A DNA stretch of 64,000 bases from Spirosoma aureum. Its GTDB lineage: Bacteria > Bacteroidota > Bacteroidia > Cytophagales > Spirosomataceae. The DNA is taken from NCBI RefSeq assembly GCF_011604685.1, contig NZ_CP050063.1:4920501-4984500 (forward strand), given 5' to 3'. The notes below the pieces were generated by a model. That model saw only the letters and a program-made list of their open reading frames with translations, was not told the origin of the DNA and did no database searches. Below, in pieces: positions 1-64,000 of the stretch (positions are counted from its first letter, which is position 1; every line of letters starts with the position of its first letter). A program made the translations under genes and the position numbers.

Positions 1-671
1 CCCTGGCCCTGTTGGCGCTATTTGCCTTGTCGATCCTATTCGACTCCTGTAAGAAATCTGACGCTCCTGACGACCCAACCAAAGGATTTACCACGCAAAT
101 TCAGAACATTGTTCCGACTACGATCATTGACGATCTCAGAACACGGGGAATGACCATTAATGAAGGCAAAGTTCCACCGGCCTTAGCAGGTACAATCGTT
201 GTCGCTTCACCCTGGGAATTACTGAGCCCGTATGGTACTGAAGATTCCTGGCAAAAGGGAAAGGTAATCGCTGATTATAAATATAAATTTTATGAGCAGA
301 CTACCGATGGCAAGATCAAGTACGATTACAAGAATGATGGATCGGATACCGGATCAGGCAAAGGCGCTTTTATTTCGGGCAATGGCAATACGTTTACGAT
401 CTTTTCAGAGGATGTTGGCGTATCTAAAACCGTCAATTATAAAACGATCACTGTAATGTCAGGAGAAATTACGGATGCCGGTATAAAGAATTTTCAGTAT
501 GCCTTTGTCTTGAAGGAAAAGACCAATGATGATAATAATAGCGCCTTGATTCCTGTTGGAAAAGGTCGAATTTGGATTGATTCCGATAAACTAGCCACGA
601 AAACAACTAGCTTCCGGTTAGCTGCGCCGGGGGAATCAAGCCCGATAGTCTCCATGTTAACGGCTAACTAA
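1..671 (+). CDS. Secreted lipoprotein, function unknown (5' partial)
   Basis: The reading frame is open to the left edge. The first in-window start would be a TTG at position 12, so the true start is probably upstream. The visible N-terminus is a run of Leu/Ala/Phe ending in Asp-Ser-Cys-Lys-Lys, which looks like the end of a lipoprotein signal peptide with Cys as the lipidated residue. The mature part, about 200 residues, is polar and rich in Gly, Asp, Thr and Lys, with a Gly-Asn-Gly-Asn stretch near the middle. It resembles small beta-rich surface lipoproteins of Bacteroidetes, but I recognise no family. A strong terminator follows, so this is the last gene of its transcript. Confidence 0.75.
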   Translation, partial: LALLALFALSILFDSCKKSDAPDDPTKGFTTQIQNIVPTTIIDDLRTRGMTINEGKVPPALAGTIVVASPWELLSPYGTEDSWQKGKVIADYKYKFYEQTTDGKIKYDYKNDGSDTGSGKGAFISGNGNTFTIFSEDVGVSKTVNYKTITVMSGEITDAGIKNFQYAFVLKEKTNDDNNSALIPVGKGRIWIDSDKLATKTTSFRLAAPGESSPIVSMLTAN

Positions 672-696
672 ATCGATCACCAACACCCTCAACATT

Positions 697-732
697 CGCC
701 CGGTCAGCTCTCGCTACCGGGCGTTTTGTTTC
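697..732 (+). terminator. Rho-independent terminator after the lipoprotein gene
   Basis: A perfect 7-bp GC-rich stem (cgcccgg at 697-703 with ccgggcg at 717-723) and a 13-nt loop are followed directly by a T-rich run. It lies 26 nt after the stop codon of the lipoprotein gene. Confidence 0.8.
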
Positions 733-910
733 ATTCAAAAATGAACTGAAAGCAACTGACTGACATTTAGCAATTGACAGATCAGGTAGGAAATCAGTCA
801 ACACTATTGATCTAGCATTGTAATTAGCTGACAAACAGAAGCTAGCGCCAGAATATGAATATTCCGGCTGAGGGGTTGAGATGAAGCCTCATTAACGTTT
901 TTTGGTTAAC

Positions 911-2098
911 ATGAACAGTACGACACACCGACAATTATTTTTTCAGCACGTTGCTCAGACCTCAGATTTTCCTTTAGCGTTGGAAATTGAACGCTCCGAA
1001 GGCATTTATCTGTTCTCAACGACTGGTAAAGCCTATATGGATCTGATTTCGGGCATCGGAGTCAGTAATGTCGGCCACCGGCATCCGCGCGTTTTAGAAG
1101 CCATTCAGAATCAGTTGGATAAATACCTGCATTTGATGGTCTATGGCGAATACGTGCAGACTCCGCAAACGCAGCTTGCTCACGCCCTGATACAAACCCT
1201 GCCGGCAAGTCTGAATAATGTTTATTTTACCAACTCCGGCACGGAAGCCGTTGAGGGAGCCATGAAAGTGGCCAAACGGTATACCGGCCGAACCGAAATC
1301 ATCAGTTGTTTTAACGCCTATCACGGTTCAACGCAGGGGGCACTGTCGCTCTCAGGCGATGAAAACTTTAAACGCAATTACCGCCCCCTCCTACCTGATA
1401 TCCGGCATATTCATTCTGGCATTTGGGATGATATTGAGAAGATCAGCTCCCGAACGGCGGCCGTCATTATGGAAGTGATCGGGGGCGAAGCAGGTGTTCG
1501 TGTACTCGATCCTGCCTACCTGAAGGCTATTCGCCAGCGTTGCACCGATGTCGGTGCCTTGCTTATTTTCGACGAAATCCAGACGGGGTTTGGCCGTACC
1601 GGAACATTCTGGGCTTTTGAAGGCGTTGGAGTAATTCCAGATTTGCTCCTATGTGCCAAAGGCATGGGGGGTGGAATGCCGATTGGGGCCTTTATTGGTT
1701 CGGCAGACATCATGAGCGTTTTAAAAAACAACCCAATACTTGGGCATATTACTACCTTCGGGGGGCATCCGGTATCCTGTGCAGCTTCCTTGGCAACACT
1801 TACGGTTATTCGGGATGAACGACTTCATGAGGTCGCAGAAGAAAAAGGGCAATTGTTCCGGCAATTATTAAAGCATCCGGCCCTTCATGAAATACGGGGC
1901 AAAGGATTAATGCTTGCGGCCGAATTTGCTTCCTTTGAGGTTGTAAAGCCCGTTATCGACCGCGCCATTGACAAAGGAGTGATCACCGACTGGTTTCTTT
2001 TCTGCAATAATTCAATGCGAATTGCTCCTCCGTTAATTATTACCGAAAAGCAGATTCGGGAAGCCTGTGCCGTAATTCTCGATGCAATTGACGCTTAA
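911..2098 (+). CDS. Class III pyridoxal-phosphate aminotransferase
   Basis: A fold-type I PLP aminotransferase of the acetylornithine/GABA/ornithine class (class III), about 395 residues, a normal length. Visible landmarks are the substrate-side Gly-Ile-Gly-Val-Ser-Asn-Val-Gly-His motif near residue 50, the phosphate-cup Asn-Ser-Gly-Thr-Glu-Ala near 110, the cofactor Asp in Phe-Asp-Glu-Ile-Gln-Thr-Gly-Phe-Gly-Arg near 220, and the Schiff-base Lys in Cys-Ala-Lys-Gly-Met-Gly-Gly-Gly near 250. The frame also offers a TTG at 902; the ATG at 911 is chosen as the simpler start. The substrate cannot be told from sequence. The neighbours are not functionally linked, so it is probably a single-gene unit. 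Confidence 0.9.
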   Translation: MNSTTHRQLFFQHVAQTSDFPLALEIERSEGIYLFSTTGKAYMDLISGIGVSNVGHRHPRVLEAIQNQLDKYLHLMVYGEYVQTPQTQLAHALIQTLPASLNNVYFTNSGTEAVEGAMKVAKRYTGRTEIISCFNAYHGSTQGALSLSGDENFKRNYRPLLPDIRHIHSGIWDDIEKISSRTAAVIMEVIGGEAGVRVLDPAYLKAIRQRCTDVGALLIFDEIQTGFGRTGTFWAFEGVGVIPDLLLCAKGMGGGMPIGAFIGSADIMSVLKNNPILGHITTFGGHPVSCAASLATLTVIRDERLHEVAEEKGQLFRQLLKHPALHEIRGKGLMLAAEFASFEVVKPVIDRAIDKGVITDWFLFCNNSMRIAPPLIITEKQIREACAVILDAIDA

Positions 2099-2102
2099 CG
2101 AA

Positions 2103-2219
2103 CTAAGGAAACACCACGGAGAGTGTTCCTAATACAAGGGCAAGACTGAAAATAATCAATAAGCCGATTAGTACGGTTTTCAATAAACTACCTGGTGGTT
2201 TGGTGGATTGATTTGCCAT
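2103..2219 (-). CDS. Small single-span membrane protein (38 aa)
   Basis: A 38-codon frame with an ATG start encodes a polar N-terminus (Met-Ala-Asn-Gln-Ser-Thr-Lys-Pro-Pro-Gly), then one uninterrupted hydrophobic segment of about 22 residues, and ends Val-Val-Phe-Pro. This is the layout of a single-pass inner-membrane peptide with a short cytoplasmic head. It lies about 110 nt downstream of the carboxylase gene on the same strand, so the two may be co-transcribed. Its stop codon lies 4 nt beyond the stop codon of the convergent aminotransferase gene. No homologue is recognised. The clean head-plus-span composition argues against a chance frame. Confidence 0.55.
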   Translation of the reverse strand: MANQSTKPPGSLLKTVLIGLLIIFSLALVLGTLSVVFP

Positions 2220-2329
2220 ACTCGTTCGTCACTGTTGGTGGAGGTTCTTACACAAAGATGCACAAAGTTTCACTAAGAATACATGGTTGTTCTAGTTTAT
2301 AGCCGGGAATGAGCTGTTTTTCAGCCGCT

Positions 2330-3919
2330 TTATAACGGAATATTGCCATGTTTTTTCTTTGGCATCGTGGCTACTTTATTTTCCAGCATTCCAAACGCCC
2401 GGATCAGTTTCTGGCGTGTCCGGTCAGGCATGATTACTTCGTCAATATAGCCCCGGTGAGCTGCCCGATACGGATTGGCAAACTTTTCGGTGTAATCCTG
2501 TACCTTTTCCTGCAACTTTGCCTGCGGATCGTCGGCTTCCGCAATTTCGCGTTTGAAAATAATTTCGGCGGCACCACTGGCACCCATCACCGCAATTTCG
2601 GCGGAAGGCCAGGCATAGTTGAGGTCGGCTCCAATGTGTTTCGAGTTCATGACATCATAGGCACCACCATATGCCTTACGTGTAATGACCGTAACCCGCG
2701 GAACGGTGGCTTCGCAAAAGGCAAACAGAAGTTTTGCCCCGTTCGTAATTATGCCATTCCACTCCTGATCGGTTCCGGGCAGAAAGCCCGGCACATCTTC
2801 GAGCACCAGCAAGGGAACATTGAAGCAATCACAGAAACGAACGAACCGGGCCGCTTTCGTACTGGCATTTATATCAAGAACGCCAGCAAGTACAGCCGGT
2901 TGATTCCCCACGATACCAATGCTGCGCCCACCAATTCGAGCAAATCCTACGACAATGTTTTCAGCAAAATTCTTGTGAACCTCCATAAAGCTGCCCATAT
3001 CCACCAGTTCCTCGATCACTTCGCGCATGTCGTAGGGCTGGTTCGGATTTTCTGGAATGATGCCATTGAGTGAAGGTCGGGCTTCGTCCTGACCCGGTTC
3101 ATAGGGCAGCATTGTTGGGTCTTCCTCGCAGTTCTGTGGGATATAACTCAGGAGCCTCTTAAGATGCTGAATACAAGCCAGTTCATTTTCGCAGGCAAAG
3201 TGGGTCACGCCCGATTTTGTGCTATGGGTGCTGGCTCCGCCCAATTCTTCAGCCGTAACGCTTTCATGCGTAACGGTCTTCACTACGTTAGGACCCGTTA
3301 CGAACATATAGCTCGTGTTCTCGACCATAAAAATGAAGTCAGTAATGGCTGGGCTGTAAACGGCACCTCCAGCACAAGGGCCCATAATCGCCGATAGTTG
3401 CGGAATCACACCCGACGCCTTCGTATTCCGGTAAAAAATATCCGCATAGCCCGCCAGCGACAAAACGCCCTCCTGAATCCGGGCACCGCCCGAATCGTTC
3501 AATCCGATGATGGGTGCTCCATTCTGCATGGCCAGATCCATAAGCTTGCAGATCTTTTCAGCGTGGGTTTCGGACAATGCCCCCCCAAATACCGTAAAGT
3601 CCTGGGCAAAAACGTAGACCAGCCGACCCTCGATCGTACCGTATCCCGTTACAACACCATCGCCCAGATAATGCTCCTTGTCCAGCCCGAAGTCGCGGGT
3701 GCGGTGCATGACGAATTTCCCGATTTCCTCAAATGACCCTTCATCTACGAGCAGTGCAATTCGTTCGCGTGCGGTCAGCTTTCCTTTGGCGTGTTGACTA
3801 TCAATGCGTTTCTGTCCTCCACCAAGTTCGGCTTCGGTATTTTTTCGGGCCAGAATTTCTATTTTTGAGAGCTTGGCAGTTGAAGTGGAATCGGTATCGG
3901 GACGGGTTTCTGTTTGCAT
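2330..3919 (-). CDS. Acyl-CoA carboxylase beta (carboxyltransferase) subunit, propionyl-CoA type
   Basis: The protein transfers the carboxyl group from biotin to an acyl-CoA, most likely propionyl-CoA, to make methylmalonyl-CoA in the cytoplasm. At 529 residues it has the usual length of PccB/MmdA-type subunits. Two crotonase-like halves are visible. The N-half carries Gly-Gly-Ala-Leu-Ser-Glu-Thr-His, the Ser-Gly-Gly-Ala-Arg-Ile-Gln-Glu-Gly segment and Gly-Pro-Cys-Ala-Gly-Gly-Ala-Val-Tyr oxyanion-type glycines. The C-half carries Asp-Val-Pro-Gly-Phe-Leu-Pro-Gly and a Lys-Ala-Tyr-Gly-Gly-Ala-Tyr motif. The alpha (biotin carboxylase) subunit is not adjacent. The ATG start is supported by a -7 box about 30 nt upstream. 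Sodium-pumping methylmalonyl-CoA decarboxylase cannot be excluded from this subunit alone. Confidence 0.93.
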
Positions 3920-3948
3920 GGGGTTGATCGTTGCGAAAGCGAATTAGA

Positions 3949-3956
3949 CAAAGTTA
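3949..3956 (-). promoter_or_regulatory. Bacteroidetes-type -7 box for the carboxylase gene
   Basis: On the minus strand the octamer TAACTTTG matches the Bacteroidetes primary sigma -7 consensus TAnnTTTG. It lies about 30 nt upstream of the carboxylase ATG. A TTG triplet sits 17 nt further upstream, a plausible -33 element. Confidence 0.6.
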
Positions 3957-4030
3957 AATGTTCTTATCAATTCCAACGATTTTATGGAATTTTGTATCGT
4001 TATTTTGACCAATGTTTATTTACAGACCCG

Positions 4031-4732
4031 ATGAAACAAGGACTCTACCTGTTCTTTTTTCTGCTCGTTACGCGATCCGTATCGGCTCAGGATTCGACAA
4101 TCCATTATCAACACTCGACGGGCGTTATTCTAAAACTGGCTCCATTGTCTTTATTGCTCGATCCCGACGCAACCATTCAGGGGGCTGTTGAAGTTCGTAT
4201 CAGTCGTCAAAATTCAGTTCAGGCCGAAATTGGCTACGGCCATAAAGGGTTATCGGTTACAACGGATCAGAAGAAAAACTTTGCGGATTGGTCGATCTGG
4301 CGCTTTCGATCGGAATGGCGTCACTACACCAACCACTACCGCACGAACAATCGGCAAAATATTCACTTTCGAAGCAATTTCCCTCTAGGCAATTACATCG
4401 CTGTTGAAGGATTTGCCAAACAGATCAATGCCACAAAAGAAGGTAGTTATTCGGCACTAAATGCCCAGGTTTCTCAGGAATCCATCAGTCGATTTGTGCT
4501 GGGTAGCCATGTAAAATGGGGACGTCAGATTGCCATCCCCGGTGAGTCAGTTAACAGTCTTTCCCGCATATTGCTGGATCTATACATTGGAGCTGGCTTG
4601 CGTTACGGTATTACGCAAACAACTCCCGATGAACGGCAATGTGGCTGTGGGTTTCTGCCCGATCGCTTTCAGCAAGGCCGTAGTCCTCAGCTAAGCGTAG
4701 CTGCCGGACTAAAAATTGGAATTGGTTTATAG
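4031..4732 (+). CDS. Secreted, probably outer-membrane beta-barrel protein
   Basis: The ATG at 4031 begins a clear Sec signal peptide (Met-Lys-Gln-Gly, then Phe/Leu-rich, ending Val-Ser-Ala-Gln-Asp). The open frame runs back to 3914, but that extension would place the signal peptide internally. The mature protein of about 213 residues alternates polar and hydrophobic residues and has short aromatic repeats, including a Trp-Arg-Phe-Arg-Ser-Glu-Trp-Arg-His segment, as in small outer-membrane beta-barrels (DUF3575-like proteins are one possibility). A Cys-Gly-Cys-Gly motif near the C-terminus may form a disulfide. Function unknown. Confidence 0.75.
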   Translation: MKQGLYLFFFLLVTRSVSAQDSTIHYQHSTGVILKLAPLSLLLDPDATIQGAVEVRISRQNSVQAEIGYGHKGLSVTTDQKKNFADWSIWRFRSEWRHYTNHYRTNNRQNIHFRSNFPLGNYIAVEGFAKQINATKEGSYSALNAQVSQESISRFVLGSHVKWGRQIAIPGESVNSLSRILLDLYIGAGLRYGITQTTPDERQCGCGFLPDRFQQGRSPQLSVAAGLKIGIGL

Positions 4733-4735
4733 CGT

Positions 4736-4761
4736 CCTGAAGTTGAGCTTTCAGGCTTTTT
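4736..4761 (+). terminator. Probable rho-independent terminator
   Basis: A 6-bp stem (cctgaa at 4736-4741, ttcagg at 4750-4755) with an 8-nt loop is followed by ctttttc, beginning 3 nt after the stop codon of the upstream gene. Confidence 0.55.
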
Positions 4762-4796
4762 CGCCGACATTTGCTAAACTACTAGTTGTCTGATCT

Positions 4797-5843
4797 GTGC
4801 GAAAACGTTATCTGGGGCTGATTTTCCTTTCCATCCTTTCTCGAATCACTGACGCTCAAACCCTCGGTGGACAACGCGTTTTTTCGTTTCTGGATCTGCC
4901 CACAAACGCACGTGTTGCGGCCCTTGGCGGGCAGGTCGCTTCTGCCACTAAACCAGACGGCTCGTATCACCTCAATAACCCGGCACTGGCCGATTCAAGT
5001 AGGGATAATCAACTGGCTATTAGCCTGATGCCTTATCTGGCTGCCGCGAAGCATTACACCTTACAGTACGGTCTACCCATCTCATCTGGATTGGCGGACC
5101 GGCATGCCCGGTGGGGCATTGGGTTACAATACCTTAGCTATGGTCAGTTTAATCTGACCGATCCGGCTGGCAACTCGCTCGGCACATTCACTGCCAATGA
5201 CTACGCGCTGAGTCTTACGCATGCCCGGACAGAAGGTAATTTTACGCTTGGTGCAACAATAAAAGCAGTCGGTTCAAGCATCGAGACCTATTCAGCATTT
5301 GGCATCCTGGCCGATCTGGGCGGTATCTGGCGGCATCCCGAACAGGACTTAACCTTCGGTCTGGTGGCTAAAAACGTCGGCTATCTCCTCAAAAATTACG
5401 GGCCTACCGGCGCTGATTTGCCTTTCGATTTACAGGCTGGGGTTACCGTAAAGCCCAAACACGCACCCATACGCCTGACCGTAACGGCTCACCATTTGCA
5501 ACGCTTCGACATCAGCTATAACGATCCCAATTTGAACGTTCGTTATGATCTGAATGGCAATCTGATTTCACAAACGACGAGCGTAACGGAAAAAATAGCG
5601 CGCCATTTGAGTGTTGGTGCCGAACTTCTGGTTAGCCGGAATGTGCATTTACTCCTGGGCTATAATCACCAAAAACGCCAGGAAGGTAAAGTAGCAACGG
5701 GTAGCGGTGGGGCCGGTATTTCGTTTGGCGCTTCCGTACAGGCTCGTGGTTTCCAGCTTACCTATGCCCGATTCTCCTCGGTTCCCACAGCCGGAACCAG
5801 CCAGCTTTCCATACGCATTGATCTGGACCGGTTGCTACATTAA
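4797..5843 (+). CDS. porQ: Type IX secretion system protein PorQ-like
   Basis: PorQ is an outer-membrane beta-barrel protein required with PorU, PorV and PorZ for type IX secretion and surface attachment in Bacteroidetes. The 348-residue product has a signal peptide ending Thr-Asp-Ala-Gln, then the family's opening Gly-Gly-Gln-Arg-Val-Phe-Ser-Phe-Leu-Asp-Leu-Pro and Ala-Arg-Val-Ala-Ala-Leu-Gly-Gly. A beta-rich body with Asn-Asn-Pro-Ala-Leu near residue 60 follows. Length and N-terminal signature fit the family. The start is a GTG directly before the signal peptide; no ATG fits. No other T9SS gene is in view, which is normal because por genes are scattered. Confidence 0.85.
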   Translation: MRKRYLGLIFLSILSRITDAQTLGGQRVFSFLDLPTNARVAALGGQVASATKPDGSYHLNNPALADSSRDNQLAISLMPYLAAAKHYTLQYGLPISSGLADRHARWGIGLQYLSYGQFNLTDPAGNSLGTFTANDYALSLTHARTEGNFTLGATIKAVGSSIETYSAFGILADLGGIWRHPEQDLTFGLVAKNVGYLLKNYGPTGADLPFDLQAGVTVKPKHAPIRLTVTAHHLQRFDISYNDPNLNVRYDLNGNLISQTTSVTEKIARHLSVGAELLVSRNVHLLLGYNHQKRQEGKVATGSGGAGISFGASVQARGFQLTYARFSSVPTAGTSQLSIRIDLDRLLH

Positions 5844-5924
5844 TGATCCTTGAAAAGGTTTTCCCTAATCGCTTCAAGCTCAAGCAGATCAGGACCCTGG
5901 AAAAAGACCCGAATTGGTGCAAAC

Positions 5925-6500
5925 TTAGGTTCGCAGCGATCCAACGTGCCGGTACTTATTGATGAGTACGCCCGTGGGCGTAACCTTCGTGCTGACCAAA
6001 GCCAGTTCGCACGGGTCCACACTGTCTGAAAAAAAACGTTTGCCCCGGCCCAGCAAAACCGGGTAGATCAGCAATACGACCTCGTCAACCAATCCCTGGT
6101 CGAGCAACACCGGCGTCAGTGTTGAACTTCCCCAGACAATCAGGTCATGGCCGTCTGTTGACTTGAGGCTACGAATACCCGCAATGATGTCCGTGCCTAA
6201 ATCCATAAACGGGGCCCATTCCAGGCTGTCCGGTCGGTGGGTGGCGACGTATTTGGTCGCAGCATTCAGACCGTTGGCTATCGGAAAATTCCCGGCTTTG
6301 GGCCAGTAGTCGGACCACAAATCGTAGGTGTGACGGCCAAGCAACAGATCGAAGGGACTGCCCTGTGCCTCTTCAACGGCCTCTAAGCCTGCCGGACTTC
6401 GAAAAGGCATCGTCCAATTGCCATGCGTAAAGTTTTCGTCGTTTTCGTGCTGAATCACGCCGTCCAGCGAGATATGTTCCAGGATTCGGATCTTTCTCAT
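5925..6500 (-). CDS. Dihydrofolate reductase family protein (RibD C-terminal-like reductase)
   Basis: A 191-residue cytoplasmic protein of the DHFR/RibD-C fold. The opening Arg-Lys-Ile-Arg-Ile-Leu-Glu-His-Ile-Ser-Leu-Asp-Gly-Val and the later Leu-Leu-Leu-Gly-Arg-His-Thr-Tyr-Asp motif are typical of the YwjB/YyaP group. The NADPH-site Val-Trp-Gly-Ser-Ser-Thr-Leu and Tyr-Pro-Val-Leu-Leu-Gly-Arg-Gly-Lys-Arg-Phe-Phe are also visible. These proteins are often annotated as dihydrofolate or pyrimidine reductases, but the real substrate is usually unknown. It is a single-gene unit with its own -7 box. Confidence 0.88.
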   Translation of the reverse strand: MRKIRILEHISLDGVIQHENDENFTHGNWTMPFRSPAGLEAVEEAQGSPFDLLLGRHTYDLWSDYWPKAGNFPIANGLNAATKYVATHRPDSLEWAPFMDLGTDIIAGIRSLKSTDGHDLIVWGSSTLTPVLLDQGLVDEVVLLIYPVLLGRGKRFFSDSVDPCELALVSTKVTPTGVLINKYRHVGSLRT

Positions 6501-6528
6501 GTTGTTTGCTATTCGTTTACTGTTTGCA

Positions 6529-6536
6529 CAAAGTTA
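6529..6536 (-). promoter_or_regulatory. Bacteroidetes-type -7 box for the DHFR-like gene
   Basis: TAACTTTG on the minus strand, about 28 nt upstream of the ATG. It is the same octamer, at a similar distance, as the box in front of the carboxylase gene. Confidence 0.55.
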
Positions 6537-6630
6537 AAACGAACGATGTACTTGCATGAGGGGCAATCGCGACAATATGAGGGTGTTTTGTTATTAGTTT
6601 CAACTGTCAATCAGGGTAGATAGATGCTTG

Positions 6631-6738
6631 TCACTGCCTCGTAAAAATCCAATAAACTGTAGATTTCCAGCCATTTGAATCGTACCGGTACGATTCTACC
6701 TTAAACGTCTTCGGTAACTCTTCTATTTCAGCCTTCAT
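6631..6738 (-). CDS. Possible small protein or gene remnant (35 aa)
   Basis: An ATG-initiated 35-codon frame encodes a charged, aromatic peptide (Met-Lys-Ala-Glu-Ile-Glu-Glu-Leu-Pro-Lys start, Gly-Trp-Lys-Ser-Thr-Val-Tyr-Trp-Ile near the end). The codons have the composition of real coding sequence here. A perfect 20-bp palindrome (6677-6696) falls inside it. I recognise no family. It could be a small gene, the remnant of a longer one, or chance. The rest of the 6501-6999 gap is AT-rich upstream DNA with no other feature. Confidence 0.3.
   Translation of the reverse strand: MKAEIEELPKTFKVESYRYDSNGWKSTVYWIFTRQ
6677..6696. repeat. Perfect 20-bp palindrome
   Basis: The sequence GAATCGTACCGGTACGATTC is its own reverse complement. 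It lies in the long gap before the DUF5686 gene and within a possible 35-aa frame. It could be an operator or a structural accident of the codons for Glu-Ser-Tyr-Arg-Tyr-Asp-Ser. Confidence 0.7.
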
Positions 6739-6999
6739 TTTGTTGTTTTATCATGGTTCAGATAGGGGTCTGCGCAGTTCCGATTGTCAGCTATGAAACG
6801 TATTCATTAGCCACAAAAGCTTACCCTTTTAATTATCCTTGACCAGTATTCTCTTGGACAAAATAAAGTAAACGTTTATTTTAAACAAGAATTTAAAATA
6901 AGTGAAAACTTTTTTTGGACTTACACTGTATGTGTGTAGTCAACCGAGTTTACTTCATAGAAATGGGGTTGGCACGCCATTCAACGATTCATCTTGCTT

Positions 7000-9639
7000 A
7001 TGGACGAAAACTATACGGGCTCGTCTGACCGGGATGCTTTTTATCCCTCTCTCACTCGTTCCAACCGATTCTGGCTGGCCTCCCTCCTTTTGTGTTTACT
7101 AACTGTCAGTCAACTGTTTGCACAAAAAACGATCATTCGGGGTAAAGTGATTAACGCACGTACCAATGCTGCGGTTGAGTTCTCAAACGTTCTGGTCGAA
7201 GGCTCAACAATGGGTACTCAATCCGACCTGAATGGGGCTTATGCACTGGAATTATCGCCAGGTACGATTACTCTCCGGGCCTCCTTTGTTGGCTATGCGC
7301 CGGAATCAAAAACTATCACCATCGATGGTTCGCAGAAAGTACTGGTGCTCAACTTCCGGTTGCAGCCGCAGCAAAAGAACCTGTCGGAGGTGACGGTTCG
7401 GGGGAAGCGCGAACGCTACCGGAATAAAGATAATCCGGCGGTTTTACTGATCGAAAAAGTGATCGCTCATAAGGGTCAGAACCGCAAGGAAGCACTTTCG
7501 TTTTACCAGTATAACAAATACGAAAAGATTGAATTCGACCTGAGTAATATCTCCGAAAAATTCCGCAATCGGCGATCGCTCAAGAAGTTCGATTTTGTCT
7601 TCAATTACCTCGACACCTCACAGGTAACGGGTAAGGTAAATCTCCCCATTTATCTGAAGGAATCCATTTCCAATGTGCTTTACAGCCGTAACCCCGAGCG
7701 AAGAAAAGAATTCGTAGAAGGCGAAAAAATGACCGGGCTGGGAAATTACGTGGACAATAATGGCATCAAGGTTTATCTGGAAACCCTCTATCAGGATGTC
7801 AATGTGTACGATAACAGCATCATGCTGCTATCGAATCAGTTCCTCGGCCCGACCTCGCCCCTGGCTCCGCAATTTTACAAATACGTCATCATTGATTCAA
7901 CGGAAATCAAAGGCGTTCGTTGCGTAAATCTTGGCTTTTCGCCCCGAAACAAAACTGATTTACTGTTTCAGGGAACAATGGCAATCGCGCTCGATTCAAG
8001 CTACGCGATTCGGAAAGTGGTCATGGGTTTTTCGAAAGACATTAACGTCAATTTCGTAACTGACATGCGGCTGGCCCAGGAATATGACTTTGTGCAGGAT
8101 CAGGGGCTGATGCTCACCAAAGATGAGCTGGCCATTGAGTTCAATCTCCTCAAAAAAGAGAACGGCATGGGTTTGTTTGGACAGCGTAGTGTTTCGTATC
8201 GGGATTACATTGTGAATCAGCCCATTGACTCCAAACGATTCAGCGGTTTATCGAGCGATGTCAGCAAAGATGCCCTGACACGATCAGAATCTTTCTGGGC
8301 GCAGGCTCGCCATCAACCCCTTTCCGATAAAGAACTGGGAATCTATGAAATGGTCGATAGCGTTCGAAAAGTCCCGGTGTTCCAGAAATTTATGAACACG
8401 GCGCTTTTTCTACTGGAAGGTTATAAACCGTTCGGTCCGTTTGAGCTTGGACCGGTCAATACATTCTATAGTTTCAATCCGGTCGAAGGGTTAAGGCTTC
8501 GCGTGGGTGGACGAACAACAACCACCTTTAGCGACCGAATGGCTTTCGAAACCTACGGAGCGTATGGCTTTCGCGACAAACGGGTCAAATATTTTGCCTC
8601 AGCCACCTTTTCACTGACGGACCATAACACCTATACCTACCCGATCAAGCATTTGCAGGTAAGTGTTCAGAACGATCTGAAAATTCCGGGGCAGGAACTT
8701 CAGTTTGTGCAGGAAGACAATTTTTTGCTCTCGTTCAAACGGGGCCCTAACAACCGCCGGACCTATAACCAGGTTTTCGCCATCGATTACCTTAACGAAT
8801 CGAAGAGCGGACTTGGCCTAAACCTCAATGTAAAACGCATTGAACAAACACCGGCGGGGGCACTTACGTTTGACCAGTATGTACCGGAAGGGGGAGTATT
8901 ACCCATATCGAACGTAACAAGTACTGAACTAACGGCAGGCCTACGGTATGCTCCGCACGAGCAGTTTTATCAGGGTAAAAATTATCGGGTTCCCATCGTA
9001 AACAAATATCCGATCATCCAAATCCGCTTTACGGCCGGGATTAAGGGATTACTTGATGGGCAATACAACTTTCAGCGTCTGATGGTTTATGCAAATAAAC
9101 GGTTTTATGTAGCCCCCATCGGCTATACAGACATTACGCTCGAAGGCGGGCAGACATTTGGTCGGCTACCCTTCCCGTTGCTAACCATTCATCGCGCCAA
9201 CCAGACTTACGCTTATCAACCGGAGTCGTATAACATGATGAATTTCCTGGAGTTTGTCAGTGATCATTACGGAGCTGTCTTTGCCGATCACTACTTCAAT
9301 GGGTTCATTTTCAATAAGATCCCTTTGTTAAAAAAACTCAAACTGCGTGAAGTAGTTACGTTCAAAGGTCTGTGGGGCGGGTTACGCCCTGAAAACCGAC
9401 CGGGCCCCGACAATGTAACGGCCGGACAGTCTGATGGGCTGCTCCGACTACCAACGGATGAAAATGGTAAGCCTGTTTCATTTGCACTGGATTCCCGGCC
9501 TTACATGGAGGCAAGCGTTGGTATAGCCAACATCTTCAAGATCCTCCGGGTCGACCTGATCAAACGACTGACTTATCTCGATAATCCGTTGGCCCCCCAG
9601 GGCTATGGTATCCGCTTTAGAATGAAGTTCGATTTTTAG
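7000..9639 (+). CDS. DUF5686 / carboxypeptidase-regulatory-like outer-membrane protein
   Basis: An 879-residue outer-membrane protein. A short charged N-tail is followed by a signal peptide (Phe-Trp-Leu-Ala-Ser-Leu-Leu to Leu-Phe-Ala-Gln). Next comes a carboxypeptidase-regulatory beta-sandwich (about residues 45-130, with Ile-Arg-Gly-Lys-Val-Ile-Asn and Gly-Thr-Gln-Ser-Asp-Leu-Asn-Gly-Ala-Tyr). The long C-terminal region matches the DUF5686 type and ends as a beta-barrel in Arg-Phe-Arg-Met-Lys-Phe-Asp-Phe. A TTG at 6994 is an alternative start; ATG at 7000 is preferred. Only 19 nt separate it from the glycosyltransferase gene, so it may lead that transcript. Its role is unknown; TonB-dependent transporters share the N-domain, but no TonB plug is seen. 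Confidence 0.87.
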   Translation: MDENYTGSSDRDAFYPSLTRSNRFWLASLLLCLLTVSQLFAQKTIIRGKVINARTNAAVEFSNVLVEGSTMGTQSDLNGAYALELSPGTITLRASFVGYAPESKTITIDGSQKVLVLNFRLQPQQKNLSEVTVRGKRERYRNKDNPAVLLIEKVIAHKGQNRKEALSFYQYNKYEKIEFDLSNISEKFRNRRSLKKFDFVFNYLDTSQVTGKVNLPIYLKESISNVLYSRNPERRKEFVEGEKMTGLGNYVDNNGIKVYLETLYQDVNVYDNSIMLLSNQFLGPTSPLAPQFYKYVIIDSTEIKGVRCVNLGFSPRNKTDLLFQGTMAIALDSSYAIRKVVMGFSKDINVNFVTDMRLAQEYDFVQDQGLMLTKDELAIEFNLLKKENGMGLFGQRSVSYRDYIVNQPIDSKRFSGLSSDVSKDALTRSESFWAQARHQPLSDKELGIYEMVDSVRKVPVFQKFMNTALFLLEGYKPFGPFELGPVNTFYSFNPVEGLRLRVGGRTTTTFSDRMAFETYGAYGFRDKRVKYFASATFSLTDHNTYTYPIKHLQVSVQNDLKIPGQELQFVQEDNFLLSFKRGPNNRRTYNQVFAIDYLNESKSGLGLNLNVKRIEQTPAGALTFDQYVPEGGVLPISNVTSTELTAGLRYAPHEQFYQGKNYRVPIVNKYPIIQIRFTAGIKGLLDGQYNFQRLMVYANKRFYVAPIGYTDITLEGGQTFGRLPFPLLTIHRANQTYAYQPESYNMMNFLEFVSDHYGAVFADHYFNGFIFNKIPLLKKLKLREVVTFKGLWGGLRPENRPGPDNVTAGQSDGLLRLPTDENGKPVSFALDSRPYMEASVGIANIFKILRVDLIKRLTYLDNPLAPQGYGIRFRMKFDF

Positions 9640-9658
9640 AAATTAGTAACTTGTTCCT

Positions 9659-10702
9659 GTGAAAAAGAAAATACTCTTCATAGTGGGTTCCGTTAATCAG
9701 ACCTCGCAGATGCACCAGATTTCGGCGCAGCTTGCCGATGAATATGACTGCTGGTTTAGTCAGTTCTATGCTGATGCTAAGTTAATTAACTGGGGAATCC
9801 GGCAGGGCTGGCTCGATCATACCATTCTGGCGGGCAAATTCCGGACGGATGCCGAAACGTACCTGCGCTCGTTTAATCTCAACATCGATTATCAGGCAAA
9901 ACAAAACCGCTATGACCTCATCGTGGTATGCTCTGACCTGGTTGTGCCGGGGGCGGTTAGGTCAACGAAAAGCATTTGGGTACAGGAAGGCATGGTCGAT
10001 GAAGTAACCTGGCTGACCAAAGCCGTGAAAGCCCTGGGTTTACCGCGCTATTTCAGCGTTGGCACTTCGCTGAACGGTGCGTCGAACCTCTGTAACATCT
10101 ATTGTGCAGCATCAGAAGGCTATAAATCCTTTTTTACGGGGATGGGCACGGAAGCCAGCAAAATTTTCGTGACGGGCATTCCCAACTTCGATAACGTTCG
10201 CCAGTATATGACGAATGATTTCCCGCATCACGATTACGTCATGGTGGCTACTTCAGATATCCGGGAAACTTTCCGAAGCGAAGATCGTCTGGGATTTATT
10301 CGGAAGGCAGTTTCAATGGCTAATGGACGCCAGTTATTGTTCAAACTCCATCCGAATGAAGTCTGGGAGCGGGCCGAAGCCGAAATCCGGCAGATTGCCC
10401 CACCCGATGCTTTGATTTTTCAGCAAGGCAATACGAACGAAATGATTGCCAATTGCGCGGAACTCATCACACAGTATTCAACAGTAGTGTATGTAGGAAT
10501 GGCCTTAAAAAAGCCGGTTTCATCTTACTTCGATGTCGATGAACTCCGTCGATTAACACCCATTCAGAACGGCGGCACATCGGCTCAGAACATCGCCCGC
10601 ATCTGCCGTGACTTCCTACGTGATATGGGCCCAGATGAACATTTTGTTAAATCGTATCAATACGAAGCCGTGGCTTATGACCGGCAACGACTTTCGCTGT
10701 AA
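9659..10702 (+). CDS. GT-B type glycosyltransferase, probable sugar-acid transferase of the cluster
   Basis: A 347-residue soluble protein starting at GTG with Met-Lys-Lys-Lys-Ile-Leu-Phe-Ile-Val-Gly-Ser. It shows a two-domain Rossmann layout, and its C-terminal half carries Leu-Phe-Lys-Leu-His-Pro-Asn-Glu, a motif shared by CDP-glycerol glycerophosphotransferases, UDP-GlcNAc 2-epimerase-like proteins and some sialyl/Kdo-type transferases. A Thr-Gln-Tyr-Ser-Thr-Val-Val-Tyr-Val-Gly segment follows where such enzymes bind the nucleotide sugar. It begins the run of genes ending in the NeuB-type synthase, so I infer that it transfers the CMP-activated acid made by that pathway. It could instead be an epimerase-like enzyme acting earlier. 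Confidence 0.7.
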   Translation: MKKKILFIVGSVNQTSQMHQISAQLADEYDCWFSQFYADAKLINWGIRQGWLDHTILAGKFRTDAETYLRSFNLNIDYQAKQNRYDLIVVCSDLVVPGAVRSTKSIWVQEGMVDEVTWLTKAVKALGLPRYFSVGTSLNGASNLCNIYCAASEGYKSFFTGMGTEASKIFVTGIPNFDNVRQYMTNDFPHHDYVMVATSDIRETFRSEDRLGFIRKAVSMANGRQLLFKLHPNEVWERAEAEIRQIAPPDALIFQQGNTNEMIANCAELITQYSTVVYVGMALKKPVSSYFDVDELRRLTPIQNGGTSAQNIARICRDFLRDMGPDEHFVKSYQYEAVAYDRQRLSL

Positions 10703-10753
10703 CTAGCGCAATTAATTTGAATCAGGTGTTTACGTGCCGTTTGTTTTGAGTAT

Positions 10754-11569
10754 ATGAACCGCTCAGCCCTTGTTGTCATCGTTCAGGCCCGGATGTCATC
10801 GAGCCGCCTGCCAGGCAAAGTCCTGATGCCTATTCTGGGCAGACCATTACTGGCCCGAATGCTTGAGCGATTGAACCAGTGCCAGACACCGTTCACGACA
10901 GTCGTTGCAACGTCAACAGACCCGTCCGACGATCAGATTGAGCAATTTTGCCGGGATGAGCATGTGGCTTTTTTTCGGGGAAGCCTGGATGACTGTCTGG
11001 ATCGGCATTACCAGATTGCTGAACGCTGGAAGGCAGACATCGCGGTTAAAATTCCCTCCGACTGCCCATTGATCGACCCGCGTGTTGTCGATCAGACGTT
11101 ACAGTTTTTCCTGGATCATCCTGGAGAGTATGACTTCGTCAGTAACCTTCACCCGGCTACCTGGCCCGATGGCAACGATGTCGAAATTATGACCCGAGCC
11201 TGTCTCCAACGAACACAACTCGAAGCAACGAAGCCCCTCGAACGCGAACACACGACGCCCTATATCTGGGATACTGCACCCGAATCATTCCGCAGGGGTA
11301 ATTTGAGCTGGCAAACGGGCCTGGATTACTCCATGAGCCACCGCTTCACAATTGACTACCAAGAAGATTATGCGTTCATCCGTACTGTATACGAGGAATT
11401 ATATCCTGAAAATCCATCCTTTTCCTGCGAAGACATTCTGGCTCTACTTGAGCGTAAACCCGAAATCTATGCCATCAATGCCGATTTAGCGGGTGTAAAC
11501 TGGTACCGCAATCATTTAAACGAACTCCACACCGTTTCACCCAATCAAACGAGAGTACTCAGTAATTAG
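10754..11569 (+). CDS. SpsF-type cytidylyltransferase (CMP-sugar acid synthetase)
   Basis: A nucleotidyltransferase of the SpsF/acylneuraminate cytidylyltransferase group that would activate a 2-keto-3-deoxy sugar acid with CTP. The nucleotide-binding N-terminus Val-Gln-Ala-Arg-Met-Ser-Ser-Ser-Arg-Leu-Pro-Gly-Lys-Val is diagnostic. Lys-Ile-Pro-Ser-Asp-Cys-Pro-Leu-Ile-Asp-Pro near residue 100 holds the metal-binding acidic residues. At 271 residues it is slightly longer than SpsF. It sits between the presumed transferase and the transketolase halves. In Bacillus, SpsF works beside SpsE, a NeuB homologue, and the NeuB-type gene of this cluster is the matching partner. The exact sugar is not determinable. 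Confidence 0.88.
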   Translation: MNRSALVVIVQARMSSSRLPGKVLMPILGRPLLARMLERLNQCQTPFTTVVATSTDPSDDQIEQFCRDEHVAFFRGSLDDCLDRHYQIAERWKADIAVKIPSDCPLIDPRVVDQTLQFFLDHPGEYDFVSNLHPATWPDGNDVEIMTRACLQRTQLEATKPLEREHTTPYIWDTAPESFRRGNLSWQTGLDYSMSHRFTIDYQEDYAFIRTVYEELYPENPSFSCEDILALLERKPEIYAINADLAGVNWYRNHLNELHTVSPNQTRVLSN

Positions 11570-11651
11570 TTAATGGGTTTGCCGTAGTCATTTTGCGGTT
11601 TTTTTTAGGAACCAAAAACAGAACGCCGTAAACCATAAACCCAAGTAATAC

Positions 11652-12509
11652 ATGAATAATGAACAGTTAACTGATCTACAAAAAATAGCCCTGAATGTTC
11701 GGGAACACATCATTCGAATGTCTACGGATGGAGGGTGCTTTACCGGCGCGTCACTCTCGGCGACGGATCTGGTCGTTTACCTCTACAAGCAGTTTCTGAA
11801 CATAACGAAAGAAACACTGAATGATCCAGGTCGCGATTACCTGTTTTTGTCGAAAGGCCATGATGTACCCGCCCTTTACGGCACCTTCGTCGAACTGGGA
11901 TGGCTCCCCGTCGAACGGCTCAACAATCATTTATCGACGCGGGATTCCATTTACTGGCACCCAAATGTGAAAGTCCCCGGTATTGAATTTCATTCCGGAT
12001 CATTGGGTCATTTGCCATCAGTAGCCTTGGGCGTCGCCCTGGATTGCAAAATAACCGGATCACCCAATAAGGTCGTCTGTATTCTGGGCGACGGCGAATT
12101 AAACGAAGGCTCCGTCTGGGAAGCCGTTCTGGTAGCCAATGCCTATAAGCTTGATAATCTGCTCTTTGTAGTCGATCGAAACTTCTTTCAGGCCAATATG
12201 CCTACGGAAGAACTCATTCCGCTGGAACCGCTGGTCGATAAATTTTCGGCCTTTGGGGCTGCGGTCAAACGGATAGATGGGCACGACTTTACAGCGTTAG
12301 ATGATGCGCTATCCATATTTCCATTCCAGTCCGGGAAGCTCAATGTGCTCATTGCCGATACGCGCAGGGGCAAAGGCTTGCCGAGTATTGAGGCCCGTGC
12401 CGATCGCTGGTTCTGCAATTTTACCCACGATGAGGTAGGCGCTCTGCTCGCTGAACTCCACGGCGAACATACGGCTACACTGGAATCTGAAACGCTTGTT
12501 GTGCGCTAA
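11652..12509 (+). CDS. Transketolase, N-terminal half (thiamine diphosphate-binding subunit)
   Basis: This corresponds to the pyrophosphate-binding domain of transketolase: 285 residues against about 660 for the fused enzyme. The ThDP motif opens with Gly-Asp-Gly-Glu-Leu-Asn-Glu-Gly at residues 146-153 and closes with Val-Val-Asp-Arg-Asn about 30 residues later. Ser-Lys-Gly-His-Asp near residue 73 and His-Ser-Gly-Ser-Leu-Gly-His near 115 are conserved active-site stretches. The other half is the next gene, so the two must form one enzyme. Split transketolases are known in archaea and in sugar-biosynthesis clusters. Its position between a CMP-sugar synthetase and an aminotransferase suggests building an unusual sugar rather than the pentose phosphate pathway. 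Confidence 0.9.
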   Translation: MNNEQLTDLQKIALNVREHIIRMSTDGGCFTGASLSATDLVVYLYKQFLNITKETLNDPGRDYLFLSKGHDVPALYGTFVELGWLPVERLNNHLSTRDSIYWHPNVKVPGIEFHSGSLGHLPSVALGVALDCKITGSPNKVVCILGDGELNEGSVWEAVLVANAYKLDNLLFVVDRNFFQANMPTEELIPLEPLVDKFSAFGAAVKRIDGHDFTALDDALSIFPFQSGKLNVLIADTRRGKGLPSIEARADRWFCNFTHDEVGALLAELHGEHTATLESETLVVR

Positions 12510-12614
12510 AAGAAAGGAATATTGGCGGTATGAGCTGGCGATAGAATCAGGGGACCGAGCCCTTCGATCAAGCCGTTTACAGCCTATCGTATACACCTTA
12601 GAGCAACTAAAAAA

Positions 12615-13529
12615 ATGACTTACGAGGAATTACTTACCCAAACTGCTCTTGCCGATGAACGGGTTGTCGTTATGACCGCTGAAAACCGGGCACTGGTGCG
12701 GAATATGCCCCAAAATCTTGGCAATCGCTTTGTCGACACCGGCATTACGGAACAGACCATGATTGGTGCAGCTGCGGGACTGGCGCTACGGGGCCGAACT
12801 CCCGTTGTTCATGCCCTGGCGGCTTTCCTGTCGATGCGGGCTTATGAATTTATCCGTACGGACGTCGGAATAGGCAATCTACCCGTCAAACTGAGCAGCT
12901 TTATTCCGGGGTTTTTGTCGGACGGTAATGGACCTACGCACCAGGCGGTTGAAGATATTGCTCTGATGCGGGGTATTCCGAACATGCAGGTCTTTTGCCC
13001 GGCTGACGAACAGGATCTACTCCAGATGCTACCCTCGATCTGGGCGTCGAAATCGCCTTCCTACGTGCGGATCTCAACCCGACCAGCCACCTATCAACAC
13101 AAACAACCTTTCGAAATTGGGTGCGCCGAAGTGGTGTCGAGGGGTTCTGATGTAACGATTCTCGTTTACGGTATGCTCTTCGAACAGGCATTGATTGCCG
13201 CCAATTTTCTACGTCATGATGGGTACTCGGTTGGTCTGGTGAATATGCGCAGTCTGAAACCGGTTGACGAAGCGGTCATTCTGGAGATTTGTGCCAGTTC
13301 GGATCTGGTCGTGACCGTTGAGGATCATTTTCTTACCGGCGGGCTGTACAGTATCGTGGCAGAAACACTTCTTAAATACCGCAAAACGGCCCATGTTCAC
13401 CCCTTTGCCCTCAAAGGAAAATGGTATAAACCGGGCCGCCTGAATGAAGTTCTGGAGCATGAAGGATTTACCGGGGCGCAACTAGCCCGGGCTATTATCG
13501 AGCATCTGGTAGAAAATCTAGCCGACTGA
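12615..13529 (+). CDS. Transketolase, C-terminal half (pyrimidine-binding subunit)
   Basis: The 304-residue partner of the upstream half. The catalytic Glu that activates thiamine diphosphate lies in Asp-Thr-Gly-Ile-Thr-Glu-Gln (Glu46). Phe-Leu-Ser-Asp-Gly-Asn-Gly-Pro-Thr-His-Gln near residue 105 matches the donor-site loop. The end is the transketolase C domain, with Val-Thr-Val-Glu-Asp-His-Phe and Thr-Gly-Gly-Leu. A 105-nt gap separates it from the N-half. The gap contains no gene and its purpose is unclear; it could hold a separate translation signal. Together the halves would move a two-carbon ketol unit between sugars. Confidence 0.9.
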   Translation: MTYEELLTQTALADERVVVMTAENRALVRNMPQNLGNRFVDTGITEQTMIGAAAGLALRGRTPVVHALAAFLSMRAYEFIRTDVGIGNLPVKLSSFIPGFLSDGNGPTHQAVEDIALMRGIPNMQVFCPADEQDLLQMLPSIWASKSPSYVRISTRPATYQHKQPFEIGCAEVVSRGSDVTILVYGMLFEQALIAANFLRHDGYSVGLVNMRSLKPVDEAVILEICASSDLVVTVEDHFLTGGLYSIVAETLLKYRKTAHVHPFALKGKWYKPGRLNEVLEHEGFTGAQLARAIIEHLVENLAD

Positions 13530-13597
13530 CTGAGAATGTTGCCAGGCGATCCAGGATTCGTTCGCTTAGCCATTCATTCTGTATAACTCATCATCTC

Positions 13598-14935
13598 ATG
13601 AATAGTATCCGATTTAACGAAACCTTTCCTGACATTACGGTGTCGGATCAGTATTACGAACGGGCATTGGCCGTTCAGAAGCCCATCACCCAGACGCTTG
13701 CCAAAGGACCAGGGCAGTTTACGAAAGGGATTGCCCCGAAATACCTTGATCGTGGCAAAGGCGCACACGTTTGGGATGTCGATGGCAACGAATACCTTGA
13801 TTTCAACGCAGCAATTGGGCCGGTTTCGCTGGGTTATTGCTATCCGGTTGTCGATGAGGCTATTCGACAGCAGCTCAGCAAAGGAATCACTTTCTCGCTG
13901 ATGCATCCGCTCGAAGTTGAACTCTCGGAGCTGATTCAGGAAGTTATACCGAATGCTGAAGCGGTAAAAATCAGTAAGACCGGTGCCGATGTCTGCTCGG
14001 CCGCTATTCGTGTGGCCCGGGCGTTTACGGGTCGCGAAAAAGTCTTCTGCTGTGGCTATCATGGCTGGCACGACTGGTACATCGCCGTTACGAGCCGGAA
14101 TGCGGGCATTCCGGATGCGATTCAGGATATGACCTATACGTTTGAATACAACGACATCGACAGCATCAAAGCTGCGCTTGACGAAACCGTTGCTGCGCTG
14201 ATTCTGGAACCGTTCATCTTCGAAGCGCCTAAACCCGGATTTCTGGAAGAACTGGCTGAGGTATGCCGCCAAAACGGAACTCTGTTGATCTTCGACGAAA
14301 TGTGGACTGGTTTTCGGATTGCGATCGGTGGTGCACAGGAGTATTTCAATGTCAAACCCGACCTGGCGGTTTATTCCAAAGCCTGCGCGAATGGCATGCC
14401 TATCGCCCTCCTGACCGGCCGCGCTGATGTGATGGAACTCTTTAACAGCGAGGTATTTAGCTACACAACCTTCGGCGGAGAAGCACTCTCCCTCGCAGCC
14501 TGCATCGCTACAATCAACGAACTGCGCGATAAACAGGTACCGGCTTATCTCGACGAAAAAGGCGGCTTACTGAAAGATGGCTATAACCAGCTGGCTGCTG
14601 AACTAGGCCTGTCGCACATCACCAGGTGCATTGGCTATAACTGCCGATCGATGGTTACGTTCGAGCCAGCTGCAGGCAATGGACTGGAACTCAAAACCCT
14701 GATGCAGCAGGAAATGATCAAGCGGGGCATCTTGTGGGCGGGTTTTCACAATATGTGTTTCAGTCACTCCGATGAGGATATTGCCTATACGCTTTCGGCC
14801 TACAGGGATGTGCTGCCGATTATGAAGGAAGCGATCGAAAGTGGTAACGTTAAATCGTATCTGCACGGTGAAGTGCTCGAAGCAGTATTCCGCAAAACGA
14901 GTAATTACAACATCAAACCGAAAATAACAGCCTGA
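13598..14935 (+). CDS. Class III aminotransferase, glutamate-1-semialdehyde aminomutase-like
   Basis: A 445-residue PLP enzyme. Features are Gly-Pro-Val-Ser-Leu-Gly-Tyr near residue 73, Ser-Lys-Thr-Gly-Ala-Asp-Val near 127, Tyr-His-Gly-Trp-His-Asp-Trp near 153, Phe-Asp-Glu-Met-Trp-Thr-Gly-Phe-Arg with the cofactor Asp, and the Schiff-base Lys261 in Tyr-Ser-Lys-Ala-Cys-Ala-Asn-Gly. This is the GSA-aminomutase-like branch found in antibiotic and sugar pathways. Because genes for sugar-acid synthesis surround it, I infer that it puts an amino group on a keto or aldehyde sugar, probably after oxidation by the neighbouring SDR. True HemL is unlikely given the context and the Trp in the Asp motif. 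Confidence 0.87.
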   Translation: MNSIRFNETFPDITVSDQYYERALAVQKPITQTLAKGPGQFTKGIAPKYLDRGKGAHVWDVDGNEYLDFNAAIGPVSLGYCYPVVDEAIRQQLSKGITFSLMHPLEVELSELIQEVIPNAEAVKISKTGADVCSAAIRVARAFTGREKVFCCGYHGWHDWYIAVTSRNAGIPDAIQDMTYTFEYNDIDSIKAALDETVAALILEPFIFEAPKPGFLEELAEVCRQNGTLLIFDEMWTGFRIAIGGAQEYFNVKPDLAVYSKACANGMPIALLTGRADVMELFNSEVFSYTTFGGEALSLAACIATINELRDKQVPAYLDEKGGLLKDGYNQLAAELGLSHITRCIGYNCRSMVTFEPAAGNGLELKTLMQQEMIKRGILWAGFHNMCFSHSDEDIAYTLSAYRDVLPIMKEAIESGNVKSYLHGEVLEAVFRKTSNYNIKPKITA

Positions 14936-15010
14936 AAATAATCACAGTACCTTGTACAACAAGACATTAGCACTGAAGCCTGTAAGCAAAAAATCGAAAA
15001 CTTTTTTACT

Positions 15011-15817
15011 GTGGTTGAAAAATATTCACTTACCGATCGGGTGGCGATTGTGACCGGGGCACTTGGGCTGATCGGACGCAACCACTGCCAGGCGCTGGCG
15101 GAAGCTGGAGCCAAGGTCGTTGTGGCCGACCTGAACGAAGAAGCGGCTAAGTCATTCGCTTCTGATTTGGGCGATACTCATTTTGGCATCGGACTCGATG
15201 TAACCGATGAAGCGACAGTCAAACAAGTCCGCGACCGGATTCTGGAACGTTATGGCCGAATTGATGTACTGGTCAACAATGCAGCCTTAAACGAAGCTGT
15301 CGAAAATCCGGCCATGGCACTGGAATTAACGGCATTCGAAAACTTTCCGGTGGCCCAGTTTCGGGCATCGCTGGAAGTAAATGTAACGGGCGTTTTCCTC
15401 TGCGCCCAGGTATTCGGGAGTGTGATGGCCCAACAAGGTAAAGGCAGTATTATCAACGTAGCCTCTACCTATGGGCTTGTGGGTCCCGACCAGCGCATTT
15501 ACCGCAACGAAGCAGGCGAACAGACTTTTTATAAAACAGCGGCTTACCCGGCCACCAAGGGTGCCGTAGTCAATTTTACCCGGTTTCTGGCTGCCTACTG
15601 GGGGCAGAAAGGCGTTCGGGTCAATACGCTCTCGCCGGGCGGTGTAGAAAACGGCCAGAGCGAGTATTTCATATCGAATTACTCCGCTAAAACTGTACTG
15701 GGTCGAATGGCCCAACCCGATGAGTATCAGGGGGCTGTTGTTTTTCTGGCCAGCGATGCGTCGGCTTACATGTCGGGGGCCAATCTGGTAGTCGATGGTG
15801 GCTGGACGGCTATTTAA
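15011..15817 (+). CDS. SDR-family oxidoreductase
   Basis: A classical short-chain dehydrogenase/reductase of 268 residues. The dinucleotide motif is Thr-Gly-Ala-Leu-Gly-Leu-Ile-Gly near residue 18, followed by Asn-Asn-Ala near 94, the catalytic Ser in Asn-Val-Ala-Ser-Thr near 155, and Tyr179-x3-Lys183. An Asp follows the second strand (Val-Ala-Asp-Leu-Asn), which favours NAD(H). The start is a GTG. It probably oxidises a hydroxyl or reduces a keto group on the sugar intermediate, before or after transamination; the order is not visible. Confidence 0.88.
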   Translation: MVEKYSLTDRVAIVTGALGLIGRNHCQALAEAGAKVVVADLNEEAAKSFASDLGDTHFGIGLDVTDEATVKQVRDRILERYGRIDVLVNNAALNEAVENPAMALELTAFENFPVAQFRASLEVNVTGVFLCAQVFGSVMAQQGKGSIINVASTYGLVGPDQRIYRNEAGEQTFYKTAAYPATKGAVVNFTRFLAAYWGQKGVRVNTLSPGGVENGQSEYFISNYSAKTVLGRMAQPDEYQGAVVFLASDASAYMSGANLVVDGGWTAI

Positions 15818-15890
15818 TGAACTGGTTTATGGAAGTCGGTTGATAATACGTCTGCTCCCGATAACTATAAACCATAAACCGTAAAACAAT

Positions 15891-16442
15891 TTGAATCAGG
15901 AATTAATCGAAAAAGCAGCTCGCATAAAACTCCTGTTGACGGACTGCGATGGCGTTCTGACCGATGCAGGCGTTTATTACGGCGAAAACGGCGAAATGTT
16001 GAAGAAATTTAACATGCGGGATGGTATGGCCGTTGAGCGACTACGGAAACTGGTGGGTGTTGAGACGGGAATTATAACCGGCGAATCATCGCCATCAGTT
16101 GTGTCACGGGCGGCCAAATTAAAGATTACAGAGTTGCACCTTGGCAGTAAGGATAAGCTGTCTTTACTGGCCGAGATCCTGGAACGCAAGGGTTTAGATG
16201 CGTCGGAGATAGCGTTCATCGGCGACGACGTCAACGATCTGGAGATCCAGAAAGCCGTAGGATTTTCGGCTTGCCCCGCCGACGCGACCCGATATAACAA
16301 ATCCATTTCAGATTACTGCTGCGATGCGAAAGGTGGCGAAGGCTGCTTCCGCGAACTGGCTGAGCTGATTATTGACGCCAAACATATTGTATCCGTTCAA
16401 CTTGCATCAACCATACAACCCAATGAGAACCATTACACTTAA
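15891..16442 (+). CDS. KdsC-type HAD phosphatase
   Basis: A 183-residue HAD phosphatase of the 3-deoxy-manno-octulosonate 8-phosphate phosphatase group, which has no cap and forms a tetramer. Asp18 and Asp20 in Thr-Asp-Cys-Asp-Gly-Val-Leu-Thr-Asp are the nucleophile and acid/base. Thr-Gly-Glu-Ser-Ser, a conserved Lys, and Gly-Asp-Asp-Val-Asn-Asp complete motifs II-IV. It starts at TTG, and its last 20 nt overlap the synthase gene. In NeuB-type pathways this enzyme removes the phosphate left after condensation with phosphoenolpyruvate, so the cluster probably makes a phosphorylated ulosonic acid. It could also be a true KdsC, but the coupling to a NeuB homologue argues for the pathway role. 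Confidence 0.88.
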   Translation: MNQELIEKAARIKLLLTDCDGVLTDAGVYYGENGEMLKKFNMRDGMAVERLRKLVGVETGIITGESSPSVVSRAAKLKITELHLGSKDKLSLLAEILERKGLDASEIAFIGDDVNDLEIQKAVGFSACPADATRYNKSISDYCCDAKGGEGCFRELAELIIDAKHIVSVQLASTIQPNENHYT

Positions 16443-17328
16443 CACTGGCCGAAAAATTGGCCAGGGACAACCCAGTTATGTTATTGCCGAAATTGGCATT
16501 AACCACAACGGCTCACTCGAACTGGCAAAAAAATTGATCGATGAAGCCGTCGCTGCCAAAGCCGATGCGGTGAAGTTCCAGAAACGGACGCCCGAAGTAT
16601 GCGTTCCCCGCGATCAGTGGAACGTCATGCGCGACACGCCCTGGGGTCGAATGACCTACATCGACTACAAGCGCAAAACTGAATTTGGCAAGCTGGAATA
16701 TACGGCCATCGATCAGTACTGTCACGAACAGGGCATTGACTGGTTTGCTTCGGCCTGGGATGTAGAGTCCGTCGATTTTCTGGAAGCCTTCGATCCCTGT
16801 CTGTACAAATTGGCCTCTGCCTCCCTGACCGATCTGGCGCTAATCGAAAAAATTCTGCATACGGGTCGCCCACTCATGCTCTCGACGGGCATGTCGACCA
16901 TGGCTGAAATCGAAGAAGCGATTTCACTCGTTGAAGAATACGATACCGACTACCCGCTTCTGGTTGCTCATTCGACCTCGGCTTACCCCTGCAAACCCGA
17001 AGAATTAAATCTACGGATGGTCCCAACCCTCCAGGCTGCATACCCAACTATTCCGATTGGTTATTCGGGACATGAAACAGGCCTTTCGACAACGGTTGCC
17101 GCGGTTACGCTGGGAGCAACCTTCGTGGAGCGCCATTTCACCCTCGACCGGGCTATGTGGGGTTCTGACCATGCCGCTTCGGTTGAACCACAGGGATTAC
17201 AGCGGCTGGTCCGCGACATTCGCGATGTCGAAACCGCCCTCGGCGATGGAGTAAAAAAAGTATATGAAACTGAACTAGGGCCGATGAAGCGGCTACGGTT
17301 AAATATTAATTCCGCTTTTTCGGTTTAA
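16423..17328 (+). CDS. NeuB-type nonulosonic acid synthase, lacking the SAF domain
   Basis: This enzyme family condenses phosphoenolpyruvate with an aldose (ManNAc-like in sialic acid synthesis) to form a 3-deoxy-2-ulosonic acid. Hallmarks are Glu-Ile-Gly-Ile-Asn-His-Asn-Gly near residue 23, Ala-Val-Lys-Phe-Gln-Lys-Arg near 50, Ser-Thr-Gly-Met-Ser-Thr near 155, His-Ser-Thr-Ser-Ala-Tyr-Pro near 188 and Gly-Tyr-Ser-Gly-His-Glu near 217. The ATG at 16423 is chosen; a longer TTG frame would add 17 residues without family similarity. The protein is 301 residues and stops just after the TIM barrel. Typical NeuB has a further antifreeze-like (SAF) domain of about 60 residues, which is absent. A 74-nt palindromic element begins 10 nt after the stop. 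Confidence 0.9.
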   Translation: MRTITLNTGRKIGQGQPSYVIAEIGINHNGSLELAKKLIDEAVAAKADAVKFQKRTPEVCVPRDQWNVMRDTPWGRMTYIDYKRKTEFGKLEYTAIDQYCHEQGIDWFASAWDVESVDFLEAFDPCLYKLASASLTDLALIEKILHTGRPLMLSTGMSTMAEIEEAISLVEEYDTDYPLLVAHSTSAYPCKPEELNLRMVPTLQAAYPTIPIGYSGHETGLSTTVAAVTLGATFVERHFTLDRAMWGSDHAASVEPQGLQRLVRDIRDVETALGDGVKKVYETELGPMKRLRLNINSAFSV

Positions 17329-17337
17329 TTGCCCTAG

Positions 17338-17411
17338 GACTTTTGCTTCGAGCCGTGTCACGGTAACTAATCGTGTATCTAGTAACCGTGACACGGCTCG
17401 AAGCAAAAGTC
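17338..17411. repeat. Long inverted repeat, 32-bp arms (palindromic element A)
   Basis: Arms at 17338-17369 and 17380-17411 are reverse complements apart from one mismatch, with a 10-nt loop. Each arm contains an 11-nt palindrome of its own, CCGTG-T-CACGG. The element at 47963-48039 shares the core AGCCGTGyCACGGT, suggesting a dispersed family. No T-tract follows. It starts 10 nt after the NeuB-type gene and ends about 110 nt before the next start. Confidence 0.9.
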
Positions 17412-17524
17412 TTATGCCGGTGGAACATTATTTTAGAACGATACGGTTTGTATGATACAATTGATGAATCATACACTTTGGCGACACCAGCTACCGTATC
17501 ACCCTCAAACACTTGTTAAACATT

Positions 17525-18436
<912 letters not shown>

Positions 18437-18438
18437 TT

Positions 18439-18813
18439 GTGCAAGCCTGGTTGTTTCTGTTCATCGCAGCTTCCTTTGAAACTGCCTGGACCTATTCCGT
18501 TAAATATATGACGTTCGATCTGTTGAAAACGCTCCGCTGGAATACGTTTTACACCCCGAATGTCGGTTTGCCAATTCTGCTTCCGTTTGTTGGCTATGTT
18601 GTATTTGGGATAGCCAATATCTATTTTTTCTCACAGGCCATTAAACAGATTCCAACACCAACCGCCTTTGCGGTCTGGACTGCTATGGCCCTGGCATTGA
18701 TCAAAGCCGTCGATGTGTTTATTTTCAAAACCAACTGGTCCCTGACCGAACTGTTTTTTCTGACACTTATTGGCGTTGGCATTATCGGTTTACGGGTTTA
18801 CTCGGCGGGATGA
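18439..18813 (+). CDS. Small multidrug resistance (SMR) family transporter
   Basis: A four-helix membrane protein of 124 residues starting at GTG. The N-terminal helix contains Glu in Ala-Ala-Ser-Phe-Glu-Thr-Ala-Trp, the position of the coupling glutamate of EmrE/SugE proteins. Ile-Pro-Thr-Pro-Thr-Ala-Phe-Ala-Val-Trp-Thr matches the conserved third-helix stretch of the family. It is a little longer than E. coli SugE (105 residues), with a longer first loop. SMR proteins work as dual-topology dimers and export cations such as guanidinium or quaternary ammonium compounds. The 2-nt spacing to the upstream gene implies co-translation. Confidence 0.8.
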   Translation: MQAWLFLFIAASFETAWTYSVKYMTFDLLKTLRWNTFYTPNVGLPILLPFVGYVVFGIANIYFFSQAIKQIPTPTAFAVWTAMALALIKAVDVFIFKTNWSLTELFFLTLIGVGIIGLRVYSAG

Positions 18814-18849
18814 TCCTTTTTTGTATTACTTATTTTCTATGCACAAGGG

Positions 18850-19494
18850 TTGAATATCTATTTCATTAGTGGGCTGGGCGCTGACAAGCGTATTTTTCAA
18901 AAATTAGTACTACCTGACTATTACCAATTCATTTATTTGGACTGGCTACCTGTTATGCCCAGTGATACTTTGGAAAGTTATGCTTTTCGAATGGCACAAC
19001 TGATTGATACATCAGTACCGTTTTATGTAATTGGTGTCTCATTTGGTGGTATGATTGCGACTGAAATAGCAAAAAAACTGAAGCCACTGAAAACAATTAT
19101 CATTTCAAGTATAGGTCTTTCTGCAGGCTTGCCCTGGTATTGGCGCTTTTTTGGCAAGCTCTCACTCGATCGATTTATTCCTGTGACCATTTTTGCCTTA
19201 CCTATAGCACCTACTTACTGGCTTTTTGGAGCAAAAGACGCTGCGACGAAGCTTCTTTTAAAGCAAATACTTCTTGATACCGATAAAGTCTTCATGAAAT
19301 GGGCAATTCGAGCAATTTTAACCTGGGATAATCAACGCATACCTACTTCTGTCATCCATATTCATGGTACACATGACAAAATCCTACCAATTCGGTTCAC
19401 AACGCCTGACCTCATTGTTATGCAAGGTGGTCATTTGATGGTTTATAGCCACAGTAATGAGGTATCGCATTTAGTAGGTTTATTGCTAATTTGA
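18850..19494 (+). CDS. Alpha/beta hydrolase family protein
   Basis: A 214-residue cytoplasmic protein. It opens with a strand and Gly-Leu-Gly-Ala-Asp where these hydrolases have the oxyanion loop. The nucleophile elbow is Gly-Val-Ser-Phe-Gly-Gly (Ser near residue 64), the acid is in His-Gly-Thr-His-Asp, and the His in Gly-Gly-His. It starts at a TTG; the nearby ATG is out of frame. The gene is clearly more AT-rich than its neighbours, which may indicate acquisition. Substrate unknown. Confidence 0.8.
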   Translation: MNIYFISGLGADKRIFQKLVLPDYYQFIYLDWLPVMPSDTLESYAFRMAQLIDTSVPFYVIGVSFGGMIATEIAKKLKPLKTIIISSIGLSAGLPWYWRFFGKLSLDRFIPVTIFALPIAPTYWLFGAKDAATKLLLKQILLDTDKVFMKWAIRAILTWDNQRIPTSVIHIHGTHDKILPIRFTTPDLIVMQGGHLMVYSHSNEVSHLVGLLLI

Positions 19495-19567
19495 CAGAAT
19501 ACGAGTCCGGGTTTAACCAAAAATCCCCTTCCCTTTCGCACATTTTCATTTTTCCTGTGTTTCTTTG

Positions 19568-19593
19568 ACGGGGTGCAGAAGGCATCCCGTTTT
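19568..19593 (+). terminator. Terminator-like hairpin just before hslU
   Basis: A 9-bp stem with one G-T pair (acggggtgc at 19568-19576, gcatcccgt at 19582-19590) and a 5-nt loop is followed by tttat. It is 8 nt before the hslU ATG. It may end the hydrolase transcript or sit in the hslU leader. Confidence 0.55.
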
Positions 19594-19597
19594 ATCA

Positions 19598-20980
19598 ATG
19601 ACTCAATTACTCAAAGACCTTACCCCTCGGCAGATTGTTGCCGAATTGGATCAATACATCATCGGCCAGAACGATGCCAAACGCAACGTAGCGATTGCCC
19701 TTCGTAACCGCTGGCGCCGGATGAACAGTACGGCCGATATGCAGCGTGAAATTACGCCTAACAATATTCTGATGATCGGCGCAACGGGCGTTGGGAAAAC
19801 CGAAATTGCCCGAAGACTCGCAAAAATTGCTGATGCGCCCTTTATAAAAGTCGAAGCTTCGAAGTTTACCGAAGTTGGTTATGTCGGTCGTGATGTCGAA
19901 AGCATGGTGCGCGATCTGGTCGAACAGTCGGTTAATATGGTGCGGGCGGCAAAAAAAGAGGCCGTTCAGGTTCGGGCCCAGCAACTCGTTGAAGATGCCA
20001 TTCTCGACATTCTGATTCCGCCCGTAAAATCGGCGAATGGCCAACTGGGTTTTGAGACTGATGTCAAAGATCCCGATGCCGAGCTGAATGAACGAACCCG
20101 TGAGCGGTTCCGCGAGAAGATACGCTCCGGCGAAATGGACGACCGTAAGATTGATATCGATGTCCAGCAAAGTCAGACGCCGAACATCGGCATCATGGGC
20201 GGTGCCGTTGATGACCTGTCGATGATGAACATTCAGGAAATGATTGGGGGCATGTTGCCCAAACGCGGCAAAAAACGCAAAGTCACTATCGCTGAAGCCC
20301 GAACGATTCTACTTGAAGAAGAAGCGGCTAAGCTGATCGATATGGACGAAGTAAAGGAAGAAGCGATCCGTAAAGCAGAAGATGCCGGTATAATTTTCAT
20401 CGACGAAATCGATAAGGTAGCTTCTTCCCGTTCGGGTAATGGTGGTGGCCCCGATGTAAGTCGTGAGGGTGTTCAGCGTGATCTGTTGCCCATCGTTGAG
20501 GGCAGCGCGGTCAATACCAAGTATGGTGTTATCCATACCGATCACATTCTGTTCATTGCTGCCGGCGCCTTCCATGTTACCAAACCCAGCGATCTGATTC
20601 CGGAGCTACAGGGCCGTTTCCCGATCCGGGTCGAGCTGCAAAGCCTGTCGGAGAATGATTTTTACCAGATTTTAAAAGAACCAAAAAATGCGTTGACCAA
20701 GCAATATGTGGCGATGTTGGCTGCCGAAGGGGTAGAACTGAGTTTTCAGGACGATGCCCTGCGCGAAATGGCTCATATTGCTTTCGAAGTCAATGCCGAG
20801 GTTGAAAACATTGGTGCCCGACGACTACAGACCGTTCTGAGCCATCTTATGAACGATTTCATGTTTGATATTCCGGACGTTATCGGAGCCAATGCGCACG
20901 TAGTGGTTACGAAAGAGCTGGTCAATGAAAAACTCGACGGCTTAGTGCAAAACCGCGATTTAAGCCAATTTATTTTGTAA
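19598..20980 (+). CDS. hslU: ATP-dependent protease ATPase subunit HslU
   Basis: The AAA+ unfoldase that feeds substrates to the HslV peptidase in the cytoplasm. Walker A is Gly-Ala-Thr-Gly-Val-Gly-Lys-Thr at residues 61-68. Walker B is Ile-Phe-Ile-Asp-Glu-Ile-Asp-Lys near 265. The family pore motif Gly-Tyr-Val-Gly-Arg is near 92, and the long I-domain insertion lies between. The Leu-Gln-Gly-Arg-Phe-Pro-Ile-Arg-Val sensor/arginine segment follows. It is 460 residues, a standard length, and ends Leu-Ser-Gln-Phe-Ile-Leu, the C-terminal tail that docks into HslV. The ATG at 19598 is chosen over a longer frame from 19565 because it gives the family start Met-Thr-x-Leu. No hslV is in the window. 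Confidence 0.97.
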   Translation: MTQLLKDLTPRQIVAELDQYIIGQNDAKRNVAIALRNRWRRMNSTADMQREITPNNILMIGATGVGKTEIARRLAKIADAPFIKVEASKFTEVGYVGRDVESMVRDLVEQSVNMVRAAKKEAVQVRAQQLVEDAILDILIPPVKSANGQLGFETDVKDPDAELNERTRERFREKIRSGEMDDRKIDIDVQQSQTPNIGIMGGAVDDLSMMNIQEMIGGMLPKRGKKRKVTIAEARTILLEEEAAKLIDMDEVKEEAIRKAEDAGIIFIDEIDKVASSRSGNGGGPDVSREGVQRDLLPIVEGSAVNTKYGVIHTDHILFIAAGAFHVTKPSDLIPELQGRFPIRVELQSLSENDFYQILKEPKNALTKQYVAMLAAEGVELSFQDDALREMAHIAFEVNAEVENIGARRLQTVLSHLMNDFMFDIPDVIGANAHVVVTKELVNEKLDGLVQNRDLSQFIL

Positions 20981-21040
20981 GCTATAAACGTGGTCGGAAG
21001 ATCGAGACGGCCAGGCTGTACGAAAACCTGCATCCGGGCT

Positions 21041-21457
21041 TTAGCGATCTTTCGACCACAAAGTAAGTGTCTGAATCACCTGGTCAACGGCCCGATCTGT
21101 GTCAGATCGTTTACGGTCGGGTGGGTCAAATCGATTGAAAGGACGAAGCTCCAGAACAAACGTTTCGTCAACGGTTTCGTCGTCAATGGGCGTGTATAGC
21201 TTATAACCCACAACGTTAATTGGGATCAGTCCATGCTGGCTCTTGAAACGGGTCAATATAAAACTTACGAATCGTTCTACCTTTTCAATCATTATTCCAT
21301 CCGCAGGCACAAACCGGACTTCAGCCCGATTTCGATCGACAATCGTCTGCTCGTCGGGGCGAAAATGTCCTTCGCAACTCGAGAATGTACGCACAACTCC
21401 CGTTGCATTCAAAGCCTCGACCAACGGCCGGATGTGGGGTTCGAGGTCAGTGATCAT
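21041..21457 (-). CDS. Conserved-type small protein with a Ser-Ser-Cys-Glu-Gly-His motif, function unknown
   Basis: A 138-residue soluble protein. Near residue 26 it has Phe-Ser-Ser-Cys-Glu-Gly-His-Phe, a Cys-x2-His arrangement that could bind metal or be catalytic. The rest mixes charged helices and strands. Its ATG overlaps the stop codon of the MFS gene upstream by 4 nt (ATGA), so the two are translationally coupled. I recognise no named family. Confidence 0.75.
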   Translation of the reverse strand: MITDLEPHIRPLVEALNATGVVRTFSSCEGHFRPDEQTIVDRNRAEVRFVPADGIMIEKVERFVSFILTRFKSQHGLIPINVVGYKLYTPIDDETVDETFVLELRPFNRFDPPDRKRSDTDRAVDQVIQTLTLWSKDR

Positions 21458-22716
21458 GGCTCTCCGTCGATTAGCGCCATTTCGTCAGCCTCATCAATCG
21501 GGTGACGACCTGGCTTTTGTCGTTGGCGCCAGAGCCATCCCAGGTAGAAAACAGCAATCATGGCAAGTCCCCCTGACACCGCAAAGGATGAATCGATACC
21601 TGCTTCTCCAGTGATGTGATTGAGCAGCCAGCCCGATGCCAGTGCGCCAATTCCTATGCCTGCTTCGAGCGCAATATACATGGTCGCCATGGCCCGGCCC
21701 CGCGTCGCTTCATTGCTCAGATCAGCCGTCCACGCCTGTATGGTCGGTGAATTCATTCCCCACGACATACCATAGAATATAGCTGCTGTCCAGAACCAAC
21801 TGGGCGCATTGCGATCCGATGGGTCGGTCAGAATAAGTAGTACCATCGAAAAGGCAAGTACCGCAGTTGAGATAAACAAAACCGGTAATCGTCCGTAGCG
21901 ATCCGATGATTTACTGAACAGCAACCGGACAGCCAGTGATGCAATGGTGTAAACGGTAAAAAACAATCCCTTATTGGCGATCCCAAGCGATGCGCTGACT
22001 GTGCCAATTACGGTTAAAATCACCCCCGACGAAAATGACTGAAGCAGGAGAACCAAAAACGGTGGAAGGGCTTGTTTATCAAACAGTTCTTCTCGTTTCA
22101 GGCGTAATAAACCAAACCGGAACGGCTGCCGGTTGACCAGTGTTTCAGGCATCTGGAGCAGAATGCCTATCGATAACAACGCAAAAGCCGATGAAGTCCA
22201 GAACATGACATTCATGGAATAGTCGTCGGCTAACCAACTGCCAATAGCAGGCCCCAGCGACATGCCCATTGCTGTGAATAGGCCGAGCATACCCATTGCT
22301 TCGCCCCGCCGGGTGGCTGGAACTACATCGGCAACATAGGCCGATGTAGCGGTCGGTTTGGTTCCAGTCGAAAAACCATGAATGAGTCGGAGGGTCAGAA
22401 ACCCCCATACGGTTAGGAGATAAGGATACAAAAACCCGCATAAAAAGCAGACGATCGACCCAAATGCCATAACGGGTACTCGCCCGACAGTATCGGTGAT
22501 TTTTCCACTAAATGGCCGTGAAACACCTGCGGTAAGCGTAAACAGGGCGATAATGAGCCCCACGTATTCCCGCCCGCCCAGCTTCGTCAGGTAGTCGGGA
22601 AGCTCAGGAATCATCATCGAAAAACTTGCCGAAAACAGGAAGTTACTGACACACAGCAACCAAAACGAGAGCGTGTAAAGAGAGGGGCCGCGTGAGGTTG
22701 AGCGAAAGAGAGACAA
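21454..22716 (-). CDS. MFS transporter, drug/metabolite exporter-like
   Basis: A 12-span major facilitator. Motif A is Gly-Lys-Ile-Thr-Asp-Thr-Val-Gly-Arg-Val-Pro between helices 2 and 3, with a second copy in the C-half (Ser-Asp-Arg-Tyr-Gly-Arg-Leu-Pro), and Thr-Arg-Arg-Gly-Glu-Ala-Met-Gly lies in the next loop. The open frame extends to 22794. A TAACTTTG -7 box lies inside that extension at 22741-22748, so transcription would begin too late for it. The TTG at 22716 gives about 420 residues, typical for the family. Likely an efflux pump; the substrate is not visible. Coupled to the downstream small protein by a 4-nt overlap. Confidence 0.85.
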   Translation of the reverse strand: MSLFRSTSRGPSLYTLSFWLLCVSNFLFSASFSMMIPELPDYLTKLGGREYVGLIIALFTLTAGVSRPFSGKITDTVGRVPVMAFGSIVCFLCGFLYPYLLTVWGFLTLRLIHGFSTGTKPTATSAYVADVVPATRRGEAMGMLGLFTAMGMSLGPAIGSWLADDYSMNVMFWTSSAFALLSIGILLQMPETLVNRQPFRFGLLRLKREELFDKQALPPFLVLLLQSFSSGVILTVIGTVSASLGIANKGLFFTVYTIASLAVRLLFSKSSDRYGRLPVLFISTAVLAFSMVLLILTDPSDRNAPSWFWTAAIFYGMSWGMNSPTIQAWTADLSNEATRGRAMATMYIALEAGIGIGALASGWLLNHITGEAGIDSSFAVSGGLAMIAVFYLGWLWRQRQKPGRHPIDEADEMALIDGEP

Positions 22717-22740
22717 GTTTGTACTGGTAGTTTGTGGCTG

Positions 22741-22748
22741 CAAAGTTA
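22741..22748 (-). promoter_or_regulatory. Bacteroidetes-type -7 box for the MFS gene
   Basis: TAACTTTG on the minus strand, 25 nt upstream of the proposed TTG start. It matches the boxes before the carboxylase and DHFR-like genes exactly. Confidence 0.55.
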
Positions 22749-22806
22749 GCCCGTTCTCCTGAACAACGAACGGCAAACAGCCTGACAACTCCACAAACTA
22801 CCGACT

Positions 22807-23304
22807 TTATTTTAGCTCTGGCGTTGTATTGCCTCCATCAAGTACAAATCGCCACTGTCCATTACGCTGACGTTTCCACACGGTTACATAAACACCATGT
22901 TGCTCGTTACGCTTCCCGGTTTCGTTTTTACTCGTCAGCATCCACTGGCCAAACGTATACCCTAACTCGCCCGACTGAGCCGCATCAGTTTTAAGCACCT
23001 GCCAGGTCAATACTGAGCCATTTGCAGGTATTCGGCTCATTTGCGCCCGGAGGGAATCAAAACCAACCGTTGGAGCTGCCCCCTCATTCATCCGGATGAC
23101 ATCGTTTGCGGCATAAGTTATAAAAGCTTTCGACATGCCTTGTTTTTCTGACATAATGCTGAAATTCTGATCTGTTTCCCGAATTTCGTCAATGGCTTTC
23201 TGACGGATGGCCGCGGCTGGGTTCATGGATCGTGGACTATCGACCCGGGTGCGACATGAACACGCCAGACTGATAACCAGCAGAATAAATACCGAATACT
23301 TCAT
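22807..23304 (-). CDS. Lipoprotein with a DUF4440/SnoaL-like (NTF2-fold) domain
   Basis: A 165-residue protein. The signal peptide ends in Leu-Ala-Cys-Ser-Cys, a good lipobox. The mature domain has the DUF4440 pattern: a helix with Ile-Asp-Glu-Ile-Arg-Glu-Thr-Asp, Phe-Ile-Thr-Tyr-Ala-Ala-Asn-Asp-Val near the middle, then Tyr-Thr-Phe-Gly-Gln-Trp, Val-Tyr-Val-Thr-Val-Trp-Lys-Arg and Trp-Arg-Phe-Val-Leu-Asp-Gly-Gly. NTF2-like folds bind small ligands or catalyse isomerisations. The role here is unknown. It is transcribed apart from the MFS gene, which has its own promoter. Confidence 0.82.
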   Translation of the reverse strand: MKYSVFILLVISLACSCRTRVDSPRSMNPAAAIRQKAIDEIRETDQNFSIMSEKQGMSKAFITYAANDVIRMNEGAAPTVGFDSLRAQMSRIPANGSVLTWQVLKTDAAQSGELGYTFGQWMLTSKNETGKRNEQHGVYVTVWKRQRNGQWRFVLDGGNTTPELK

Positions 23305-23382
23305 TACGGAGGGGTGAATGGAAAACGTTACGGGTACAAAAATGAGCCAAATTCTGTCTGTCTCTCATGTAGCTCACTTTTA

Positions 23383-23411
23383 CAAACAAAAATCGCGGGT
23401 TTTCACCCGCG
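23383..23411 (-). terminator. Rho-independent terminator of the ThuA/cytochrome/isomerase operon
   Basis: A 7-bp GC-rich stem (cgcgggt at 23394-23400, acccgcg at 23405-23411) with a 4-nt loop. Read on the minus strand it is followed by ATTTTTGTTTG. It lies about 30 nt past the isomerase stop codon. Confidence 0.8.
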
Positions 23412-23441
23412 TTGTACAATAGCCAAGATTATTGGGTTCAA

Positions 23442-24308
23442 TCATCTAGCGTATTTGGCCTGCATCTTTTTAATGAAGTTGAGGCCATTTTCGGCAATAT
23501 CCCACGGATCATTATACTCCCGCCAGACATTGATTGAATTGGCAAAATCTACATCATTGCGGGTAAAAGCTTCAATTGTCATCCAGCCGGTATAGTTCAG
23601 TTCAGCCAGTGTCCGGAACGTATCGTCCCAGGGAATATGTCCATCACCCGGCGTTCCCCGGTCATTTTCGCTGATGTGAACATGGGCCAAAACAGGTGCA
23701 ATCGTACGGATGGCATCCGGGAAACGCTTCTCTTCCATATTGGCATGATGGGTATCAAACATAGCCTGTACATTCGGGTGGTCGGTTCGGCGAATTAAAT
23801 CCAGCAATTGTTCCATCGTATTACAGAGGTAACATTCGAAGCGATTTAACGCTTCGGGTGTCAATACGATATTGGCCTGTTTGGCATATTCGCCAGCCGC
23901 ATGAAGAACTTCTGCGCTATATGCGTACTCCTCTGGTTGTGGCTCACGTCGGCTGAATGTCGCAAATGCCGAGTGCATTGGGCCACAAATGATTGTTGCA
24001 CCCATCGCATGAGCCCGGTCAATGGCTCCTTTCAGAAAATCCAATGCCTGTTCGCGAATTCTGGCAGATTCACTGGCTGGATTTTCATCAGGTCCAACAA
24101 CCATAACAGTGGTACTTTGCAATCCAAGCTGCTGTAAATGATTACCAAACTGGCGATAGGCAGAAATATCCTGATTGTCGATAAAACATTCGATTCCGTC
24201 GTAGCCAATGGCTTTTAGTCGCTCAGCAATTGGATTCATTTTCTCGGAAATAGGTGCCGACCAGGCCAATAAATTGAATCCAATTGGTGACATCGTTACT
24301 GTTGACAT
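23442..24308 (-). CDS. Sugar phosphate isomerase/epimerase (xylose-isomerase-like TIM barrel)
   Basis: A 288-residue protein of the AP-endonuclease-2/xylose-isomerase superfamily, in the branch of D-psicose/tagatose 3-epimerases and hydroxypyruvate isomerases. Metal-site residues are visible in Thr-Pro-Glu-Ala-Leu-Asn (Glu), Phe-Asp-Thr-His-His (Asp, His), His-Val-His-Ile-Ser-Glu (His) and Thr-Ile-Glu-Ala-Phe (Glu). There is no signal peptide, so it is cytoplasmic. It is downstream of the cytochrome gene on the same strand, and together with ThuA this suggests processing of a 3-keto or rare sugar. Specificity is unknown. Confidence 0.88.
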   Translation of the reverse strand: MSTVTMSPIGFNLLAWSAPISEKMNPIAERLKAIGYDGIECFIDNQDISAYRQFGNHLQQLGLQSTTVMVVGPDENPASESARIREQALDFLKGAIDRAHAMGATIICGPMHSAFATFSRREPQPEEYAYSAEVLHAAGEYAKQANIVLTPEALNRFECYLCNTMEQLLDLIRRTDHPNVQAMFDTHHANMEEKRFPDAIRTIAPVLAHVHISENDRGTPGDGHIPWDDTFRTLAELNYTGWMTIEAFTRNDVDFANSINVWREYNDPWDIAENGLNFIKKMQAKYAR

Positions 24309-24382
24309 AGAAGAAAAAAGAAGATTTTTAAGGCTGATCGTTTTTAGAAGGTATAAATTCGTGTACTACCAATCCTTCAAAG

Positions 24383-24421
24383 CAATGGTAATGGAGTCCT
24401 TTGTTGTCTCCATTACCATTG
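24383..24421. terminator. Strong intergenic hairpin after the cytochrome gene
   Basis: A perfect 14-bp stem (24383-24396 with 24408-24421) and an 11-nt loop. The T-run is on the plus-strand side, so for the minus-strand operon it is not a textbook terminator. It may partly stop transcription or protect the upstream message between the cytochrome and isomerase genes. Confidence 0.6.
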
Positions 24422-24428
24422 TTTTTAC

Positions 24429-27400
24429 TTACTTTTCCATTGGATGATCTTTCAATAATTGCTGGGGAGCGTAAAAATCCTTTTTAGCCTCAGTAGCGGC
24501 CCGGACTTTAGCAACCTTTTCTGGAAGTACGGCCGGAGCGTTATTTCCAAATGAATTCCTGACGTAGGTAAGCACAGCAGCTATTTCCTTGTCTTTGAGC
24601 AAACCACCGAATGGTGTCATTGGCACTTGACCCGGATATGATTTACCACTTACATCGATAGGGCCCATCAGGCCTTTCAACGCAATCTTGATCAAACGAT
24701 CTTCATTGCCCATTACCCAGTTCGTACCGGTAAGGGGTGGGAATCCGGAAGCTGTAAGTCCCTTACCATCGGGTTGATGGCAGGTGGCACAAAACCCTTC
24801 TTTGGCATAAATTTCTTTACCCAAATTAAACAGGGCAAGCTCATCACCCTTCAGCGTTGATTTGGTGGCGACTTCCTTCTCTTTCTTAACATTGACCCCG
24901 TTCAGGTGAGCAACGGCTGTTTCGTGCGCGTGAATCATCCAGTCATCCAGCGGTTTTTTGGTCGCTTCGGCCAATATGGGCAACCCTTTTTCTTTCCCGA
25001 TCCAGGAGGCTGCCACAATAGCAGCTAACCGAACCCGGCTGTTGTCGTCCCGAACAGCCTGCATTAATAAATCGGCCTGATCGGCAACCTGATGACCGGT
25101 ATAGCGCACAACCTGAACAGCAGCCGCTCTGGCATGGTAGTCTTTTGCTTTTAGTGCCTGCCGTAATAGCTTCTGATCTACTTTATTCATACCCCAACTT
25201 ACCCATAACCCTTCCAGCAGGTGATGTTCGTACCTCGGGTCATTTTTATCCAGTCCGGCGACCCATGTATTCAGTCTTGTCAATACCTGGTTCACATCCC
25301 GTCCACGAAGTTCGCGCCGTGTCCGGTATCTAGTCCGGTATTCGGGCAGTTTGAGGTTATCCAGGAGCACGTCAATACTGGCACCATCAATACTGGCTGG
25401 TTTAACCAACGGTCTCGACGGATAGGTAATCCGGTATATACGACCGTGTGAATGGTCGCGCAGGGGATCACGGGCGTTATGCTGCATGTGGCCGATCAGG
25501 ATGTTATGCCAGTCGATCACGTACAGTGAACCATCGGGGGCAAATTCCAAATCGACCGGTCTGAAGTTCCGGTCTTCACTAACAACAAGATCAGCTCTGT
25601 GGTGGCTTTTGTAGCCGGTGCCATCATCGGTTAAGGTATGTTCTTTCGTTCCCAGAAAACCAATGGTATTGTTGATCAGAAAATCGCCCTGAATTTCAGC
25701 GGGAAAATGCCGACTGGAAACAAATTCAAGGCCAGAAGTTGGGCGTACACGATGAGCCTCTTCCACCAGTTGAACCGACTTGTGCGTCGCTTCACCATAG
25801 CGGGGCAATACACTGCCGGGCATCATCCAGCGCACATCCGGACTGGATGTTTCCGCGAAGAAGGGTTGCCCCCAATCATCAAAGGCAATACCCCAGGGAT
25901 TCGGAATCGACAGTTGTGCGGTGCGTTCCAGTTTATGGAGTTGTGGGCTGTATCGGTAAAATCCGCCGTTGGTAGCGCGAACCGGACCGTATGAGGTTTC
26001 TACGTTCGTATGTAAAAATACACCCTCGCCCGAATAAATGGCGCCCGACGGATCGACGGTAAATGCATGACTGTTGTGGTGTGTATCATGATCGTCATAG
26101 CCACTCAATAAAATCTCCTTCTTGTCGGCCTTGCCATCCCCATCGACATCCGTTAACAACTTCAGATTGGGACCCTGCGATACATAGACGCCTTCTTTCG
26201 CTATTTCAAAACCAAGCGGCAGGTGGAGGCCATCGGCAAAAACTGTTTGCTTGTCGGCCTTGCCATCGTTGTTGGTATCTTCGAAGATCAGAATTTTGTC
26301 ATTTGGCTTGGCATCTCCGGGCTTGTAGTGCGGATAACTGGGCATTGCCGCTACCCATAACCGGCCTTTGTTATCAAACGACATCTGCATCGGCTTCGCT
26401 AAATCCGGAAATTCTTCCTCAGAAGCAAAAAGCTCGATCTTATACCCTTGGGGCACTTTTAGTTTGCTCAGGGCATCTTTCCCATAGAGGTACTGGAGGC
26501 TACCGTTTTTCTCCGGATTGAAATTGGTTTTTACTGACGGCAGCTGCTTGGTTTTCTTATCGGCAGCGGCAACATCCATTTTTTCTCCTTTAGTCGCTGC
26601 CAGCCAAACGGCCGTATCCCGAATGGCCGTCATCTCGCGAATTTTATCAATTTCAGCCGGGTAATTGTCCGGACCGAACGGATTATAACGGCGACCATAC
26701 ACGTGTACACCATTTGGAATTTTGTAATCATTATGCCACATCCAGTTCTTTTCCAGAACGGCATCATGAACCAGTGCCCGGTTGGCTTCGGCTTTAGCCG
26801 CTGTCTTGCCAAAAACCTCATCGGTGAGTAAAACTGCCAATTTCTTATAGCCAGCCTCGTTTAGCTGTGAGCCATCGATGGTCAGGGGCTCTGCACTGGT
26901 GTCATACCACTGCTGAGAAGGCGTGAAGGCATCCACAAAAAGGACTTGATCTCCACCCTGATTATTCTGGTCGACAATTTCCTTCATCGCCTTCGAATAC
27001 AACGACAGATTTTCGTTTTCCTTTTTACCGTTCGGGAGGTCATAGGTTGCGGATAAATCCTCAAACGCGATGGGAGAAACGATGGCCAGCTTCGGAGCGG
27101 CTGTTCCGTTGTATTTTTGCTTGAGTGTCCACTTGATAAAGGCATCCAGTTCGGCCTTGTAGTTAGCCAGTCCTTCTTTTCCCTGAAAGGATTCATTGTA
27201 GCCAAAAAATGCGACGATCACATCCGCCTTCAGCCGGGTCAACCATTCGTCAGGCGACTCGAATGTACCCTGACTATCGGATGGATTCGCGTACTCCGTT
27301 TGAAACCGTTCGGCTCCGGGGAATGCCCAGGGCGAGAACCGGCTCGAACGGGGTCTGAATCCGGGTGTATCGCCGGGATCACACATGTTCCGAATGTAGA

Positions 27401-27614
27401 GCATCTGATCAGGATAGCGAACCTGCATTTCAGTCTCAAAATGACCGTAGTTCATCATCCGTGATCCCAGATTATTACCAATCAACATAATACGTGTTCC
27501 TTTTTCGAGGGGTATTGATGCTGATCTATTGGCCTGAAAAGCGCTAAACGCAATTAATAATAGTCCAGATATGCTTAGCAATCCGATGATGCTATTTTTC
27601 CTGGTTCTTGCCAT
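24429..27614 (-). CDS. Multidomain PVC-type cytochrome: SGNH-like domain, beta-propeller, HEAT-like helices, c-type heme
   Basis: A 1061-residue exported protein. After an N-terminal hydrophobic segment comes an SGNH/GDSL-like domain (about 40-270). Its catalytic motifs look degenerate: Ile-Gly-Asn-Asn-Leu where GDS is expected, and Asp-Gly-Ser-Gln-Leu-Asn where Asp-x2-His is expected. Next is a membrane-bound-dehydrogenase-type beta-propeller (about 390-720, with repeated Asp-Gly-Asp-Gly-Lys-Ala-Asp-type loops), then a helical HEAT-like part. The cytochrome c domain has Cys-Ala-Thr-Cys-His at 942-946 and an axial-Met candidate in Gln-Val-Pro-Met-Thr-Pro-Phe-Gly. Such proteins pass electrons from periplasmic sugar oxidation; no dehydrogenase partner is adjacent. 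The SGNH fusion may aid carbohydrate binding. Confidence 0.88.
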   Translation of the reverse strand: MARTRKNSIIGLLSISGLLLIAFSAFQANRSASIPLEKGTRIMLIGNNLGSRMMNYGHFETEMQVRYPDQMLYIRNMCDPGDTPGFRPRSSRFSPWAFPGAERFQTEYANPSDSQGTFESPDEWLTRLKADVIVAFFGYNESFQGKEGLANYKAELDAFIKWTLKQKYNGTAAPKLAIVSPIAFEDLSATYDLPNGKKENENLSLYSKAMKEIVDQNNQGGDQVLFVDAFTPSQQWYDTSAEPLTIDGSQLNEAGYKKLAVLLTDEVFGKTAAKAEANRALVHDAVLEKNWMWHNDYKIPNGVHVYGRRYNPFGPDNYPAEIDKIREMTAIRDTAVWLAATKGEKMDVAAADKKTKQLPSVKTNFNPEKNGSLQYLYGKDALSKLKVPQGYKIELFASEEEFPDLAKPMQMSFDNKGRLWVAAMPSYPHYKPGDAKPNDKILIFEDTNNDGKADKQTVFADGLHLPLGFEIAKEGVYVSQGPNLKLLTDVDGDGKADKKEILLSGYDDHDTHHNSHAFTVDPSGAIYSGEGVFLHTNVETSYGPVRATNGGFYRYSPQLHKLERTAQLSIPNPWGIAFDDWGQPFFAETSSPDVRWMMPGSVLPRYGEATHKSVQLVEEAHRVRPTSGLEFVSSRHFPAEIQGDFLINNTIGFLGTKEHTLTDDGTGYKSHHRADLVVSEDRNFRPVDLEFAPDGSLYVIDWHNILIGHMQHNARDPLRDHSHGRIYRITYPSRPLVKPASIDGASIDVLLDNLKLPEYRTRYRTRRELRGRDVNQVLTRLNTWVAGLDKNDPRYEHHLLEGLWVSWGMNKVDQKLLRQALKAKDYHARAAAVQVVRYTGHQVADQADLLMQAVRDDNSRVRLAAIVAASWIGKEKGLPILAEATKKPLDDWMIHAHETAVAHLNGVNVKKEKEVATKSTLKGDELALFNLGKEIYAKEGFCATCHQPDGKGLTASGFPPLTGTNWVMGNEDRLIKIALKGLMGPIDVSGKSYPGQVPMTPFGGLLKDKEIAAVLTYVRNSFGNNAPAVLPEKVAKVRAATEAKKDFYAPQQLLKDHPMEK

Positions 27615-27668
27615 TTTAGGTATAATATTGATGTCTGAATTTTAAGTGAAAGGGTAATCGCAAACGAC

Positions 27669-28568
27669 TTATGATTTTTTAGGATGCCCGTACGGTACGT
27701 CGATGTCAATTTTACCTTTCCACTTAGGCACAGGTTTCCCCAACTCCCAGTGTATGGCATTGATGACTAAACGCTGAAACGACTCCACCCGAAAATCTTC
27801 CGGATGGCCTAACGTAGTCATGAATGCCTTTCCACCCCACTGGTTTTTCCATGTCCAGGCCACAGGGTTGTCGATAGCTTCCTTATCAGGGTTAACCGAT
27901 TTTCCCATTAACAGCGGAACTGCACCCTTGGCCGGATAATCAGGCAGGACACGATAAAGCCAGGATGCGGCATGAAAAGCGGGTTCGACACCAGTCAGAA
28001 TCGGGTTCTTTGCGGCTTCGGGAATAATTGTAACATCGGTAGTACTCTTATGACCATAATGCGTATGCTTGGCTACTCCACCCCAGCCAGGAGGAGCCCC
28101 GAATGCAAACTCGCCAAATGCATTCCAGCGTTTCCGTTCATCACCATCGGGATAATTGAAGGCATGGGTCGTAGTTCGGAAGCCCATCACCGGCTTTCCC
28201 GATTTTAGATAATCATCAATGTACTGAAGTTGCTCCTGAGGCAATTGACGCCAGCGAAGGAAAAAAACTGCCAGATCGGCTTCCTTGAGTGCCTCAAGCC
28301 CCGGAATATCTTTTTCGCTGTTGTAATCAGGATAAGCCTCCAGGATTTTCGTTCGCATACCATAGTTTTTCTCCAGCTCATCCGCAATGTACGGCAGAGT
28401 GAGTTCACCACTATACTCATGATCGCCCGTAACAAATACGATATACGGTTTTTCTGCTTTAGTTCTGATTGAAGGGTGGCAGTTAGCAAGAGTCGCAGAC
28501 AAGCTTAAAGGGCTTAGTGCCAGCAAACTGGCAGCATTTTGCAAAAAAGTTCGGCGGTTAGTTTTCAT
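27669..28568 (-). CDS. ThuA-like domain protein with Tat signal
   Basis: A 299-residue exported protein. The N-terminus Asn-Arg-Arg-Thr-Phe-Leu-Gln followed by an Ala/Leu-rich stretch is a twin-arginine signal. The mature part has the ThuA (class I glutamine amidotransferase-like) fold: Thr-Gly-Asp-His-Glu-Tyr, Ala-Asp-Leu-Ala-Val-Phe-Phe, Gly-Phe-Arg-Thr-Thr-Thr-His-Ala-Phe, and Gly-Gly-Lys-Ala-Phe-Met-Thr-Thr-Leu-Gly-His near the C-end. ThuA was first found in trehalose/disaccharide utilisation and is linked to 3-keto sugar metabolism. It is the first gene of a minus-strand unit with the cytochrome (54 nt away) and isomerase. Confidence 0.9.
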   Translation of the reverse strand: MKTNRRTFLQNAASLLALSPLSLSATLANCHPSIRTKAEKPYIVFVTGDHEYSGELTLPYIADELEKNYGMRTKILEAYPDYNSEKDIPGLEALKEADLAVFFLRWRQLPQEQLQYIDDYLKSGKPVMGFRTTTHAFNYPDGDERKRWNAFGEFAFGAPPGWGGVAKHTHYGHKSTTDVTIIPEAAKNPILTGVEPAFHAASWLYRVLPDYPAKGAVPLLMGKSVNPDKEAIDNPVAWTWKNQWGGKAFMTTLGHPEDFRVESFQRLVINAIHWELGKPVPKWKGKIDIDVPYGHPKKS

Positions 28569-28648
28569 TTAGGCAGTTCGTGTAGTAAATCAATCTTCCT
28601 ATTTAAGGCAGTTAAGCGCCGAAATTACTTATTAATTCAATCTTAATC

Positions 28649-28656
28649 CAAAAATA
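28649..28656 (-). promoter_or_regulatory. Possible -7 box upstream of the ThuA operon
   Basis: TATTTTTG on the minus strand fits TAnnTTTG. It lies about 80 nt upstream of the ThuA ATG, longer than for the other boxes, and no clear -33 element is seen. Confidence 0.3.
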
Positions 28657-28816
28657 GTTACGTAAATCGACTAAGTATCTTATTAACAGCCTTTACTTTC
28701 AAACCGACACGGAAGATTTCCTATTGTCTGTAGTAGTACAGTATATTGGTGCAGAATTAAGAAAATGAGTCTTTCTCTATAAGCATCACCAGCCTCTCAA
28801 ATTACTGTTTTTTAGA

Positions 28817-29536
28817 ATGGCAACTACCTTTTTGACCTCCGAGTGGCGAAACCTAATTTTCGCCAATTATGCGCTGGACCGACAGGTGTTAGAGCCAATG
28901 GTACCGTATGGTACAGAACTCGATGATTTTAATGGTGTCTATTACGGTAGTCTGGTCGGGTTTTACTTTGAGCAGGTCAAATTGTTTGGAAAAGTAGCGG
29001 TGCCCTTTCATCGCGAGTTCGAAGAGTTTAATCTACGGTTTTATGTCCGACGCAAAACACAAACCGGCTGGAAACGGGGTGTCGTTTTTGTTAAAGAGCT
29101 TGTTCCTAAATTTGCCATCTCTTTTGTTGCCAATACGTTATACGGTGAGCCTTATGCTACCCATCCCATGCGCCATCGCTGGGAAGTAGACGAACGAACC
29201 CAACATATTACCTACGAATTTAAAGTCGGCTCTTCGTGGAATCATATCCGGGTGGGTGCTGACCGTAACGGTCATCCATTGACGCTCGATAGTGAGGAAG
29301 CATTTATTACGGAGCATTACTGGGGCTACACGCGTCGTGGCGCAAAACGAACGTCGGAATATGAAGTCGTGCACCCGCCGTGGAACATCTATCCGGTAAC
29401 CAGTCACGATATCCGCTGCGATGTAGCAAACCTGTACGGGCCGCTGTTTTCCCCATTTTTTGAGCAACCACCCCATTCGGTATTTCTGGCCGACGGATCA
29501 GCCGTAATCATAAAATCAGGCTCGGCAATTGAGTAA
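28817..29536 (+). CDS. DUF2071 (YqjF-like) protein
   Basis: A 239-residue cytoplasmic protein. It begins with the family pattern Trp-Arg-Asn-Leu-Ile-Phe-Ala-Asn-Tyr and Leu-Val-Pro-like segments, then Tyr-Gly-Ser-Leu-Val-Gly-Phe, Phe-Asn-Leu-Arg-Phe-Tyr-Val-Arg, Gly-Val-Val-Phe-Val-Lys-Glu, and a late Thr-Glu-His-Tyr-Trp-Gly-Tyr. DUF2071 members resemble acetoacetate decarboxylase-fold proteins, but most are uncharacterised. The downstream hydrolase is co-oriented with about 45 nt between, so co-transcription is likely. Confidence 0.85.
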   Translation: MATTFLTSEWRNLIFANYALDRQVLEPMVPYGTELDDFNGVYYGSLVGFYFEQVKLFGKVAVPFHREFEEFNLRFYVRRKTQTGWKRGVVFVKELVPKFAISFVANTLYGEPYATHPMRHRWEVDERTQHITYEFKVGSSWNHIRVGADRNGHPLTLDSEEAFITEHYWGYTRRGAKRTSEYEVVHPPWNIYPVTSHDIRCDVANLYGPLFSPFFEQPPHSVFLADGSAVIIKSGSAIE

Positions 29537-29582
29537 CTTTTTCGCACGATCCTGTTTTCTGACTAGTCTTAAAATAACGGAT

Positions 29583-30626
29583 ATGCTCAAGAAATGGTGG
29601 TTACAGTTGGGAGTTGTTCTCCTTTTGGCATTCTATAAATCTGAATTTCGGACAAATCTGTCAAACGCAGCACCAACGCACATCCTAACGGCCAGCAAAA
29701 ATCCCCCTAAACCATTGATTACCAATAAAAAGGAGCAGCTAAAAAAGCTGTACCAGCTGCTCGGAAAACTACCCGACAGAAACAGACCAATCTCCGTTAC
29801 GCTCCTATCTACGCAGGAAACGGATGAATTGATTATTGAAAAACTTCTCCTGGATATCAATGGCCAGGAGCTGGTACCTGCCTATTTTACGAAGCCCAGA
29901 AACCACACCGGCAAACTCCCCATCGTGTTATTTAACCACTCCCATTTCGGTCAGTATGAAGTGGGCAAGGAAGAATTTGTACGCGGCAGGCCCGAGATGC
30001 AGCAACCACCTTTTGCCCTGGCGCTGGGTCGGGCGGGTTACGCGGGTTTGTGTCTGGATAGCTGGTGTTTTGGCGAGCGGCAAAACCGCAAGGAATTAGA
30101 TACCTTCAAAGAAATGCTCTGGCATGGTCAGGTGCTGTGGGGCATGATGGTTTACGATAACCTGCGGGCTCTCGACTACCTGCAAACCAGACCGGATGTA
30201 GATACCAAACGAATAGCGACAATGGGCATGTCTATGGGCAGCACCATGGCCTGGTGGCTGGCCGCTCTTGACGAACGGATCAAGGTGTGTGTCGATTTGT
30301 GTTGCCTTACCGATTATCAGGCACTTCTGGATGCGAAAGGACTCGGTTTACACGGAATCTACTATTACGTACCTGACTTACTGACCCATTTTACAACGTC
30401 GGATATTAATGGGCTTATTTCCCCCCGCCCTCATTTTAGTTTAGCGGGGCGATTTGATGCGTTAACCCCGTTGCCGGGCCTTGAAAAAATTGACCGTTCA
30501 CTCAAGGTAATTTATCAACAGGACGGTGCGCCCGATGCCTGGCAATTGCGAATTTACGATGTGGGTCATCAGGAGACAGCAGCGATGAGGACCGATATAA
30601 TGGCCTTTTATAAAAAATGGTTGTGA
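29583..30626 (+). CDS. Exported or membrane-anchored alpha/beta hydrolase
   Basis: The ATG at 29583 gives a 347-residue protein with an N-terminal signal/anchor (Lys-Lys-Trp-Trp then about 13 hydrophobic residues). A longer TTG frame from 29529 would hide the signal. The fold is dienelactone-hydrolase-like, with an oxyanion region at Leu-Phe-Asn-His-Ser-His-Phe, the nucleophile elbow Gly-Met-Ser-Met-Gly-Ser, an acid near Ala-Gly-Arg-Phe-Asp-Ala and the His in Val-Gly-His-Gln-Glu. Substrate unknown; esterase or lipase-like activity is the safe inference. Confidence 0.83.
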   Translation: MLKKWWLQLGVVLLLAFYKSEFRTNLSNAAPTHILTASKNPPKPLITNKKEQLKKLYQLLGKLPDRNRPISVTLLSTQETDELIIEKLLLDINGQELVPAYFTKPRNHTGKLPIVLFNHSHFGQYEVGKEEFVRGRPEMQQPPFALALGRAGYAGLCLDSWCFGERQNRKELDTFKEMLWHGQVLWGMMVYDNLRALDYLQTRPDVDTKRIATMGMSMGSTMAWWLAALDERIKVCVDLCCLTDYQALLDAKGLGLHGIYYYVPDLLTHFTTSDINGLISPRPHFSLAGRFDALTPLPGLEKIDRSLKVIYQQDGAPDAWQLRIYDVGHQETAAMRTDIMAFYKKWL

Positions 30627-30633
30627 GCCGTAA

Positions 30634-30663
30634 AAAGGCCTGATAACCAATAAGCAGGCCTTT
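30634..30663. terminator. Bidirectional terminator between convergent genes
   Basis: A 9-bp stem (aaaggcctg with caggccttt) and a 12-nt loop, with A-runs before and T-runs after, between the hydrolase and the convergent monooxygenase gene. Confidence 0.75.
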
Positions 30664-30673
30664 GGAATTATGT

Positions 30674-31864
30674 TCATGTTATTTTACTTTCCCAATCGAC
30701 CTTGTACGAATAAACCCAGTCCATTTTTTTTGCCTCCATTTTAACAAAAAAAGGCAAAAGTAGATCCCGAAAAAACCGTTGGAAAGCATTAGGAACCGTC
30801 TTACTATCGCCTACTTTTCGGGCTTGTCTGATCATCGTTTGAACCCGTTCCTGACGCAGTGATTGAAATCGATTAAAAGCTTCAGTCAGTGACGGCAAAT
30901 CCCGAATACATTTGGCCAGCACGACCGTATCTTCCAGCGCCAGCGAAGCGCCCTGCCCAATATGTGGAGCGGTAGCATGGGCAGCATCCCCAATCAGGCA
31001 GACCCTTCCTTTATGCCACTGGGGTAAAAAGGGTATATCATAAACCGGATAAATTTCAATGGATTGAGCGGCCTGTATGATATCAGCAATGGGGTACGGA
31101 TCGTGTTTGTGCAAAGCCAGCAGTTTCTCTTTTAAAGCTGCCTGTTCAAGTTGGCTAAGTTCGCTTTGGGAGGGTTCGTCAGGCTGGGAAATGTTATTGA
31201 ACCACCATACCTCGCCCTTATTGGAAAGGGCATAAGCGAAGAAACTGCGTTGCCCGAACGTCATCCGGATTGAACCGGCCAGATTACTTAAACCTGGAAT
31301 CATGGTAAACCCACCAGTCGATAAAAGCCCCGTATACGTGGGTTTAATGGCATCCTGAAAAAGGCAGCTCCGGGTAGCCGAGTGAATGCCATCGCAACCA
31401 ATCAGCAAATTACCCTCCGCCTGCGAACCATCCTCGAAAAAAGCCGTCACCGTATTTTCATGTCCTTGCGAAAGGGAGATTAGCCGTTTACCAAACTTAA
31501 TTGTAATTCCTGCCTGTTCGGCAGCTTTCCGCAACGCACCATTGAGCAAACCGCGTTTTAACTGAACGGTTTCGCTACCATATAAATCCTTCTGGTGAGC
31601 GTTATCGATCAGGCCAATGGGTTTGTTCTGAGCATTAAAAAAACTGATTTTCCCCGGTGTGTAATCGGTCAATATCTCCTGAAGTGGCAGAAAATCGTTA
31701 ATCACGTTCAAGCCATTTGGCGATATACCCAGAAAAGCCCCTTTAGTATCATTGGGCATGGGTTGGGCTTCATAAATAGTGGCGTCAATACCAACTCGTT
31801 TCAAAGCGAGTGCCATGACTGGGCCAGCAATCCCACAACCGATGATGATTGCCTTGTTATTCAT
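30674..31864 (-). CDS. FAD-dependent monooxygenase (class A flavoprotein hydroxylase type)
   Basis: A 396-residue cytoplasmic flavoprotein. FAD motifs are Gly-Cys-Gly-Ile-Ala-Gly-Pro near residue 9, Gly-Cys-Asp-Gly-Ile-His-Ser near 160, and Cys-Leu-Ile-Gly-Asp-Ala-Ala-His-Ala-Thr-Ala-Pro-His near 290. This is the order of salicylate hydroxylase, TetX and related single-component hydroxylases. Substrates range from aromatics to tetracyclines, so specificity is open. It is divergent from an AraC regulator with about 125 nt between the genes, the usual arrangement of an inducible oxidoreductase and its activator. Confidence 0.88.
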   Translation of the reverse strand: MNNKAIIIGCGIAGPVMALALKRVGIDATIYEAQPMPNDTKGAFLGISPNGLNVINDFLPLQEILTDYTPGKISFFNAQNKPIGLIDNAHQKDLYGSETVQLKRGLLNGALRKAAEQAGITIKFGKRLISLSQGHENTVTAFFEDGSQAEGNLLIGCDGIHSATRSCLFQDAIKPTYTGLLSTGGFTMIPGLSNLAGSIRMTFGQRSFFAYALSNKGEVWWFNNISQPDEPSQSELSQLEQAALKEKLLALHKHDPYPIADIIQAAQSIEIYPVYDIPFLPQWHKGRVCLIGDAAHATAPHIGQGASLALEDTVVLAKCIRDLPSLTEAFNRFQSLRQERVQTMIRQARKVGDSKTVPNAFQRFFRDLLLPFFVKMEAKKMDWVYSYKVDWESKIT

Positions 31865-31910
31865 ACTGTTCTATTGGTTTATGTTGAAAACTTGCAGTGA
31901 TCCGGTCGAT

Positions 31911-31932
31911 CACGATTCGTGGATCAAAAGTA
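31911..31932 (-). promoter_or_regulatory. -7 box with overlapping palindromic operator candidate
   Basis: TACTTTTG at 31925-31932 on the minus strand fits TAnnTTTG, about 60 nt before the monooxygenase ATG. The 11-nt palindrome CACGATTCGTG at 31911-31921 lies where transcription would start. It could be bound by the divergent AraC protein or another regulator. Confidence 0.4.
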
Positions 31933-31990
31933 GACGACCTTGCGGGGAGGGTGTTATATTTAAAGGAGTAAAACTTATACATGAGAAAGT

Positions 31991-32974
31991 ATGTCTTTTA
32001 TCGTTCAAAACGGTGACGATAGCCGTGTTCAGTACAGCAATCAACTGGAAGCAAATAACTTTGGCATCAGCGATTTAAGGGGAGAATGGCTTCACCAATC
32101 CTTTCCGATGGGTGATTTAAAAATGAAGCAATGGCTATTCGACGGAATCAGGTTCGGTTACAGCGAATGTCTTTTTAAAAATCCGGTGTCGTTCGACTGG
32201 CGTGGCGATATGGATGTGGTAACCCTCTATTTTAACCTGAAAGGCCGGGTGTCAATGGGAAATAAGCAAAACAGGATTGATCTTGGCACGAACCAGCAGA
32301 ACATGTTTTACGATACAGAAGCCGCTGGCACGATGAGAGCGGAAGAACTCAGACTGAAATCCTTTATGGTCCAATTCACGAAGGATGCTTTTATCAGGAT
32401 CGCCAGCGGTGGCAATGATACACTCCGGCATTTTGCCGATCAGGTCGCGGCAGGAAAACCGGCAACGTTATCCGGAAGTAATTTATACATTGATGCCTCT
32501 ATCCAGAACTGCATCAATGCGATCCTGAGCTGTTCCTTTTCCGATTCCCTGAAACGTCTGTTTTTTATGTCAAAAGCGATGGAACTGCTGGTCTTACAGG
32601 CAGAGGCTCACAATCGGATGCTACTTCCCCAATCGGTTTATGCCAAAACAGAGTATGACAGGGAGCGGATCATTTTTGCCCGCGACTACATGCTGGCGCA
32701 TCTGGAAATGCCACCCAGCATCACCGAACTCGCTCAGTTGGCAGGTCTTAATGAATTTAAGTTAAAAAAGGGGTACAAGGAATTGTTCGGCACCACGATT
32801 TTCGGTCATCTGGCCGAAGCACGCCTTGAACTGGCCCAACATGCGCTTCAACAGAAGGAAAAGTCAATTACCCAGATTGCCATTGAGTTAGGCTACTGCT
32901 CGGTACAACATTTCAGCCGGGCGTTTAAAACCAAATACGGTATTGCCCCCAAGCAGGCCCAGATCAATTACTAG
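31991..32974 (+). CDS. AraC-family transcriptional regulator
   Basis: A 327-residue regulator with an N-terminal ligand-sensing part of about 215 residues. It ends in a double helix-turn-helix AraC domain (about 225-325): Ser-Ile-Thr-Glu-Leu-Ala-Gln-Leu-Ala-Gly-Leu-Asn, Leu-Lys-Lys-Gly-Tyr-Lys-Glu-Leu-Phe-Gly, then Ile-Thr-Gln-Ile-Ala-Ile-Glu-Leu-Gly-Tyr and Gln-His-Phe-Ser-Arg-Ala-Phe-Lys. The N-part resembles the pyochelin-receptor-like (PchR/YbtA) group of Bacteroidetes. It is divergent from the FAD monooxygenase and most likely controls it. Confidence 0.92.
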   Translation: MSFIVQNGDDSRVQYSNQLEANNFGISDLRGEWLHQSFPMGDLKMKQWLFDGIRFGYSECLFKNPVSFDWRGDMDVVTLYFNLKGRVSMGNKQNRIDLGTNQQNMFYDTEAAGTMRAEELRLKSFMVQFTKDAFIRIASGGNDTLRHFADQVAAGKPATLSGSNLYIDASIQNCINAILSCSFSDSLKRLFFMSKAMELLVLQAEAHNRMLLPQSVYAKTEYDRERIIFARDYMLAHLEMPPSITELAQLAGLNEFKLKKGYKELFGTTIFGHLAEARLELAQHALQQKEKSITQIAIELGYCSVQHFSRAFKTKYGIAPKQAQINY

Positions 32975-33019
32975 CTTGTTTATATTGGGCATTCGTTGCG
33001 GTCAGGCTGGTTCTGTACA

Positions 33020-35185
33020 TCACTTGGTCACAACATACTGCGCTCGTTTCGCGATGTCAACATCCTGAGCAACGACTGGTCGTAGTTTTTCCCAATGGAA
33101 ACGCAGCTTGTCATTTTGTGCCCATGTACTGCCTTTTTGCTCGCTCAAATGAACCAATGGCATCTCGTTATACAGGGGACTTGTGATCGAAACGACCTCA
33201 TCCCAATAGCGCAGGGCTGCCTCAAGATGTTTTACAGCCTCCTGCTTAGTCGATTCAACACCCATAGTTCTGTATGTTTGTAAAGCAACGGCTCCTTTCA
33301 GTTTTTCGGCCAGATGCAAACCCAGATTAGCCCATACCCGAACATCAGCCACTTCATACTGGAGCGAACGATTCGCCGATGTGTTTATCGATTGCACAAG
33401 TTGCAGTGATTTCTGACAATCCCGTACCAGCATCTGAGCCAAAATCGGGGGCGTAATCTTCGTCTTATCAAATGACTTACCCGACAATGTTGCTTTCACA
33501 AACTCACTTACCGAGACATAATCCGGATCAAGAACGGCCTGTGTAATTTGCTGATCGACTGAAATATAGGACACGTTCTTGTTCGCATCATGGGCCATCA
33601 TCCCTTCACTATACAGCGAAAAATCCCAGGTAAAATCAAAGGCCGATGCCAGCCGCAACGGTGTCGACGACGCCGAAGCATAAGCGTCGAGCAACGGAGC
33701 GGCTACGGTACCATACCGACGAACGAATTCAGCCCTGAAAACCGCATCGGGCGTTGCCGGATTGTACAGTAACCGGCCCCAAAGTTTATAAAACAGCCAT
33801 TGCCGTTCAAATGCATACTTCCAATCGACTGGCCCACCTGGTTTGGTGAAATAGTCTTTGGCCGGAATGTACGTTTCGGAACCCAGAAAATAGCCGCCCA
33901 CATACGACTGATTATTGGTGGCAATGTGTGCCCGAACAAAATCGGGTACTCCCCAGCGCAGGCAAAAGAAATCTTCATTCCGCACCGTCCAGGTGATTTT
34001 ATATGCCGTTGGATCTGGCTTGAAATAGGTATCGTATAACTTTCCACCGTGCACTTTTACCAGCTTCGGCGTCGAGTGGGCATGCGACCAGTTGTATTTT
34101 AAGTCAGCCCAGATCGGGCCTTCAATAAAGGCTAGTGATCCCTCCTGCTCGATGGACTTTCGCGTCAGCTTTTCGGTTTCAATACTGGTTACGCCCAGGG
34201 AACCGGTCGTACTGGAAAATGGAATCCGGTGAATAAGCTTTGTTTTTCGATTTGCCAGCCGCATCCCGTCAAGGATCGTCGCTTTCATCCAGTTTTCACG
34301 TTGCTGGGGAGTCATCCCACCCATGCCCTCGCCTAGCGTCAGCCCAAAACCGGTCAGTTCCGGATACTCCTGAAGTACCTGGGTAACGCACTCCCGCGTG
34401 TACCGCCTGACGACCTCAGATGTATCGCCATTGACAAAGTGAAGATGTTCCAGATTGTTGAGTGCCGGATTGGGATTATAGGCTTTCGAAAATTCGGGGC
34501 TAGTAAAAATATTAAAGGGAACCAGATAGGTATCGATCGCCCGTTCATTCGCCATCCGGAAGATAGCCCGGAACAACGATTGCCATTCCTTCATTTGCTG
34601 ATCATTGAAGGGTGTTGCAGCCGGAAAATTGGCTGGCCTGATCATAAATGGATAAGGGTGCAGATTCCATAAACTCAGCGCATTAAAGCGATTCGCAGCC
34701 ATCATATCCAGAAACCCCTTCCAATAAGTCGTGTCCCGGCAGGTCTCATAGTGCAGGTCGAGCGCGTAGCTATGCCGATACGTATCCCAGGGCAGATCAA
34801 ACTTAATGGCCCTTAAGGCCAGGTGCGGCTTTTCACTACGGGCTTTAATTTGCGAAAGAGAAACGCCATTGTTAAGCTCCTCGACCACCGTAAGGCTCCC
34901 ATAGATAAGCCCCCGTGGATCACCTCCGGTAATGGTCAGGTTTTTGTCATGCCAGGCAATGGCGTATGCTTCGTTTCCCAGTTTTTGGGCATCGATCGCC
35001 AGATGAATGGTATAGTCGGTCATGTTCTGGTCAAGCTTATATCGGCGCTCCAGAAGTGCTTTTTTCAACATACCGGCTGCATAGTGTGTCTGTGCGGATT
35101 GATCAGTCTGATATATAGCTACCTGTTGCGAAAATCCAGACGGAATGATGCCAACAAGGCAAATTAGGAGAAGTAGTCTCATCAT
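33020..35185 (-). CDS. Secreted glycoside hydrolase-like protein (GH20/GH67-type N-domain plus TIM barrel)
   Basis: The ATG at 35185 gives a 721-residue protein with a signal peptide (Met-Met-Arg-Leu-Leu-Leu-Leu to Gly-Phe-Ser-Gln-Gln); the longer frame hides it. Residues about 20-120 form a beta/alpha domain ending in Gly-Gly-Asp-Pro-Arg-Gly-Leu-Ile-Tyr-Gly-Ser, as in the N-domains of GH20, GH67 and GH115 enzymes. A catalytic-like barrel follows, with Asn-Ala-Leu-Ser-Leu-Trp-Asn-Leu-His and Gly-Phe-Gly-Leu-Thr-Leu-Gly-Glu-Gly-Met (a candidate acidic residue). The C-terminal 200 residues are helical. Alpha-glucuronidase-like activity is a guess. It is a periplasmic single-gene unit. Confidence 0.7.
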   Translation of the reverse strand: MMRLLLLICLVGIIPSGFSQQVAIYQTDQSAQTHYAAGMLKKALLERRYKLDQNMTDYTIHLAIDAQKLGNEAYAIAWHDKNLTITGGDPRGLIYGSLTVVEELNNGVSLSQIKARSEKPHLALRAIKFDLPWDTYRHSYALDLHYETCRDTTYWKGFLDMMAANRFNALSLWNLHPYPFMIRPANFPAATPFNDQQMKEWQSLFRAIFRMANERAIDTYLVPFNIFTSPEFSKAYNPNPALNNLEHLHFVNGDTSEVVRRYTRECVTQVLQEYPELTGFGLTLGEGMGGMTPQQRENWMKATILDGMRLANRKTKLIHRIPFSSTTGSLGVTSIETEKLTRKSIEQEGSLAFIEGPIWADLKYNWSHAHSTPKLVKVHGGKLYDTYFKPDPTAYKITWTVRNEDFFCLRWGVPDFVRAHIATNNQSYVGGYFLGSETYIPAKDYFTKPGGPVDWKYAFERQWLFYKLWGRLLYNPATPDAVFRAEFVRRYGTVAAPLLDAYASASSTPLRLASAFDFTWDFSLYSEGMMAHDANKNVSYISVDQQITQAVLDPDYVSVSEFVKATLSGKSFDKTKITPPILAQMLVRDCQKSLQLVQSINTSANRSLQYEVADVRVWANLGLHLAEKLKGAVALQTYRTMGVESTKQEAVKHLEAALRYWDEVVSITSPLYNEMPLVHLSEQKGSTWAQNDKLRFHWEKLRPVVAQDVDIAKRAQYVVTK

Positions 35186-35478
35186 GGCAATGGAAGGTTT
35201 GTGTCGGGAACTTACTGGCCGCAAAGCAGACCAGTCTACTATTTTCCCCTTTTGAATGGTTAACACAGCCTATAATTCCAAATGCAGGTTAGTCTGGGTA
35301 TATACTTGGGAATTGAAAAATAAATAACCCGAATGAGGCAATTTTTCGGAATTGTGAAAATCGAAACTTCTATTTTGAGCCAGTAAATCTTGCTTATTTG
35401 TTCTTTACCAAAGGAACTGGTTAATCGAGTATCCTGCAAAAAGCACATACCAGTAATTCGTTGTAATAACTGTCAATC

Positions 35479-35844
35479 ATGATTCAGTTCAAACGGTTAG
35501 ACCATATCCTTATCTCGATTCCGGAGGGCAAAACGGCCCAGGCGCGAACTTTTTATAGCCAGGTGCTGGGACTGCGCGAAATCCCCGGTGAGCATCCGAA
35601 GGGTGCAATATGGTTCCAAATTGCTGATATTGAGTTGCACTTGCGGGAAGAAGAAGTGGGTCCTTATTCGTCCCGGCATCCAGCCTTTGAAGTGATCGAC
35701 CTTGAGTCAGCTCGACAGGAATTCATGCAGAACGATGTTACACTTGAGTACTCATCGGAGATCGATGGGCGTCAGCGTTTTTTCATTCGCGACCCTTTTG
35801 GCAACCGGATGGAGTTTTTACAGTACGATTCTAGCCAAAAGTAG
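35479..35844 (+). CDS. VOC-family (glyoxalase-like) protein
   Basis: A 121-residue cytoplasmic protein with the paired beta-alpha-beta-beta-beta units of the vicinal oxygen chelate fold. It opens Leu-Asp-His-Ile-Leu-Ile-Ser-Ile-Pro and has Ala-Arg-Thr-Phe-Tyr-Ser-Gln-Val-Leu-Gly-Leu, His-Pro-Ala-Phe-Glu-Val in the second unit, and Phe-Ile-Arg-Asp-Pro-Phe-Gly-Asn-Arg-Met-Glu-Phe near the end. Metal ligands would be His9, Glu or His in the middle, and the final Glu. Substrate unknown. Confidence 0.88.
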   Translation: MIQFKRLDHILISIPEGKTAQARTFYSQVLGLREIPGEHPKGAIWFQIADIELHLREEEVGPYSSRHPAFEVIDLESARQEFMQNDVTLEYSSEIDGRQRFFIRDPFGNRMEFLQYDSSQK

Positions 35845-35982
35845 ATTGATAGCCAAGTCGCGTCGGGGTGGTCTAATACATCCTGGATTGGAAATAGTAT
35901 GACACGGCGGTCTGTTCCTTTTAATACATGTCTAATGGATTTGCCAGTGGATTTTTAAGAGAGTATCTCCTACCCCGTTGTC

Positions 35983-37350
35983 ATGAAAACCGTTGAGAAT
36001 AGTCCAGTATCAAACACCCGGCGCGATTTTGTCAAAAAGGCATTTATCGGTACAGCTGCCCTGTCGGTAGGTGGAATCTTACCAGGATTCAGTGCCCAAA
36101 GTTACGGTCGGATTCTGGGAGCCAATGAAAAAGTACGCGTCGGTGTTATGGGCGTCAATAGCCGTGGGCTGGCCCTGTCGAGCAATTTCGCCTTACAACC
36201 CAACTGCGAAGTGGCAACGATCTGTGATGTTGACGCCAGAGCGGCCGAAAAAGCCATTACAACCGTCACCGGCATTCAGACAGCGAAGCCTAAAAATCAG
36301 CCCGACTTCCGAAAAGCCCTCGAAGACAAGGACATGGACGCGCTGGTGATTGCGGCACCCGACCATTGGCACGCTCCCGCTGCCATTCTGGCCTCGAAAG
36401 CGGGTAAACATGTGTACCTGGAAAAACCATGCAGCCATAATCCGCATGAGGGCGAATTGCTGGTCGCCGTAGTTGCGAAGTACAAAAACGTGATCCAGAT
36501 GGGAAACCAACGGCGATCATGGCCCAATGTGAAGCAAGCTATCGAGGATATTAAACGGGGGGCAATTGGTCGACCTTATTTTGCTAAAGGCTGGTATACC
36601 AACAACCGGGCAACGATTGGCATTGGTAAAGAAGAAGCCGCGCCTTCCTGGCTGAATTATGACTTATGGCAGGGACCGGCACCCCGTCGAGCCTATAAAA
36701 ATAACGTTATTCACTACAACTGGCACTGGTTCTGGCATTGGGGAACGGGCGAAGCGCTCAATAACGGAACACATATGCTCGATCTGATGCGCTGGGGACT
36801 CGATGTCGAATTCCCGAATAAGGTTACGTCGCTGGGTGGGCGCTATCGGTACAAAGACGACTGGGAAGCGCCTGACACGCAGGTCATAAACCTGACCTTC
36901 AACAACAACACGGCCATGACCTGGGAAGGCAGAAGCTGCAATGGCCGAACCGTTGAAGGAAGCGACGTAGGCGTGACATTTTATGGCGAAACGGGCTCTT
37001 TACAATACGGGGGTGGCAACGCCTATAAAATCTTTGACCTCGATAACAAACTGGTCAAAGATGTAAAGAATGATTTACCCATCGATCCCCGCAACCGAAT
37101 GAATCCGTCGCAGGCACTCGATGCCACCCACCTTCAAAACTTTGTCGAAGCCATCCAGAAAGGAACGCCACTGGCTTCGGGCATTGTGGGTGGCCACCAG
37201 AGCACCTTGCTTTGCCAGTTGGGGAACATTGCGCTGCGCTCAGGCAATGCGCTCGACATCGATCCGTCGAACGGTCATATTCTGAACAACAAAGCTGCGG
37301 CAAAATTCTGGCAGCGTGATTATGAAAAAGGCTGGGAACCAACGGCTTAA
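35983..37350 (+). CDS. Gfo/Idh/MocA oxidoreductase with Tat signal
   Basis: A 455-residue periplasmic oxidoreductase. The N-terminus has Asn-Thr-Arg-Arg-Asp-Phe-Val-Lys followed by an Ala/Gly/Leu segment, a twin-arginine signal for export in folded, cofactor-loaded form. The nucleotide fold begins Val-Arg-Val-Gly-Val-Met-Gly-Val-Asn. The family signature Ala-Pro-Asp-His-Trp-His is near residue 125 and Glu-Lys-Pro near 148. A His-Trp-His-Trp-Phe-Trp-His-Trp-Gly-Thr-Gly segment lies near the active site. It probably uses bound NAD(H) to oxidise a sugar. It precedes the GlcNAc transporter by 110 nt, so it may belong to amino-sugar use. Confidence 0.9.
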   Translation: MKTVENSPVSNTRRDFVKKAFIGTAALSVGGILPGFSAQSYGRILGANEKVRVGVMGVNSRGLALSSNFALQPNCEVATICDVDARAAEKAITTVTGIQTAKPKNQPDFRKALEDKDMDALVIAAPDHWHAPAAILASKAGKHVYLEKPCSHNPHEGELLVAVVAKYKNVIQMGNQRRSWPNVKQAIEDIKRGAIGRPYFAKGWYTNNRATIGIGKEEAAPSWLNYDLWQGPAPRRAYKNNVIHYNWHWFWHWGTGEALNNGTHMLDLMRWGLDVEFPNKVTSLGGRYRYKDDWEAPDTQVINLTFNNNTAMTWEGRSCNGRTVEGSDVGVTFYGETGSLQYGGGNAYKIFDLDNKLVKDVKNDLPIDPRNRMNPSQALDATHLQNFVEAIQKGTPLASGIVGGHQSTLLCQLGNIALRSGNALDIDPSNGHILNNKAAAKFWQRDYEKGWEPTA

Positions 37351-37459
37351 TAGCCACATTAATAGTGTTTGCAATTCGCTTATTGCTTACAATTGTGAAC
37401 GCTTTCCGAAATGAATCCCCGCATGATAATCCCAGCAATTTATTAAATACCGGCCACGA

Positions 37460-38791
37460 ATGAGTGCACTAGCAATTGATGTCAGTAGCCTGAGCAAGCG
37501 GGAAACCACGATTTCAATTTTTCTGATTGGGCTGATGTTTTTCATCTTCGGCTTCATTTCGTGGGTTAACTCCATCCTGATCCCCTATTTCAAAATAGCC
37601 TGCGAACTAACCAGCTTTCAGGCTTATCTGGTCGCGTTTGCATTTTACATCGCCTACTTTATCATGTCTGTTCCGGCGTCTTACCTGTTAAAAGCCGTTG
37701 GATTCAAGAAAGGAATGATGATTGGCTTTTGGGCAATGTCTCTGGGCGCATTCATTTTTATTCCGGCTGCCATGACCCGAACCTACGCCGTTTTCCTGAT
37801 GGGGCTTTTCACCATCGGCATCGGCCTGGCCATTCTGCAAACGGCTACCAACCCATACATTACCATTCTGGGTCCGATAGAACGGGCAGCCCAACGAATC
37901 AGTATCATGGGTATATGCAACAAAGCGGCCGGCATCCTGTCGCCCCTTGTGTTCGCGGCCGTAATCCTACGTCCGACCGATACGGATCTATTTGCCCAAT
38001 TGAGCACGATGAGCCCGACTCAGCGGGGGGCGGCCCTCGACGAACTGGTCCGTCGGGTCATTCCACCCTATGCCGTGTTGGGTACGTTTCTGTTTGCGCT
38101 GGGTTATCTGGTGTATCGGTCGCCACTGCCCGAAATCAATACCGAACACGAAAGTGCCGATGTAGCCACAGCCAATGCGGGAAAAACGAGTATCCTCCAG
38201 TTTCCGCATCTGATTCTGGGAGCAGTGGCCATTTTCCTGCACGTTGGTACGCAGGTGATCGCCATCGACACCATTATCGGCTATGCCAACTCAATGGGAA
38301 TCGATTTACTAAAAGCGAAGGCATTTCCATCCTATACGCTGTTCTGTACCATCTGTGGGTATATTATCGGTATCATTTGTATTCCACGATTTGTCAGTCA
38401 GGTGAATGCCTTACGGACCTGCACATTGCTTGGAACTGCCTTCACGCTGCTTATCATTTTCACCAGCGGAACCGTTTCGTTTCTCGGATACACCGCCGAT
38501 ATCTCCATCTGGTTTGTGGTGCTATTAGGGTTAGCAAACTCGATTGTCTGGGCCGGGCTCTGGCCGCTGGCGCTGGATGGGCTGGGGCGTTTCACGAAAA
38601 TTGGTGCCTCTATCTTGATTATGGGCTTGTGCGGGAATGCCATTATGCCCCTTTTTTACGGTTATTTAGCGGATGTATACACGGTGCGACTTGCTTACTG
38701 GGTGCTTTTCCCCTGTTACTTGTATCTGGTTTATTATGCCGTGTATGGGCATACGGTAAAACGATGGTCGTTGATGAATAGCAGATTGTGA
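37460..38791 (+). CDS. Sugar MFS transporter, FucP/NagP type
   Basis: A 12-span proton symporter of 443 residues in the FucP/GlcP/NagP group. Helix 1 has Phe-Phe-Ile-Phe-Gly-Phe-Ile-Ser-Trp-Val-Asn-Ser; a later Gln-Thr-Ala-Thr-Asn-Pro-Tyr-Ile is the conserved loop of the group, and the C-half has Gly-Leu-Ala-Asn-Ser-Ile-Val-Trp-Ala-Gly. Because the next two genes are nagA and nagB, the substrate is inferred to be N-acetylglucosamine. Its stop codon overlaps the nagA ATG (TGATG), indicating coupled translation. Confidence 0.9.
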   Translation: MSALAIDVSSLSKRETTISIFLIGLMFFIFGFISWVNSILIPYFKIACELTSFQAYLVAFAFYIAYFIMSVPASYLLKAVGFKKGMMIGFWAMSLGAFIFIPAAMTRTYAVFLMGLFTIGIGLAILQTATNPYITILGPIERAAQRISIMGICNKAAGILSPLVFAAVILRPTDTDLFAQLSTMSPTQRGAALDELVRRVIPPYAVLGTFLFALGYLVYRSPLPEINTEHESADVATANAGKTSILQFPHLILGAVAIFLHVGTQVIAIDTIIGYANSMGIDLLKAKAFPSYTLFCTICGYIIGIICIPRFVSQVNALRTCTLLGTAFTLLIIFTSGTVSFLGYTADISIWFVVLLGLANSIVWAGLWPLALDGLGRFTKIGASILIMGLCGNAIMPLFYGYLADVYTVRLAYWVLFPCYLYLVYYAVYGHTVKRWSLMNSRL

Positions 38792-39966
38792 TGCGGCAAA
38801 AAATAAGTAACGGCACGATTTTGACACCCTACCGAACGATCCGGAATGGAACGTTGGTCATTGATGGAAGTCAAATTCTGGGTATCCACGATGGGCCGGT
38901 CGATGTGCCCGACGCCGTCGATATCGATGCACAAAACCAGTTTGTGGCACCTGGTTTTATCGACATTCATGTACACGGTGGAGGTGGCTTTGATTTCATG
39001 GACGGCACCGAAGAAGCCTTCCTGAAAATCGCTGAACTTCACGCCCGATATGGCACAACGGCGCTTGTTCCAACTACATTGACGGCTGAGCGCGATGATC
39101 TGTTGCAAACGCTGGATGTCTATGAGCGGGCAAACCGAAGCAATACCCGTGGAGCCACTTTTCTGGGTATTCACCTGGAAGGACCGTATTTCGCGCTCAA
39201 TCAGCGGGGCGCTCAGGACCCGCGTTACATCCGAAATCCCGACCCGGACGAATACGAACAGATTCTGAATCACTCGTCGTCAATTGTCCGCTGGAGTGCA
39301 GCACCTGAATTGGAAGGTGCTATTCCTTTTGGGCAACGACTACACCAAAAAGGCATTATAGCCGCAATAGCTCACACCGATGCGCTCTACGATGATGTTG
39401 TAACTGCCTGCGAAAACGGCTACTCGCTGGTAACCCATCTGTATTCAGCGATGTCGGGGGTTACCCGCCGGAATGCGTTTCGCTATGCGGGTGTGATCGA
39501 GAGTGCTTTTTTGCTCGATCTCGACGTTGAAATCATTGGGGATGGCATTCACCTGCCTCCCCCATTGCTCAAGCTCGTCTATAAAATTAAAGGGGCAGAC
39601 CGAACCGCATTGATCACCGATGCGATGCGGGCAGCCGGTATGCCCGAAGGCGAAAGCACCTTAGGCTCGTTAAAAAATGGCTTAAAGGTGATTGTGGAAG
39701 ATGGCGTTGCCAAACTTCCCGACCGAACATCGTTTGCGGGCAGCGTGGCAACGACCAATCAACTCGTCCGGAATATGGTAAAACTGGCCGATGTATCGTT
39801 AACAGAAGCAGTTCGAATGGCCAGCACGACACCCGCCCGCATTATGGGCATCGATCATAAAAAGGGGTCGCTCGCCAAAGGCAAAGACGCCGATATTGTC
39901 CTTTTTGATGAGCATTTCACCATTGGCCTGACAATGATTCAGGGGAATATTGTGTACGAAAAATAG
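38791..39966 (+). CDS. nagA: N-acetylglucosamine-6-phosphate deacetylase
   Basis: A cytoplasmic amidohydrolase that deacetylates GlcNAc-6-P to glucosamine-6-P. The metal-binding His-Val-His-Gly-Gly-Gly-Gly is near residue 57, His-Leu-Glu-Gly-Pro-Tyr with the metal Glu near 127, Ala-His-Thr-Asp-Ala near 192, His-Leu-Tyr-Ser-Ala-Met near 215, and the catalytic Asp in Leu-Ile-Thr-Asp-Ala-Met near 273. Its 391 residues are a normal length. A GTG one codon earlier is possible; the ATG that overlaps the transporter stop is preferred. Confidence 0.94.
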   Translation: MRQKISNGTILTPYRTIRNGTLVIDGSQILGIHDGPVDVPDAVDIDAQNQFVAPGFIDIHVHGGGGFDFMDGTEEAFLKIAELHARYGTTALVPTTLTAERDDLLQTLDVYERANRSNTRGATFLGIHLEGPYFALNQRGAQDPRYIRNPDPDEYEQILNHSSSIVRWSAAPELEGAIPFGQRLHQKGIIAAIAHTDALYDDVVTACENGYSLVTHLYSAMSGVTRRNAFRYAGVIESAFLLDLDVEIIGDGIHLPPPLLKLVYKIKGADRTALITDAMRAAGMPEGESTLGSLKNGLKVIVEDGVAKLPDRTSFAGSVATTNQLVRNMVKLADVSLTEAVRMASTTPARIMGIDHKKGSLAKGKDADIVLFDEHFTIGLTMIQGNIVYEK

Positions 39967-40046
39967 TTTTCAGTAGGGAATCGATTGGCTTATCAAAACC
40001 AACTCCATGCAGACCGTTTAGATATTGACTAATAAAAATTGTTTTG

Positions 40047-40841
40047 ATGAACGAATTCACCGTAGACCAGCTCAAGGTTAACCTGTTCGACAATCGCCGT
40101 AGCCTTGGCGAAAATGCAGCCAGACTGGCCGCTGCCAGAATCAGTTCGTTACTGCATACGCAGCCTGTTATCAATATTGTATTTGCAGCCGCACCTTCGC
40201 AAAATGAATTTCTGGAGGCTCTGGCAAAGCAGCCAAATATCGCATGGGAACGTATCAATGCGTTCCATATGGATGAGTACATCGGCCTGCCCGACAACGC
40301 CCCGCAACGGTTTGGGAATTACCTTAAGAATCAGCTATTCGATAAAGTACCTATAGGCGTTATTTACTATATTGATGGCAACAACGATCCCGACGAGGAG
40401 TGTAATCGATACGCATCGTTGCTAACTGATTATCCTACTGACATTGTCTGCCTGGGTATTGGTGAAAACTGTCATATTGCTTTCAATGACCCCCATGTTG
40501 CTGATTTTGACGACCCTGTTCTCGTCAAAAAAGTAGGACTGGACCTGACAAGCCGCTGGCAACAGGTCCACGACGGCTGTTTTTCGACGCTTGAGGAAGT
40601 GCCGGAATACGCCCTGACACTTACCATTCCGGCTCTGTTTAAAGCCACTGCTTTGTTTTGTATGGTGCCAGCCATCCATAAAGCCGAAGCCATTCATCAT
40701 ACACTGGTCGATCCCATTTCGGAACAGTACCCTTCGACTATATTGCGACGGCATTCCAACGCTATGCTGTTTATTGATCAGGACAGCTCCGGTAAATTGA
40801 CGCTCGATACGGGTGCGGGCAGTAAGGAATCTGTATTGTGA
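40047..40841 (+). CDS. nagB: Glucosamine-6-phosphate deaminase family protein
   Basis: A 264-residue protein of the NagB/6-phosphogluconolactonase fold that converts glucosamine-6-P to fructose-6-P and ammonia. The N-loop Phe-Ala-Ala-Ala-Pro-Ser-Gln-Asn-Glu-Phe and Phe-His-Met-Asp-Glu-Tyr-Ile-Gly match the family, with the catalytic Asp in the latter. The usual Asp-Gly-His-Ile-Ala-Phe-Asn segment is here Glu-Asn-Cys-His-Ile-Ala-Phe-Asn, keeping the His but losing the Asp-Gly before it. It is 80 nt after nagA and completes the pathway. A TTG one codon earlier is possible. The altered loop could change allostery or specificity. Confidence 0.88.
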   Translation: MNEFTVDQLKVNLFDNRRSLGENAARLAAARISSLLHTQPVINIVFAAAPSQNEFLEALAKQPNIAWERINAFHMDEYIGLPDNAPQRFGNYLKNQLFDKVPIGVIYYIDGNNDPDEECNRYASLLTDYPTDIVCLGIGENCHIAFNDPHVADFDDPVLVKKVGLDLTSRWQQVHDGCFSTLEEVPEYALTLTIPALFKATALFCMVPAIHKAEAIHHTLVDPISEQYPSTILRRHSNAMLFIDQDSSGKLTLDTGAGSKESVL

Positions 40842-40881
40842 TCACCTTGGCTAATTACACGCAGAGGAGACTTCCGGTAAG

Positions 40882-41961
40882 CTATTTTTTGTGTTTTCTC
40901 AGCCAATCATTCACTACGCCCGTTATCGTAAAACGGACATCTTTGAACCGTTCGGGGGGCGTGGTGTCCAGGGCTTGCTTCAGACCGAGTACGTTTGGAT
41001 AAAAATCGACGCCCTGATTCTGAAACTGATCGTCAATAGCAGTCAGTAGCCGCTCTATTCCATACGAATCAAAGCTCCAGTGTTGTAGGTTGTTACTGTC
41101 TTTAATGTCGGCTTTTATGGATGCCGATAGCCAGGTAATGCTCTGGTTCAGCGGCTTGACAAAGTGTTCCGGGTGCTCCACCCGATTGCTATCCAGGAAA
41201 TAATACACTTCCCGATAGGATCGTTTATCGCTCAACAGCGCCAGTAGTTCAGCTTCCCATTCCGGATGCGCTTTGATTTTCGCAAGGGCCGCATTCCGGG
41301 TATCTTCGGGCTGATAACGAGTTGAATAACTTAAAAGGTTGATGATCGGATCTTCAGGTTTCTGGCTCGCAATATAGGTTAAGCCCTCCTTGTGCCACCG
41401 GTCCTCCTGCTCGATTCGGCTGGCCATTTCTGCTTGTGCCGTCTTTGCCGAATCGCGTAAATAGCCAATTAGTAGCCCTCCGCTATAGATTGCTCCTATT
41501 CCCAGGACAACCCAGAATATGATTTTAAACACATTGATCGAAACAGTCGCTTGCCAGCCGGCATTAAGAGATAGAAAGCACACGATCAGCCACAACAAGG
41601 GTATCCAAACCTGACCATGACGTACGGCTAGCCAATGTAAAAACTGGGGATACATGGTGTTATCGTGCCATTCCCATTTAAAAAGTGCGCAAAAGAAAGT
41701 AGTTAAGGCCATAAACAGCCAAATCAGGAATACAAGAACAGTGTTCTTGCCTCCCCCGCCCAAAAACCAGCTAAATCCGCCATTTGAGTTAATAATAATC
41801 GTTAGTATCAGGCTGCTTATGGTAAAACCTATCCCCAGAAAAAACAGGGCCAGACCGTAGCCCATTGCATTATCGCCAGAAAGTGAAGGTTTCGATGCAG
41901 TAAGCAGAGACAAGCCAATGTAGAAAAAGAAGGTAATGAAAATAAAAATGTATCCAAACAT
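40882..41961 (-). CDS. Membrane protein with a cytoplasmic helical domain, function unknown
   Basis: A 359-residue protein. The N-half has four to five hydrophobic segments: at the start, near 35-60, 73-95, 115-135, and 140-165, with a Gly-Gly-Gly-Gly loop near 70. The C-half of about 180 residues is soluble, charged and helical, with repeat-like Ala-Leu-Ala-Lys-Ile-Lys-Ala-His-Pro-Glu-type helices. It begins directly with a hydrophobic Met-Phe-Gly-Tyr-Ile-Phe segment. I recognise no family. It converges with nagB. Confidence 0.8.
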   Translation of the reverse strand: MFGYIFIFITFFFYIGLSLLTASKPSLSGDNAMGYGLALFFLGIGFTISSLILTIIINSNGGFSWFLGGGGKNTVLVFLIWLFMALTTFFCALFKWEWHDNTMYPQFLHWLAVRHGQVWIPLLWLIVCFLSLNAGWQATVSINVFKIIFWVVLGIGAIYSGGLLIGYLRDSAKTAQAEMASRIEQEDRWHKEGLTYIASQKPEDPIINLLSYSTRYQPEDTRNAALAKIKAHPEWEAELLALLSDKRSYREVYYFLDSNRVEHPEHFVKPLNQSITWLSASIKADIKDSNNLQHWSFDSYGIERLLTAIDDQFQNQGVDFYPNVLGLKQALDTTPPERFKDVRFTITGVVNDWLRKHKK

Positions 41962-42000
41962 CTGTGTATCGTTTCAAAAGGTATTGACCGTTTTCGGGCT

Positions 42001-42126
42001 TTGAGGAAGCAATCGTACGCAAAAGTGAACAGAGAACTGCAGGACAATAAACTATTTATTATTGAAGCGTATGACTGGGTCGATGAATGGCTTGTAGATC
42101 TGTTTGAATCGCCAAACCAACCCTGA
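42001..42126 (+). CDS. Possible small acidic protein (up to 41 aa)
   Basis: A frame from TTG at 42001 (or GTG at 42025) ends at TGA 42126. The C-terminal half is acidic and aromatic (Tyr-Asp-Trp-Val-Asp-Glu-Trp-Leu-Val-Asp-Leu-Phe-Glu), a helix-like pattern unusual for chance sequence. A perfect 8-bp hairpin begins at the stop codon and could end its transcript. No ATG and no homologue recognised, so this may be a remnant or chance. Confidence 0.25.
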   Translation: MRKQSYAKVNRELQDNKLFIIEAYDWVDEWLVDLFESPNQP

Positions 42127-42140
42127 TTGGATAATCAGGG
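42121..42140. terminator. Short perfect hairpin
   Basis: CCCTGATT and AATCAGGG form an 8-bp stem with a 4-nt loop. No T-tract follows. It sits at the end of the possible 41-aa frame and about 145 nt before the LLM oxidoreductase gene. Confidence 0.4.
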
Positions 42141-42285
42141 AAACTTAGCCTACCCGATTTTCCGTTCGTAGTCAAACGGTGCAACCAGCTGATTTAAGTC
42201 AGAAAATGGGGTAATGTTAACATCATTTGTCGGAAGCACCAGCTCTGAATGAATTCGAACGATCAAAATATTAAACGATATAACA

Positions 42286-43347
42286 ATGGAATTAGGCATC
42301 AGTAGCTTTGGCGAGATTAGCCCCGATGGCGTAGCTGGTAAAGCGATCAATGCACACCAGCGGATGCAGCAACTGCTGGAAGAAATAAAACTCGCTGATG
42401 AAGTCGGGCTTGACGTATTTGCGCTGGGCGAACACCATCGGCCCGATTTTGTGATATCGGCTCCCGAAGTGATTCTGGCAGCCGCAGCTACCATTACTAA
42501 AAACATTCGGTTGTCAAGCTCCGTTACGGTTCTGAGTTCAGCCGATCCGGTTCGGGTATTTCAGAATTTTGCGTCACTGGATCTTATCTCCAATGGGCGG
42601 GCAGAGATCATGGCCGGTCGTGGTTCATTTATCGAGTCCTTTCCGTTGTTTGGTTACGACTTACAGGATTATGACGAGCTTTTTACCGAAAAGCTGGATC
42701 TATTGGTCAACATTAACCGGCAGGAGTTGGTTAGCTGGCACGGTAAACACAGGGCTGCTATTGACAATCTGGGCGTTTATCCACGGCCTTATCAGTCTGC
42801 CCTACCGATCTGGCTGGCCGTTGGCGGTACACCGGCTTCAGCCGTGCGGGCGGGCCGAATGAACCTTCCTATGACCCTCGCTATGCTGGGCGGCACGCCC
42901 GATCGGTTTGTTCCCTTAATTAACCTGTTCAGGCAATCGGCCAAAGACGCCGGGCATGATGTAAAGCAATTACCACTAGGCATCAATTCTCACTTTTATG
43001 CAGCCGATCAGTCGCAACAGGCTGCTGATGAGTTGTATCCGCCCTATCAGCTCATGATGAACCGGATTGGCAAGGAACGCGGCTGGCCTCCTCTGGGACG
43101 GGAGCAGTTTGAGTATATGCGTCAATATGGACCACTTACAGTAGGCAGCCCACAGCAGATCATCGACAAGATCCTGCACTTCCATGAGCTGTTCCAGAAT
43201 ACGCGTTACCTGGCCCAACTGATTGGTGGACAACAATTTCCCCATAAAAAAACGCTGCACGCCATCGAATTATTCGGCACCAAAATAGCACCGGTTATCC
43301 GGAAAGAGCTGGCAACAAAAAAAGAGACTATTAATCAGGAAGACTGA
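42286..43347 (+). CDS. LLM-class flavin-dependent oxidoreductase
   Basis: A 353-residue luciferase-like monooxygenase-fold protein. Typical stretches are Met-Glu-Leu-Gly-Ile-Ser-Ser-Phe-Gly at the start, Leu-Gly-Glu-His-His-Arg-Pro-Asp-Phe near residue 47, Ile-Arg-Leu-Ser-Ser-Ser-Val-Thr-Val-Leu-Ser near 75, Gly-Arg-Gly-Ser-Phe-Ile-Glu-Ser-Phe near 108, and Ile-Trp-Leu-Ala-Val-Gly-Gly-Thr-Pro near 172. It would use FMN supplied by a reductase. Substrate unknown. No partner reductase is adjacent. Confidence 0.9.
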   Translation: MELGISSFGEISPDGVAGKAINAHQRMQQLLEEIKLADEVGLDVFALGEHHRPDFVISAPEVILAAAATITKNIRLSSSVTVLSSADPVRVFQNFASLDLISNGRAEIMAGRGSFIESFPLFGYDLQDYDELFTEKLDLLVNINRQELVSWHGKHRAAIDNLGVYPRPYQSALPIWLAVGGTPASAVRAGRMNLPMTLAMLGGTPDRFVPLINLFRQSAKDAGHDVKQLPLGINSHFYAADQSQQAADELYPPYQLMMNRIGKERGWPPLGREQFEYMRQYGPLTVGSPQQIIDKILHFHELFQNTRYLAQLIGGQQFPHKKTLHAIELFGTKIAPVIRKELATKKETINQED

Positions 43348-43931
43348 TTCATCGCTAAAAGTAACAGGGAGTATGAACGTGGGGATCTAAATCGGCATCC
43401 GTCTGGAACCTAACCTAAACGTTTGCGAATGTCGGCTCTTGCAGATCGTATAATTGACTTACACATGTTTCTTCTTACCCAATCGCTTAAACAAGGGATT
43501 GATGTATCCAGTCAACAATGAGCTAAAGGCCAGCATGTAACTATCGGTTTTTCGCCAAACGAAATATAGACAGCTTCTCTTTTTGACCTTACTGGCTTAC
43601 CTTCACTTGAACCGTGACTGAGTCAGTAAGGTAGTTAATGAATTGTTGGTTTCTTAAAACCGACTCAGCCAGAATGGTTTACCCTGGATTAAACACTTGC
43701 CCTCCCGTCAATACCTTCCAACTGGTGTCAGACTGGTTAGCTACTTTATCAACTTGATTAAGCACTCACCAATACATGATCAACTGGAACAATTGGCGCG
43801 TTCATTCATGGCACATACGTTCGTATAACAATCTCTCCGCTGGACGGTTATTTTATTGATCCTGCCGTCAAACAATAACCTCCCTAAATCTAATCTGGTC
43901 AATCAAAAACCGGGACTTTCCCAAAAGCTGC
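43348..43931 (+). other. Intergenic stretch, no gene seen
   Basis: About 580 nt between the LLM gene and the molybdenum-enzyme operon. All frames are broken by stops within a few codons. A short palindrome ACTGAGTCAGT lies near 43617. No clear -7 box or hairpin with a T-tract was found. The promoter of the downstream operon must be here but is not recognisable. Confidence 0.6.
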
Positions 43932-44717
43932 ATGCAGGAAGGCAACGAAACCCCTCAACTGACTGAGGACGAAAAGAAGCTGTTTGAAGATCTGATGCCA
44001 GAGGATCTTAACGAAATTCTGGATACTGGCGTGAACAGGCGCCACTTTTTAAAGCTGTTGACACTCGCTGGCGGGGGTATACTGGCAGCACAATCAGCTA
44101 CGGCAGAGCAGGTGCTAACCCGATCGCTCAGTCTTCCGTTTGACAATCCCTCACCAGCAACTATAGAAAATGGGGTTACCGTTTCGCTCAGGGTCAATGG
44201 AGCAGCCCGAAAACTACTGGTCGATTCCAGAATGACGCTACTGGATACCCTGCGCGAAAGGCTGGAACTGACTGGTTCTAAAAAAGGCTGTGACCACGGT
44301 CAATGCGGAGCCTGCACCGTAATGGTGGACGGTCGACGCGTCTTGTCCTGTCTGACTCTGGCCGCAACCTGCGAGGGGAAAAGCGTTAAAACGATCGAAG
44401 GACTGGCCCAAGGCAATGAACTGCATCCCATGCAGGCTGCTTTTCTTAAACACGATGGGTTCCAGTGTGGCTTCTGTACACCCGGCCAGATCTGCTCGGC
44501 AGTGGCTTTGATGGACGAAGCTAAGAATGGAGATGCGAGTTATGTAACCGACAATATTCGCCAAAAATCAGGACCGGTCCAGTTGTCGAACGAGGAGATT
44601 CGAGAGCGAATGTCGGGGAATTTGTGCCGCTGCGGTGCTTACCCAAACATTGTGGCTGCCATTCAGGAAGTACACAGCGGAAAACCCGTAGAACAGACCT
44701 GGCAGTTTGTCGGCTAA
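43932..44717 (+). CDS. 2Fe-2S subunit of a PaoABC-like molybdenum oxidoreductase, Tat-exported
   Basis: The small subunit of a xanthine dehydrogenase-family enzyme. Residues 1-65 include a long acidic head and a twin-arginine signal (Asn-Arg-Arg-His-Phe-Leu-Lys-Leu-Leu then Ala/Gly-rich). The plant-type 2Fe-2S domain has Gly-Cys-Asp-His-Gly-Gln-Cys-Gly-Ala-Cys and a later Leu-Ser-Cys-Leu. The helical second cluster domain has Cys-Gly-Phe-Cys-Thr-Pro-Gly-Gln and Leu-Cys-Arg-Cys-Gly. Electrons pass through these clusters from the Mo site to the FAD subunit. Only this subunit carries an export signal, so the assembled complex is probably carried across with it, as for E. coli PaoABC. Confidence 0.93.
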   Translation: MQEGNETPQLTEDEKKLFEDLMPEDLNEILDTGVNRRHFLKLLTLAGGGILAAQSATAEQVLTRSLSLPFDNPSPATIENGVTVSLRVNGAARKLLVDSRMTLLDTLRERLELTGSKKGCDHGQCGACTVMVDGRRVLSCLTLAATCEGKSVKTIEGLAQGNELHPMQAAFLKHDGFQCGFCTPGQICSAVALMDEAKNGDASYVTDNIRQKSGPVQLSNEEIRERMSGNLCRCGAYPNIVAAIQEVHSGKPVEQTWQFVG

Positions 44718-44737
44718 CCCATTCCAACCTGTATCTC

Positions 44738-45745
44738 ATGAGACCTTTTAGCTATACATACGCCAAAGACATCGCATCGGCCGTAAAACAATTGACGGCT
44801 AATCGTGGCGCAAAGTTTCTGGCTGGCGGCACCAATCTGCTGGACCTGATGAAGGAGGATGTGGAACGACCTGATCAACTGATAGATATCAGCCGTCTAC
44901 CACTAACCCAGATCAGGGCCATTTCAACCGGAGCAAATCAGGGAGGCATTTCGATCGGCGGACTTGGCAGGAATACAGACGCAGCCAATCATCCGCTGAT
45001 TCGCCAAAACTATCCGCTTCTTAGCCAGGCTATTCTGGCTGGCGCATCCGGTCAGATCCGGAATATGGCGACCAATGGCGGCAACCTGATGCAACGAACC
45101 CGATGCCCCTATTTTTATGACGTGGCCATGCCCTGCAACAAACGCGAGCCGGGAACGGGCTGTGGGGCGCTGGAAGGCATTAACCGAATGCATGCGATCT
45201 TTGGCTGGTCGGATAAATGTGTTGCGGTCTATCCGTCCGATATGGCTGTCGCGCTGGCCGCGCTGGACTCTGTCGTCGTTGTCAGCAATACAGCCGGACA
45301 GGAGCGTAGAATTCCATTGGCCGATTTTCATCGGTTGCCGGGTGATTCGCCGGAAAAAGAGACGAATCTAAGTCATGGCGAATTGATTACGTCCATTGAG
45401 CTGCCTAAAAATAAGTTTGCCGACCAATCTTATTACCTGAAAGTTCGTGACCGTGCTTCGTATGCATTTGCGCTGATCTCGGTAGCTGCCGCTCTTGAAA
45501 TGGATGGTAACCGAATCATTCGGGCCAGTCTGGCCATGGGCGGTGTGGCGCACAAACCCTGGCGGGCGTTGAAAGCAGAACAGTTGCTCGCCGGAAAAGA
45601 AGCGACCGAAGCGAATTTCAGGGCAGCGGCCGCAGCAGAGATGTCGGATGCCAGACCATTGGCGCACAATAAATTTAAAGTTGAACTGGGCAGCCGGAGC
45701 CTGGCGCTCGCGCTCCAACTGGCCAGAAATGGGAACAAGTCCTGA
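44738..45745 (+). CDS. FAD-binding subunit with extra 4Fe-4S site (PaoB-like)
   Basis: The 335-residue medium subunit. Leu-Ala-Gly-Gly-Thr-Asn-Leu-Leu-Asp near residue 35 and Asn-Met-Ala-Thr-Asn-Gly-Gly-Asn-Leu near 107 bind FAD. Between them and the C-domain is Arg-Cys-Pro-Tyr-Phe-Tyr-Asp-Val-Ala-Met-Pro-Cys-Asn-Lys-Arg, then Gly-Thr-Gly-Cys-Gly-Ala. This Cys set is the one that binds an additional 4Fe-4S cluster in E. coli PaoB. The ATG at 44738 is chosen over a longer frame that overlaps the upstream gene. It is 20 nt after the small subunit and 21 nt before the large one. Confidence 0.92.
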   Translation: MRPFSYTYAKDIASAVKQLTANRGAKFLAGGTNLLDLMKEDVERPDQLIDISRLPLTQIRAISTGANQGGISIGGLGRNTDAANHPLIRQNYPLLSQAILAGASGQIRNMATNGGNLMQRTRCPYFYDVAMPCNKREPGTGCGALEGINRMHAIFGWSDKCVAVYPSDMAVALAALDSVVVVSNTAGQERRIPLADFHRLPGDSPEKETNLSHGELITSIELPKNKFADQSYYLKVRDRASYAFALISVAAALEMDGNRIIRASLAMGGVAHKPWRALKAEQLLAGKEATEANFRAAAAAEMSDARPLAHNKFKVELGSRSLALALQLARNGNKS

Positions 45746-45766
45746 TGTGTATACGCCCTTAATGCC

Positions 45767-47887
45767 ATGCAAGAAAAAAATAAGCTAACCGGAACACCTG
45801 TCAGCCGTATCGACGGAATTTTGAAGGTGACTGGCAAAGCGGATTATTCCACAGACCACCCGGTTAAGAATGTCGCTTATGCGGTTCTGTTCAAAAGTAC
45901 AATTGCGGCAGGAACGATCGTAGACATCGACACCTCCTCTGCTGAAAAATCACCGGGTGTTCTGGCGGTGATCACCCACAAAAATGCGCCTAAACTCAAT
46001 GTAAAAGGAGGCCTTCGCGGGGGTGCGCTGCTGCAAAGTCCCGTTATTGAATTTCACGGCCAGCACATAGGGCTGGTCGTTGCCGAAACGTTTGAACAGG
46101 CTCGGTATGCCTCCCGTCTGATCAGGGTAGACTATGAAAAGGCTGCGGCTAAGGTTGATTTTAGCAAACTGGCGAACCAGGCAGTACCCCCCAAAGACCC
46201 TGCGGAAGAAAAGCGGGGTGACGCGAAAGCAGCAATGAGTACAGCCGCCTACACGATTGAGGAAGTGTATGCAACACCAATCGAGCACCATCACCCACTG
46301 GAACCCCATGCCACCATTGCCGAATGGAATGGAGACCATGTGACACTATACAATAGCTCGCAAATCGTAAACGGGGCGCAAAACGCAGCGGCAGCCACGC
46401 TTAATCTCAAGCCGGAAAACGTCAGGATCGTCTCCCCCTATATCGGAGGTGGTTTTGGCTCCAAAGGGGGTCAGTGGGCCAATCTGGTGCTGGCGGCTGT
46501 GGCGGCTAAAGCGGTTAACCGCCCCGTAAAACTGGCACTGGCCCGCCAGCAAATGGTCAATTCGGTCGGGCTTCGGCAACGAAATTATCAGAAAGTAAGT
46601 CTGGCGGCTACTAAAGACGGAAAACTGATCGCATTGGCCCATGAAATTACGACCCATTGTGCCATACAAACTGAATTTGTGGAACCTTGTGGCGACTGCT
46701 CGAAGATCATGTACGATGTGCCTAACGCACTCATTAGCTACCGGGTTGTGCCGATGCATATGATCCTGCCAACCTATACCCGTGGCCCCGGAAAATCGAC
46801 GGGAAGCTTTGCCCTCGAATCGGCCATGGATGAGCTGGCATACAAGCTAAAAATGGACCCGATCGAATTTCGGATTAAGAACGAACCCACGCGTGATCCG
46901 TCCAATGGCAAACCGTGGTCTTCGCGGAAGACAGTTCAATGTTTACAGGAAGGTGCCCAAGCGTTCGGCTGGGAAAAGCGCAAGCCAGAGCCTCGCCAGA
47001 ATCAGCAGGGTAATTACCTGATCGGTTATGGTGTTGCCTGTGGCACCTATCCGGCCCATCAGCGACCGAGTTCAGCCCTGGTGAAGCTGAAGCGGGAGGG
47101 CAGCGATGTTCGGGCGACCATTGAACTGGCCGCTGCGGATCTGGGAACGGGCACTTACACCATTCTGGCCCAAACGGCAGCCGATGTATTGGGCATGCCA
47201 CTTTCCAAAATAACCGTTACGATTGGCGATTCGAATCTGCCCCCGGCTGCCGGTGCGGTGGGGTCGGTCGGTGCGACCAGTTATGCTAATTCGGTCAATG
47301 ATGCCTGCCAAAAACTAATGGATGAACTGGTAGCTAAATCGGGTAAGCAATATTTTGTCCGACCAAGTGCTACTCAGTTAATGATTTCGGAAAATATAAG
47401 TGCTTATCAGGCCCGCGTAGATTCCAAAGCGCTGGAAAGTGCGGAAGCTTACTCATCCCATAGTTTCAATGCGAATTTTGCCGAGGTCCGGGTAAATATG
47501 TCTACCGGCATGGTTCGTGTTTCCCGTTTCCTGGCCGTAACGGGGGCAGGCAAGATTCTGAACCCCAAAACCGCCCGGTCGCAGATCATCGGTGGCAACG
47601 TCTGGGGCATTGGTATGGCACTGACTGAAGAGTCGGTAGTCGACCCGCGCTGGGGCAATTTTGTTACCCGCTCATTTGCTGATTATCACATTCCATCCAA
47701 CCTGGATATTGGCAGCATGGAAGCTATTTTTATCCGTGAAGAAGATACGCTCGCCAATAAATTAGGGGTTAAAGGAATTGGCGAAGTAGGCATTGTTGGC
47801 GTAGCTGCTGCTGTTGCCAACGCCGTTTTCAATGCTACAGGCAAACGGGTCCGTGAATTGCCTATAACTCCGGATAAGCTTTTGTGA
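45767..47887 (+). CDS. Molybdopterin-binding catalytic subunit (PaoC/YagR-like)
   Basis: The 706-residue large subunit of the xanthine dehydrogenase/aldehyde oxidase family. An N-terminal alpha/beta domain (Gly-Lys-Ala-Asp-Tyr-Ser near 25) is followed by the Mo-cofactor domains. Gly-Gly-Gly-Phe-Gly-Ser-Lys near 225, Thr-Arg-Gly-Pro-Gly-Lys-Ser-Thr-Gly near 340, and the catalytic Glu in Gly-Ile-Gly-Glu-Val-Gly near 670 are visible. With the 4Fe-4S-bearing FAD subunit this suggests a periplasmic aldehyde oxidoreductase rather than a purine hydroxylase. No XdhC/PaoD maturation gene is in the window. Confidence 0.93.
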   Translation: MQEKNKLTGTPVSRIDGILKVTGKADYSTDHPVKNVAYAVLFKSTIAAGTIVDIDTSSAEKSPGVLAVITHKNAPKLNVKGGLRGGALLQSPVIEFHGQHIGLVVAETFEQARYASRLIRVDYEKAAAKVDFSKLANQAVPPKDPAEEKRGDAKAAMSTAAYTIEEVYATPIEHHHPLEPHATIAEWNGDHVTLYNSSQIVNGAQNAAAATLNLKPENVRIVSPYIGGGFGSKGGQWANLVLAAVAAKAVNRPVKLALARQQMVNSVGLRQRNYQKVSLAATKDGKLIALAHEITTHCAIQTEFVEPCGDCSKIMYDVPNALISYRVVPMHMILPTYTRGPGKSTGSFALESAMDELAYKLKMDPIEFRIKNEPTRDPSNGKPWSSRKTVQCLQEGAQAFGWEKRKPEPRQNQQGNYLIGYGVACGTYPAHQRPSSALVKLKREGSDVRATIELAAADLGTGTYTILAQTAADVLGMPLSKITVTIGDSNLPPAAGAVGSVGATSYANSVNDACQKLMDELVAKSGKQYFVRPSATQLMISENISAYQARVDSKALESAEAYSSHSFNANFAEVRVNMSTGMVRVSRFLAVTGAGKILNPKTARSQIIGGNVWGIGMALTEESVVDPRWGNFVTRSFADYHIPSNLDIGSMEAIFIREEDTLANKLGVKGIGEVGIVGVAAAVANAVFNATGKRVRELPITPDKLL

Positions 47888-47905
47888 GTCTACTGGTCTT
47901 TCCAG

Positions 47906-47946
47906 AAAAGCCATGCTTGATTTCCCAATTGTTAGCATGGCTTTTT
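47906..47946 (+). terminator. Rho-independent terminator of the molybdenum-enzyme operon
   Basis: A perfect 12-bp stem (aaaagccatgct with agcatggctttt), 16-nt loop and trailing T-run, 18 nt after the large-subunit stop codon. Confidence 0.85.
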
Positions 47947-47962
47947 GTAGCTGCTATTTATT

Positions 47963-48039
47963 AGGTTTATCGCACAGAGGCCATAGCCGTGCCACGGTTT
48001 TGAACCGTGGCACGGCTATGGCCTCTGTGCGATAAACCT
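47963..48039. repeat. Perfect long inverted repeat, 37-bp arms and 3-nt loop (palindromic element B)
   Basis: Arms at 47963-47999 and 48003-48039 are exact reverse complements. Each arm includes the smaller palindrome CCGTG-C-CACGG, and the core AGCCGTGyCACGGT is shared with the element at 17338-17411. It comes 16 nt after a complete terminator, so it is not needed for ending that operon. The remaining 240 nt before the next gene hold nothing recognisable. Confidence 0.93.
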
Positions 48040-48282
48040 GTTTCCCATGCTTTCCTTTTGGGTTCCAGCGAGGCTGTAATGCGCTCTGCGAGTGAGTTTG
48101 TTATAACTCCCGACTACGCCACGATCACCCATCCAATTGGCTGGTACAATTATTTTTAGCGGGAAAACCCATTAGGAATGTATATAAACCTGACTTTCTT
48201 TTTCTATAAAGTAGAGATTCAGGAAAACACACTCTGATCGTGAACTAACTATTTTGTCAATAACCCTTAATTCAGATTTATA

Positions 48283-49602
48283 ATGCAAGAGGAACAGTCA
48301 ATTAATCGGCGGGATTTCATCGCAAAAACAGCTACGGCAGTGGCTGGTTTCATGATTGTCCCCCGTTTTGTGCTGGGCGGGAAACGAGCCGACGGCTCGA
48401 AATACATAGCACCCAGTGACGTCATTTCACTAGGTTTTATCGGCACAGGCAAGCAGGGACGGGGCTTGACATCGTCCTTTCTCAGTACGAACGAAGCCCG
48501 GATTGTGGCAATTAGCGAGGTGTATAAAGCCAAGGCTCAATTGACTCTCGATCGAATAAAAGCGCATTACGAAAAAAATACGCAACTCGGTGCTTACTCA
48601 GATATTCCCGTTCATACTGATTTCAGGGAACTCCTGGCTCGCAAAGACGTTGACGCGGTTGTGATTGCCGCACCCGATCATTGGCACGCGGCTATGGCCG
48701 TTCGTGCCGCTGAGGCCGGTAAAGATATCTACTGTGAAAAACCACTGGCGCTAACTGTCAAAGAAGGCCGCGCCATGGTGAATGCCGCCCGCAAATACAA
48801 CCGGGTGTTTCAGACTGGAAGTATGCAGCGGTCATGGCCTGAATTCCGGCAAACGGCCGAACTGGTCCGCAATGGTTATATCGGTGAGGTCAAGAGCATT
48901 AAAGTTAACGTCGGTCCTCCTCCAACTCCCTACAATCTGCCCGCAGAGCCGATTCCTGATGGGTTGGACTGGAGCAAGTGGCTTGGCCCTAATACGCCGG
49001 TTCCTTTTAATTCGGAATTAGCGCCACCAACCTCAAAAGACGTATTTCCCAACTGGCGCAACTACAAAGAGTTTGGCGGTGGCATGGTAACCGACTGGGG
49101 TGCGCACATGTTCGATATTGTGCAGTGGGCTCTGGATATGGACAACAGCGGTCCGGTCGAAGTAATTGCACCCGATGGTAAAGAGCACCCCTTTCTGACG
49201 TATCACTACGATAATGGGATTGTGATGACCCATGAAAAATGGGATTGGAGCAACGCCATTCTCTTTACGGGAACAGAGGGTGAACTACGGGTGCAACGTC
49301 GGAAACTAGAAACGACGCCGGCCTCACTGGCCACGAAGGTTATTGGCGAGACCGAAAAACACGTGTACCATAGCGACAATCATTACAAAGACTTTTTGGA
49401 CGCCATGCGGAAACGGAGCAAGCCCATTTGTGATGTGGAAATAGGTCACCGCACGGCATCGGTTTGTAATATTGGCAATATTGCCTACCAGTTAAAACGG
49501 CCCCTGCAATGGAACCCGAAGAAGGAAATATTTAAAAATGATGCAGAAGCAAATGCGTTGCTCGGACGCCCGATGCTCAATGAATGGGCGATTAAGATTT
49601 AA
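48283..49602 (+). CDS. Gfo/Idh/MocA oxidoreductase with Tat signal
   Basis: A 439-residue exported oxidoreductase. Asn-Arg-Arg-Asp-Phe-Ile-Ala-Lys with a following Ala/Val-rich segment is a Tat signal. The nucleotide fold opens Leu-Gly-Phe-Ile-Gly-Thr-Gly-Lys-Gln-Gly; Ala-Pro-Asp-His-Trp-His is near residue 131, Glu-Lys-Pro near 154, and Gly-Gly-Gly-Met-Val-Thr-Asp-Trp-Gly-Ala-His-Met near 272. It is a different lineage from the Tat-exported paralogue upstream of the GlcNAc transporter: the His-Trp-rich segment is absent. Probably oxidises or hydrolyses a sugar by an NAD-dependent route. It is a single-gene unit flanked by two hairpins. Confidence 0.9.
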   Translation: MQEEQSINRRDFIAKTATAVAGFMIVPRFVLGGKRADGSKYIAPSDVISLGFIGTGKQGRGLTSSFLSTNEARIVAISEVYKAKAQLTLDRIKAHYEKNTQLGAYSDIPVHTDFRELLARKDVDAVVIAAPDHWHAAMAVRAAEAGKDIYCEKPLALTVKEGRAMVNAARKYNRVFQTGSMQRSWPEFRQTAELVRNGYIGEVKSIKVNVGPPPTPYNLPAEPIPDGLDWSKWLGPNTPVPFNSELAPPTSKDVFPNWRNYKEFGGGMVTDWGAHMFDIVQWALDMDNSGPVEVIAPDGKEHPFLTYHYDNGIVMTHEKWDWSNAILFTGTEGELRVQRRKLETTPASLATKVIGETEKHVYHSDNHYKDFLDAMRKRSKPICDVEIGHRTASVCNIGNIAYQLKRPLQWNPKKEIFKNDAEANALLGRPMLNEWAIKI

Positions 49603-49611
49603 ATGAACGAT

Positions 49612-49663
49612 TTTAGTCCTGCCAACGCAAACCGAAATCTTGACTTGCTTTGGCAGGACTAAA
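49612..49663. repeat. Long hairpin after the oxidoreductase gene, 19-bp arms
   Basis: Arms at 49612-49630 and 49645-49663 match with one mismatch; the loop is 14 nt. It begins 10 nt after the stop codon and lies between convergent genes, so it may end both transcripts. It does not contain the CCGTGnCACGG core of the two longer elements. Confidence 0.75.
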
Positions 49664-49696
49664 CAGCTCAAAAAGTGAAAAATTAGTTTTTTAAGA

Positions 49697-50086
49697 CTAT
49701 TTCTTACGCATTACCAGCTTTCCATCGAACACTTGCTGCCATTGCCAAATGACCTTGCCCTTCTCTCGCTTCAATATGAGTAAGGGGTCATTAATCTTCA
49801 CTCGGTCTTTGGCATAAAAAGCCCCCTCTTTGGTTGATCTGTAATACACCTTTAATAAACCGGAGGTGCCTGTTGCCCAGCACTCCAGTCGGTAGAATGT
49901 TTGAATTCCCTCGGCGCGAAGCTCACATAGATTCATGCCCCGGTATTGATCGGCTACCTGTAAAGAGTAGGTAACGCCATCGGGATGTTCACCCGTCCAG
50001 GTTCCAAGCCAGCTATCGGTTTGTCGGAAACTAACCAGTGGCAACCCAATCAAAACCAAACAGACAATTGGCACTAATTTACGCAT
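49697..50086 (-). CDS. Small secreted protein, possible DUF5991-like, function unknown
   Basis: The ATG at 50086 gives 129 residues with a signal peptide (Met-Arg-Lys-Leu-Val-Pro-Ile-Val, ending near Val-Ser-Phe-Arg-Gln). The mature part has Trp-Leu-Gly-Thr-Trp-Thr-Gly-Glu at its start and ends in strands with Val-Ile-Trp-Gln-Trp-Gln, as in small lipocalin-like or DUF5991 domains. The longer frame to 50137 is rejected because it would bury the signal and run towards the -7 box. Confidence 0.7.
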   Translation of the reverse strand: MRKLVPIVCLVLIGLPLVSFRQTDSWLGTWTGEHPDGVTYSLQVADQYRGMNLCELRAEGIQTFYRLECWATGTSGLLKVYYRSTKEGAFYAKDRVKINDPLLILKREKGKVIWQWQQVFDGKLVMRKK

Positions 50087-50105
50087 ATGTGATTTAGGTT
50101 TTTTG

Positions 50106-50130
50106 TGCATGTAGCATGCAGCCAAAGGTA
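50106..50130 (-). promoter_or_regulatory. -7 box and overlapping inverted repeat
   Basis: TACCTTTG at 50123-50130 (minus) fits TAnnTTTG, about 40 nt before the ATG at 50086. TGCATG-tag-CATGCA at 50106-50120 spans the expected transcription start and could be an operator. Confidence 0.4.
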
Positions 50131-50293
50131 AAGGCAACTAAAGAGATTCAGCGATCCATACATGCAACGTATTGTGTCGGGCAATTGGGCGAATGAGCTT
50201 ATTCTGGATCGATAGCCCAAAGCGACTGGAATGTACTCGTAACTCAGGCTGACGAAGAAGGTTTTAAACGTATGTATTTTCGATCATAAAATC

Positions 50294-50336
50294 TTTATTG
50301 AGGCTAAACTCACACTGTTCATTCAGCCTCAATAAA
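50294..50336 (-). terminator. Hairpin terminator of the NUDIX gene
   Basis: A perfect 12-bp stem (50294-50305 with 50325-50336) and 19-nt loop. On the minus strand it is followed by GATTTTATG. It lies about 45 nt past the NUDIX stop codon. Confidence 0.65.
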
Positions 50337-50379
50337 TGGGATTTCACCATTCAATTTAGTACGTCCAATAGCTACATTT

Positions 50380-50874
50380 CTAACGCGTAAACGCACTCGG
50401 GCTGGCAGTTAATGCATCATCGAGCCAGAACGGATGAAGCCTGGCTAGTTCATCCGGAAGGGCATCTACCCCAAAGAGCCGTAATGCCTGCGTTTCTTCA
50501 TTGGCAAACCCTTCGTTAAGTTCACTCAGCAACTCTCCTTTAAAATAAGTCGTTACATACTGAACAATGCGGTTGGGGTAAGTATAAGTCTGCGATGCGG
50601 GCTCAGAATAGACGCCGATTAACCGATCGATGCGAACCTGTACATCTGTTTCCTCGCTGATTTCCCGATAGATCGCCTGTTCAACCGTTTCGCCAAATTC
50701 GACATGACCGCCCAGCAATCCCCATTGATTGACATCCCGTCTTTTTTGTAATAGAATCCTGCCCTGGTTATCGAAGATGATGGCGGCTACAGCGGGCAAA
50801 ATGAGTTGCAGAGGTTTTTCCACGTGTGATAGGCGTCTAAAATCCAGCCAGGTAAATGTAGCTGTTAAAACCAA
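50380..50874 (-). CDS. NUDIX hydrolase
   Basis: A 164-residue pyrophosphohydrolase. The NUDIX box is present: Gly-Gly-His-Val-Glu-Phe-Gly-Glu-Thr-Val-Glu, then Arg-Glu-Ile-Ser-Glu-Glu-Thr-Asp, with the metal-binding glutamates. Gln-Trp-Gly-Leu-Leu before the box matches housekeeping or ADP-ribose/NADH-type members. A GTG 17 codons in (Glu-Lys-Pro-Leu-Gln next) is an alternative start. It is divergent from the Crp/Fnr gene with about 50 nt between. Confidence 0.88.
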   Translation of the reverse strand: MVLTATFTWLDFRRLSHVEKPLQLILPAVAAIIFDNQGRILLQKRRDVNQWGLLGGHVEFGETVEQAIYREISEETDVQVRIDRLIGVYSEPASQTYTYPNRIVQYVTTYFKGELLSELNEGFANEETQALRLFGVDALPDELARLHPFWLDDALTASPSAFTR

Positions 50875-50925
50875 TTCATTTTGCTTTATTTGGCAAAACG
50901 ATGTACGACTTCAACCTGTACTAAA

Positions 50926-51492
50926 ATGGTGAATCCATTTGTAAAGGCACTTACTCACTTTAGTTCACTCTCCGAAGACAGTCAGCTAGCACTGGCTAAG
51001 GCTTCTCTTCGACTGGAACTTGACAAGGGGCATATTCTGATTCGGCAGGATTCGGTTAGTGAATACATCTATTTCATAGAGCGGGGCCTGACCAGAACGT
51101 ACTATTACAAAGATGGCAAAGATATTACCGACTGGCTAAGTGCAGAAGGTCAGTTTGCGGGTTCTATGGCCAGTTTTATCACCCGACAGCCCGATCGGCG
51201 CATTGTTCAGTTGCTGGAGCCCTCCGTCCTGTGGGCCATTTCGAATTCGGCCCTCGAGCATTTGTACCGAAGTTATCACGACATAGAGCGGCTGGGCCGA
51301 CTGCTGGTCAGCCACGGGCTGGTGCTTATGCAGAAACGATTTGATGATTTACATTTCGCTACGGCCTTAGAACGTTATCAGCAATTGATGGCCAACACAC
51401 CGGCACTTCTTCAACGAGTTCCTTTAGGTATGATCGCTTCCTATCTTGGCGTAACCCAGGAAACACTAAGCCGGATTCGGGCTCAGTTCTAA
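50926..51492 (+). CDS. Crp/Fnr-family transcriptional regulator
   Basis: A 188-residue regulator with an N-terminal cyclic-nucleotide-binding-like beta-roll (about 1-115) and a C-terminal winged helix. The roll has Arg-Gln-Asp-Ser-Val-Ser-Glu-Tyr-Ile-Tyr-Phe-Ile-Glu-Arg-Gly but no clear cAMP-phosphate Arg-Ser motif, and there are no N-terminal Cys for an Fe-S cluster. The recognition helix reads Thr-Gln-Glu-Thr-Leu-Ser-Arg-Ile-Arg, with the Glu-x2-Ser-Arg pattern used by FNR to read TTGAT. The ATG at 50926 is preferred to a frame from 50881. A TTGAT-like site lies just after the gene, before doxX. Confidence 0.9.
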   Translation: MVNPFVKALTHFSSLSEDSQLALAKASLRLELDKGHILIRQDSVSEYIYFIERGLTRTYYYKDGKDITDWLSAEGQFAGSMASFITRQPDRRIVQLLEPSVLWAISNSALEHLYRSYHDIERLGRLLVSHGLVLMQKRFDDLHFATALERYQQLMANTPALLQRVPLGMIASYLGVTQETLSRIRAQF

Positions 51493-51495
51493 TTT

Positions 51496-51509
51496 TTGAT
51501 AATTGTCAA
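51496..51509. promoter_or_regulatory. FNR/CRP-like operator (TTGAT-N4-GTCAA)
   Basis: The 14-mer TTGATAATTGTCAA differs from the FNR consensus TTGAT-N4-ATCAA at one position. It lies 4 nt after the Crp/Fnr gene and about 57 nt before the DoxX gene, a typical activator position. Confidence 0.45.
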
Positions 51510-51565
51510 AGGAGTCATGCGCATTCCGTCGGAGTTTTGTTTTATAAAGCTCAAAAACGGAACTC

Positions 51566-51934
51566 ATGAACACTATTCTCTGGATAAGCCAGTTTTTTCT
51601 GGCAATCGTATTTACGTATTCAGGCTGGATGAAGTCGACCAAATCGGAGGCTCACCTGGTGGCGATCGGTCAGACTGGGGTAGAGCATTTGCCGATTCGT
51701 TTGATTCGGTTTATCGGCCTGGCTGAATTGGCGGGTGTGGTTGGTTTGATCGTACCCGGATTGCTCACTATTCAGGTACTGGTAACATCCATAGCAGCCT
51801 TTGGATTAGGACTCATTATGATTCCAGCCTCTATCATTCATTACCGGCGACATGAACCCAAAGCCGTTTGGTTTACTATTGGCATTTTCCTGCTCTGTTT
51901 ATTTGTTGCCTGGATGCGGTTTCAGGGCATTTAA
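51566..51934 (+). CDS. DoxX-family membrane protein
   Basis: A 122-residue protein with four hydrophobic spans. The pattern fits the small DoxX/DoxD family: Ile-Ser-Gln-Phe-Phe-Leu-Ala-Ile-Val-Phe-Thr-Tyr-Ser-Gly in span 1, then Arg-Phe-Ile-Gly-Leu-Ala-Glu-Leu-Ala-Gly-Val-Val-Gly-Leu in span 2. These proteins occur in respiratory or thiol stress contexts. The neighbouring Crp/Fnr gene and the FNR-like site between them suggest redox- or stress-dependent control. Confidence 0.85.
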   Translation: MNTILWISQFFLAIVFTYSGWMKSTKSEAHLVAIGQTGVEHLPIRLIRFIGLAELAGVVGLIVPGLLTIQVLVTSIAAFGLGLIMIPASIIHYRRHEPKAVWFTIGIFLLCLFVAWMRFQGI

Positions 51935-51960
51935 CTTCATCAATTTGCCCAGTTTTAAGC

Positions 51961-53580
51961 TTAAATAAATTTCGTCAGCATATGTATTAATTCATCGGGA
52001 AGAAATGGCTTGCGTAGAAAGAATCGAAAACCCGTTGCTTTTACCCGCTCTATTGTTTCGCTACTGTCGTCGGCCGACAAGGCGATTAACGGAACATCTG
52101 GCTGAATTTCCTGTAAGCGCTCCGCTAGTTCATAGCCATCCATCTCGGGCATATATAAATCCAGCAGAATCCCTTTGTAGGGAGTATTACGAGCCGATTC
52201 AAGTGCTTCTAGTGGCGAATTAAACACTGCGACCTGACCGCCATATCTGCTGATTAAGTGCGACAGTATCTTAGTATTCATTGGATTGTCGTCAACAGCC
52301 ATAAGTAACTCATCGGACCGAAGTAGACCAGACAATCGCTTCGTAGCCACTTCAACAATGGGTAAGGTCAACGAAAAGCCGAACGTCGATCCTCTCCCCT
52401 CCTGGCTGTTGACTTCCAGCGTACTACCCATTAACTCCAGTAACTGCCGGGTAATGGCTAAGCCAAGGCCGCTTCCTCCATAAAGCCGAGTGGTTGCGGC
52501 AGAAACCTGTGTATATTCATTGAACAGTGATGCCAGCGAAGATTGGGGGATGCCAATGCCCGTATCGCTAACTTCCATTTTTACGGTAACCGCTTCAGGT
52601 GTTGCTGAAACCAGTTTAGCCTGAACACTCACCTTTCCACTCTGGGTAAACTTAAGGGCATTGCTGACCAGATTTAGTAAAACCTGCAACAGGCGGGTTG
52701 CATCACCTTCTAATCGGGCCGGTAATCGAGTATCTATTTCAGAGACCAGGTCAAGTTTTTTCTGCTTCGCTTGCCAGGCCTGCATCTCAAGCGCCTGTTG
52801 AATCAATTCCTGCAATGAGAACGGAATTGATTCTAACAAAAGCTTACCAGCCTGTAGTTTACTATAATCGAGAATATTATTGACCAGACTAACCAGTGTA
52901 CGGCCAGTTGTTTGAAGGCGTAGTACGCTATTCTGCTGGTTTAGGTGAGGTTCTTCATCCAGTAATAGTTGGGTGTATCCTTCTAAAGCATGTAGTGGTG
53001 TGCGAATTTCGTGGCTTAGCGTTGCCAGCAAATGAGCCTTTTGGTGGGCAAGTTCGACGGCATCTGTCCGCGCCTTGCGTAATTGATCGTTGGTTCTGCG
53101 CAATTCCATCAGTAGCATGACCTGATCCGCCAAAGCCTGTAACGCCAGTTGCTGAGATGCGGCCAGCTGGCGGGGTTGATGATCAATGACACAAAGGGAA
53201 CCAATGGGCAGACCGGTTGCTGAAAGCAGCGGTATACCCGCATAAAATAAAATATAGGGCTGACCCGTTACAGCTGGATTATCCCAGAACCGGATATCTT
53301 TCGTGGTATCCTCCACGATCAATGGCTGCTCATTGATGATGGTGTGAGCGCAAAGCGAAACCTCCCTTGGGATGACGCTTACCGCTAGCCCATAGAATGA
53401 TTTTACCCATTGCCTATCCCGATCGATCAGGCTCACCATAGCAATGGGTGTTTGGCAGAGTTGAGAGGCAATATGGGAAACCCGATCATACTCTATCTCA
53501 GGAGCTGTATCCAGCAGATTATATTGACTTAGCGACTCGAGCCGTTGTACTTCGTTAGTAGGAATTGGTGCAATCAACAT
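51961..53580 (-). CDS. Hybrid sensor histidine kinase (GAF-HisKA-HATPase-REC)
   Basis: A 539-residue soluble kinase. Residues 20-160 form a GAF domain with Leu-Cys-Ala-His-Thr and Pro-Ile-Gly-Ser-Leu-Cys-Val. The dimerisation helix carries the phospho-acceptor His190 in Ser-His-Glu-Ile-Arg-Thr-Pro. The N-box is near 303-307, Asp-Thr-Gly-Ile-Gly-Ile-Pro at 339-345 and Gly-Ser-Gly-Leu-Gly-Leu at 369-374. The C-terminal receiver has paired acids near 430, phospho-Asp474 in Leu-Leu-Asp-Leu-Tyr-Met-Pro-Glu, and Lys524. No transmembrane segment is present, so it senses a cytoplasmic signal. No separate response regulator is adjacent; output may go through a phosphorelay. Confidence 0.93.
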   Translation of the reverse strand: MLIAPIPTNEVQRLESLSQYNLLDTAPEIEYDRVSHIASQLCQTPIAMVSLIDRDRQWVKSFYGLAVSVIPREVSLCAHTIINEQPLIVEDTTKDIRFWDNPAVTGQPYILFYAGIPLLSATGLPIGSLCVIDHQPRQLAASQQLALQALADQVMLLMELRRTNDQLRKARTDAVELAHQKAHLLATLSHEIRTPLHALEGYTQLLLDEEPHLNQQNSVLRLQTTGRTLVSLVNNILDYSKLQAGKLLLESIPFSLQELIQQALEMQAWQAKQKKLDLVSEIDTRLPARLEGDATRLLQVLLNLVSNALKFTQSGKVSVQAKLVSATPEAVTVKMEVSDTGIGIPQSSLASLFNEYTQVSAATTRLYGGSGLGLAITRQLLELMGSTLEVNSQEGRGSTFGFSLTLPIVEVATKRLSGLLRSDELLMAVDDNPMNTKILSHLISRYGGQVAVFNSPLEALESARNTPYKGILLDLYMPEMDGYELAERLQEIQPDVPLIALSADDSSETIERVKATGFRFFLRKPFLPDELIHMLTKFI

Positions 53581-53876
53581 ACATCCACGAACAAGTAAGG
53601 AGTAATTCTAACAGGAAAGATAAGCGTTACTGCATTGTACCACTACGAAAATACCGTAAATACTTTATTTATACTTTCAGAAAATCGCCCAATAATGACC
53701 GCCATAGTTGAACATAACTAATCTCAGCCGGTTTCTCTCAGGCTCTTCGGAATAAGAGGACGATCTCTTCTACCGTATCCAGCAAAATGATTCTTTTCTG
53801 CTGACTAATTAATTGATCGTTAGATTTAAAATAAAGCGTTTATGCCTGTTTGGTGTTCTATAGAAAACCCAAGCAC

Positions 53877-54032
53877 ATGGCGCACGAACAAAAGAAGAAC
53901 AAGAATATTAAAAAAGTAGCTACCAAAGCTCCTAAAGTACATGGTAGCCCCAAAGTCCCAAAATATGAACAGAAGGATGTTGGTATTACACCACCAGGTA
54001 TAGTAGTACCTAGCAAAAAAGACCGAAAATAA
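53877..54032 (+). CDS. Small highly basic protein (51 aa)
   Basis: From ATG 53877 the product is 51 residues, with about 30 percent Lys/Arg/His and many Pro and Val. It starts Met-Ala-His-Glu-Gln-Lys-Lys-Asn-Lys-Asn, has Lys-Val-His-Gly-Ser-Pro-Lys-Val-Pro-Lys in the middle and ends Lys-Lys-Asp-Arg-Lys. It is likely disordered and could bind nucleic acid or ribosomes. The frame extends to 53850 but without a better start. A hairpin follows about 50 nt after the stop, consistent with an independent gene. No family recognised. Confidence 0.6.
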   Translation: MAHEQKKNKNIKKVATKAPKVHGSPKVPKYEQKDVGITPPGIVVPSKKDRK

Positions 54033-54084
54033 TCAGATGTTGTTGGACTTATTGATTCACTAATTAATGATTAAGGCTGATGCA

Positions 54085-54115
54085 CCCAAACCCGGATTTC
54101 GCGTCCGGGTTTGGG
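54085..54115. terminator. Strong GC-rich hairpin after the small basic protein gene
   Basis: A perfect 12-bp stem (cccaaacccgga with tccgggtttggg) and a 7-nt loop, without a T-tract. Likely the 3' end of the small gene's transcript. Confidence 0.55.
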
Positions 54116-54234
54116 CTACCAATGGCAATGCATCAATTAGTTTTCACGCCTTAACATTCTTTAACAGCCTGCTTGTCAATACAGAGACTCTATCTCTGAT
54201 CTTTGTTCTTCTTACGACTTACCTGTCTAATTAG

Positions 54235-55707
54235 ATGAACGTAATGATCCTTCTCTCCCTTGCTGCCGCCCTGTTCTGGTTAAAAAATCCTGGGTACGCT
54301 CAATCCATTGAAAAGATTATTGTTAATCCGAAAGACAGTCTCACTGGCTACTATCTGGCCATCCAACCGGCTAGCCATACGATTTCAAACGTATTGGTTC
54401 TGCTACCCGGTTATGCTCAAACGCCCGAAAGTATCTTTCCAGAAACCAGGCTTCACAATGTCGCTTATGTCAATAATATACTCGTAATTGCGGTTGCCGA
54501 AGGGCCAAAAATCTATGCCGATTCGATCGTTGTGCCTAAATTAAATCAGGTCTTTAAAGATGTTATCAATCGATATGGTGTGCGGCCCGATCAATTCGTA
54601 CTAGGTGGCTTTTCCGCTGGTGGTACGATTGCGTTACGTTATGCTGAACTCTGCAAAGAATCCCCCTCTGCTTATCCAATAAACCCTAAAGGCGTATTTA
54701 CCATAGACTCGCCTGTTGATCTGATAAATTTATGGGGCTATTTCGAGCGGGAGATCGCCCGAAATTTTGCTGAGGCAGGGGTTTCCGAAGCCCGCTTTAT
54801 AACAAAAGTTATGGCTCAGGAATATGGGACTCCAACATCCAATCTGTCCCAATATAAGCAACTGACTCCTTTTTATAGAGACCTCAACGAACCGGGTAAT
54901 GAGCGTTTCTTAAAAAATATGAGCGTCCGGGTCTATCATGATGTGGATATTAACTGGTATCTGAAGGAACGAAGGCGAAGCATTTTTGACGCCAATTATG
55001 CCGATTCCTCAGAGATGATCAATCGTTTACTGGTGTTGGGCAATCAGCGGGCTGAGTTTGTCCAGTCTGATCGAAAAGGGTATCGAAGTAATGGCATGAG
55101 GCATCCGCACTCCTGGTCGATTGTCAATGAAGTAGAGTGTATCCAATGGATAAAGGGATTATCGTCGGGTGGTTACGCATATTCAACCCCCGCCAACTGG
55201 CGAACCGAACTAACTGATTTTCCCCTTGAGTTCGCTTCTAACCTGTCCTATAAAGGCACTGCTGATCTGCGATTTGCGCCTGGTTGGGGGCAGGTCGGTA
55301 GCGACGAATTCTGGTCCTATACCTCGCTGTGGTGGCTTGACGGCAAGCCAATTATCAATATCGCAACACTACAGCGGGATTTGGAAGCCTATTACACGGG
55401 GTTAATTAAGCTCAATGTCGTCAATAAATCCATTGAGGTAAGGCGTATCCCTAAACCGAAAGTAAAGGTCAGTGCTGAAGCACCCAGTCCAGGTAATGTG
55501 GCGGCTTACAGCGGGGTAATTAGCCTGTACGACCCCTTTATGACAAACCAGGTGATCGAGTTGCATTTCAAAGCATTCGTAAGCGATTGCCCCTCAGCCG
55601 CTAAAACAGCGATCCTTTTTGAGTTTTCCCCTCAATCCAAAACAAAGGCTATCTGGCAGACGATGGATCAAATTCAACACGATTTTAGGTGTATTGACTC
55701 CTTTTAG
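54235..55707 (+). CDS. Secreted alpha/beta hydrolase-fold protein with a C-terminal beta domain
   Basis: A 490-residue protein. The signal peptide (Val-Met-Ile-Leu-Leu-Ser-Leu-Ala-Ala) ends near Gly-Tyr-Ala-Gln. Residues about 40-320 form an alpha/beta hydrolase, with Val-Leu-Leu-Pro-Gly-Tyr near the start and the nucleophile elbow Gly-Gly-Phe-Ser-Ala-Gly-Gly near 137. A His in Arg-His-Pro-His-Ser-Trp near 290 may be the catalytic base. The last 170 residues look beta-rich (Phe-Trp-Ser-Tyr-Thr-Ser-Leu-Trp-Trp-Leu-Asp-Gly). I recognise no named family; an esterase or feruloyl-esterase-like role is possible. Confidence 0.78.
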   Translation: MNVMILLSLAAALFWLKNPGYAQSIEKIIVNPKDSLTGYYLAIQPASHTISNVLVLLPGYAQTPESIFPETRLHNVAYVNNILVIAVAEGPKIYADSIVVPKLNQVFKDVINRYGVRPDQFVLGGFSAGGTIALRYAELCKESPSAYPINPKGVFTIDSPVDLINLWGYFEREIARNFAEAGVSEARFITKVMAQEYGTPTSNLSQYKQLTPFYRDLNEPGNERFLKNMSVRVYHDVDINWYLKERRRSIFDANYADSSEMINRLLVLGNQRAEFVQSDRKGYRSNGMRHPHSWSIVNEVECIQWIKGLSSGGYAYSTPANWRTELTDFPLEFASNLSYKGTADLRFAPGWGQVGSDEFWSYTSLWWLDGKPIINIATLQRDLEAYYTGLIKLNVVNKSIEVRRIPKPKVKVSAEAPSPGNVAAYSGVISLYDPFMTNQVIELHFKAFVSDCPSAAKTAILFEFSPQSKTKAIWQTMDQIQHDFRCIDSF

Positions 55708-55785
55708 GATTTACACCAATCGGGCCTACCCCATTAAAACACCGTAAATTATAGGGTGCTTTCCAGAAGTAGACCCGATTAAAGC

Positions 55786-58488
55786 TTATTCACTTCGCAG
55801 GCTTTTGACAGGGTTCATTACGGCCGCTTTGATCGCCTGGAAACTAACGGTCAACACAACGAGCAGGAGCGCTAACACTAAGGTCACGATAAAAATACCT
55901 ACCCCAATGGTAATGCGATAGGTATAATCCTGCAACCATTTTTCCATGGCAAACCAGCCAATCGGTGCCCCAATGACAAATGCAATCCCCATTAACTGAA
56001 TAAAATCTTTGGTTAAAAGGCGAACAATATTGGTGACGGTCGCCCCTAATACTTTGCGGACACCGATTTCTTTAGTCCGTTGTTGAGCGGTATAAGCGGC
56101 CAATCCGAATAGCCCCAGACAGGAAATGAAAATGGTCAATCCAGTAAACAGGCCGGTTAATAAACCGGTGCGCTGTTCGTCAGCAAATTTGGCTTTATAC
56201 GACTCATCGGCAAATGAATAGTCGAAGGGATAGCCCGAATTATATTTTTTGAAGACCGTCTCAACAAGTTCCAGATTTTTGGCTGTCGTGTTCGCCGGAT
56301 TTAACCGAATACTTGTCCATGCCAGGTCGACCGAACCTTTTGGTCCATTGACAATCACCGGATTAATCGACTCATAGGGAGAGGCAAAAATGAAATCTTT
56401 CACAACACCAATCACCTGCCAATCCCGGTCATCGAAATGAATACTCGTTCCAACAGGATTTTTCAAATGCATTGTTTTTACGGCGGTTTCATTCAGCAAA
56501 ACCGCCGATGAATCCGTACTGTATTTTCGAATATCAATCTCCCTGCCCGCCAGTAATTTCGTGCCAGTCGTTTTTAGAAAATCCTCATCGGCTCCAAATC
56601 GATCAAACTCGATGTCTTTATCCGTTTTTGTACTACCAGGCCATGAAAGGCCCCATTGGCGGGAGTTGATCGTCGTAATAGGACCAAGTGATTTGCTAAC
56701 CGAAATCGCGGCTCCGCTTTGGAGTAATTCCTGTTGTAACGAGCCATAGTGCTTTGGCAGGTCACCCGTTAGGTAGAAAAACAGGAGGTTATTGCGGTTA
56801 TAACCGCTTTCCCGATTCTGGGCGTAATTCAGTTGATGTTGAATCACCAACGTGGCTATTATCAGCACAATAGCAAAGGTAAATTGCGCGATTACCAATC
56901 CTTTTCTGGGCGAGAATATGGCATTTACGGACTGATAAGTTCCTTTAATAACCTTGACGGGTTGAAAGTTAGCGAGGAAAAAAGCTGGATAACTTCCTGC
57001 CAGCAAGCCCGTAAACAAAACAAAAGCAACAGCCATCAGCCAGAAATCTACCGTCCCAAGATCCAGGGATAACCGCTTGTCAGTTAAGTCATTAAACAGA
57101 GGAATACACAAAACGATCAGGAGCAACGCTAGTATTCCTGACAGCAAAGCAAGCAACATCGACTCGCTGATAAACTGAAAAATCAGCGCCGATTTCTGCG
57201 CACCGGCCACTTTTCTGACGCCGACTTCTTTAGCTCGTTTTTCGCTTCTGGCGGTACTTAAATTAACAAAATTGACAGCAGCAATCAACAGAATTAAGCC
57301 TGCAATAATGCCGAATAGACGTACGGTAACAATCTTCCCTTCAGTCAGGTAGCCATTTTCCTGCTTAGAGTACAGGTGCCATTTACTGGCCGGATGCAGG
57401 AAAATCTGCCTGTTCGATACATCATCGATTACTCCTTTGAGGTGTCCCGCTGTAACACGCTTGATCTTCTCATTGACAACATCTGGATTAGCCTTGTCTT
57501 TCAAAAGCACATACGTATAATTATTATTCGAGCTCCATTCGTCAGAGTCCCAGGCAGGTGTTACAAAATAGGCCCAGGGCAACAGATAGGATATACCGCT
57601 AAATTGAGTATTGTCAGGCAAATCATCCAGAATTCCTGTCACAGAAAAACTATCCTTACGATCAAGCTGAACCACTTTACCCAGCGCATCGGTTGTTCCA
57701 AACAATTTTTCCGACAGGGATTTTGTGATGACGATTCCGTTGCTCCCCGAAAGTGACGTTTGGCGATTGCCCGAAATGAATGGAAAATCAAATAAGTTCA
57801 GGAAAGCCGGATCAACGAAAGCACCGGAGATGTTCAGCTTTTTGTCAGTTGCTGTCAGAAGAAACGTGGTAGGCCGGAATCTGGAAACATCCTCGATGTC
57901 GGGATAATCCTGCTTTAGCGCAGGTGCCAAAGGCTTTGGTGTAGTCCCCCAAACCTGCCTGGTTCCGCTAAATTTATCCCGATTATAAACCTGAAAAAGA
58001 CGGTCCGTTTTGCTGTAAAAGCGGTCGTAGTGGAGCTCACTTTGAATCCAGAGGAAAATGAGCGAAGAGGCCGCCATTCCAACAGCCAGTCCGGCAATAT
58101 TGATGGATGCATAGCCTTTTGCCCTGATCAGATTGCGCCAGGCAACTTTTAAATAATTGCGAATCATAATAGGATCTAGAGTTGAGGGATGAGGGTATTC
58201 GCCGAATCGTTGATGATGTGCGGTTATTTTAGTCTGTTGGTGTAGCCTGTCCAGCCCATCAGTGGGTTTACGTTTGATCACGAAGGGCCTGAGTAAACTC
58301 ACTACGTCCCGGATATAGCGAAGCCGCGCTTTTTTCAGGCCAATTTGTTGAACCCGCTCCTGAAACAACTCGTCCAGATCACCTTCCATCTCATCGACCA
58401 GGTGCGGAGCGCAGAACCACTGCAAAAAACGGGTAGCCCAGCGTGGTCCGACGGGTCGGGGAGGCTGCTGTTCAGATGGCGTCTTCAT
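55786..58488 (-). CDS. FtsX-like ABC transporter permease with prefix domain
   Basis: A 900-residue inner-membrane protein of the MacB/FtsX type. Residues about 1-90 form a soluble permease-prefix domain (Trp-Phe-Cys-Ala-Pro-His-Leu-Val-Asp-Glu-Met-Glu-Gly-Asp-Leu). The first span is near 125-145, followed by a large periplasmic MacB-like domain. Two FtsX modules follow, each with Arg-x-Lys-Glu-(Val/Ile)-Gly-Val-Arg-Lys-Val and four spans in total near 385-510, then a second periplasmic domain and a final three-span block. It has no ATPase and, unlike its relative at the right end, no PadR gene next to it. Such proteins probably act in envelope stress, toxin export or signalling. Confidence 0.9.
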   Translation of the reverse strand: MKTPSEQQPPRPVGPRWATRFLQWFCAPHLVDEMEGDLDELFQERVQQIGLKKARLRYIRDVVSLLRPFVIKRKPTDGLDRLHQQTKITAHHQRFGEYPHPSTLDPIMIRNYLKVAWRNLIRAKGYASINIAGLAVGMAASSLIFLWIQSELHYDRFYSKTDRLFQVYNRDKFSGTRQVWGTTPKPLAPALKQDYPDIEDVSRFRPTTFLLTATDKKLNISGAFVDPAFLNLFDFPFISGNRQTSLSGSNGIVITKSLSEKLFGTTDALGKVVQLDRKDSFSVTGILDDLPDNTQFSGISYLLPWAYFVTPAWDSDEWSSNNNYTYVLLKDKANPDVVNEKIKRVTAGHLKGVIDDVSNRQIFLHPASKWHLYSKQENGYLTEGKIVTVRLFGIIAGLILLIAAVNFVNLSTARSEKRAKEVGVRKVAGAQKSALIFQFISESMLLALLSGILALLLIVLCIPLFNDLTDKRLSLDLGTVDFWLMAVAFVLFTGLLAGSYPAFFLANFQPVKVIKGTYQSVNAIFSPRKGLVIAQFTFAIVLIIATLVIQHQLNYAQNRESGYNRNNLLFFYLTGDLPKHYGSLQQELLQSGAAISVSKSLGPITTINSRQWGLSWPGSTKTDKDIEFDRFGADEDFLKTTGTKLLAGREIDIRKYSTDSSAVLLNETAVKTMHLKNPVGTSIHFDDRDWQVIGVVKDFIFASPYESINPVIVNGPKGSVDLAWTSIRLNPANTTAKNLELVETVFKKYNSGYPFDYSFADESYKAKFADEQRTGLLTGLFTGLTIFISCLGLFGLAAYTAQQRTKEIGVRKVLGATVTNIVRLLTKDFIQLMGIAFVIGAPIGWFAMEKWLQDYTYRITIGVGIFIVTLVLALLLVVLTVSFQAIKAAVMNPVKSLRSE

Positions 58489-58784
58489 GACCAGGCAGTT
58501 TTAATGGTTCTTCCTGAATCTGCCTTCCGAGTAGTTGAGCCTCCTTCCTGTGGTTCGTAGAGCGTTTCATCTGATACATAATTTTACCTGCAACAATGGA
58601 TCGCTCAGCCTCGGCCGGCCGACTGGTTACGGTTCTCAGGGCAACCTTTTTGAACGGCCGAAGCATGTATCTTCCATTGCTGGCTGTTTATTATACATAT
58701 ACATAACAAATGCCCTGCCAAACTAAGAAAGTGCCTTCTGTACACTATTTAAGGCTATTTGATAAATATCTAATGTTGTAGCTG

Positions 58785-58800
58785 TGTCCAGAAACGGACA
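58785..58800. promoter_or_regulatory. Inverted repeat TGTCC-N6-GGACA, copy 1
   Basis: TGTCC at 58785-58789 and GGACA at 58796-58800, about 300 nt upstream of the minus-strand permease. An extra GTGGACAC lies at 58815-58822. The same motif with the same 6-nt spacer lies before the PadR gene. The wider gap 58489-59284 has no gene that I can support. Confidence 0.45.
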
Positions 58801-58925
58801 GTAAACGTACTAATGTGGACACTCAATTTAGGACCGATGTTATCCGACAATGGCCAGAGAAATAGCCTCGCTGTCAATGATCCTGATTCCATTGAACTCT
58901 GGTTACATTTTGAATTGAACACAAA

Positions 58926-58954
58926 AATCCCCGCCCTCAACTGGAGCGGGGATT
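58926..58954 (-). terminator. Orphan terminator-like hairpin
   Basis: A perfect 9-bp stem (aatccccgc with gcggggatt) and an 11-nt loop. Read on the minus strand it is followed by TTTTTGTG. No minus-strand gene ends just upstream of it. Confidence 0.5.
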
Positions 58955-59284
58955 CTACACCGAAACGTCGGCTGATTGTAACTTGTACTTAACCTAAATC
59001 ACTAGACCTCTCGGCTACAACTTTGGTTGGAATCAGTTTCAAATTCATAGTAAAAACTTGTTGAATTCGGTTTGCTACTGAGCTGATTCTAACGGATATG
59101 CCACTTCTTTTCAACAAGAACGCAAGCAAAACCAACGGTTTTAGAAGGAGTGATTCGTAAAATTATCCAGCGAGATGGACCGGTCAGGTAAATACTGGAA
59201 ATACTAAAAACCGTTTACATAGAATTTGTTTGCCCGTTACTGTAAAACGACTAATTTACCAACAGCATAAAACTATAATCAACT

Positions 59285-59659
59285 ATGTATCAGGACGATT
59301 ACGGCCGTGAATGGGAAGGCCCGTTTCCTTTTTCACTAAGCATGATCAGTACTCATGCTCCCAGAGCAACTGGTGTTTATCAGCTTCTTTTCCCAAATGG
59401 GGGTGGTTTTGAGGTGGCTTATATTGGCATTGCTACGGGTGGAAATTTCATTTACAATCGACTTATGGCGCACTGTACCGGTTCCGGGAACTGGGCACTT
59501 GCCCGACTTAGTGATCCGGATTCTTTCCTGTTTGTCTGCTATCGGTGTGATGATCTGACCGCCAAACAGATAGAATCTCATGTTATAACCGTGAAAAAAC
59601 CTCCCTTTAACGTAAAGCCAGAGTACAAGCATTTTATTCCAAGCATCTCGATCCATTAA
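59285..59659 (+). CDS. GIY-YIG-like domain protein
   Basis: A 124-residue protein with the order of a GIY-YIG nuclease fold. Gly30-Val-Tyr32 begins one strand and Tyr46-Ile-Gly48 the next. Arg59 in Asn-Arg-Leu, Glu97 in Gln-Ile-Glu-Ser-His, and Asn109 take the positions of catalytic Arg, metal-binding Glu and the late Asn. No extra DNA-binding domain is present, and the spacer between the two motifs is longer than in UvrC. It could be a small endonuclease or an inactive relative. It stands alone in a region of decayed genes. Confidence 0.7.
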   Translation: MYQDDYGREWEGPFPFSLSMISTHAPRATGVYQLLFPNGGGFEVAYIGIATGGNFIYNRLMAHCTGSGNWALARLSDPDSFLFVCYRCDDLTAKQIESHVITVKKPPFNVKPEYKHFIPSISIH

Positions 59660-59737
59660 CGGCTCAGGTTACTTTGCCGATCGGGTCGTGTATCTCTGGG
59701 TTGCAAACAGTTGCAAGCTACCTTTACGGTATGCGAA

Positions 59738-60012
59738 TCAATTGGTTGCCCCGCCATTCACTAACAAGTGCTGCCCATTCATAAAGGAAGACAGGTCGCT
59801 GGCAAAAAACCCAGCAACGTTAGCCACATCGTCTACGTCGGCCAATCGACCCATTGGGCAGCTTTCAGGCAATTGTTTTCATAGATCAGGATAGCTGGCC
59901 GAGTCGGTAAAGATGCCGGAATAATCAACGGCAAATGGAATGATCGAGTTTACCGTAACGCTCCGATGACCTATCTCCTTTGACAGAATATCGACCAGGT
60001 AGCTTAGTGTCG
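59738..60012 (-). pseudogene. SDR oxidoreductase remnant (C-terminal part)
   Basis: Read on the minus strand, the segment gives an SDR C-terminus: Tyr-Leu-Val-Asp-Ile-Leu-Ser-Lys-Glu-Ile-Gly, Val-Thr-Val-Asn-Ser-Ile, then Met-Gly-Arg-Leu-Ala-Asp-Val-Asp-Asp-Val-Ala and Asn-Gly-Gln-His-Leu-Leu-Val-Asn-Gly-Gly. A TGA stop interrupts the frame after Tyr-Pro-Asp-Leu, where family members usually have Arg. The N-terminal half, including the nucleotide motif, is missing. It abuts a second pseudogene on the same strand. Confidence 0.75.
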
Positions 60013-60299
60013 TTTTGCTGCCCCCATCTCCTTTGGGCAGGTTGCTTTTTTGGCAGACTTTCAGCATCACTTTCCAGCGACGTAGTTGAAGCCGGAATTG
60101 TATATACCATCCAATGCCAAAGTCCGCTTCCTGTCGGTGCGTCAATAGCATACATCGTCACTGCTAAGGCTTTTATTTGGGTGAGCATAACCTCTCAATG
60201 CAATTCTGATGAGATGTGTTCGCCCGAACGGTCAGGGGCAAATTGTTGACTGGTAAACAGTCCACCAAGTTCCTTGCTTTTCAAGGTAAACGTTTTCGC
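60003..60299 (-). pseudogene. YbhB/YbcL-type (PEBP) protein remnant
   Basis: The minus strand encodes the phosphatidylethanolamine-binding-protein pattern: Phe-Thr-Leu-Lys-Ser, Ile-Ser-Ser-Glu-Leu-His, then Ala-Leu-Ala-Val-Thr-Met-Tyr and Asp-Ala-Pro-Thr-Gly-Ser-Gly-Leu-Trp-His-Trp-Met-Val-Tyr-Thr-Ile-Pro-Ala. A TGA replaces the Trp expected after Leu-His. After Asn-Asp-Thr-Lys-Leu-Pro-Gly the similarity ends at the SDR remnant. Usually these proteins have 150-190 residues. Confidence 0.72.
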
Positions 60300-60544
60300 C
60301 AATCACTGCTGGCTACTATCGTGGCAGGGAATTCTGTTGCTATTATTTGCTTATAGTGTTTGAATTCTGTGCAAGGGATTATACAAAGACGGGCAGTCAA
60401 CAAAAGGCAATCGTTCAGAAAGTATTGCTAAAGTTCAATTTTTAATTTGAATAAAGAGTAGGCTGCACATTGCACATTTGTTAAGATCTAGTTTCAGAAT
60501 CTTTCTCTGAATGCAAAACCAATGTCCGTTTCTGTATAGGAAGT

Positions 60545-60560
60545 TGTCCATTTTTGGACA
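60545..60560. promoter_or_regulatory. Inverted repeat TGTCC-N6-GGACA, copy 2
   Basis: TGTCC at 60545-60549 and GGACA at 60556-60560, within a longer TTGTCCA-N4-TGGACAA. It lies about 115 nt before the PadR start. The 60300-60675 gap holds no gene; it is AT-rich leader sequence. Confidence 0.5.
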
Positions 60561-60675
60561 AGTTATTAGCGGCAGAGCCTAGAGTAAAGCCCATTTTGGT
60601 CCTATACACCACTTTTAATAATTTGGCAAAATATTTGTACGACAAAGTCTATACTAATTATCATCTCGTGCTACT

Positions 60676-61014
60676 ATGAAACGAGCTTTTTTAGGGGAAT
60701 TGGAAGAAGTTGTTCTATTGACAGTGGCCGCACTGCAAGAACAGGCTTATTGCGCCTTGATTACGCAAACGATTGACCAGCAGATGGCCCGTAGCATCAG
60801 CTTTCCTACGGTTCACACCACCCTGCAACGACTCGCCGAGAAAGGATTTGTCTCCTCCCAGATGGGTGGCGCAACTGCCGAGCGGGGTGGACGACAAAAA
60901 CGACTCTTTACTGTCACGGTGGCTGGTCAGCGTGCCCTGATCGAGTGTCGGCTGGTACGTAGCCAACTGTGGGAGCAAATTCCAACACCCGTATTACAAC
61001 TATGGGGCGCTTAA
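60676..61014 (+). CDS. PadR-family transcriptional regulator
   Basis: A 112-residue winged-helix regulator. It opens Met-Lys-Arg-Ala-Phe-Leu-Gly-Glu-Leu-Glu-Glu-Val-Val-Leu-Leu-Thr-Val, with a helix-turn-helix ending Phe-Pro-Thr-Val-His-Thr-Thr-Leu-Gln-Arg-Leu. The wing has Ala-Glu-Arg-Gly-Gly-Arg-Gln-Lys-Arg-Leu-Phe-Thr-Val. It lacks the long C-terminal dimerisation helices of classical PadR, as usual for the short type. The 3' end overlaps the permease gene, so both are made from one message and it probably autoregulates through the TGTCC repeat upstream. Confidence 0.92.
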   Translation: MKRAFLGELEEVVLLTVAALQEQAYCALITQTIDQQMARSISFPTVHTTLQRLAEKGFVSSQMGGATAERGGRQKRLFTVTVAGQRALIECRLVRSQLWEQIPTPVLQLWGA

Positions 61015-63731
61015 CGGATGATGACAAGCGGTATTCACAGCCACCGGAACCCCGACCGCCCCACTGGGCCGAGTGGCTATTGAGCCAGTTCTGTCCGCCC
61101 GGCCTGGAAGATGAGCTACATGGCGATCTGCTCGAAATGTACGCTTACTGGGTGAAGACCGTCGGTGTACAGGGCGCATACTGGCGGTATGTCTGGGCTG
61201 TACTGCGGGTAATACGTCCGTTACCCTTGTTTAGGGCCCAAAAAACCCAGGATTATTCCCAACCCAATAGCCTTAATCCGACTATGTTACTCAATTATGT
61301 TAAAGTTGCCTGGCGCAACATTATTAAAAGCAAATCATTCTCCTCTATTAACGTATTTGGACTGGCGCTGGGCATGACCTGTTGCATGCTGTTGATGCTT
61401 TACATACGCAGTGAATTATCGTTCGATACGCAACACCAATACGCCAAAAGCTTGTATTTGGTGGGCTCACGGGCGACAATTGGACAGAATACAGGGCAGG
61501 AGTTTCCGATGGCGTCTGCGCCTTATGGACCAGCACTTAAAGCTGAATATCCGGAAATTGCGCAGATAGCCCGATTATACATCGCCGATGAAAAGTCGTT
61601 GCTCCAGGTGCGCGAGCCGGGAAAGCCGCTGAAATCGTTTTACGAAACGAAAGGGTATCAGGTCGATTCAACCTTCTTTGATTTGTTTACCTACACCTTC
61701 ACAGAAGGCGATTCCCGAACTGCTCTGACGGACCCGCATTCGGTGGTATTGTCAGATGTGGTGGCAGCCAAGTTGTTTGGCACTACGTCGGTGCTCGGCC
61801 GACTGGTTCGGATCGGGGGTGAAGCTGGTATGGGCGAGGAATTTAAAGTGACAGGGGTGTACCAGAACACCACGACCAACTCGCACATCGACGCTCGCTT
61901 CTTTATTCCCCTTGCCTCGGGCGAGTTGGGAAATTACCTGCGGGAGGGCCAGCTGGATTTTGCCAATAACAACATGTTTTTGACGTATCTTCGGCTACAA
62001 CCCAATACCGATCCCCGGGCATTAACCGCAAAGCTGCCCGCATTCATTGAAAAATATGCCCGCGCTGACCTCAAATCAGTGGGTTTCGATCGGCAGTTAT
62101 TTCTAGTACCCGTTCCAGATCTGCACCTTTATCCTAATTTTCAGTCGGTGGTTACGCCGACAAATAGTATTACGTACCTCTATATACTGGGATCGATTGC
62201 CCTCTTTACATTGCTGATTGCCTGCATTAATTTCATGAACTTAGCGACGGCACGTTCGGCCAAACGGGCAGCGGAAGTAGGCGTTCGAAAAGTGATGGGG
62301 GCGCAGCAGGGCGCGCTTGTGTGGCAGTTTCTGGGCGAATCAGTCATACTTACCTTCCTGGCGTTCCTGATTGCGTTAGGACTGGGTGTTTTATTCTTGC
62401 CTATGTTCAACCAGCTCACTGGCAAGGCCTTGTCGATGAGTGAATTATTTGAGCCGAGAACGCTTTTCGCTTTGCTGGGAATGGCCTTGATAACGGGATT
62501 GTTAGCGGGCAGTTATCCGGCTTTTTATCTGTCGTTATTTGACCCGGCGAAGGTGTTAAAAGGCAAGTTTACGAATTCATTGTCGGCAGTAGCGTTACGT
62601 CGTGGTTTGGTCGTATTTCAGTTTATGGTGTCAGTTGGCCTGGTATTGGCCTCGTTTGTCATTCAGAAACAGATGCATTACCTGCGCGACAAGCCACTGG
62701 GTTTTACGCAGGATCAGCAGATTGCCATTCCATTCCGAAGCGGTGAGTCGCGTGCTGTCTACACCGCTTTCCGCAGCGAAATTTTGCGAAACAATCAGGT
62801 TATATCAGCCGCTGGGACGCAATTCTACCCCGGTATTGCTAACCAGAGCGATATGGTGTTTCATAGGCCCGACCAGAGCGTTACACAAGGACAGGATATC
62901 CGCACCAATCGGGTCGATTTTGAATTCCTGCAAACCATGAGTTTTCAACTAAAACAGGGCCGTTTGTTTTCGCGGCAGTTTCCTGGAGACACAGCTAATC
63001 GACTTATCGTTAATGAAGCTACGCTACGTAAATTTCAGATACCCGAGGCCAAAGCCATTGGTCAACGGCTGGACTTCGACTGGCAGGGCCAAACAACACC
63101 CTTTGAAATTGTAGGCGTCGTGAAGGACTTTCACTATGAAGACCTGCACCAACCCATTACGCCCTATGCGTTCTTGTTGAGTCGACGCCCAAGTTTCAAT
63201 TATATCATCGTTCACGTCAACACGGCCAACATGACGAACATTCTAGGCTTTCTAGAGCAGAAATGGAAGGCGTTACGTCCCGACGAACCGTTTGAATATA
63301 CCTTCCTGAACGAAGATTTTCAGAAAAACTACCAGGCAGAAGCCCGTACGTCGCGGATTGTGCGCACATTTACGATCATCTCCATTTTGATCTCGTGTCT
63401 GGGTCTGTTCGGGCTGGCTACGTTTGCCGCACAACAACGCCGGAAAGAAATCGGTGTGCGCAAAGTGCTCGGCGCGTCAGTAACCAGTATTGTGCTGTTA
63501 CTCACCAAAGATTTTCTGAAACTGGTTTTCATCGCTATTCTGATTGCCTCACCAATTGCCTGGTACGCCATGCATCGATGGCTCCAGTTATTCGAGTACC
63601 GCATTGACATTCCATGGTGGGTATTCGTTGGGGCTGGTGCCCTGGCGTTGTTACTAGCGTTTATTACAGTCACGTTTCAAAGCCTCAGATCGGCGCTTGT
63701 TAATCCCGTGAAGAGCTTACATACTGATTAA
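61002..63731 (+). CDS. FtsX-like ABC transporter permease with prefix domain
   Basis: A 909-residue inner-membrane protein, a paralogue of the divergent permease that starts at 58488. The prefix domain (about 15-85) has Leu-Glu-Asp-Glu-Leu-His-Gly-Asp-Leu-Leu-Glu-Met. The first span is near 125, then a MacB-like periplasmic domain. FtsX module 1 has Ala-Glu-Val-Gly-Val-Arg-Lys-Val-Met-Gly-Ala and module 2 has Lys-Glu-Ile-Gly-Val-Arg-Lys-Val-Leu-Gly-Ala near the end. The ATG at 61002 overlaps the PadR stop by 13 nt; a GTG at 60969 is possible. There is no ATPase domain, so it may work with an ATPase encoded elsewhere or without one. Confidence 0.92.
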   Translation: MGRLTDDDKRYSQPPEPRPPHWAEWLLSQFCPPGLEDELHGDLLEMYAYWVKTVGVQGAYWRYVWAVLRVIRPLPLFRAQKTQDYSQPNSLNPTMLLNYVKVAWRNIIKSKSFSSINVFGLALGMTCCMLLMLYIRSELSFDTQHQYAKSLYLVGSRATIGQNTGQEFPMASAPYGPALKAEYPEIAQIARLYIADEKSLLQVREPGKPLKSFYETKGYQVDSTFFDLFTYTFTEGDSRTALTDPHSVVLSDVVAAKLFGTTSVLGRLVRIGGEAGMGEEFKVTGVYQNTTTNSHIDARFFIPLASGELGNYLREGQLDFANNNMFLTYLRLQPNTDPRALTAKLPAFIEKYARADLKSVGFDRQLFLVPVPDLHLYPNFQSVVTPTNSITYLYILGSIALFTLLIACINFMNLATARSAKRAAEVGVRKVMGAQQGALVWQFLGESVILTFLAFLIALGLGVLFLPMFNQLTGKALSMSELFEPRTLFALLGMALITGLLAGSYPAFYLSLFDPAKVLKGKFTNSLSAVALRRGLVVFQFMVSVGLVLASFVIQKQMHYLRDKPLGFTQDQQIAIPFRSGESRAVYTAFRSEILRNNQVISAAGTQFYPGIANQSDMVFHRPDQSVTQGQDIRTNRVDFEFLQTMSFQLKQGRLFSRQFPGDTANRLIVNEATLRKFQIPEAKAIGQRLDFDWQGQTTPFEIVGVVKDFHYEDLHQPITPYAFLLSRRPSFNYIIVHVNTANMTNILGFLEQKWKALRPDEPFEYTFLNEDFQKNYQAEARTSRIVRTFTIISILISCLGLFGLATFAAQQRRKEIGVRKVLGASVTSIVLLLTKDFLKLVFIAILIASPIAWYAMHRWLQLFEYRIDIPWWVFVGAGALALLLAFITVTFQSLRSALVNPVKSLHTD

Positions 63732-63753
63732 CCCTCTTCTTTTCTATAAATCT

Positions 63754-64000
63754 ATGAAACATAGTACTGTTGCCTTGCTTTTCAGCTTTGTATTAACCAG
63801 CGCCTTTGCTCAAACGAACACCGATGATGTGACTGGGGTTCGGCAGGCCTGCTTCAATTACATCGATACGTTTTACAAAGCCGATACTACATTGGCTTAT
63901 CAGAGTGTACACCCAACTCTTCAGAAACGTGGCTTTGCGTTCGAACAAAAAACGGGGAGTTACTCGAAACAGTTGGAAATGCCTTTTCCGGCCTTGATCC
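63754..64000 (+). CDS. Secreted NTF2/lumazine-binding-like protein (3' partial)
   Basis: The frame from ATG runs off the right edge after 82 residues. A signal peptide (Lys-His-Ser-Thr-Val-Ala-Leu-Leu-Phe-Ser) ends in Ala-Phe-Ala-Gln. The visible mature part has Val-Arg-Gln-Ala-Cys-Phe-Asn-Tyr-Ile-Asp-Thr-Phe-Tyr-Lys-Ala-Asp-Thr and Val-His-Pro-Thr-Leu-Gln-Lys-Arg-Gly-Phe, the opening of putative lumazine-binding (NTF2-like) proteins. It starts 22 nt after the permease and is likely co-transcribed with it. Confidence 0.75.
   Translation, partial: MKHSTVALLFSFVLTSAFAQTNTDDVTGVRQACFNYIDTFYKADTTLAYQSVHPTLQKRGFAFEQKTGSYSKQLEMPFPALI

Follow-up and report, generated by a model that had tools for sequence, protein, structure and literature searches.

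In Shewanella, KdnA and KdnB, the aminotransferase and dehydrogenase involved in making 8-amino-Kdo, act on the finished ulosonate before it is activated with CTP. Other ulosonic acid pathways resemble different portions of the locus reported here. The Kdn pathway of B. thetaiotaomicron and Prymnesium runs from Man-6-P through Kdn-9-P and Kdn to CMP-Kdn by means of a NeuB-type synthase, a HAD phosphatase, and a CTP transferase, whereas no aminotransferase, SDR, or transketolase step is named in the available portion of the source (PMC6200933). The legionaminic acid pathway of the B. subtilis sps genes likewise uses NeuB-type and CTP-transferase-type enzymes, but its precursors are UDP-linked and come from SpsM, and the accessible part of that report leaves transketolase unmentioned (PMC7439481). 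In another published case, EpaA (CTP_transf_3 plus aldo-keto reductase) and EpaB (an SDR) turn finished Pse into 8-epi-Pse (PMC12053666). Finally, accounts of the Streptomyces region SCO4873-4882 list SCO4880 as a sialic acid synthase and describe the teichulosonic acid polymer of this region as containing Kdn.

The window analyzed here (a stretch of 64,000 nucleotides from Spirosoma aureum) carries eight co-oriented open reading frames, A to H, at positions 9659-17328 of the + strand. Their profile matches agree with the families that a sequence-only reading of the same DNA had assigned to them, and the GT-B assignment of A comes from a structure model. Genes I and J, which were absent from that eight-gene description, belong to the same set; I begins 184 bases past H, and J begins 2 bases past I. 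For H, the ATG at 16423 is a more likely start than the listed TTG at 16372, and when read from this ATG the gene overlaps the 3' end of G. Gene K (18850-19494) was rejected as a cassette member, as it is present in 0 of the 58 core loci defined below.

Table 1. Genes of the cassette, with positions in the window
Gene	Assignment	Position	Strand	Profile match
A	GT-B fold protein, proposed CMP-ulosonate transferase	9659..10702	+	no Pfam or NCBIfam match
B	SpsF-type CTP transferase	10754..11569	+	PF02348 (CTP_transf_3), 98.6 bits
C	transketolase N-terminal half, accessory	11652..12509	+	PF00456 (Transketolase_N)
D	transketolase central and C-terminal half, accessory	12615..13529	+	PF02779 (Transket_pyr) and PF02780 (Transketolase_C)
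E	class III aminotransferase, proposed aminator of oxidized ulosonate	13598..14935	+	PF00202 (Aminotran_3)
F	SDR, proposed ulosonate dehydrogenase	15011..15817	+	PF13561
G	KdsC-type HAD phosphatase	15891..16442	+	TIGR01670, above cut-off
H	NeuB-type synthase	16423..17328	+	PF03102; no SAF domain match
I	membrane hydroxylase	17513..18436	+	PF04116
J	SMR-type small transporter	18439..18813	+	PF00893

The analysis supports the earlier proposal of a pathway for a CMP-activated amino-ulosonic acid, encoded by a coherent gene set. We assign a probability of about 0.5 to the reading that the cassette makes and uses such a compound, with amination following the formation of a Kdn-type backbone and with transfer taking place at the inner membrane. 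This reading draws on gene families, gene order, conservation, gene fusions, and the modelled fold of A, and we infer every substrate, the exact sugar, the carbon that is aminated, the acceptor, and the role of transketolase. In the proposed pathway, H would condense PEP and a hexose phosphate, for which mannose 6-phosphate is the likeliest candidate, into a Kdn-type 9-phosphate from which G would strip the phosphate. F would then oxidize one of the hydroxyls toward the non-reducing end, with C8 as the favored site, and E would place an amino group at the oxidized carbon. Once B had activated the amino-ulosonate with CTP, A would transfer it to an inner-membrane acceptor, and hydroxylation and movement of the product or its lipid would fall to I and J.

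Several features distinguish this gene set from the described systems. Relative to the Kdn pathway, the cassette adds genes for redox and amination steps, and E-family and F-family genes are present in 49 and 51, respectively, of the 60 loci found by H. The Aminotran_3 and SDR proteins of the window differ from the DegT aminotransferase and Fe-ADH of the KdnA/KdnB system. EpaA and EpaB share with the cassette a PF13561 SDR (the family of both EpaB and F) and a CTP_transf_3 protein. However, EpaA bears an aldo-keto reductase, whereas B has only CTP_transf_3 and NTP_transf_3 matches and no aldo-keto reductase domain, and the product of the Epa enzymes is an epimer of pseudaminic acid, not an amine.

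To assess conservation, loci were gathered by similarity to H, to A, or to E, and a core was defined as a locus carrying A, B, E, F, and H. Loci related through H came from the best 80 of 580 confirmed relatives; further sampling took the best 80 of 416 relatives, and another search scored the 8000 best candidates, of which 120 were listed. After removal of two duplicates (L063 and L320), 58 distinct cores remained, in which gene presence reflects tblastn score rather than intactness and some loci stop at contig ends. The gene order of the window, ABCDEFGHIJ, is found in 29 of these 58 cores and the order ABEFGHI in 8, and therefore the arrangement is not a product of chance. The gene order is thus co-conserved in distant lineages, which the sequence-only reading had proposed as a check. 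Hydroxylase I occurs in 52 cores (missing in 6) and transporter J in 35 (missing in 23). The cassette is conserved yet patchily distributed across several bacterial phyla, and its hosts include Bacteroidota, Chloroflexota, and Ignavibacteria MAGs, plus a Methylomagnum plasmid. We know of no sugar described from these hosts. A GNAT-type gene lies 3' of H in three Chloroflexota loci.

The split transketolase (C and D) is present in 50 of the 58 cores and is accessory, because the other 8 lack it. Three genomes without C/D carry only full-length transketolase-like proteins (26-35% identity). Where present, C/D might edit the chain of an 8-keto intermediate or feed sugar phosphates to the pathway. 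An 8-keto intermediate with a hydroxyl at C9 would be a ketose, and therefore chemically fit to serve as a transketolase donor.

The link to Kdn comes from H and G. In a tree of synthases, cassette H is sister to the H of Streptomyces, which comes from a Kdn (teichulosonic acid)-type region. This tree omits translations bearing stops or X and matches shorter than 230 residues, represents the phage, Streptomyces-type, and Pse-type rows by random subsets (25, 14, and 10 rows, respectively), and has supports that were read after rerooting. H is 65-67% identical to all 26 actinomycete rows among the best 80 of 580 relatives, and only 12 positions are conserved in both cassette H and Streptomyces H yet differ between them. 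The single Streptomyces locus that was read (L109) has POLYST, DUF6716, and CTP_transf_3 genes, as expected for the SCO4873-4882 region, but its POLYST and DUF6716 genes stand in place of A. Moreover, all 28 Streptomyces-type loci carry, from A to H, only H and a weak match to G. The best NCBIfam model for G is the KDN-9-phosphatase NF058599, at 153.8 bits, below the cut-off of 180.

Neither a UDP-sugar dehydratase nor a 2-epimerase was found among A to J by profile matches, and A lacks epimerase signatures, so the earlier statement that the cluster has no usual UDP-sugar start holds. A pseudaminic-type route does lie elsewhere in the genome, one of two findings that the sequence-only reading had counted against itself, but it has its own synthase; the other, a lack of co-conservation, was not seen. 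This second NeuB (G000:C1:7279101), outside the cassette, has neighbors that by eye resemble PseH and PseG, with a CTP transferase nearby at 7281735. Three PF02350 genes are also located elsewhere in the genome.

We propose that A is a GT-B transferase for CMP-ulosonates on the basis of its predicted fold (mean pLDDT of 90.8) and its gene neighbors. A adjoins CTP transferases in two unrelated pathways, that of the cassette and that of Chlorobiaceae, where all five regions read have the order PF03706 - A - CTP_transf_3 - Fe-ADH - DegT aminotransferase. The top PDB match of the DegT aminotransferase at one such locus (L301) is KdnA, with 277 bits versus 161 for the next, whereas for the Chlorobium Fe-ADH the match to KdnB ranks 29th of 34. 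A KdnA-like gene near A was seen in Chlorobiaceae loci only. A was found in 110 of 296 genomes, including that of the window, from which 20 regions were taken for reading, and in 7 of 151 genomes of the phylum represented by L088, from which six regions besides L088's own were taken; in one of these six (G092), the match to A is split by a stop. Cassette genes are absent near A in all of a further six Chloroflexota-type regions (L265-L270) and in L314. For A, both Foldseek and VIA-align place 2-epimerases ahead of transferases, Epimerase_2 weakly matches 23 of 26 A members (best 2e-6), and some sources name the Chlorobium protein a 2-epimerase. These observations would fit an A that resembles UDP-GlcNAc 2-epimerase and makes ManNAc for a variant N-acylneuraminate pathway. 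Nevertheless, the HRREN and SGGIQEE stretches, which we take to be UDP-GlcNAc 2-epimerase motifs and which the genome's own epimerase (L146) possesses, are replaced in A, where D200, R202, and E203 are conserved instead. Given also that H has no SAF domain match, we consider the epimerase reading most improbable. The glycerophosphotransferase family, by comparison with the weak Epimerase_2 matches, matches 20 of the 26 A members (best 2.6e-7).

Oxidation and amination probably come after the NeuB step, as judged from three lines of evidence: fusions of E to a CTP transferase, the EpaA/EpaB case, and the KdnA-like partner of A in Chlorobiaceae. The fusions, with CTP_transf_3, occur in two viral contigs (L232 and L239), the only two of the five E loci read that have them. 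Because PseB/PseC-like genes occur together with several of the viral E genes, the fusions leave the substrate of E unfixed. Homologues of E with less than 46% identity on haloarchaeal plasmids lie in unrelated gene contexts, and the Sinorhizobium record carries no annotation at the corresponding place. The sequence-only reading had placed these steps earlier, with C/D, F, and E building an amino-aldose or its phosphate that H extends with PEP before G dephosphorylates, B activates, and A transfers the product. Such a scheme would resemble the aminoshikimate route, in which the PEP-condensing enzyme receives its amino-aldose phosphate from transketolase; it gives transketolase a clear job and suits the position of the C-D-E-F block ahead of G-H in most cores. 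All three lines of evidence speak against it, however, with E being fused to the CTP transferase and not to H, as do the eight cores without C/D and the closeness of H to a Streptomyces H that has no adjoining E or F. We therefore regard the earlier order of steps as unlikely. A division of labor is highly doubtful in which plain Kdn would be the product made and transferred by H, G, B, and A, and the acceptor would owe a distinct amino-alcohol or sphingoid-like portion to C to F and I, through two-carbon transfer to an aldehyde and then amination. I and J do point to a lipid, and a transketolase product could yield a 2-amino-1,3-diol upon transamination, but the B-E fusions and the 8 of 58 cores lacking C/D argue otherwise, and fatty aldehydes would be an improbable substrate for a housekeeping transketolase.

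We found no title or abstract start describing the gene set of the cassette in a search whose scope did not extend to Chlorobium lipids or aminoglycosphingolipid genes. No paper was found that joins transketolase with nonulosonic, cytidylyltransferase, and aminotransferase terms, or with NeuB and SpsF. The enzyme names do not occur in PMC13317340, and PMC12342839, searched for them as well, has nothing on the topic. If the preferred reading of amination after backbone synthesis is correct, a new amino-ulosonic acid would be the product of a widespread cassette, with parts that currently go under the names of glutamate-1-semialdehyde aminomutase, spore coat protein SpsF, and transketolase, and this would add one more example of ulosonic acids edited after rather than before their synthesis. 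A, a transferase family without a Pfam model, would join two unrelated donor routes, one in Bacteroidota, Chloroflexota, and others and one in green sulfur bacteria. Amino-sugar lipids in the phyla that bear the cassette could then also be tested directly from gene to product.

The families of I (PF04116) and J (SMR), the lplT gene on the Methylomagnum plasmid, and the PF03706 gene beside A in Chlorobiaceae are pointers to the membrane, and they suggest that the product may be attached to something there, possibly a lipid. A more specific version, which we consider quite unlikely, makes the cassette the NeuB-based twin of a green sulfur bacterial membrane glycosylation system with a KdnA-like aminotransferase, its product representing a new amino-ulosonic glycolipid class. 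F would give 8-keto-Kdn, the dedicated transketolase would remove C8-C9, and E would aminate the aldehyde to 7-amino-3,7-dideoxyheptulosonic acid, which would be activated with CTP and transferred by A to a hydroxylated lipid. To our knowledge, this chain-shortened sugar is without precedent; the related product in green sulfur bacteria would presumably be the Chlorobium aminoglycosphingolipid. A Kdn lipid of Flectobacillus was considered and set aside, as the literature consulted only mentioned or cited Batrakov 2000 without stating that such a lipid exists. We also make no claim of an ornithine-lipid link, because the nearest named model for I, OlsE, scores 104 bits against a cut-off of 475 and the Spirosoma aureum genome yielded no PF13444 gene. 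On the Methylomagnum plasmid, lplT overlaps G, and PF13444 and acyltransferase genes, which may be independent, follow about 300 bases behind lplT.

All eight open reading frames (genes A to H) proposed in the sequence-only reading are present in the window, in the same orientation and with the families named: a GT-B fold protein (A), CTP_transf_3 (B), a split transketolase (C and D, each with its own transketolase family domains), Aminotran_3 (E), an SDR (F), a KdsC-type HAD protein (G), and NeuB (H). For H, which contains the NeuB domain alone and whose match to the N-acetylneuraminate synthase model stops at position 273 of 329, a start at 16423 is preferred, and therefore G and H overlap. 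Beyond the range originally considered, genes I and J follow H. The palindrome between H and I has arms of at least 27 bases. Its arm has 17 matches in the genome (at most three mismatches, both window arms counted), several as facing pairs, and it is a dispersed REP-like element that is not cassette-specific.

Coordinates of features in the window and in related loci
Location	Position	Feature
Window	9659-17328 (+)	Genes A-H
Window	17338-17411	Perfect palindrome
Window	17513-18436	I, PF04116 membrane hydroxylase
Window	18439-18813	J, SMR transporter
Host contig (C1)	7279101	Second NeuB
Host contig (C1)	7281735	CTP transferase
L086, Chloroflexota	10952-12070	~372-aa protein after H
L088, Chloroflexota	10872-11987	~372-aa protein after H
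L094, Chloroflexota	10085-11215	~372-aa protein after H
L124, Kyanoviridae marine virus	9358-12816	SDR, SpsF-like, DegT-like aminotransferase, NeuB in a row
L232, viral contig	507-2543	CTP_transf_3 + Aminotran_3 in one ORF
L239, viral contig	9278-11275	CTP_transf_3 + Aminotran_3 in one ORF
L252, behind Methylomagnum cassette	13695-16757	lplT, then PF13444 and PF01553 acyltransferase genes
L301, family f35	3980-9046	PF03706 - A - CTP_transf_3 - Fe-ADH - KdnA-like (families assigned in this locus)

The cassette is real and conserved across many lineages. On the basis of tblastn of the window genes, the same order recurs in Spirosoma, Mucilaginibacter, Hymenobacter, Taibaiella, and others, and also in Chloroflexota and Ignavibacteria MAGs, and a search of plasmid records recovered the order A-B-C-D-E-F-H-G from a Methylomagnum plasmid. 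Among 58 distinct loci holding A, B, E, F, and H (60 minus two duplicates), C and D are found in 50, G in 50, I in 52, J in 35, and the next window gene, K, in none. Conservation of gene order, the check proposed for the sequence-only reading, extends to distant lineages. ABCDEFGHIJ occurs in 29 of these cores; the others are ABEFGHI (8), ABCDEFGHI (6), ABCDEFGH (4), and further arrangements (11). The ~372-aa protein of three Chloroflexota cassettes has a GNAT match in L086.

The host genome is a single contig of 8.9 Mb. Its second NeuB has neighbors that resemble PseH and PseG (judged by eye) and a CTP transferase nearby, which points to a pseudaminic-type route separate from the cassette. 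Relatives of H with at least 68% identity were found in 8 of 58 other genomes searched (same genus, 4 of 35), and the best match to E among the matches listed is a Spirosoma protein (93% identity). The patchy distribution of the cassette fits horizontal movement. One of the eight genomes with an H relative, Spirosoma telluris (G015; L038 / L063), has a split H match that contains a stop.

In a FastTree phylogeny of 137 H proteins, cassette H forms one clade (support 0.937), which takes in four short-contig or partial loci earlier labeled other; Streptomyces H is its sister (0.978), and phage H falls outside. Twelve positions are conserved within 58 cassette-type and within 26 Streptomyces-type H sequences yet differ between the groups. 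Each of the 28 Streptomyces-type loci carries, of A to H, just H and a weak G match, one of them with a weak F match as well; 26 are from actinomycetes, and one each from Methanoculleus and a deltaproteobacterium. One of them, L109, has POLYST, DUF6716, and CTP_transf_3 genes beside H and may be orthologous to SCO4873-4882, described as teichulosonic acid genes (PMC13011467); SCO4880 is listed with sialic acid synthase (PMC8269224), and the polymer is described as containing Kdn (PMC11481543). Known Kdn routes are described as using Man-6-P and a phosphatase (PMC6200933), and the best model for G is KDN-9-phosphatase, with a score under the model cut-off. On this basis, our best guess is that H and G would yield a Kdn-type product. 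Among viral loci (L152-L231, the best 80 of 416 confirmed relatives), 69 of 80 carry an H-type NeuB without other cassette genes.

The sequence-only reading had transketolase, SDR, and aminotransferase build an amino-aldose before NeuB acts, giving a CMP-activated amino-ulosonic acid. That product class remains plausible as predicted chemistry, but the step order is probably wrong: three lines of evidence place oxidation and amination after H. The first is the viral fusion of B-type and E-type domains, present in 2 of the 5 E-bearing viral loci read. In the set of 20 E-containing viral loci, a B-like gene is also present in 11 and an H-like gene in 13; some of these loci adjoin PseB/PseC-like genes and so concern other ulosonates. 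Another line is EpaA (CTP_transf_3 plus aldo-keto reductase) and EpaB (an SDR that shares its Pfam family with F), described as converting pseudaminic acid to its 8-epimer (PMC12053666). A bifunctional SpsF-like/aldo-keto reductase gene also appears in a Vibrionaceae/Moritella study (PMC7371886). In L124, the SDR is ~41% identical to F, and the aminotransferase was assigned by eye.

The remaining line is gene A. Of 296 genomes in the phylum, 110 carry it. In family f35, 5 of 5 regions have PF03706, A, CTP_transf_3, Fe-ADH, and a DegT aminotransferase in that order. The L301 aminotransferase has KdnA (5k8b) as its top PDB match (277 bits; next, 161), and the Fe-ADH matches KdnB weakly (2.8e-15, 29th of 34). 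We take f35 to be Chlorobiaceae because the FMO protein family occurs in 10 of 10 genomes tested and the A protein of L302 has an identical counterpart in Chlorobaculum parvum. Six regions from the phylum of L088 (L265-L270) carry A without cassette genes.

8-Keto-Kdn would be a ketose and hence a suitable transketolase donor. C and D are absent from 8 of 58 cores; in three such genomes (G059-G061), the transketolase-like proteins are all full-length, with 26-35% identity. Either a housekeeping enzyme can stand in or C and D alter the product.

The cassette's partners vary with lineage but are of membrane or lipid type: I and J accompany most of the 58 cores, an LplT gene overlaps G in Methylomagnum, and a PF03706 flippase-like protein sits alongside A in Chlorobiaceae. 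These partners suggest a glycolipid as the predicted cassette product, at about even odds. Chlorobium has an aminoglycosphingolipid. Sphingolipid synthesis by Chlorobium is noted in a review (PMC10626005). Behind the Methylomagnum cassette, lplT is followed by two acyltransferase genes.
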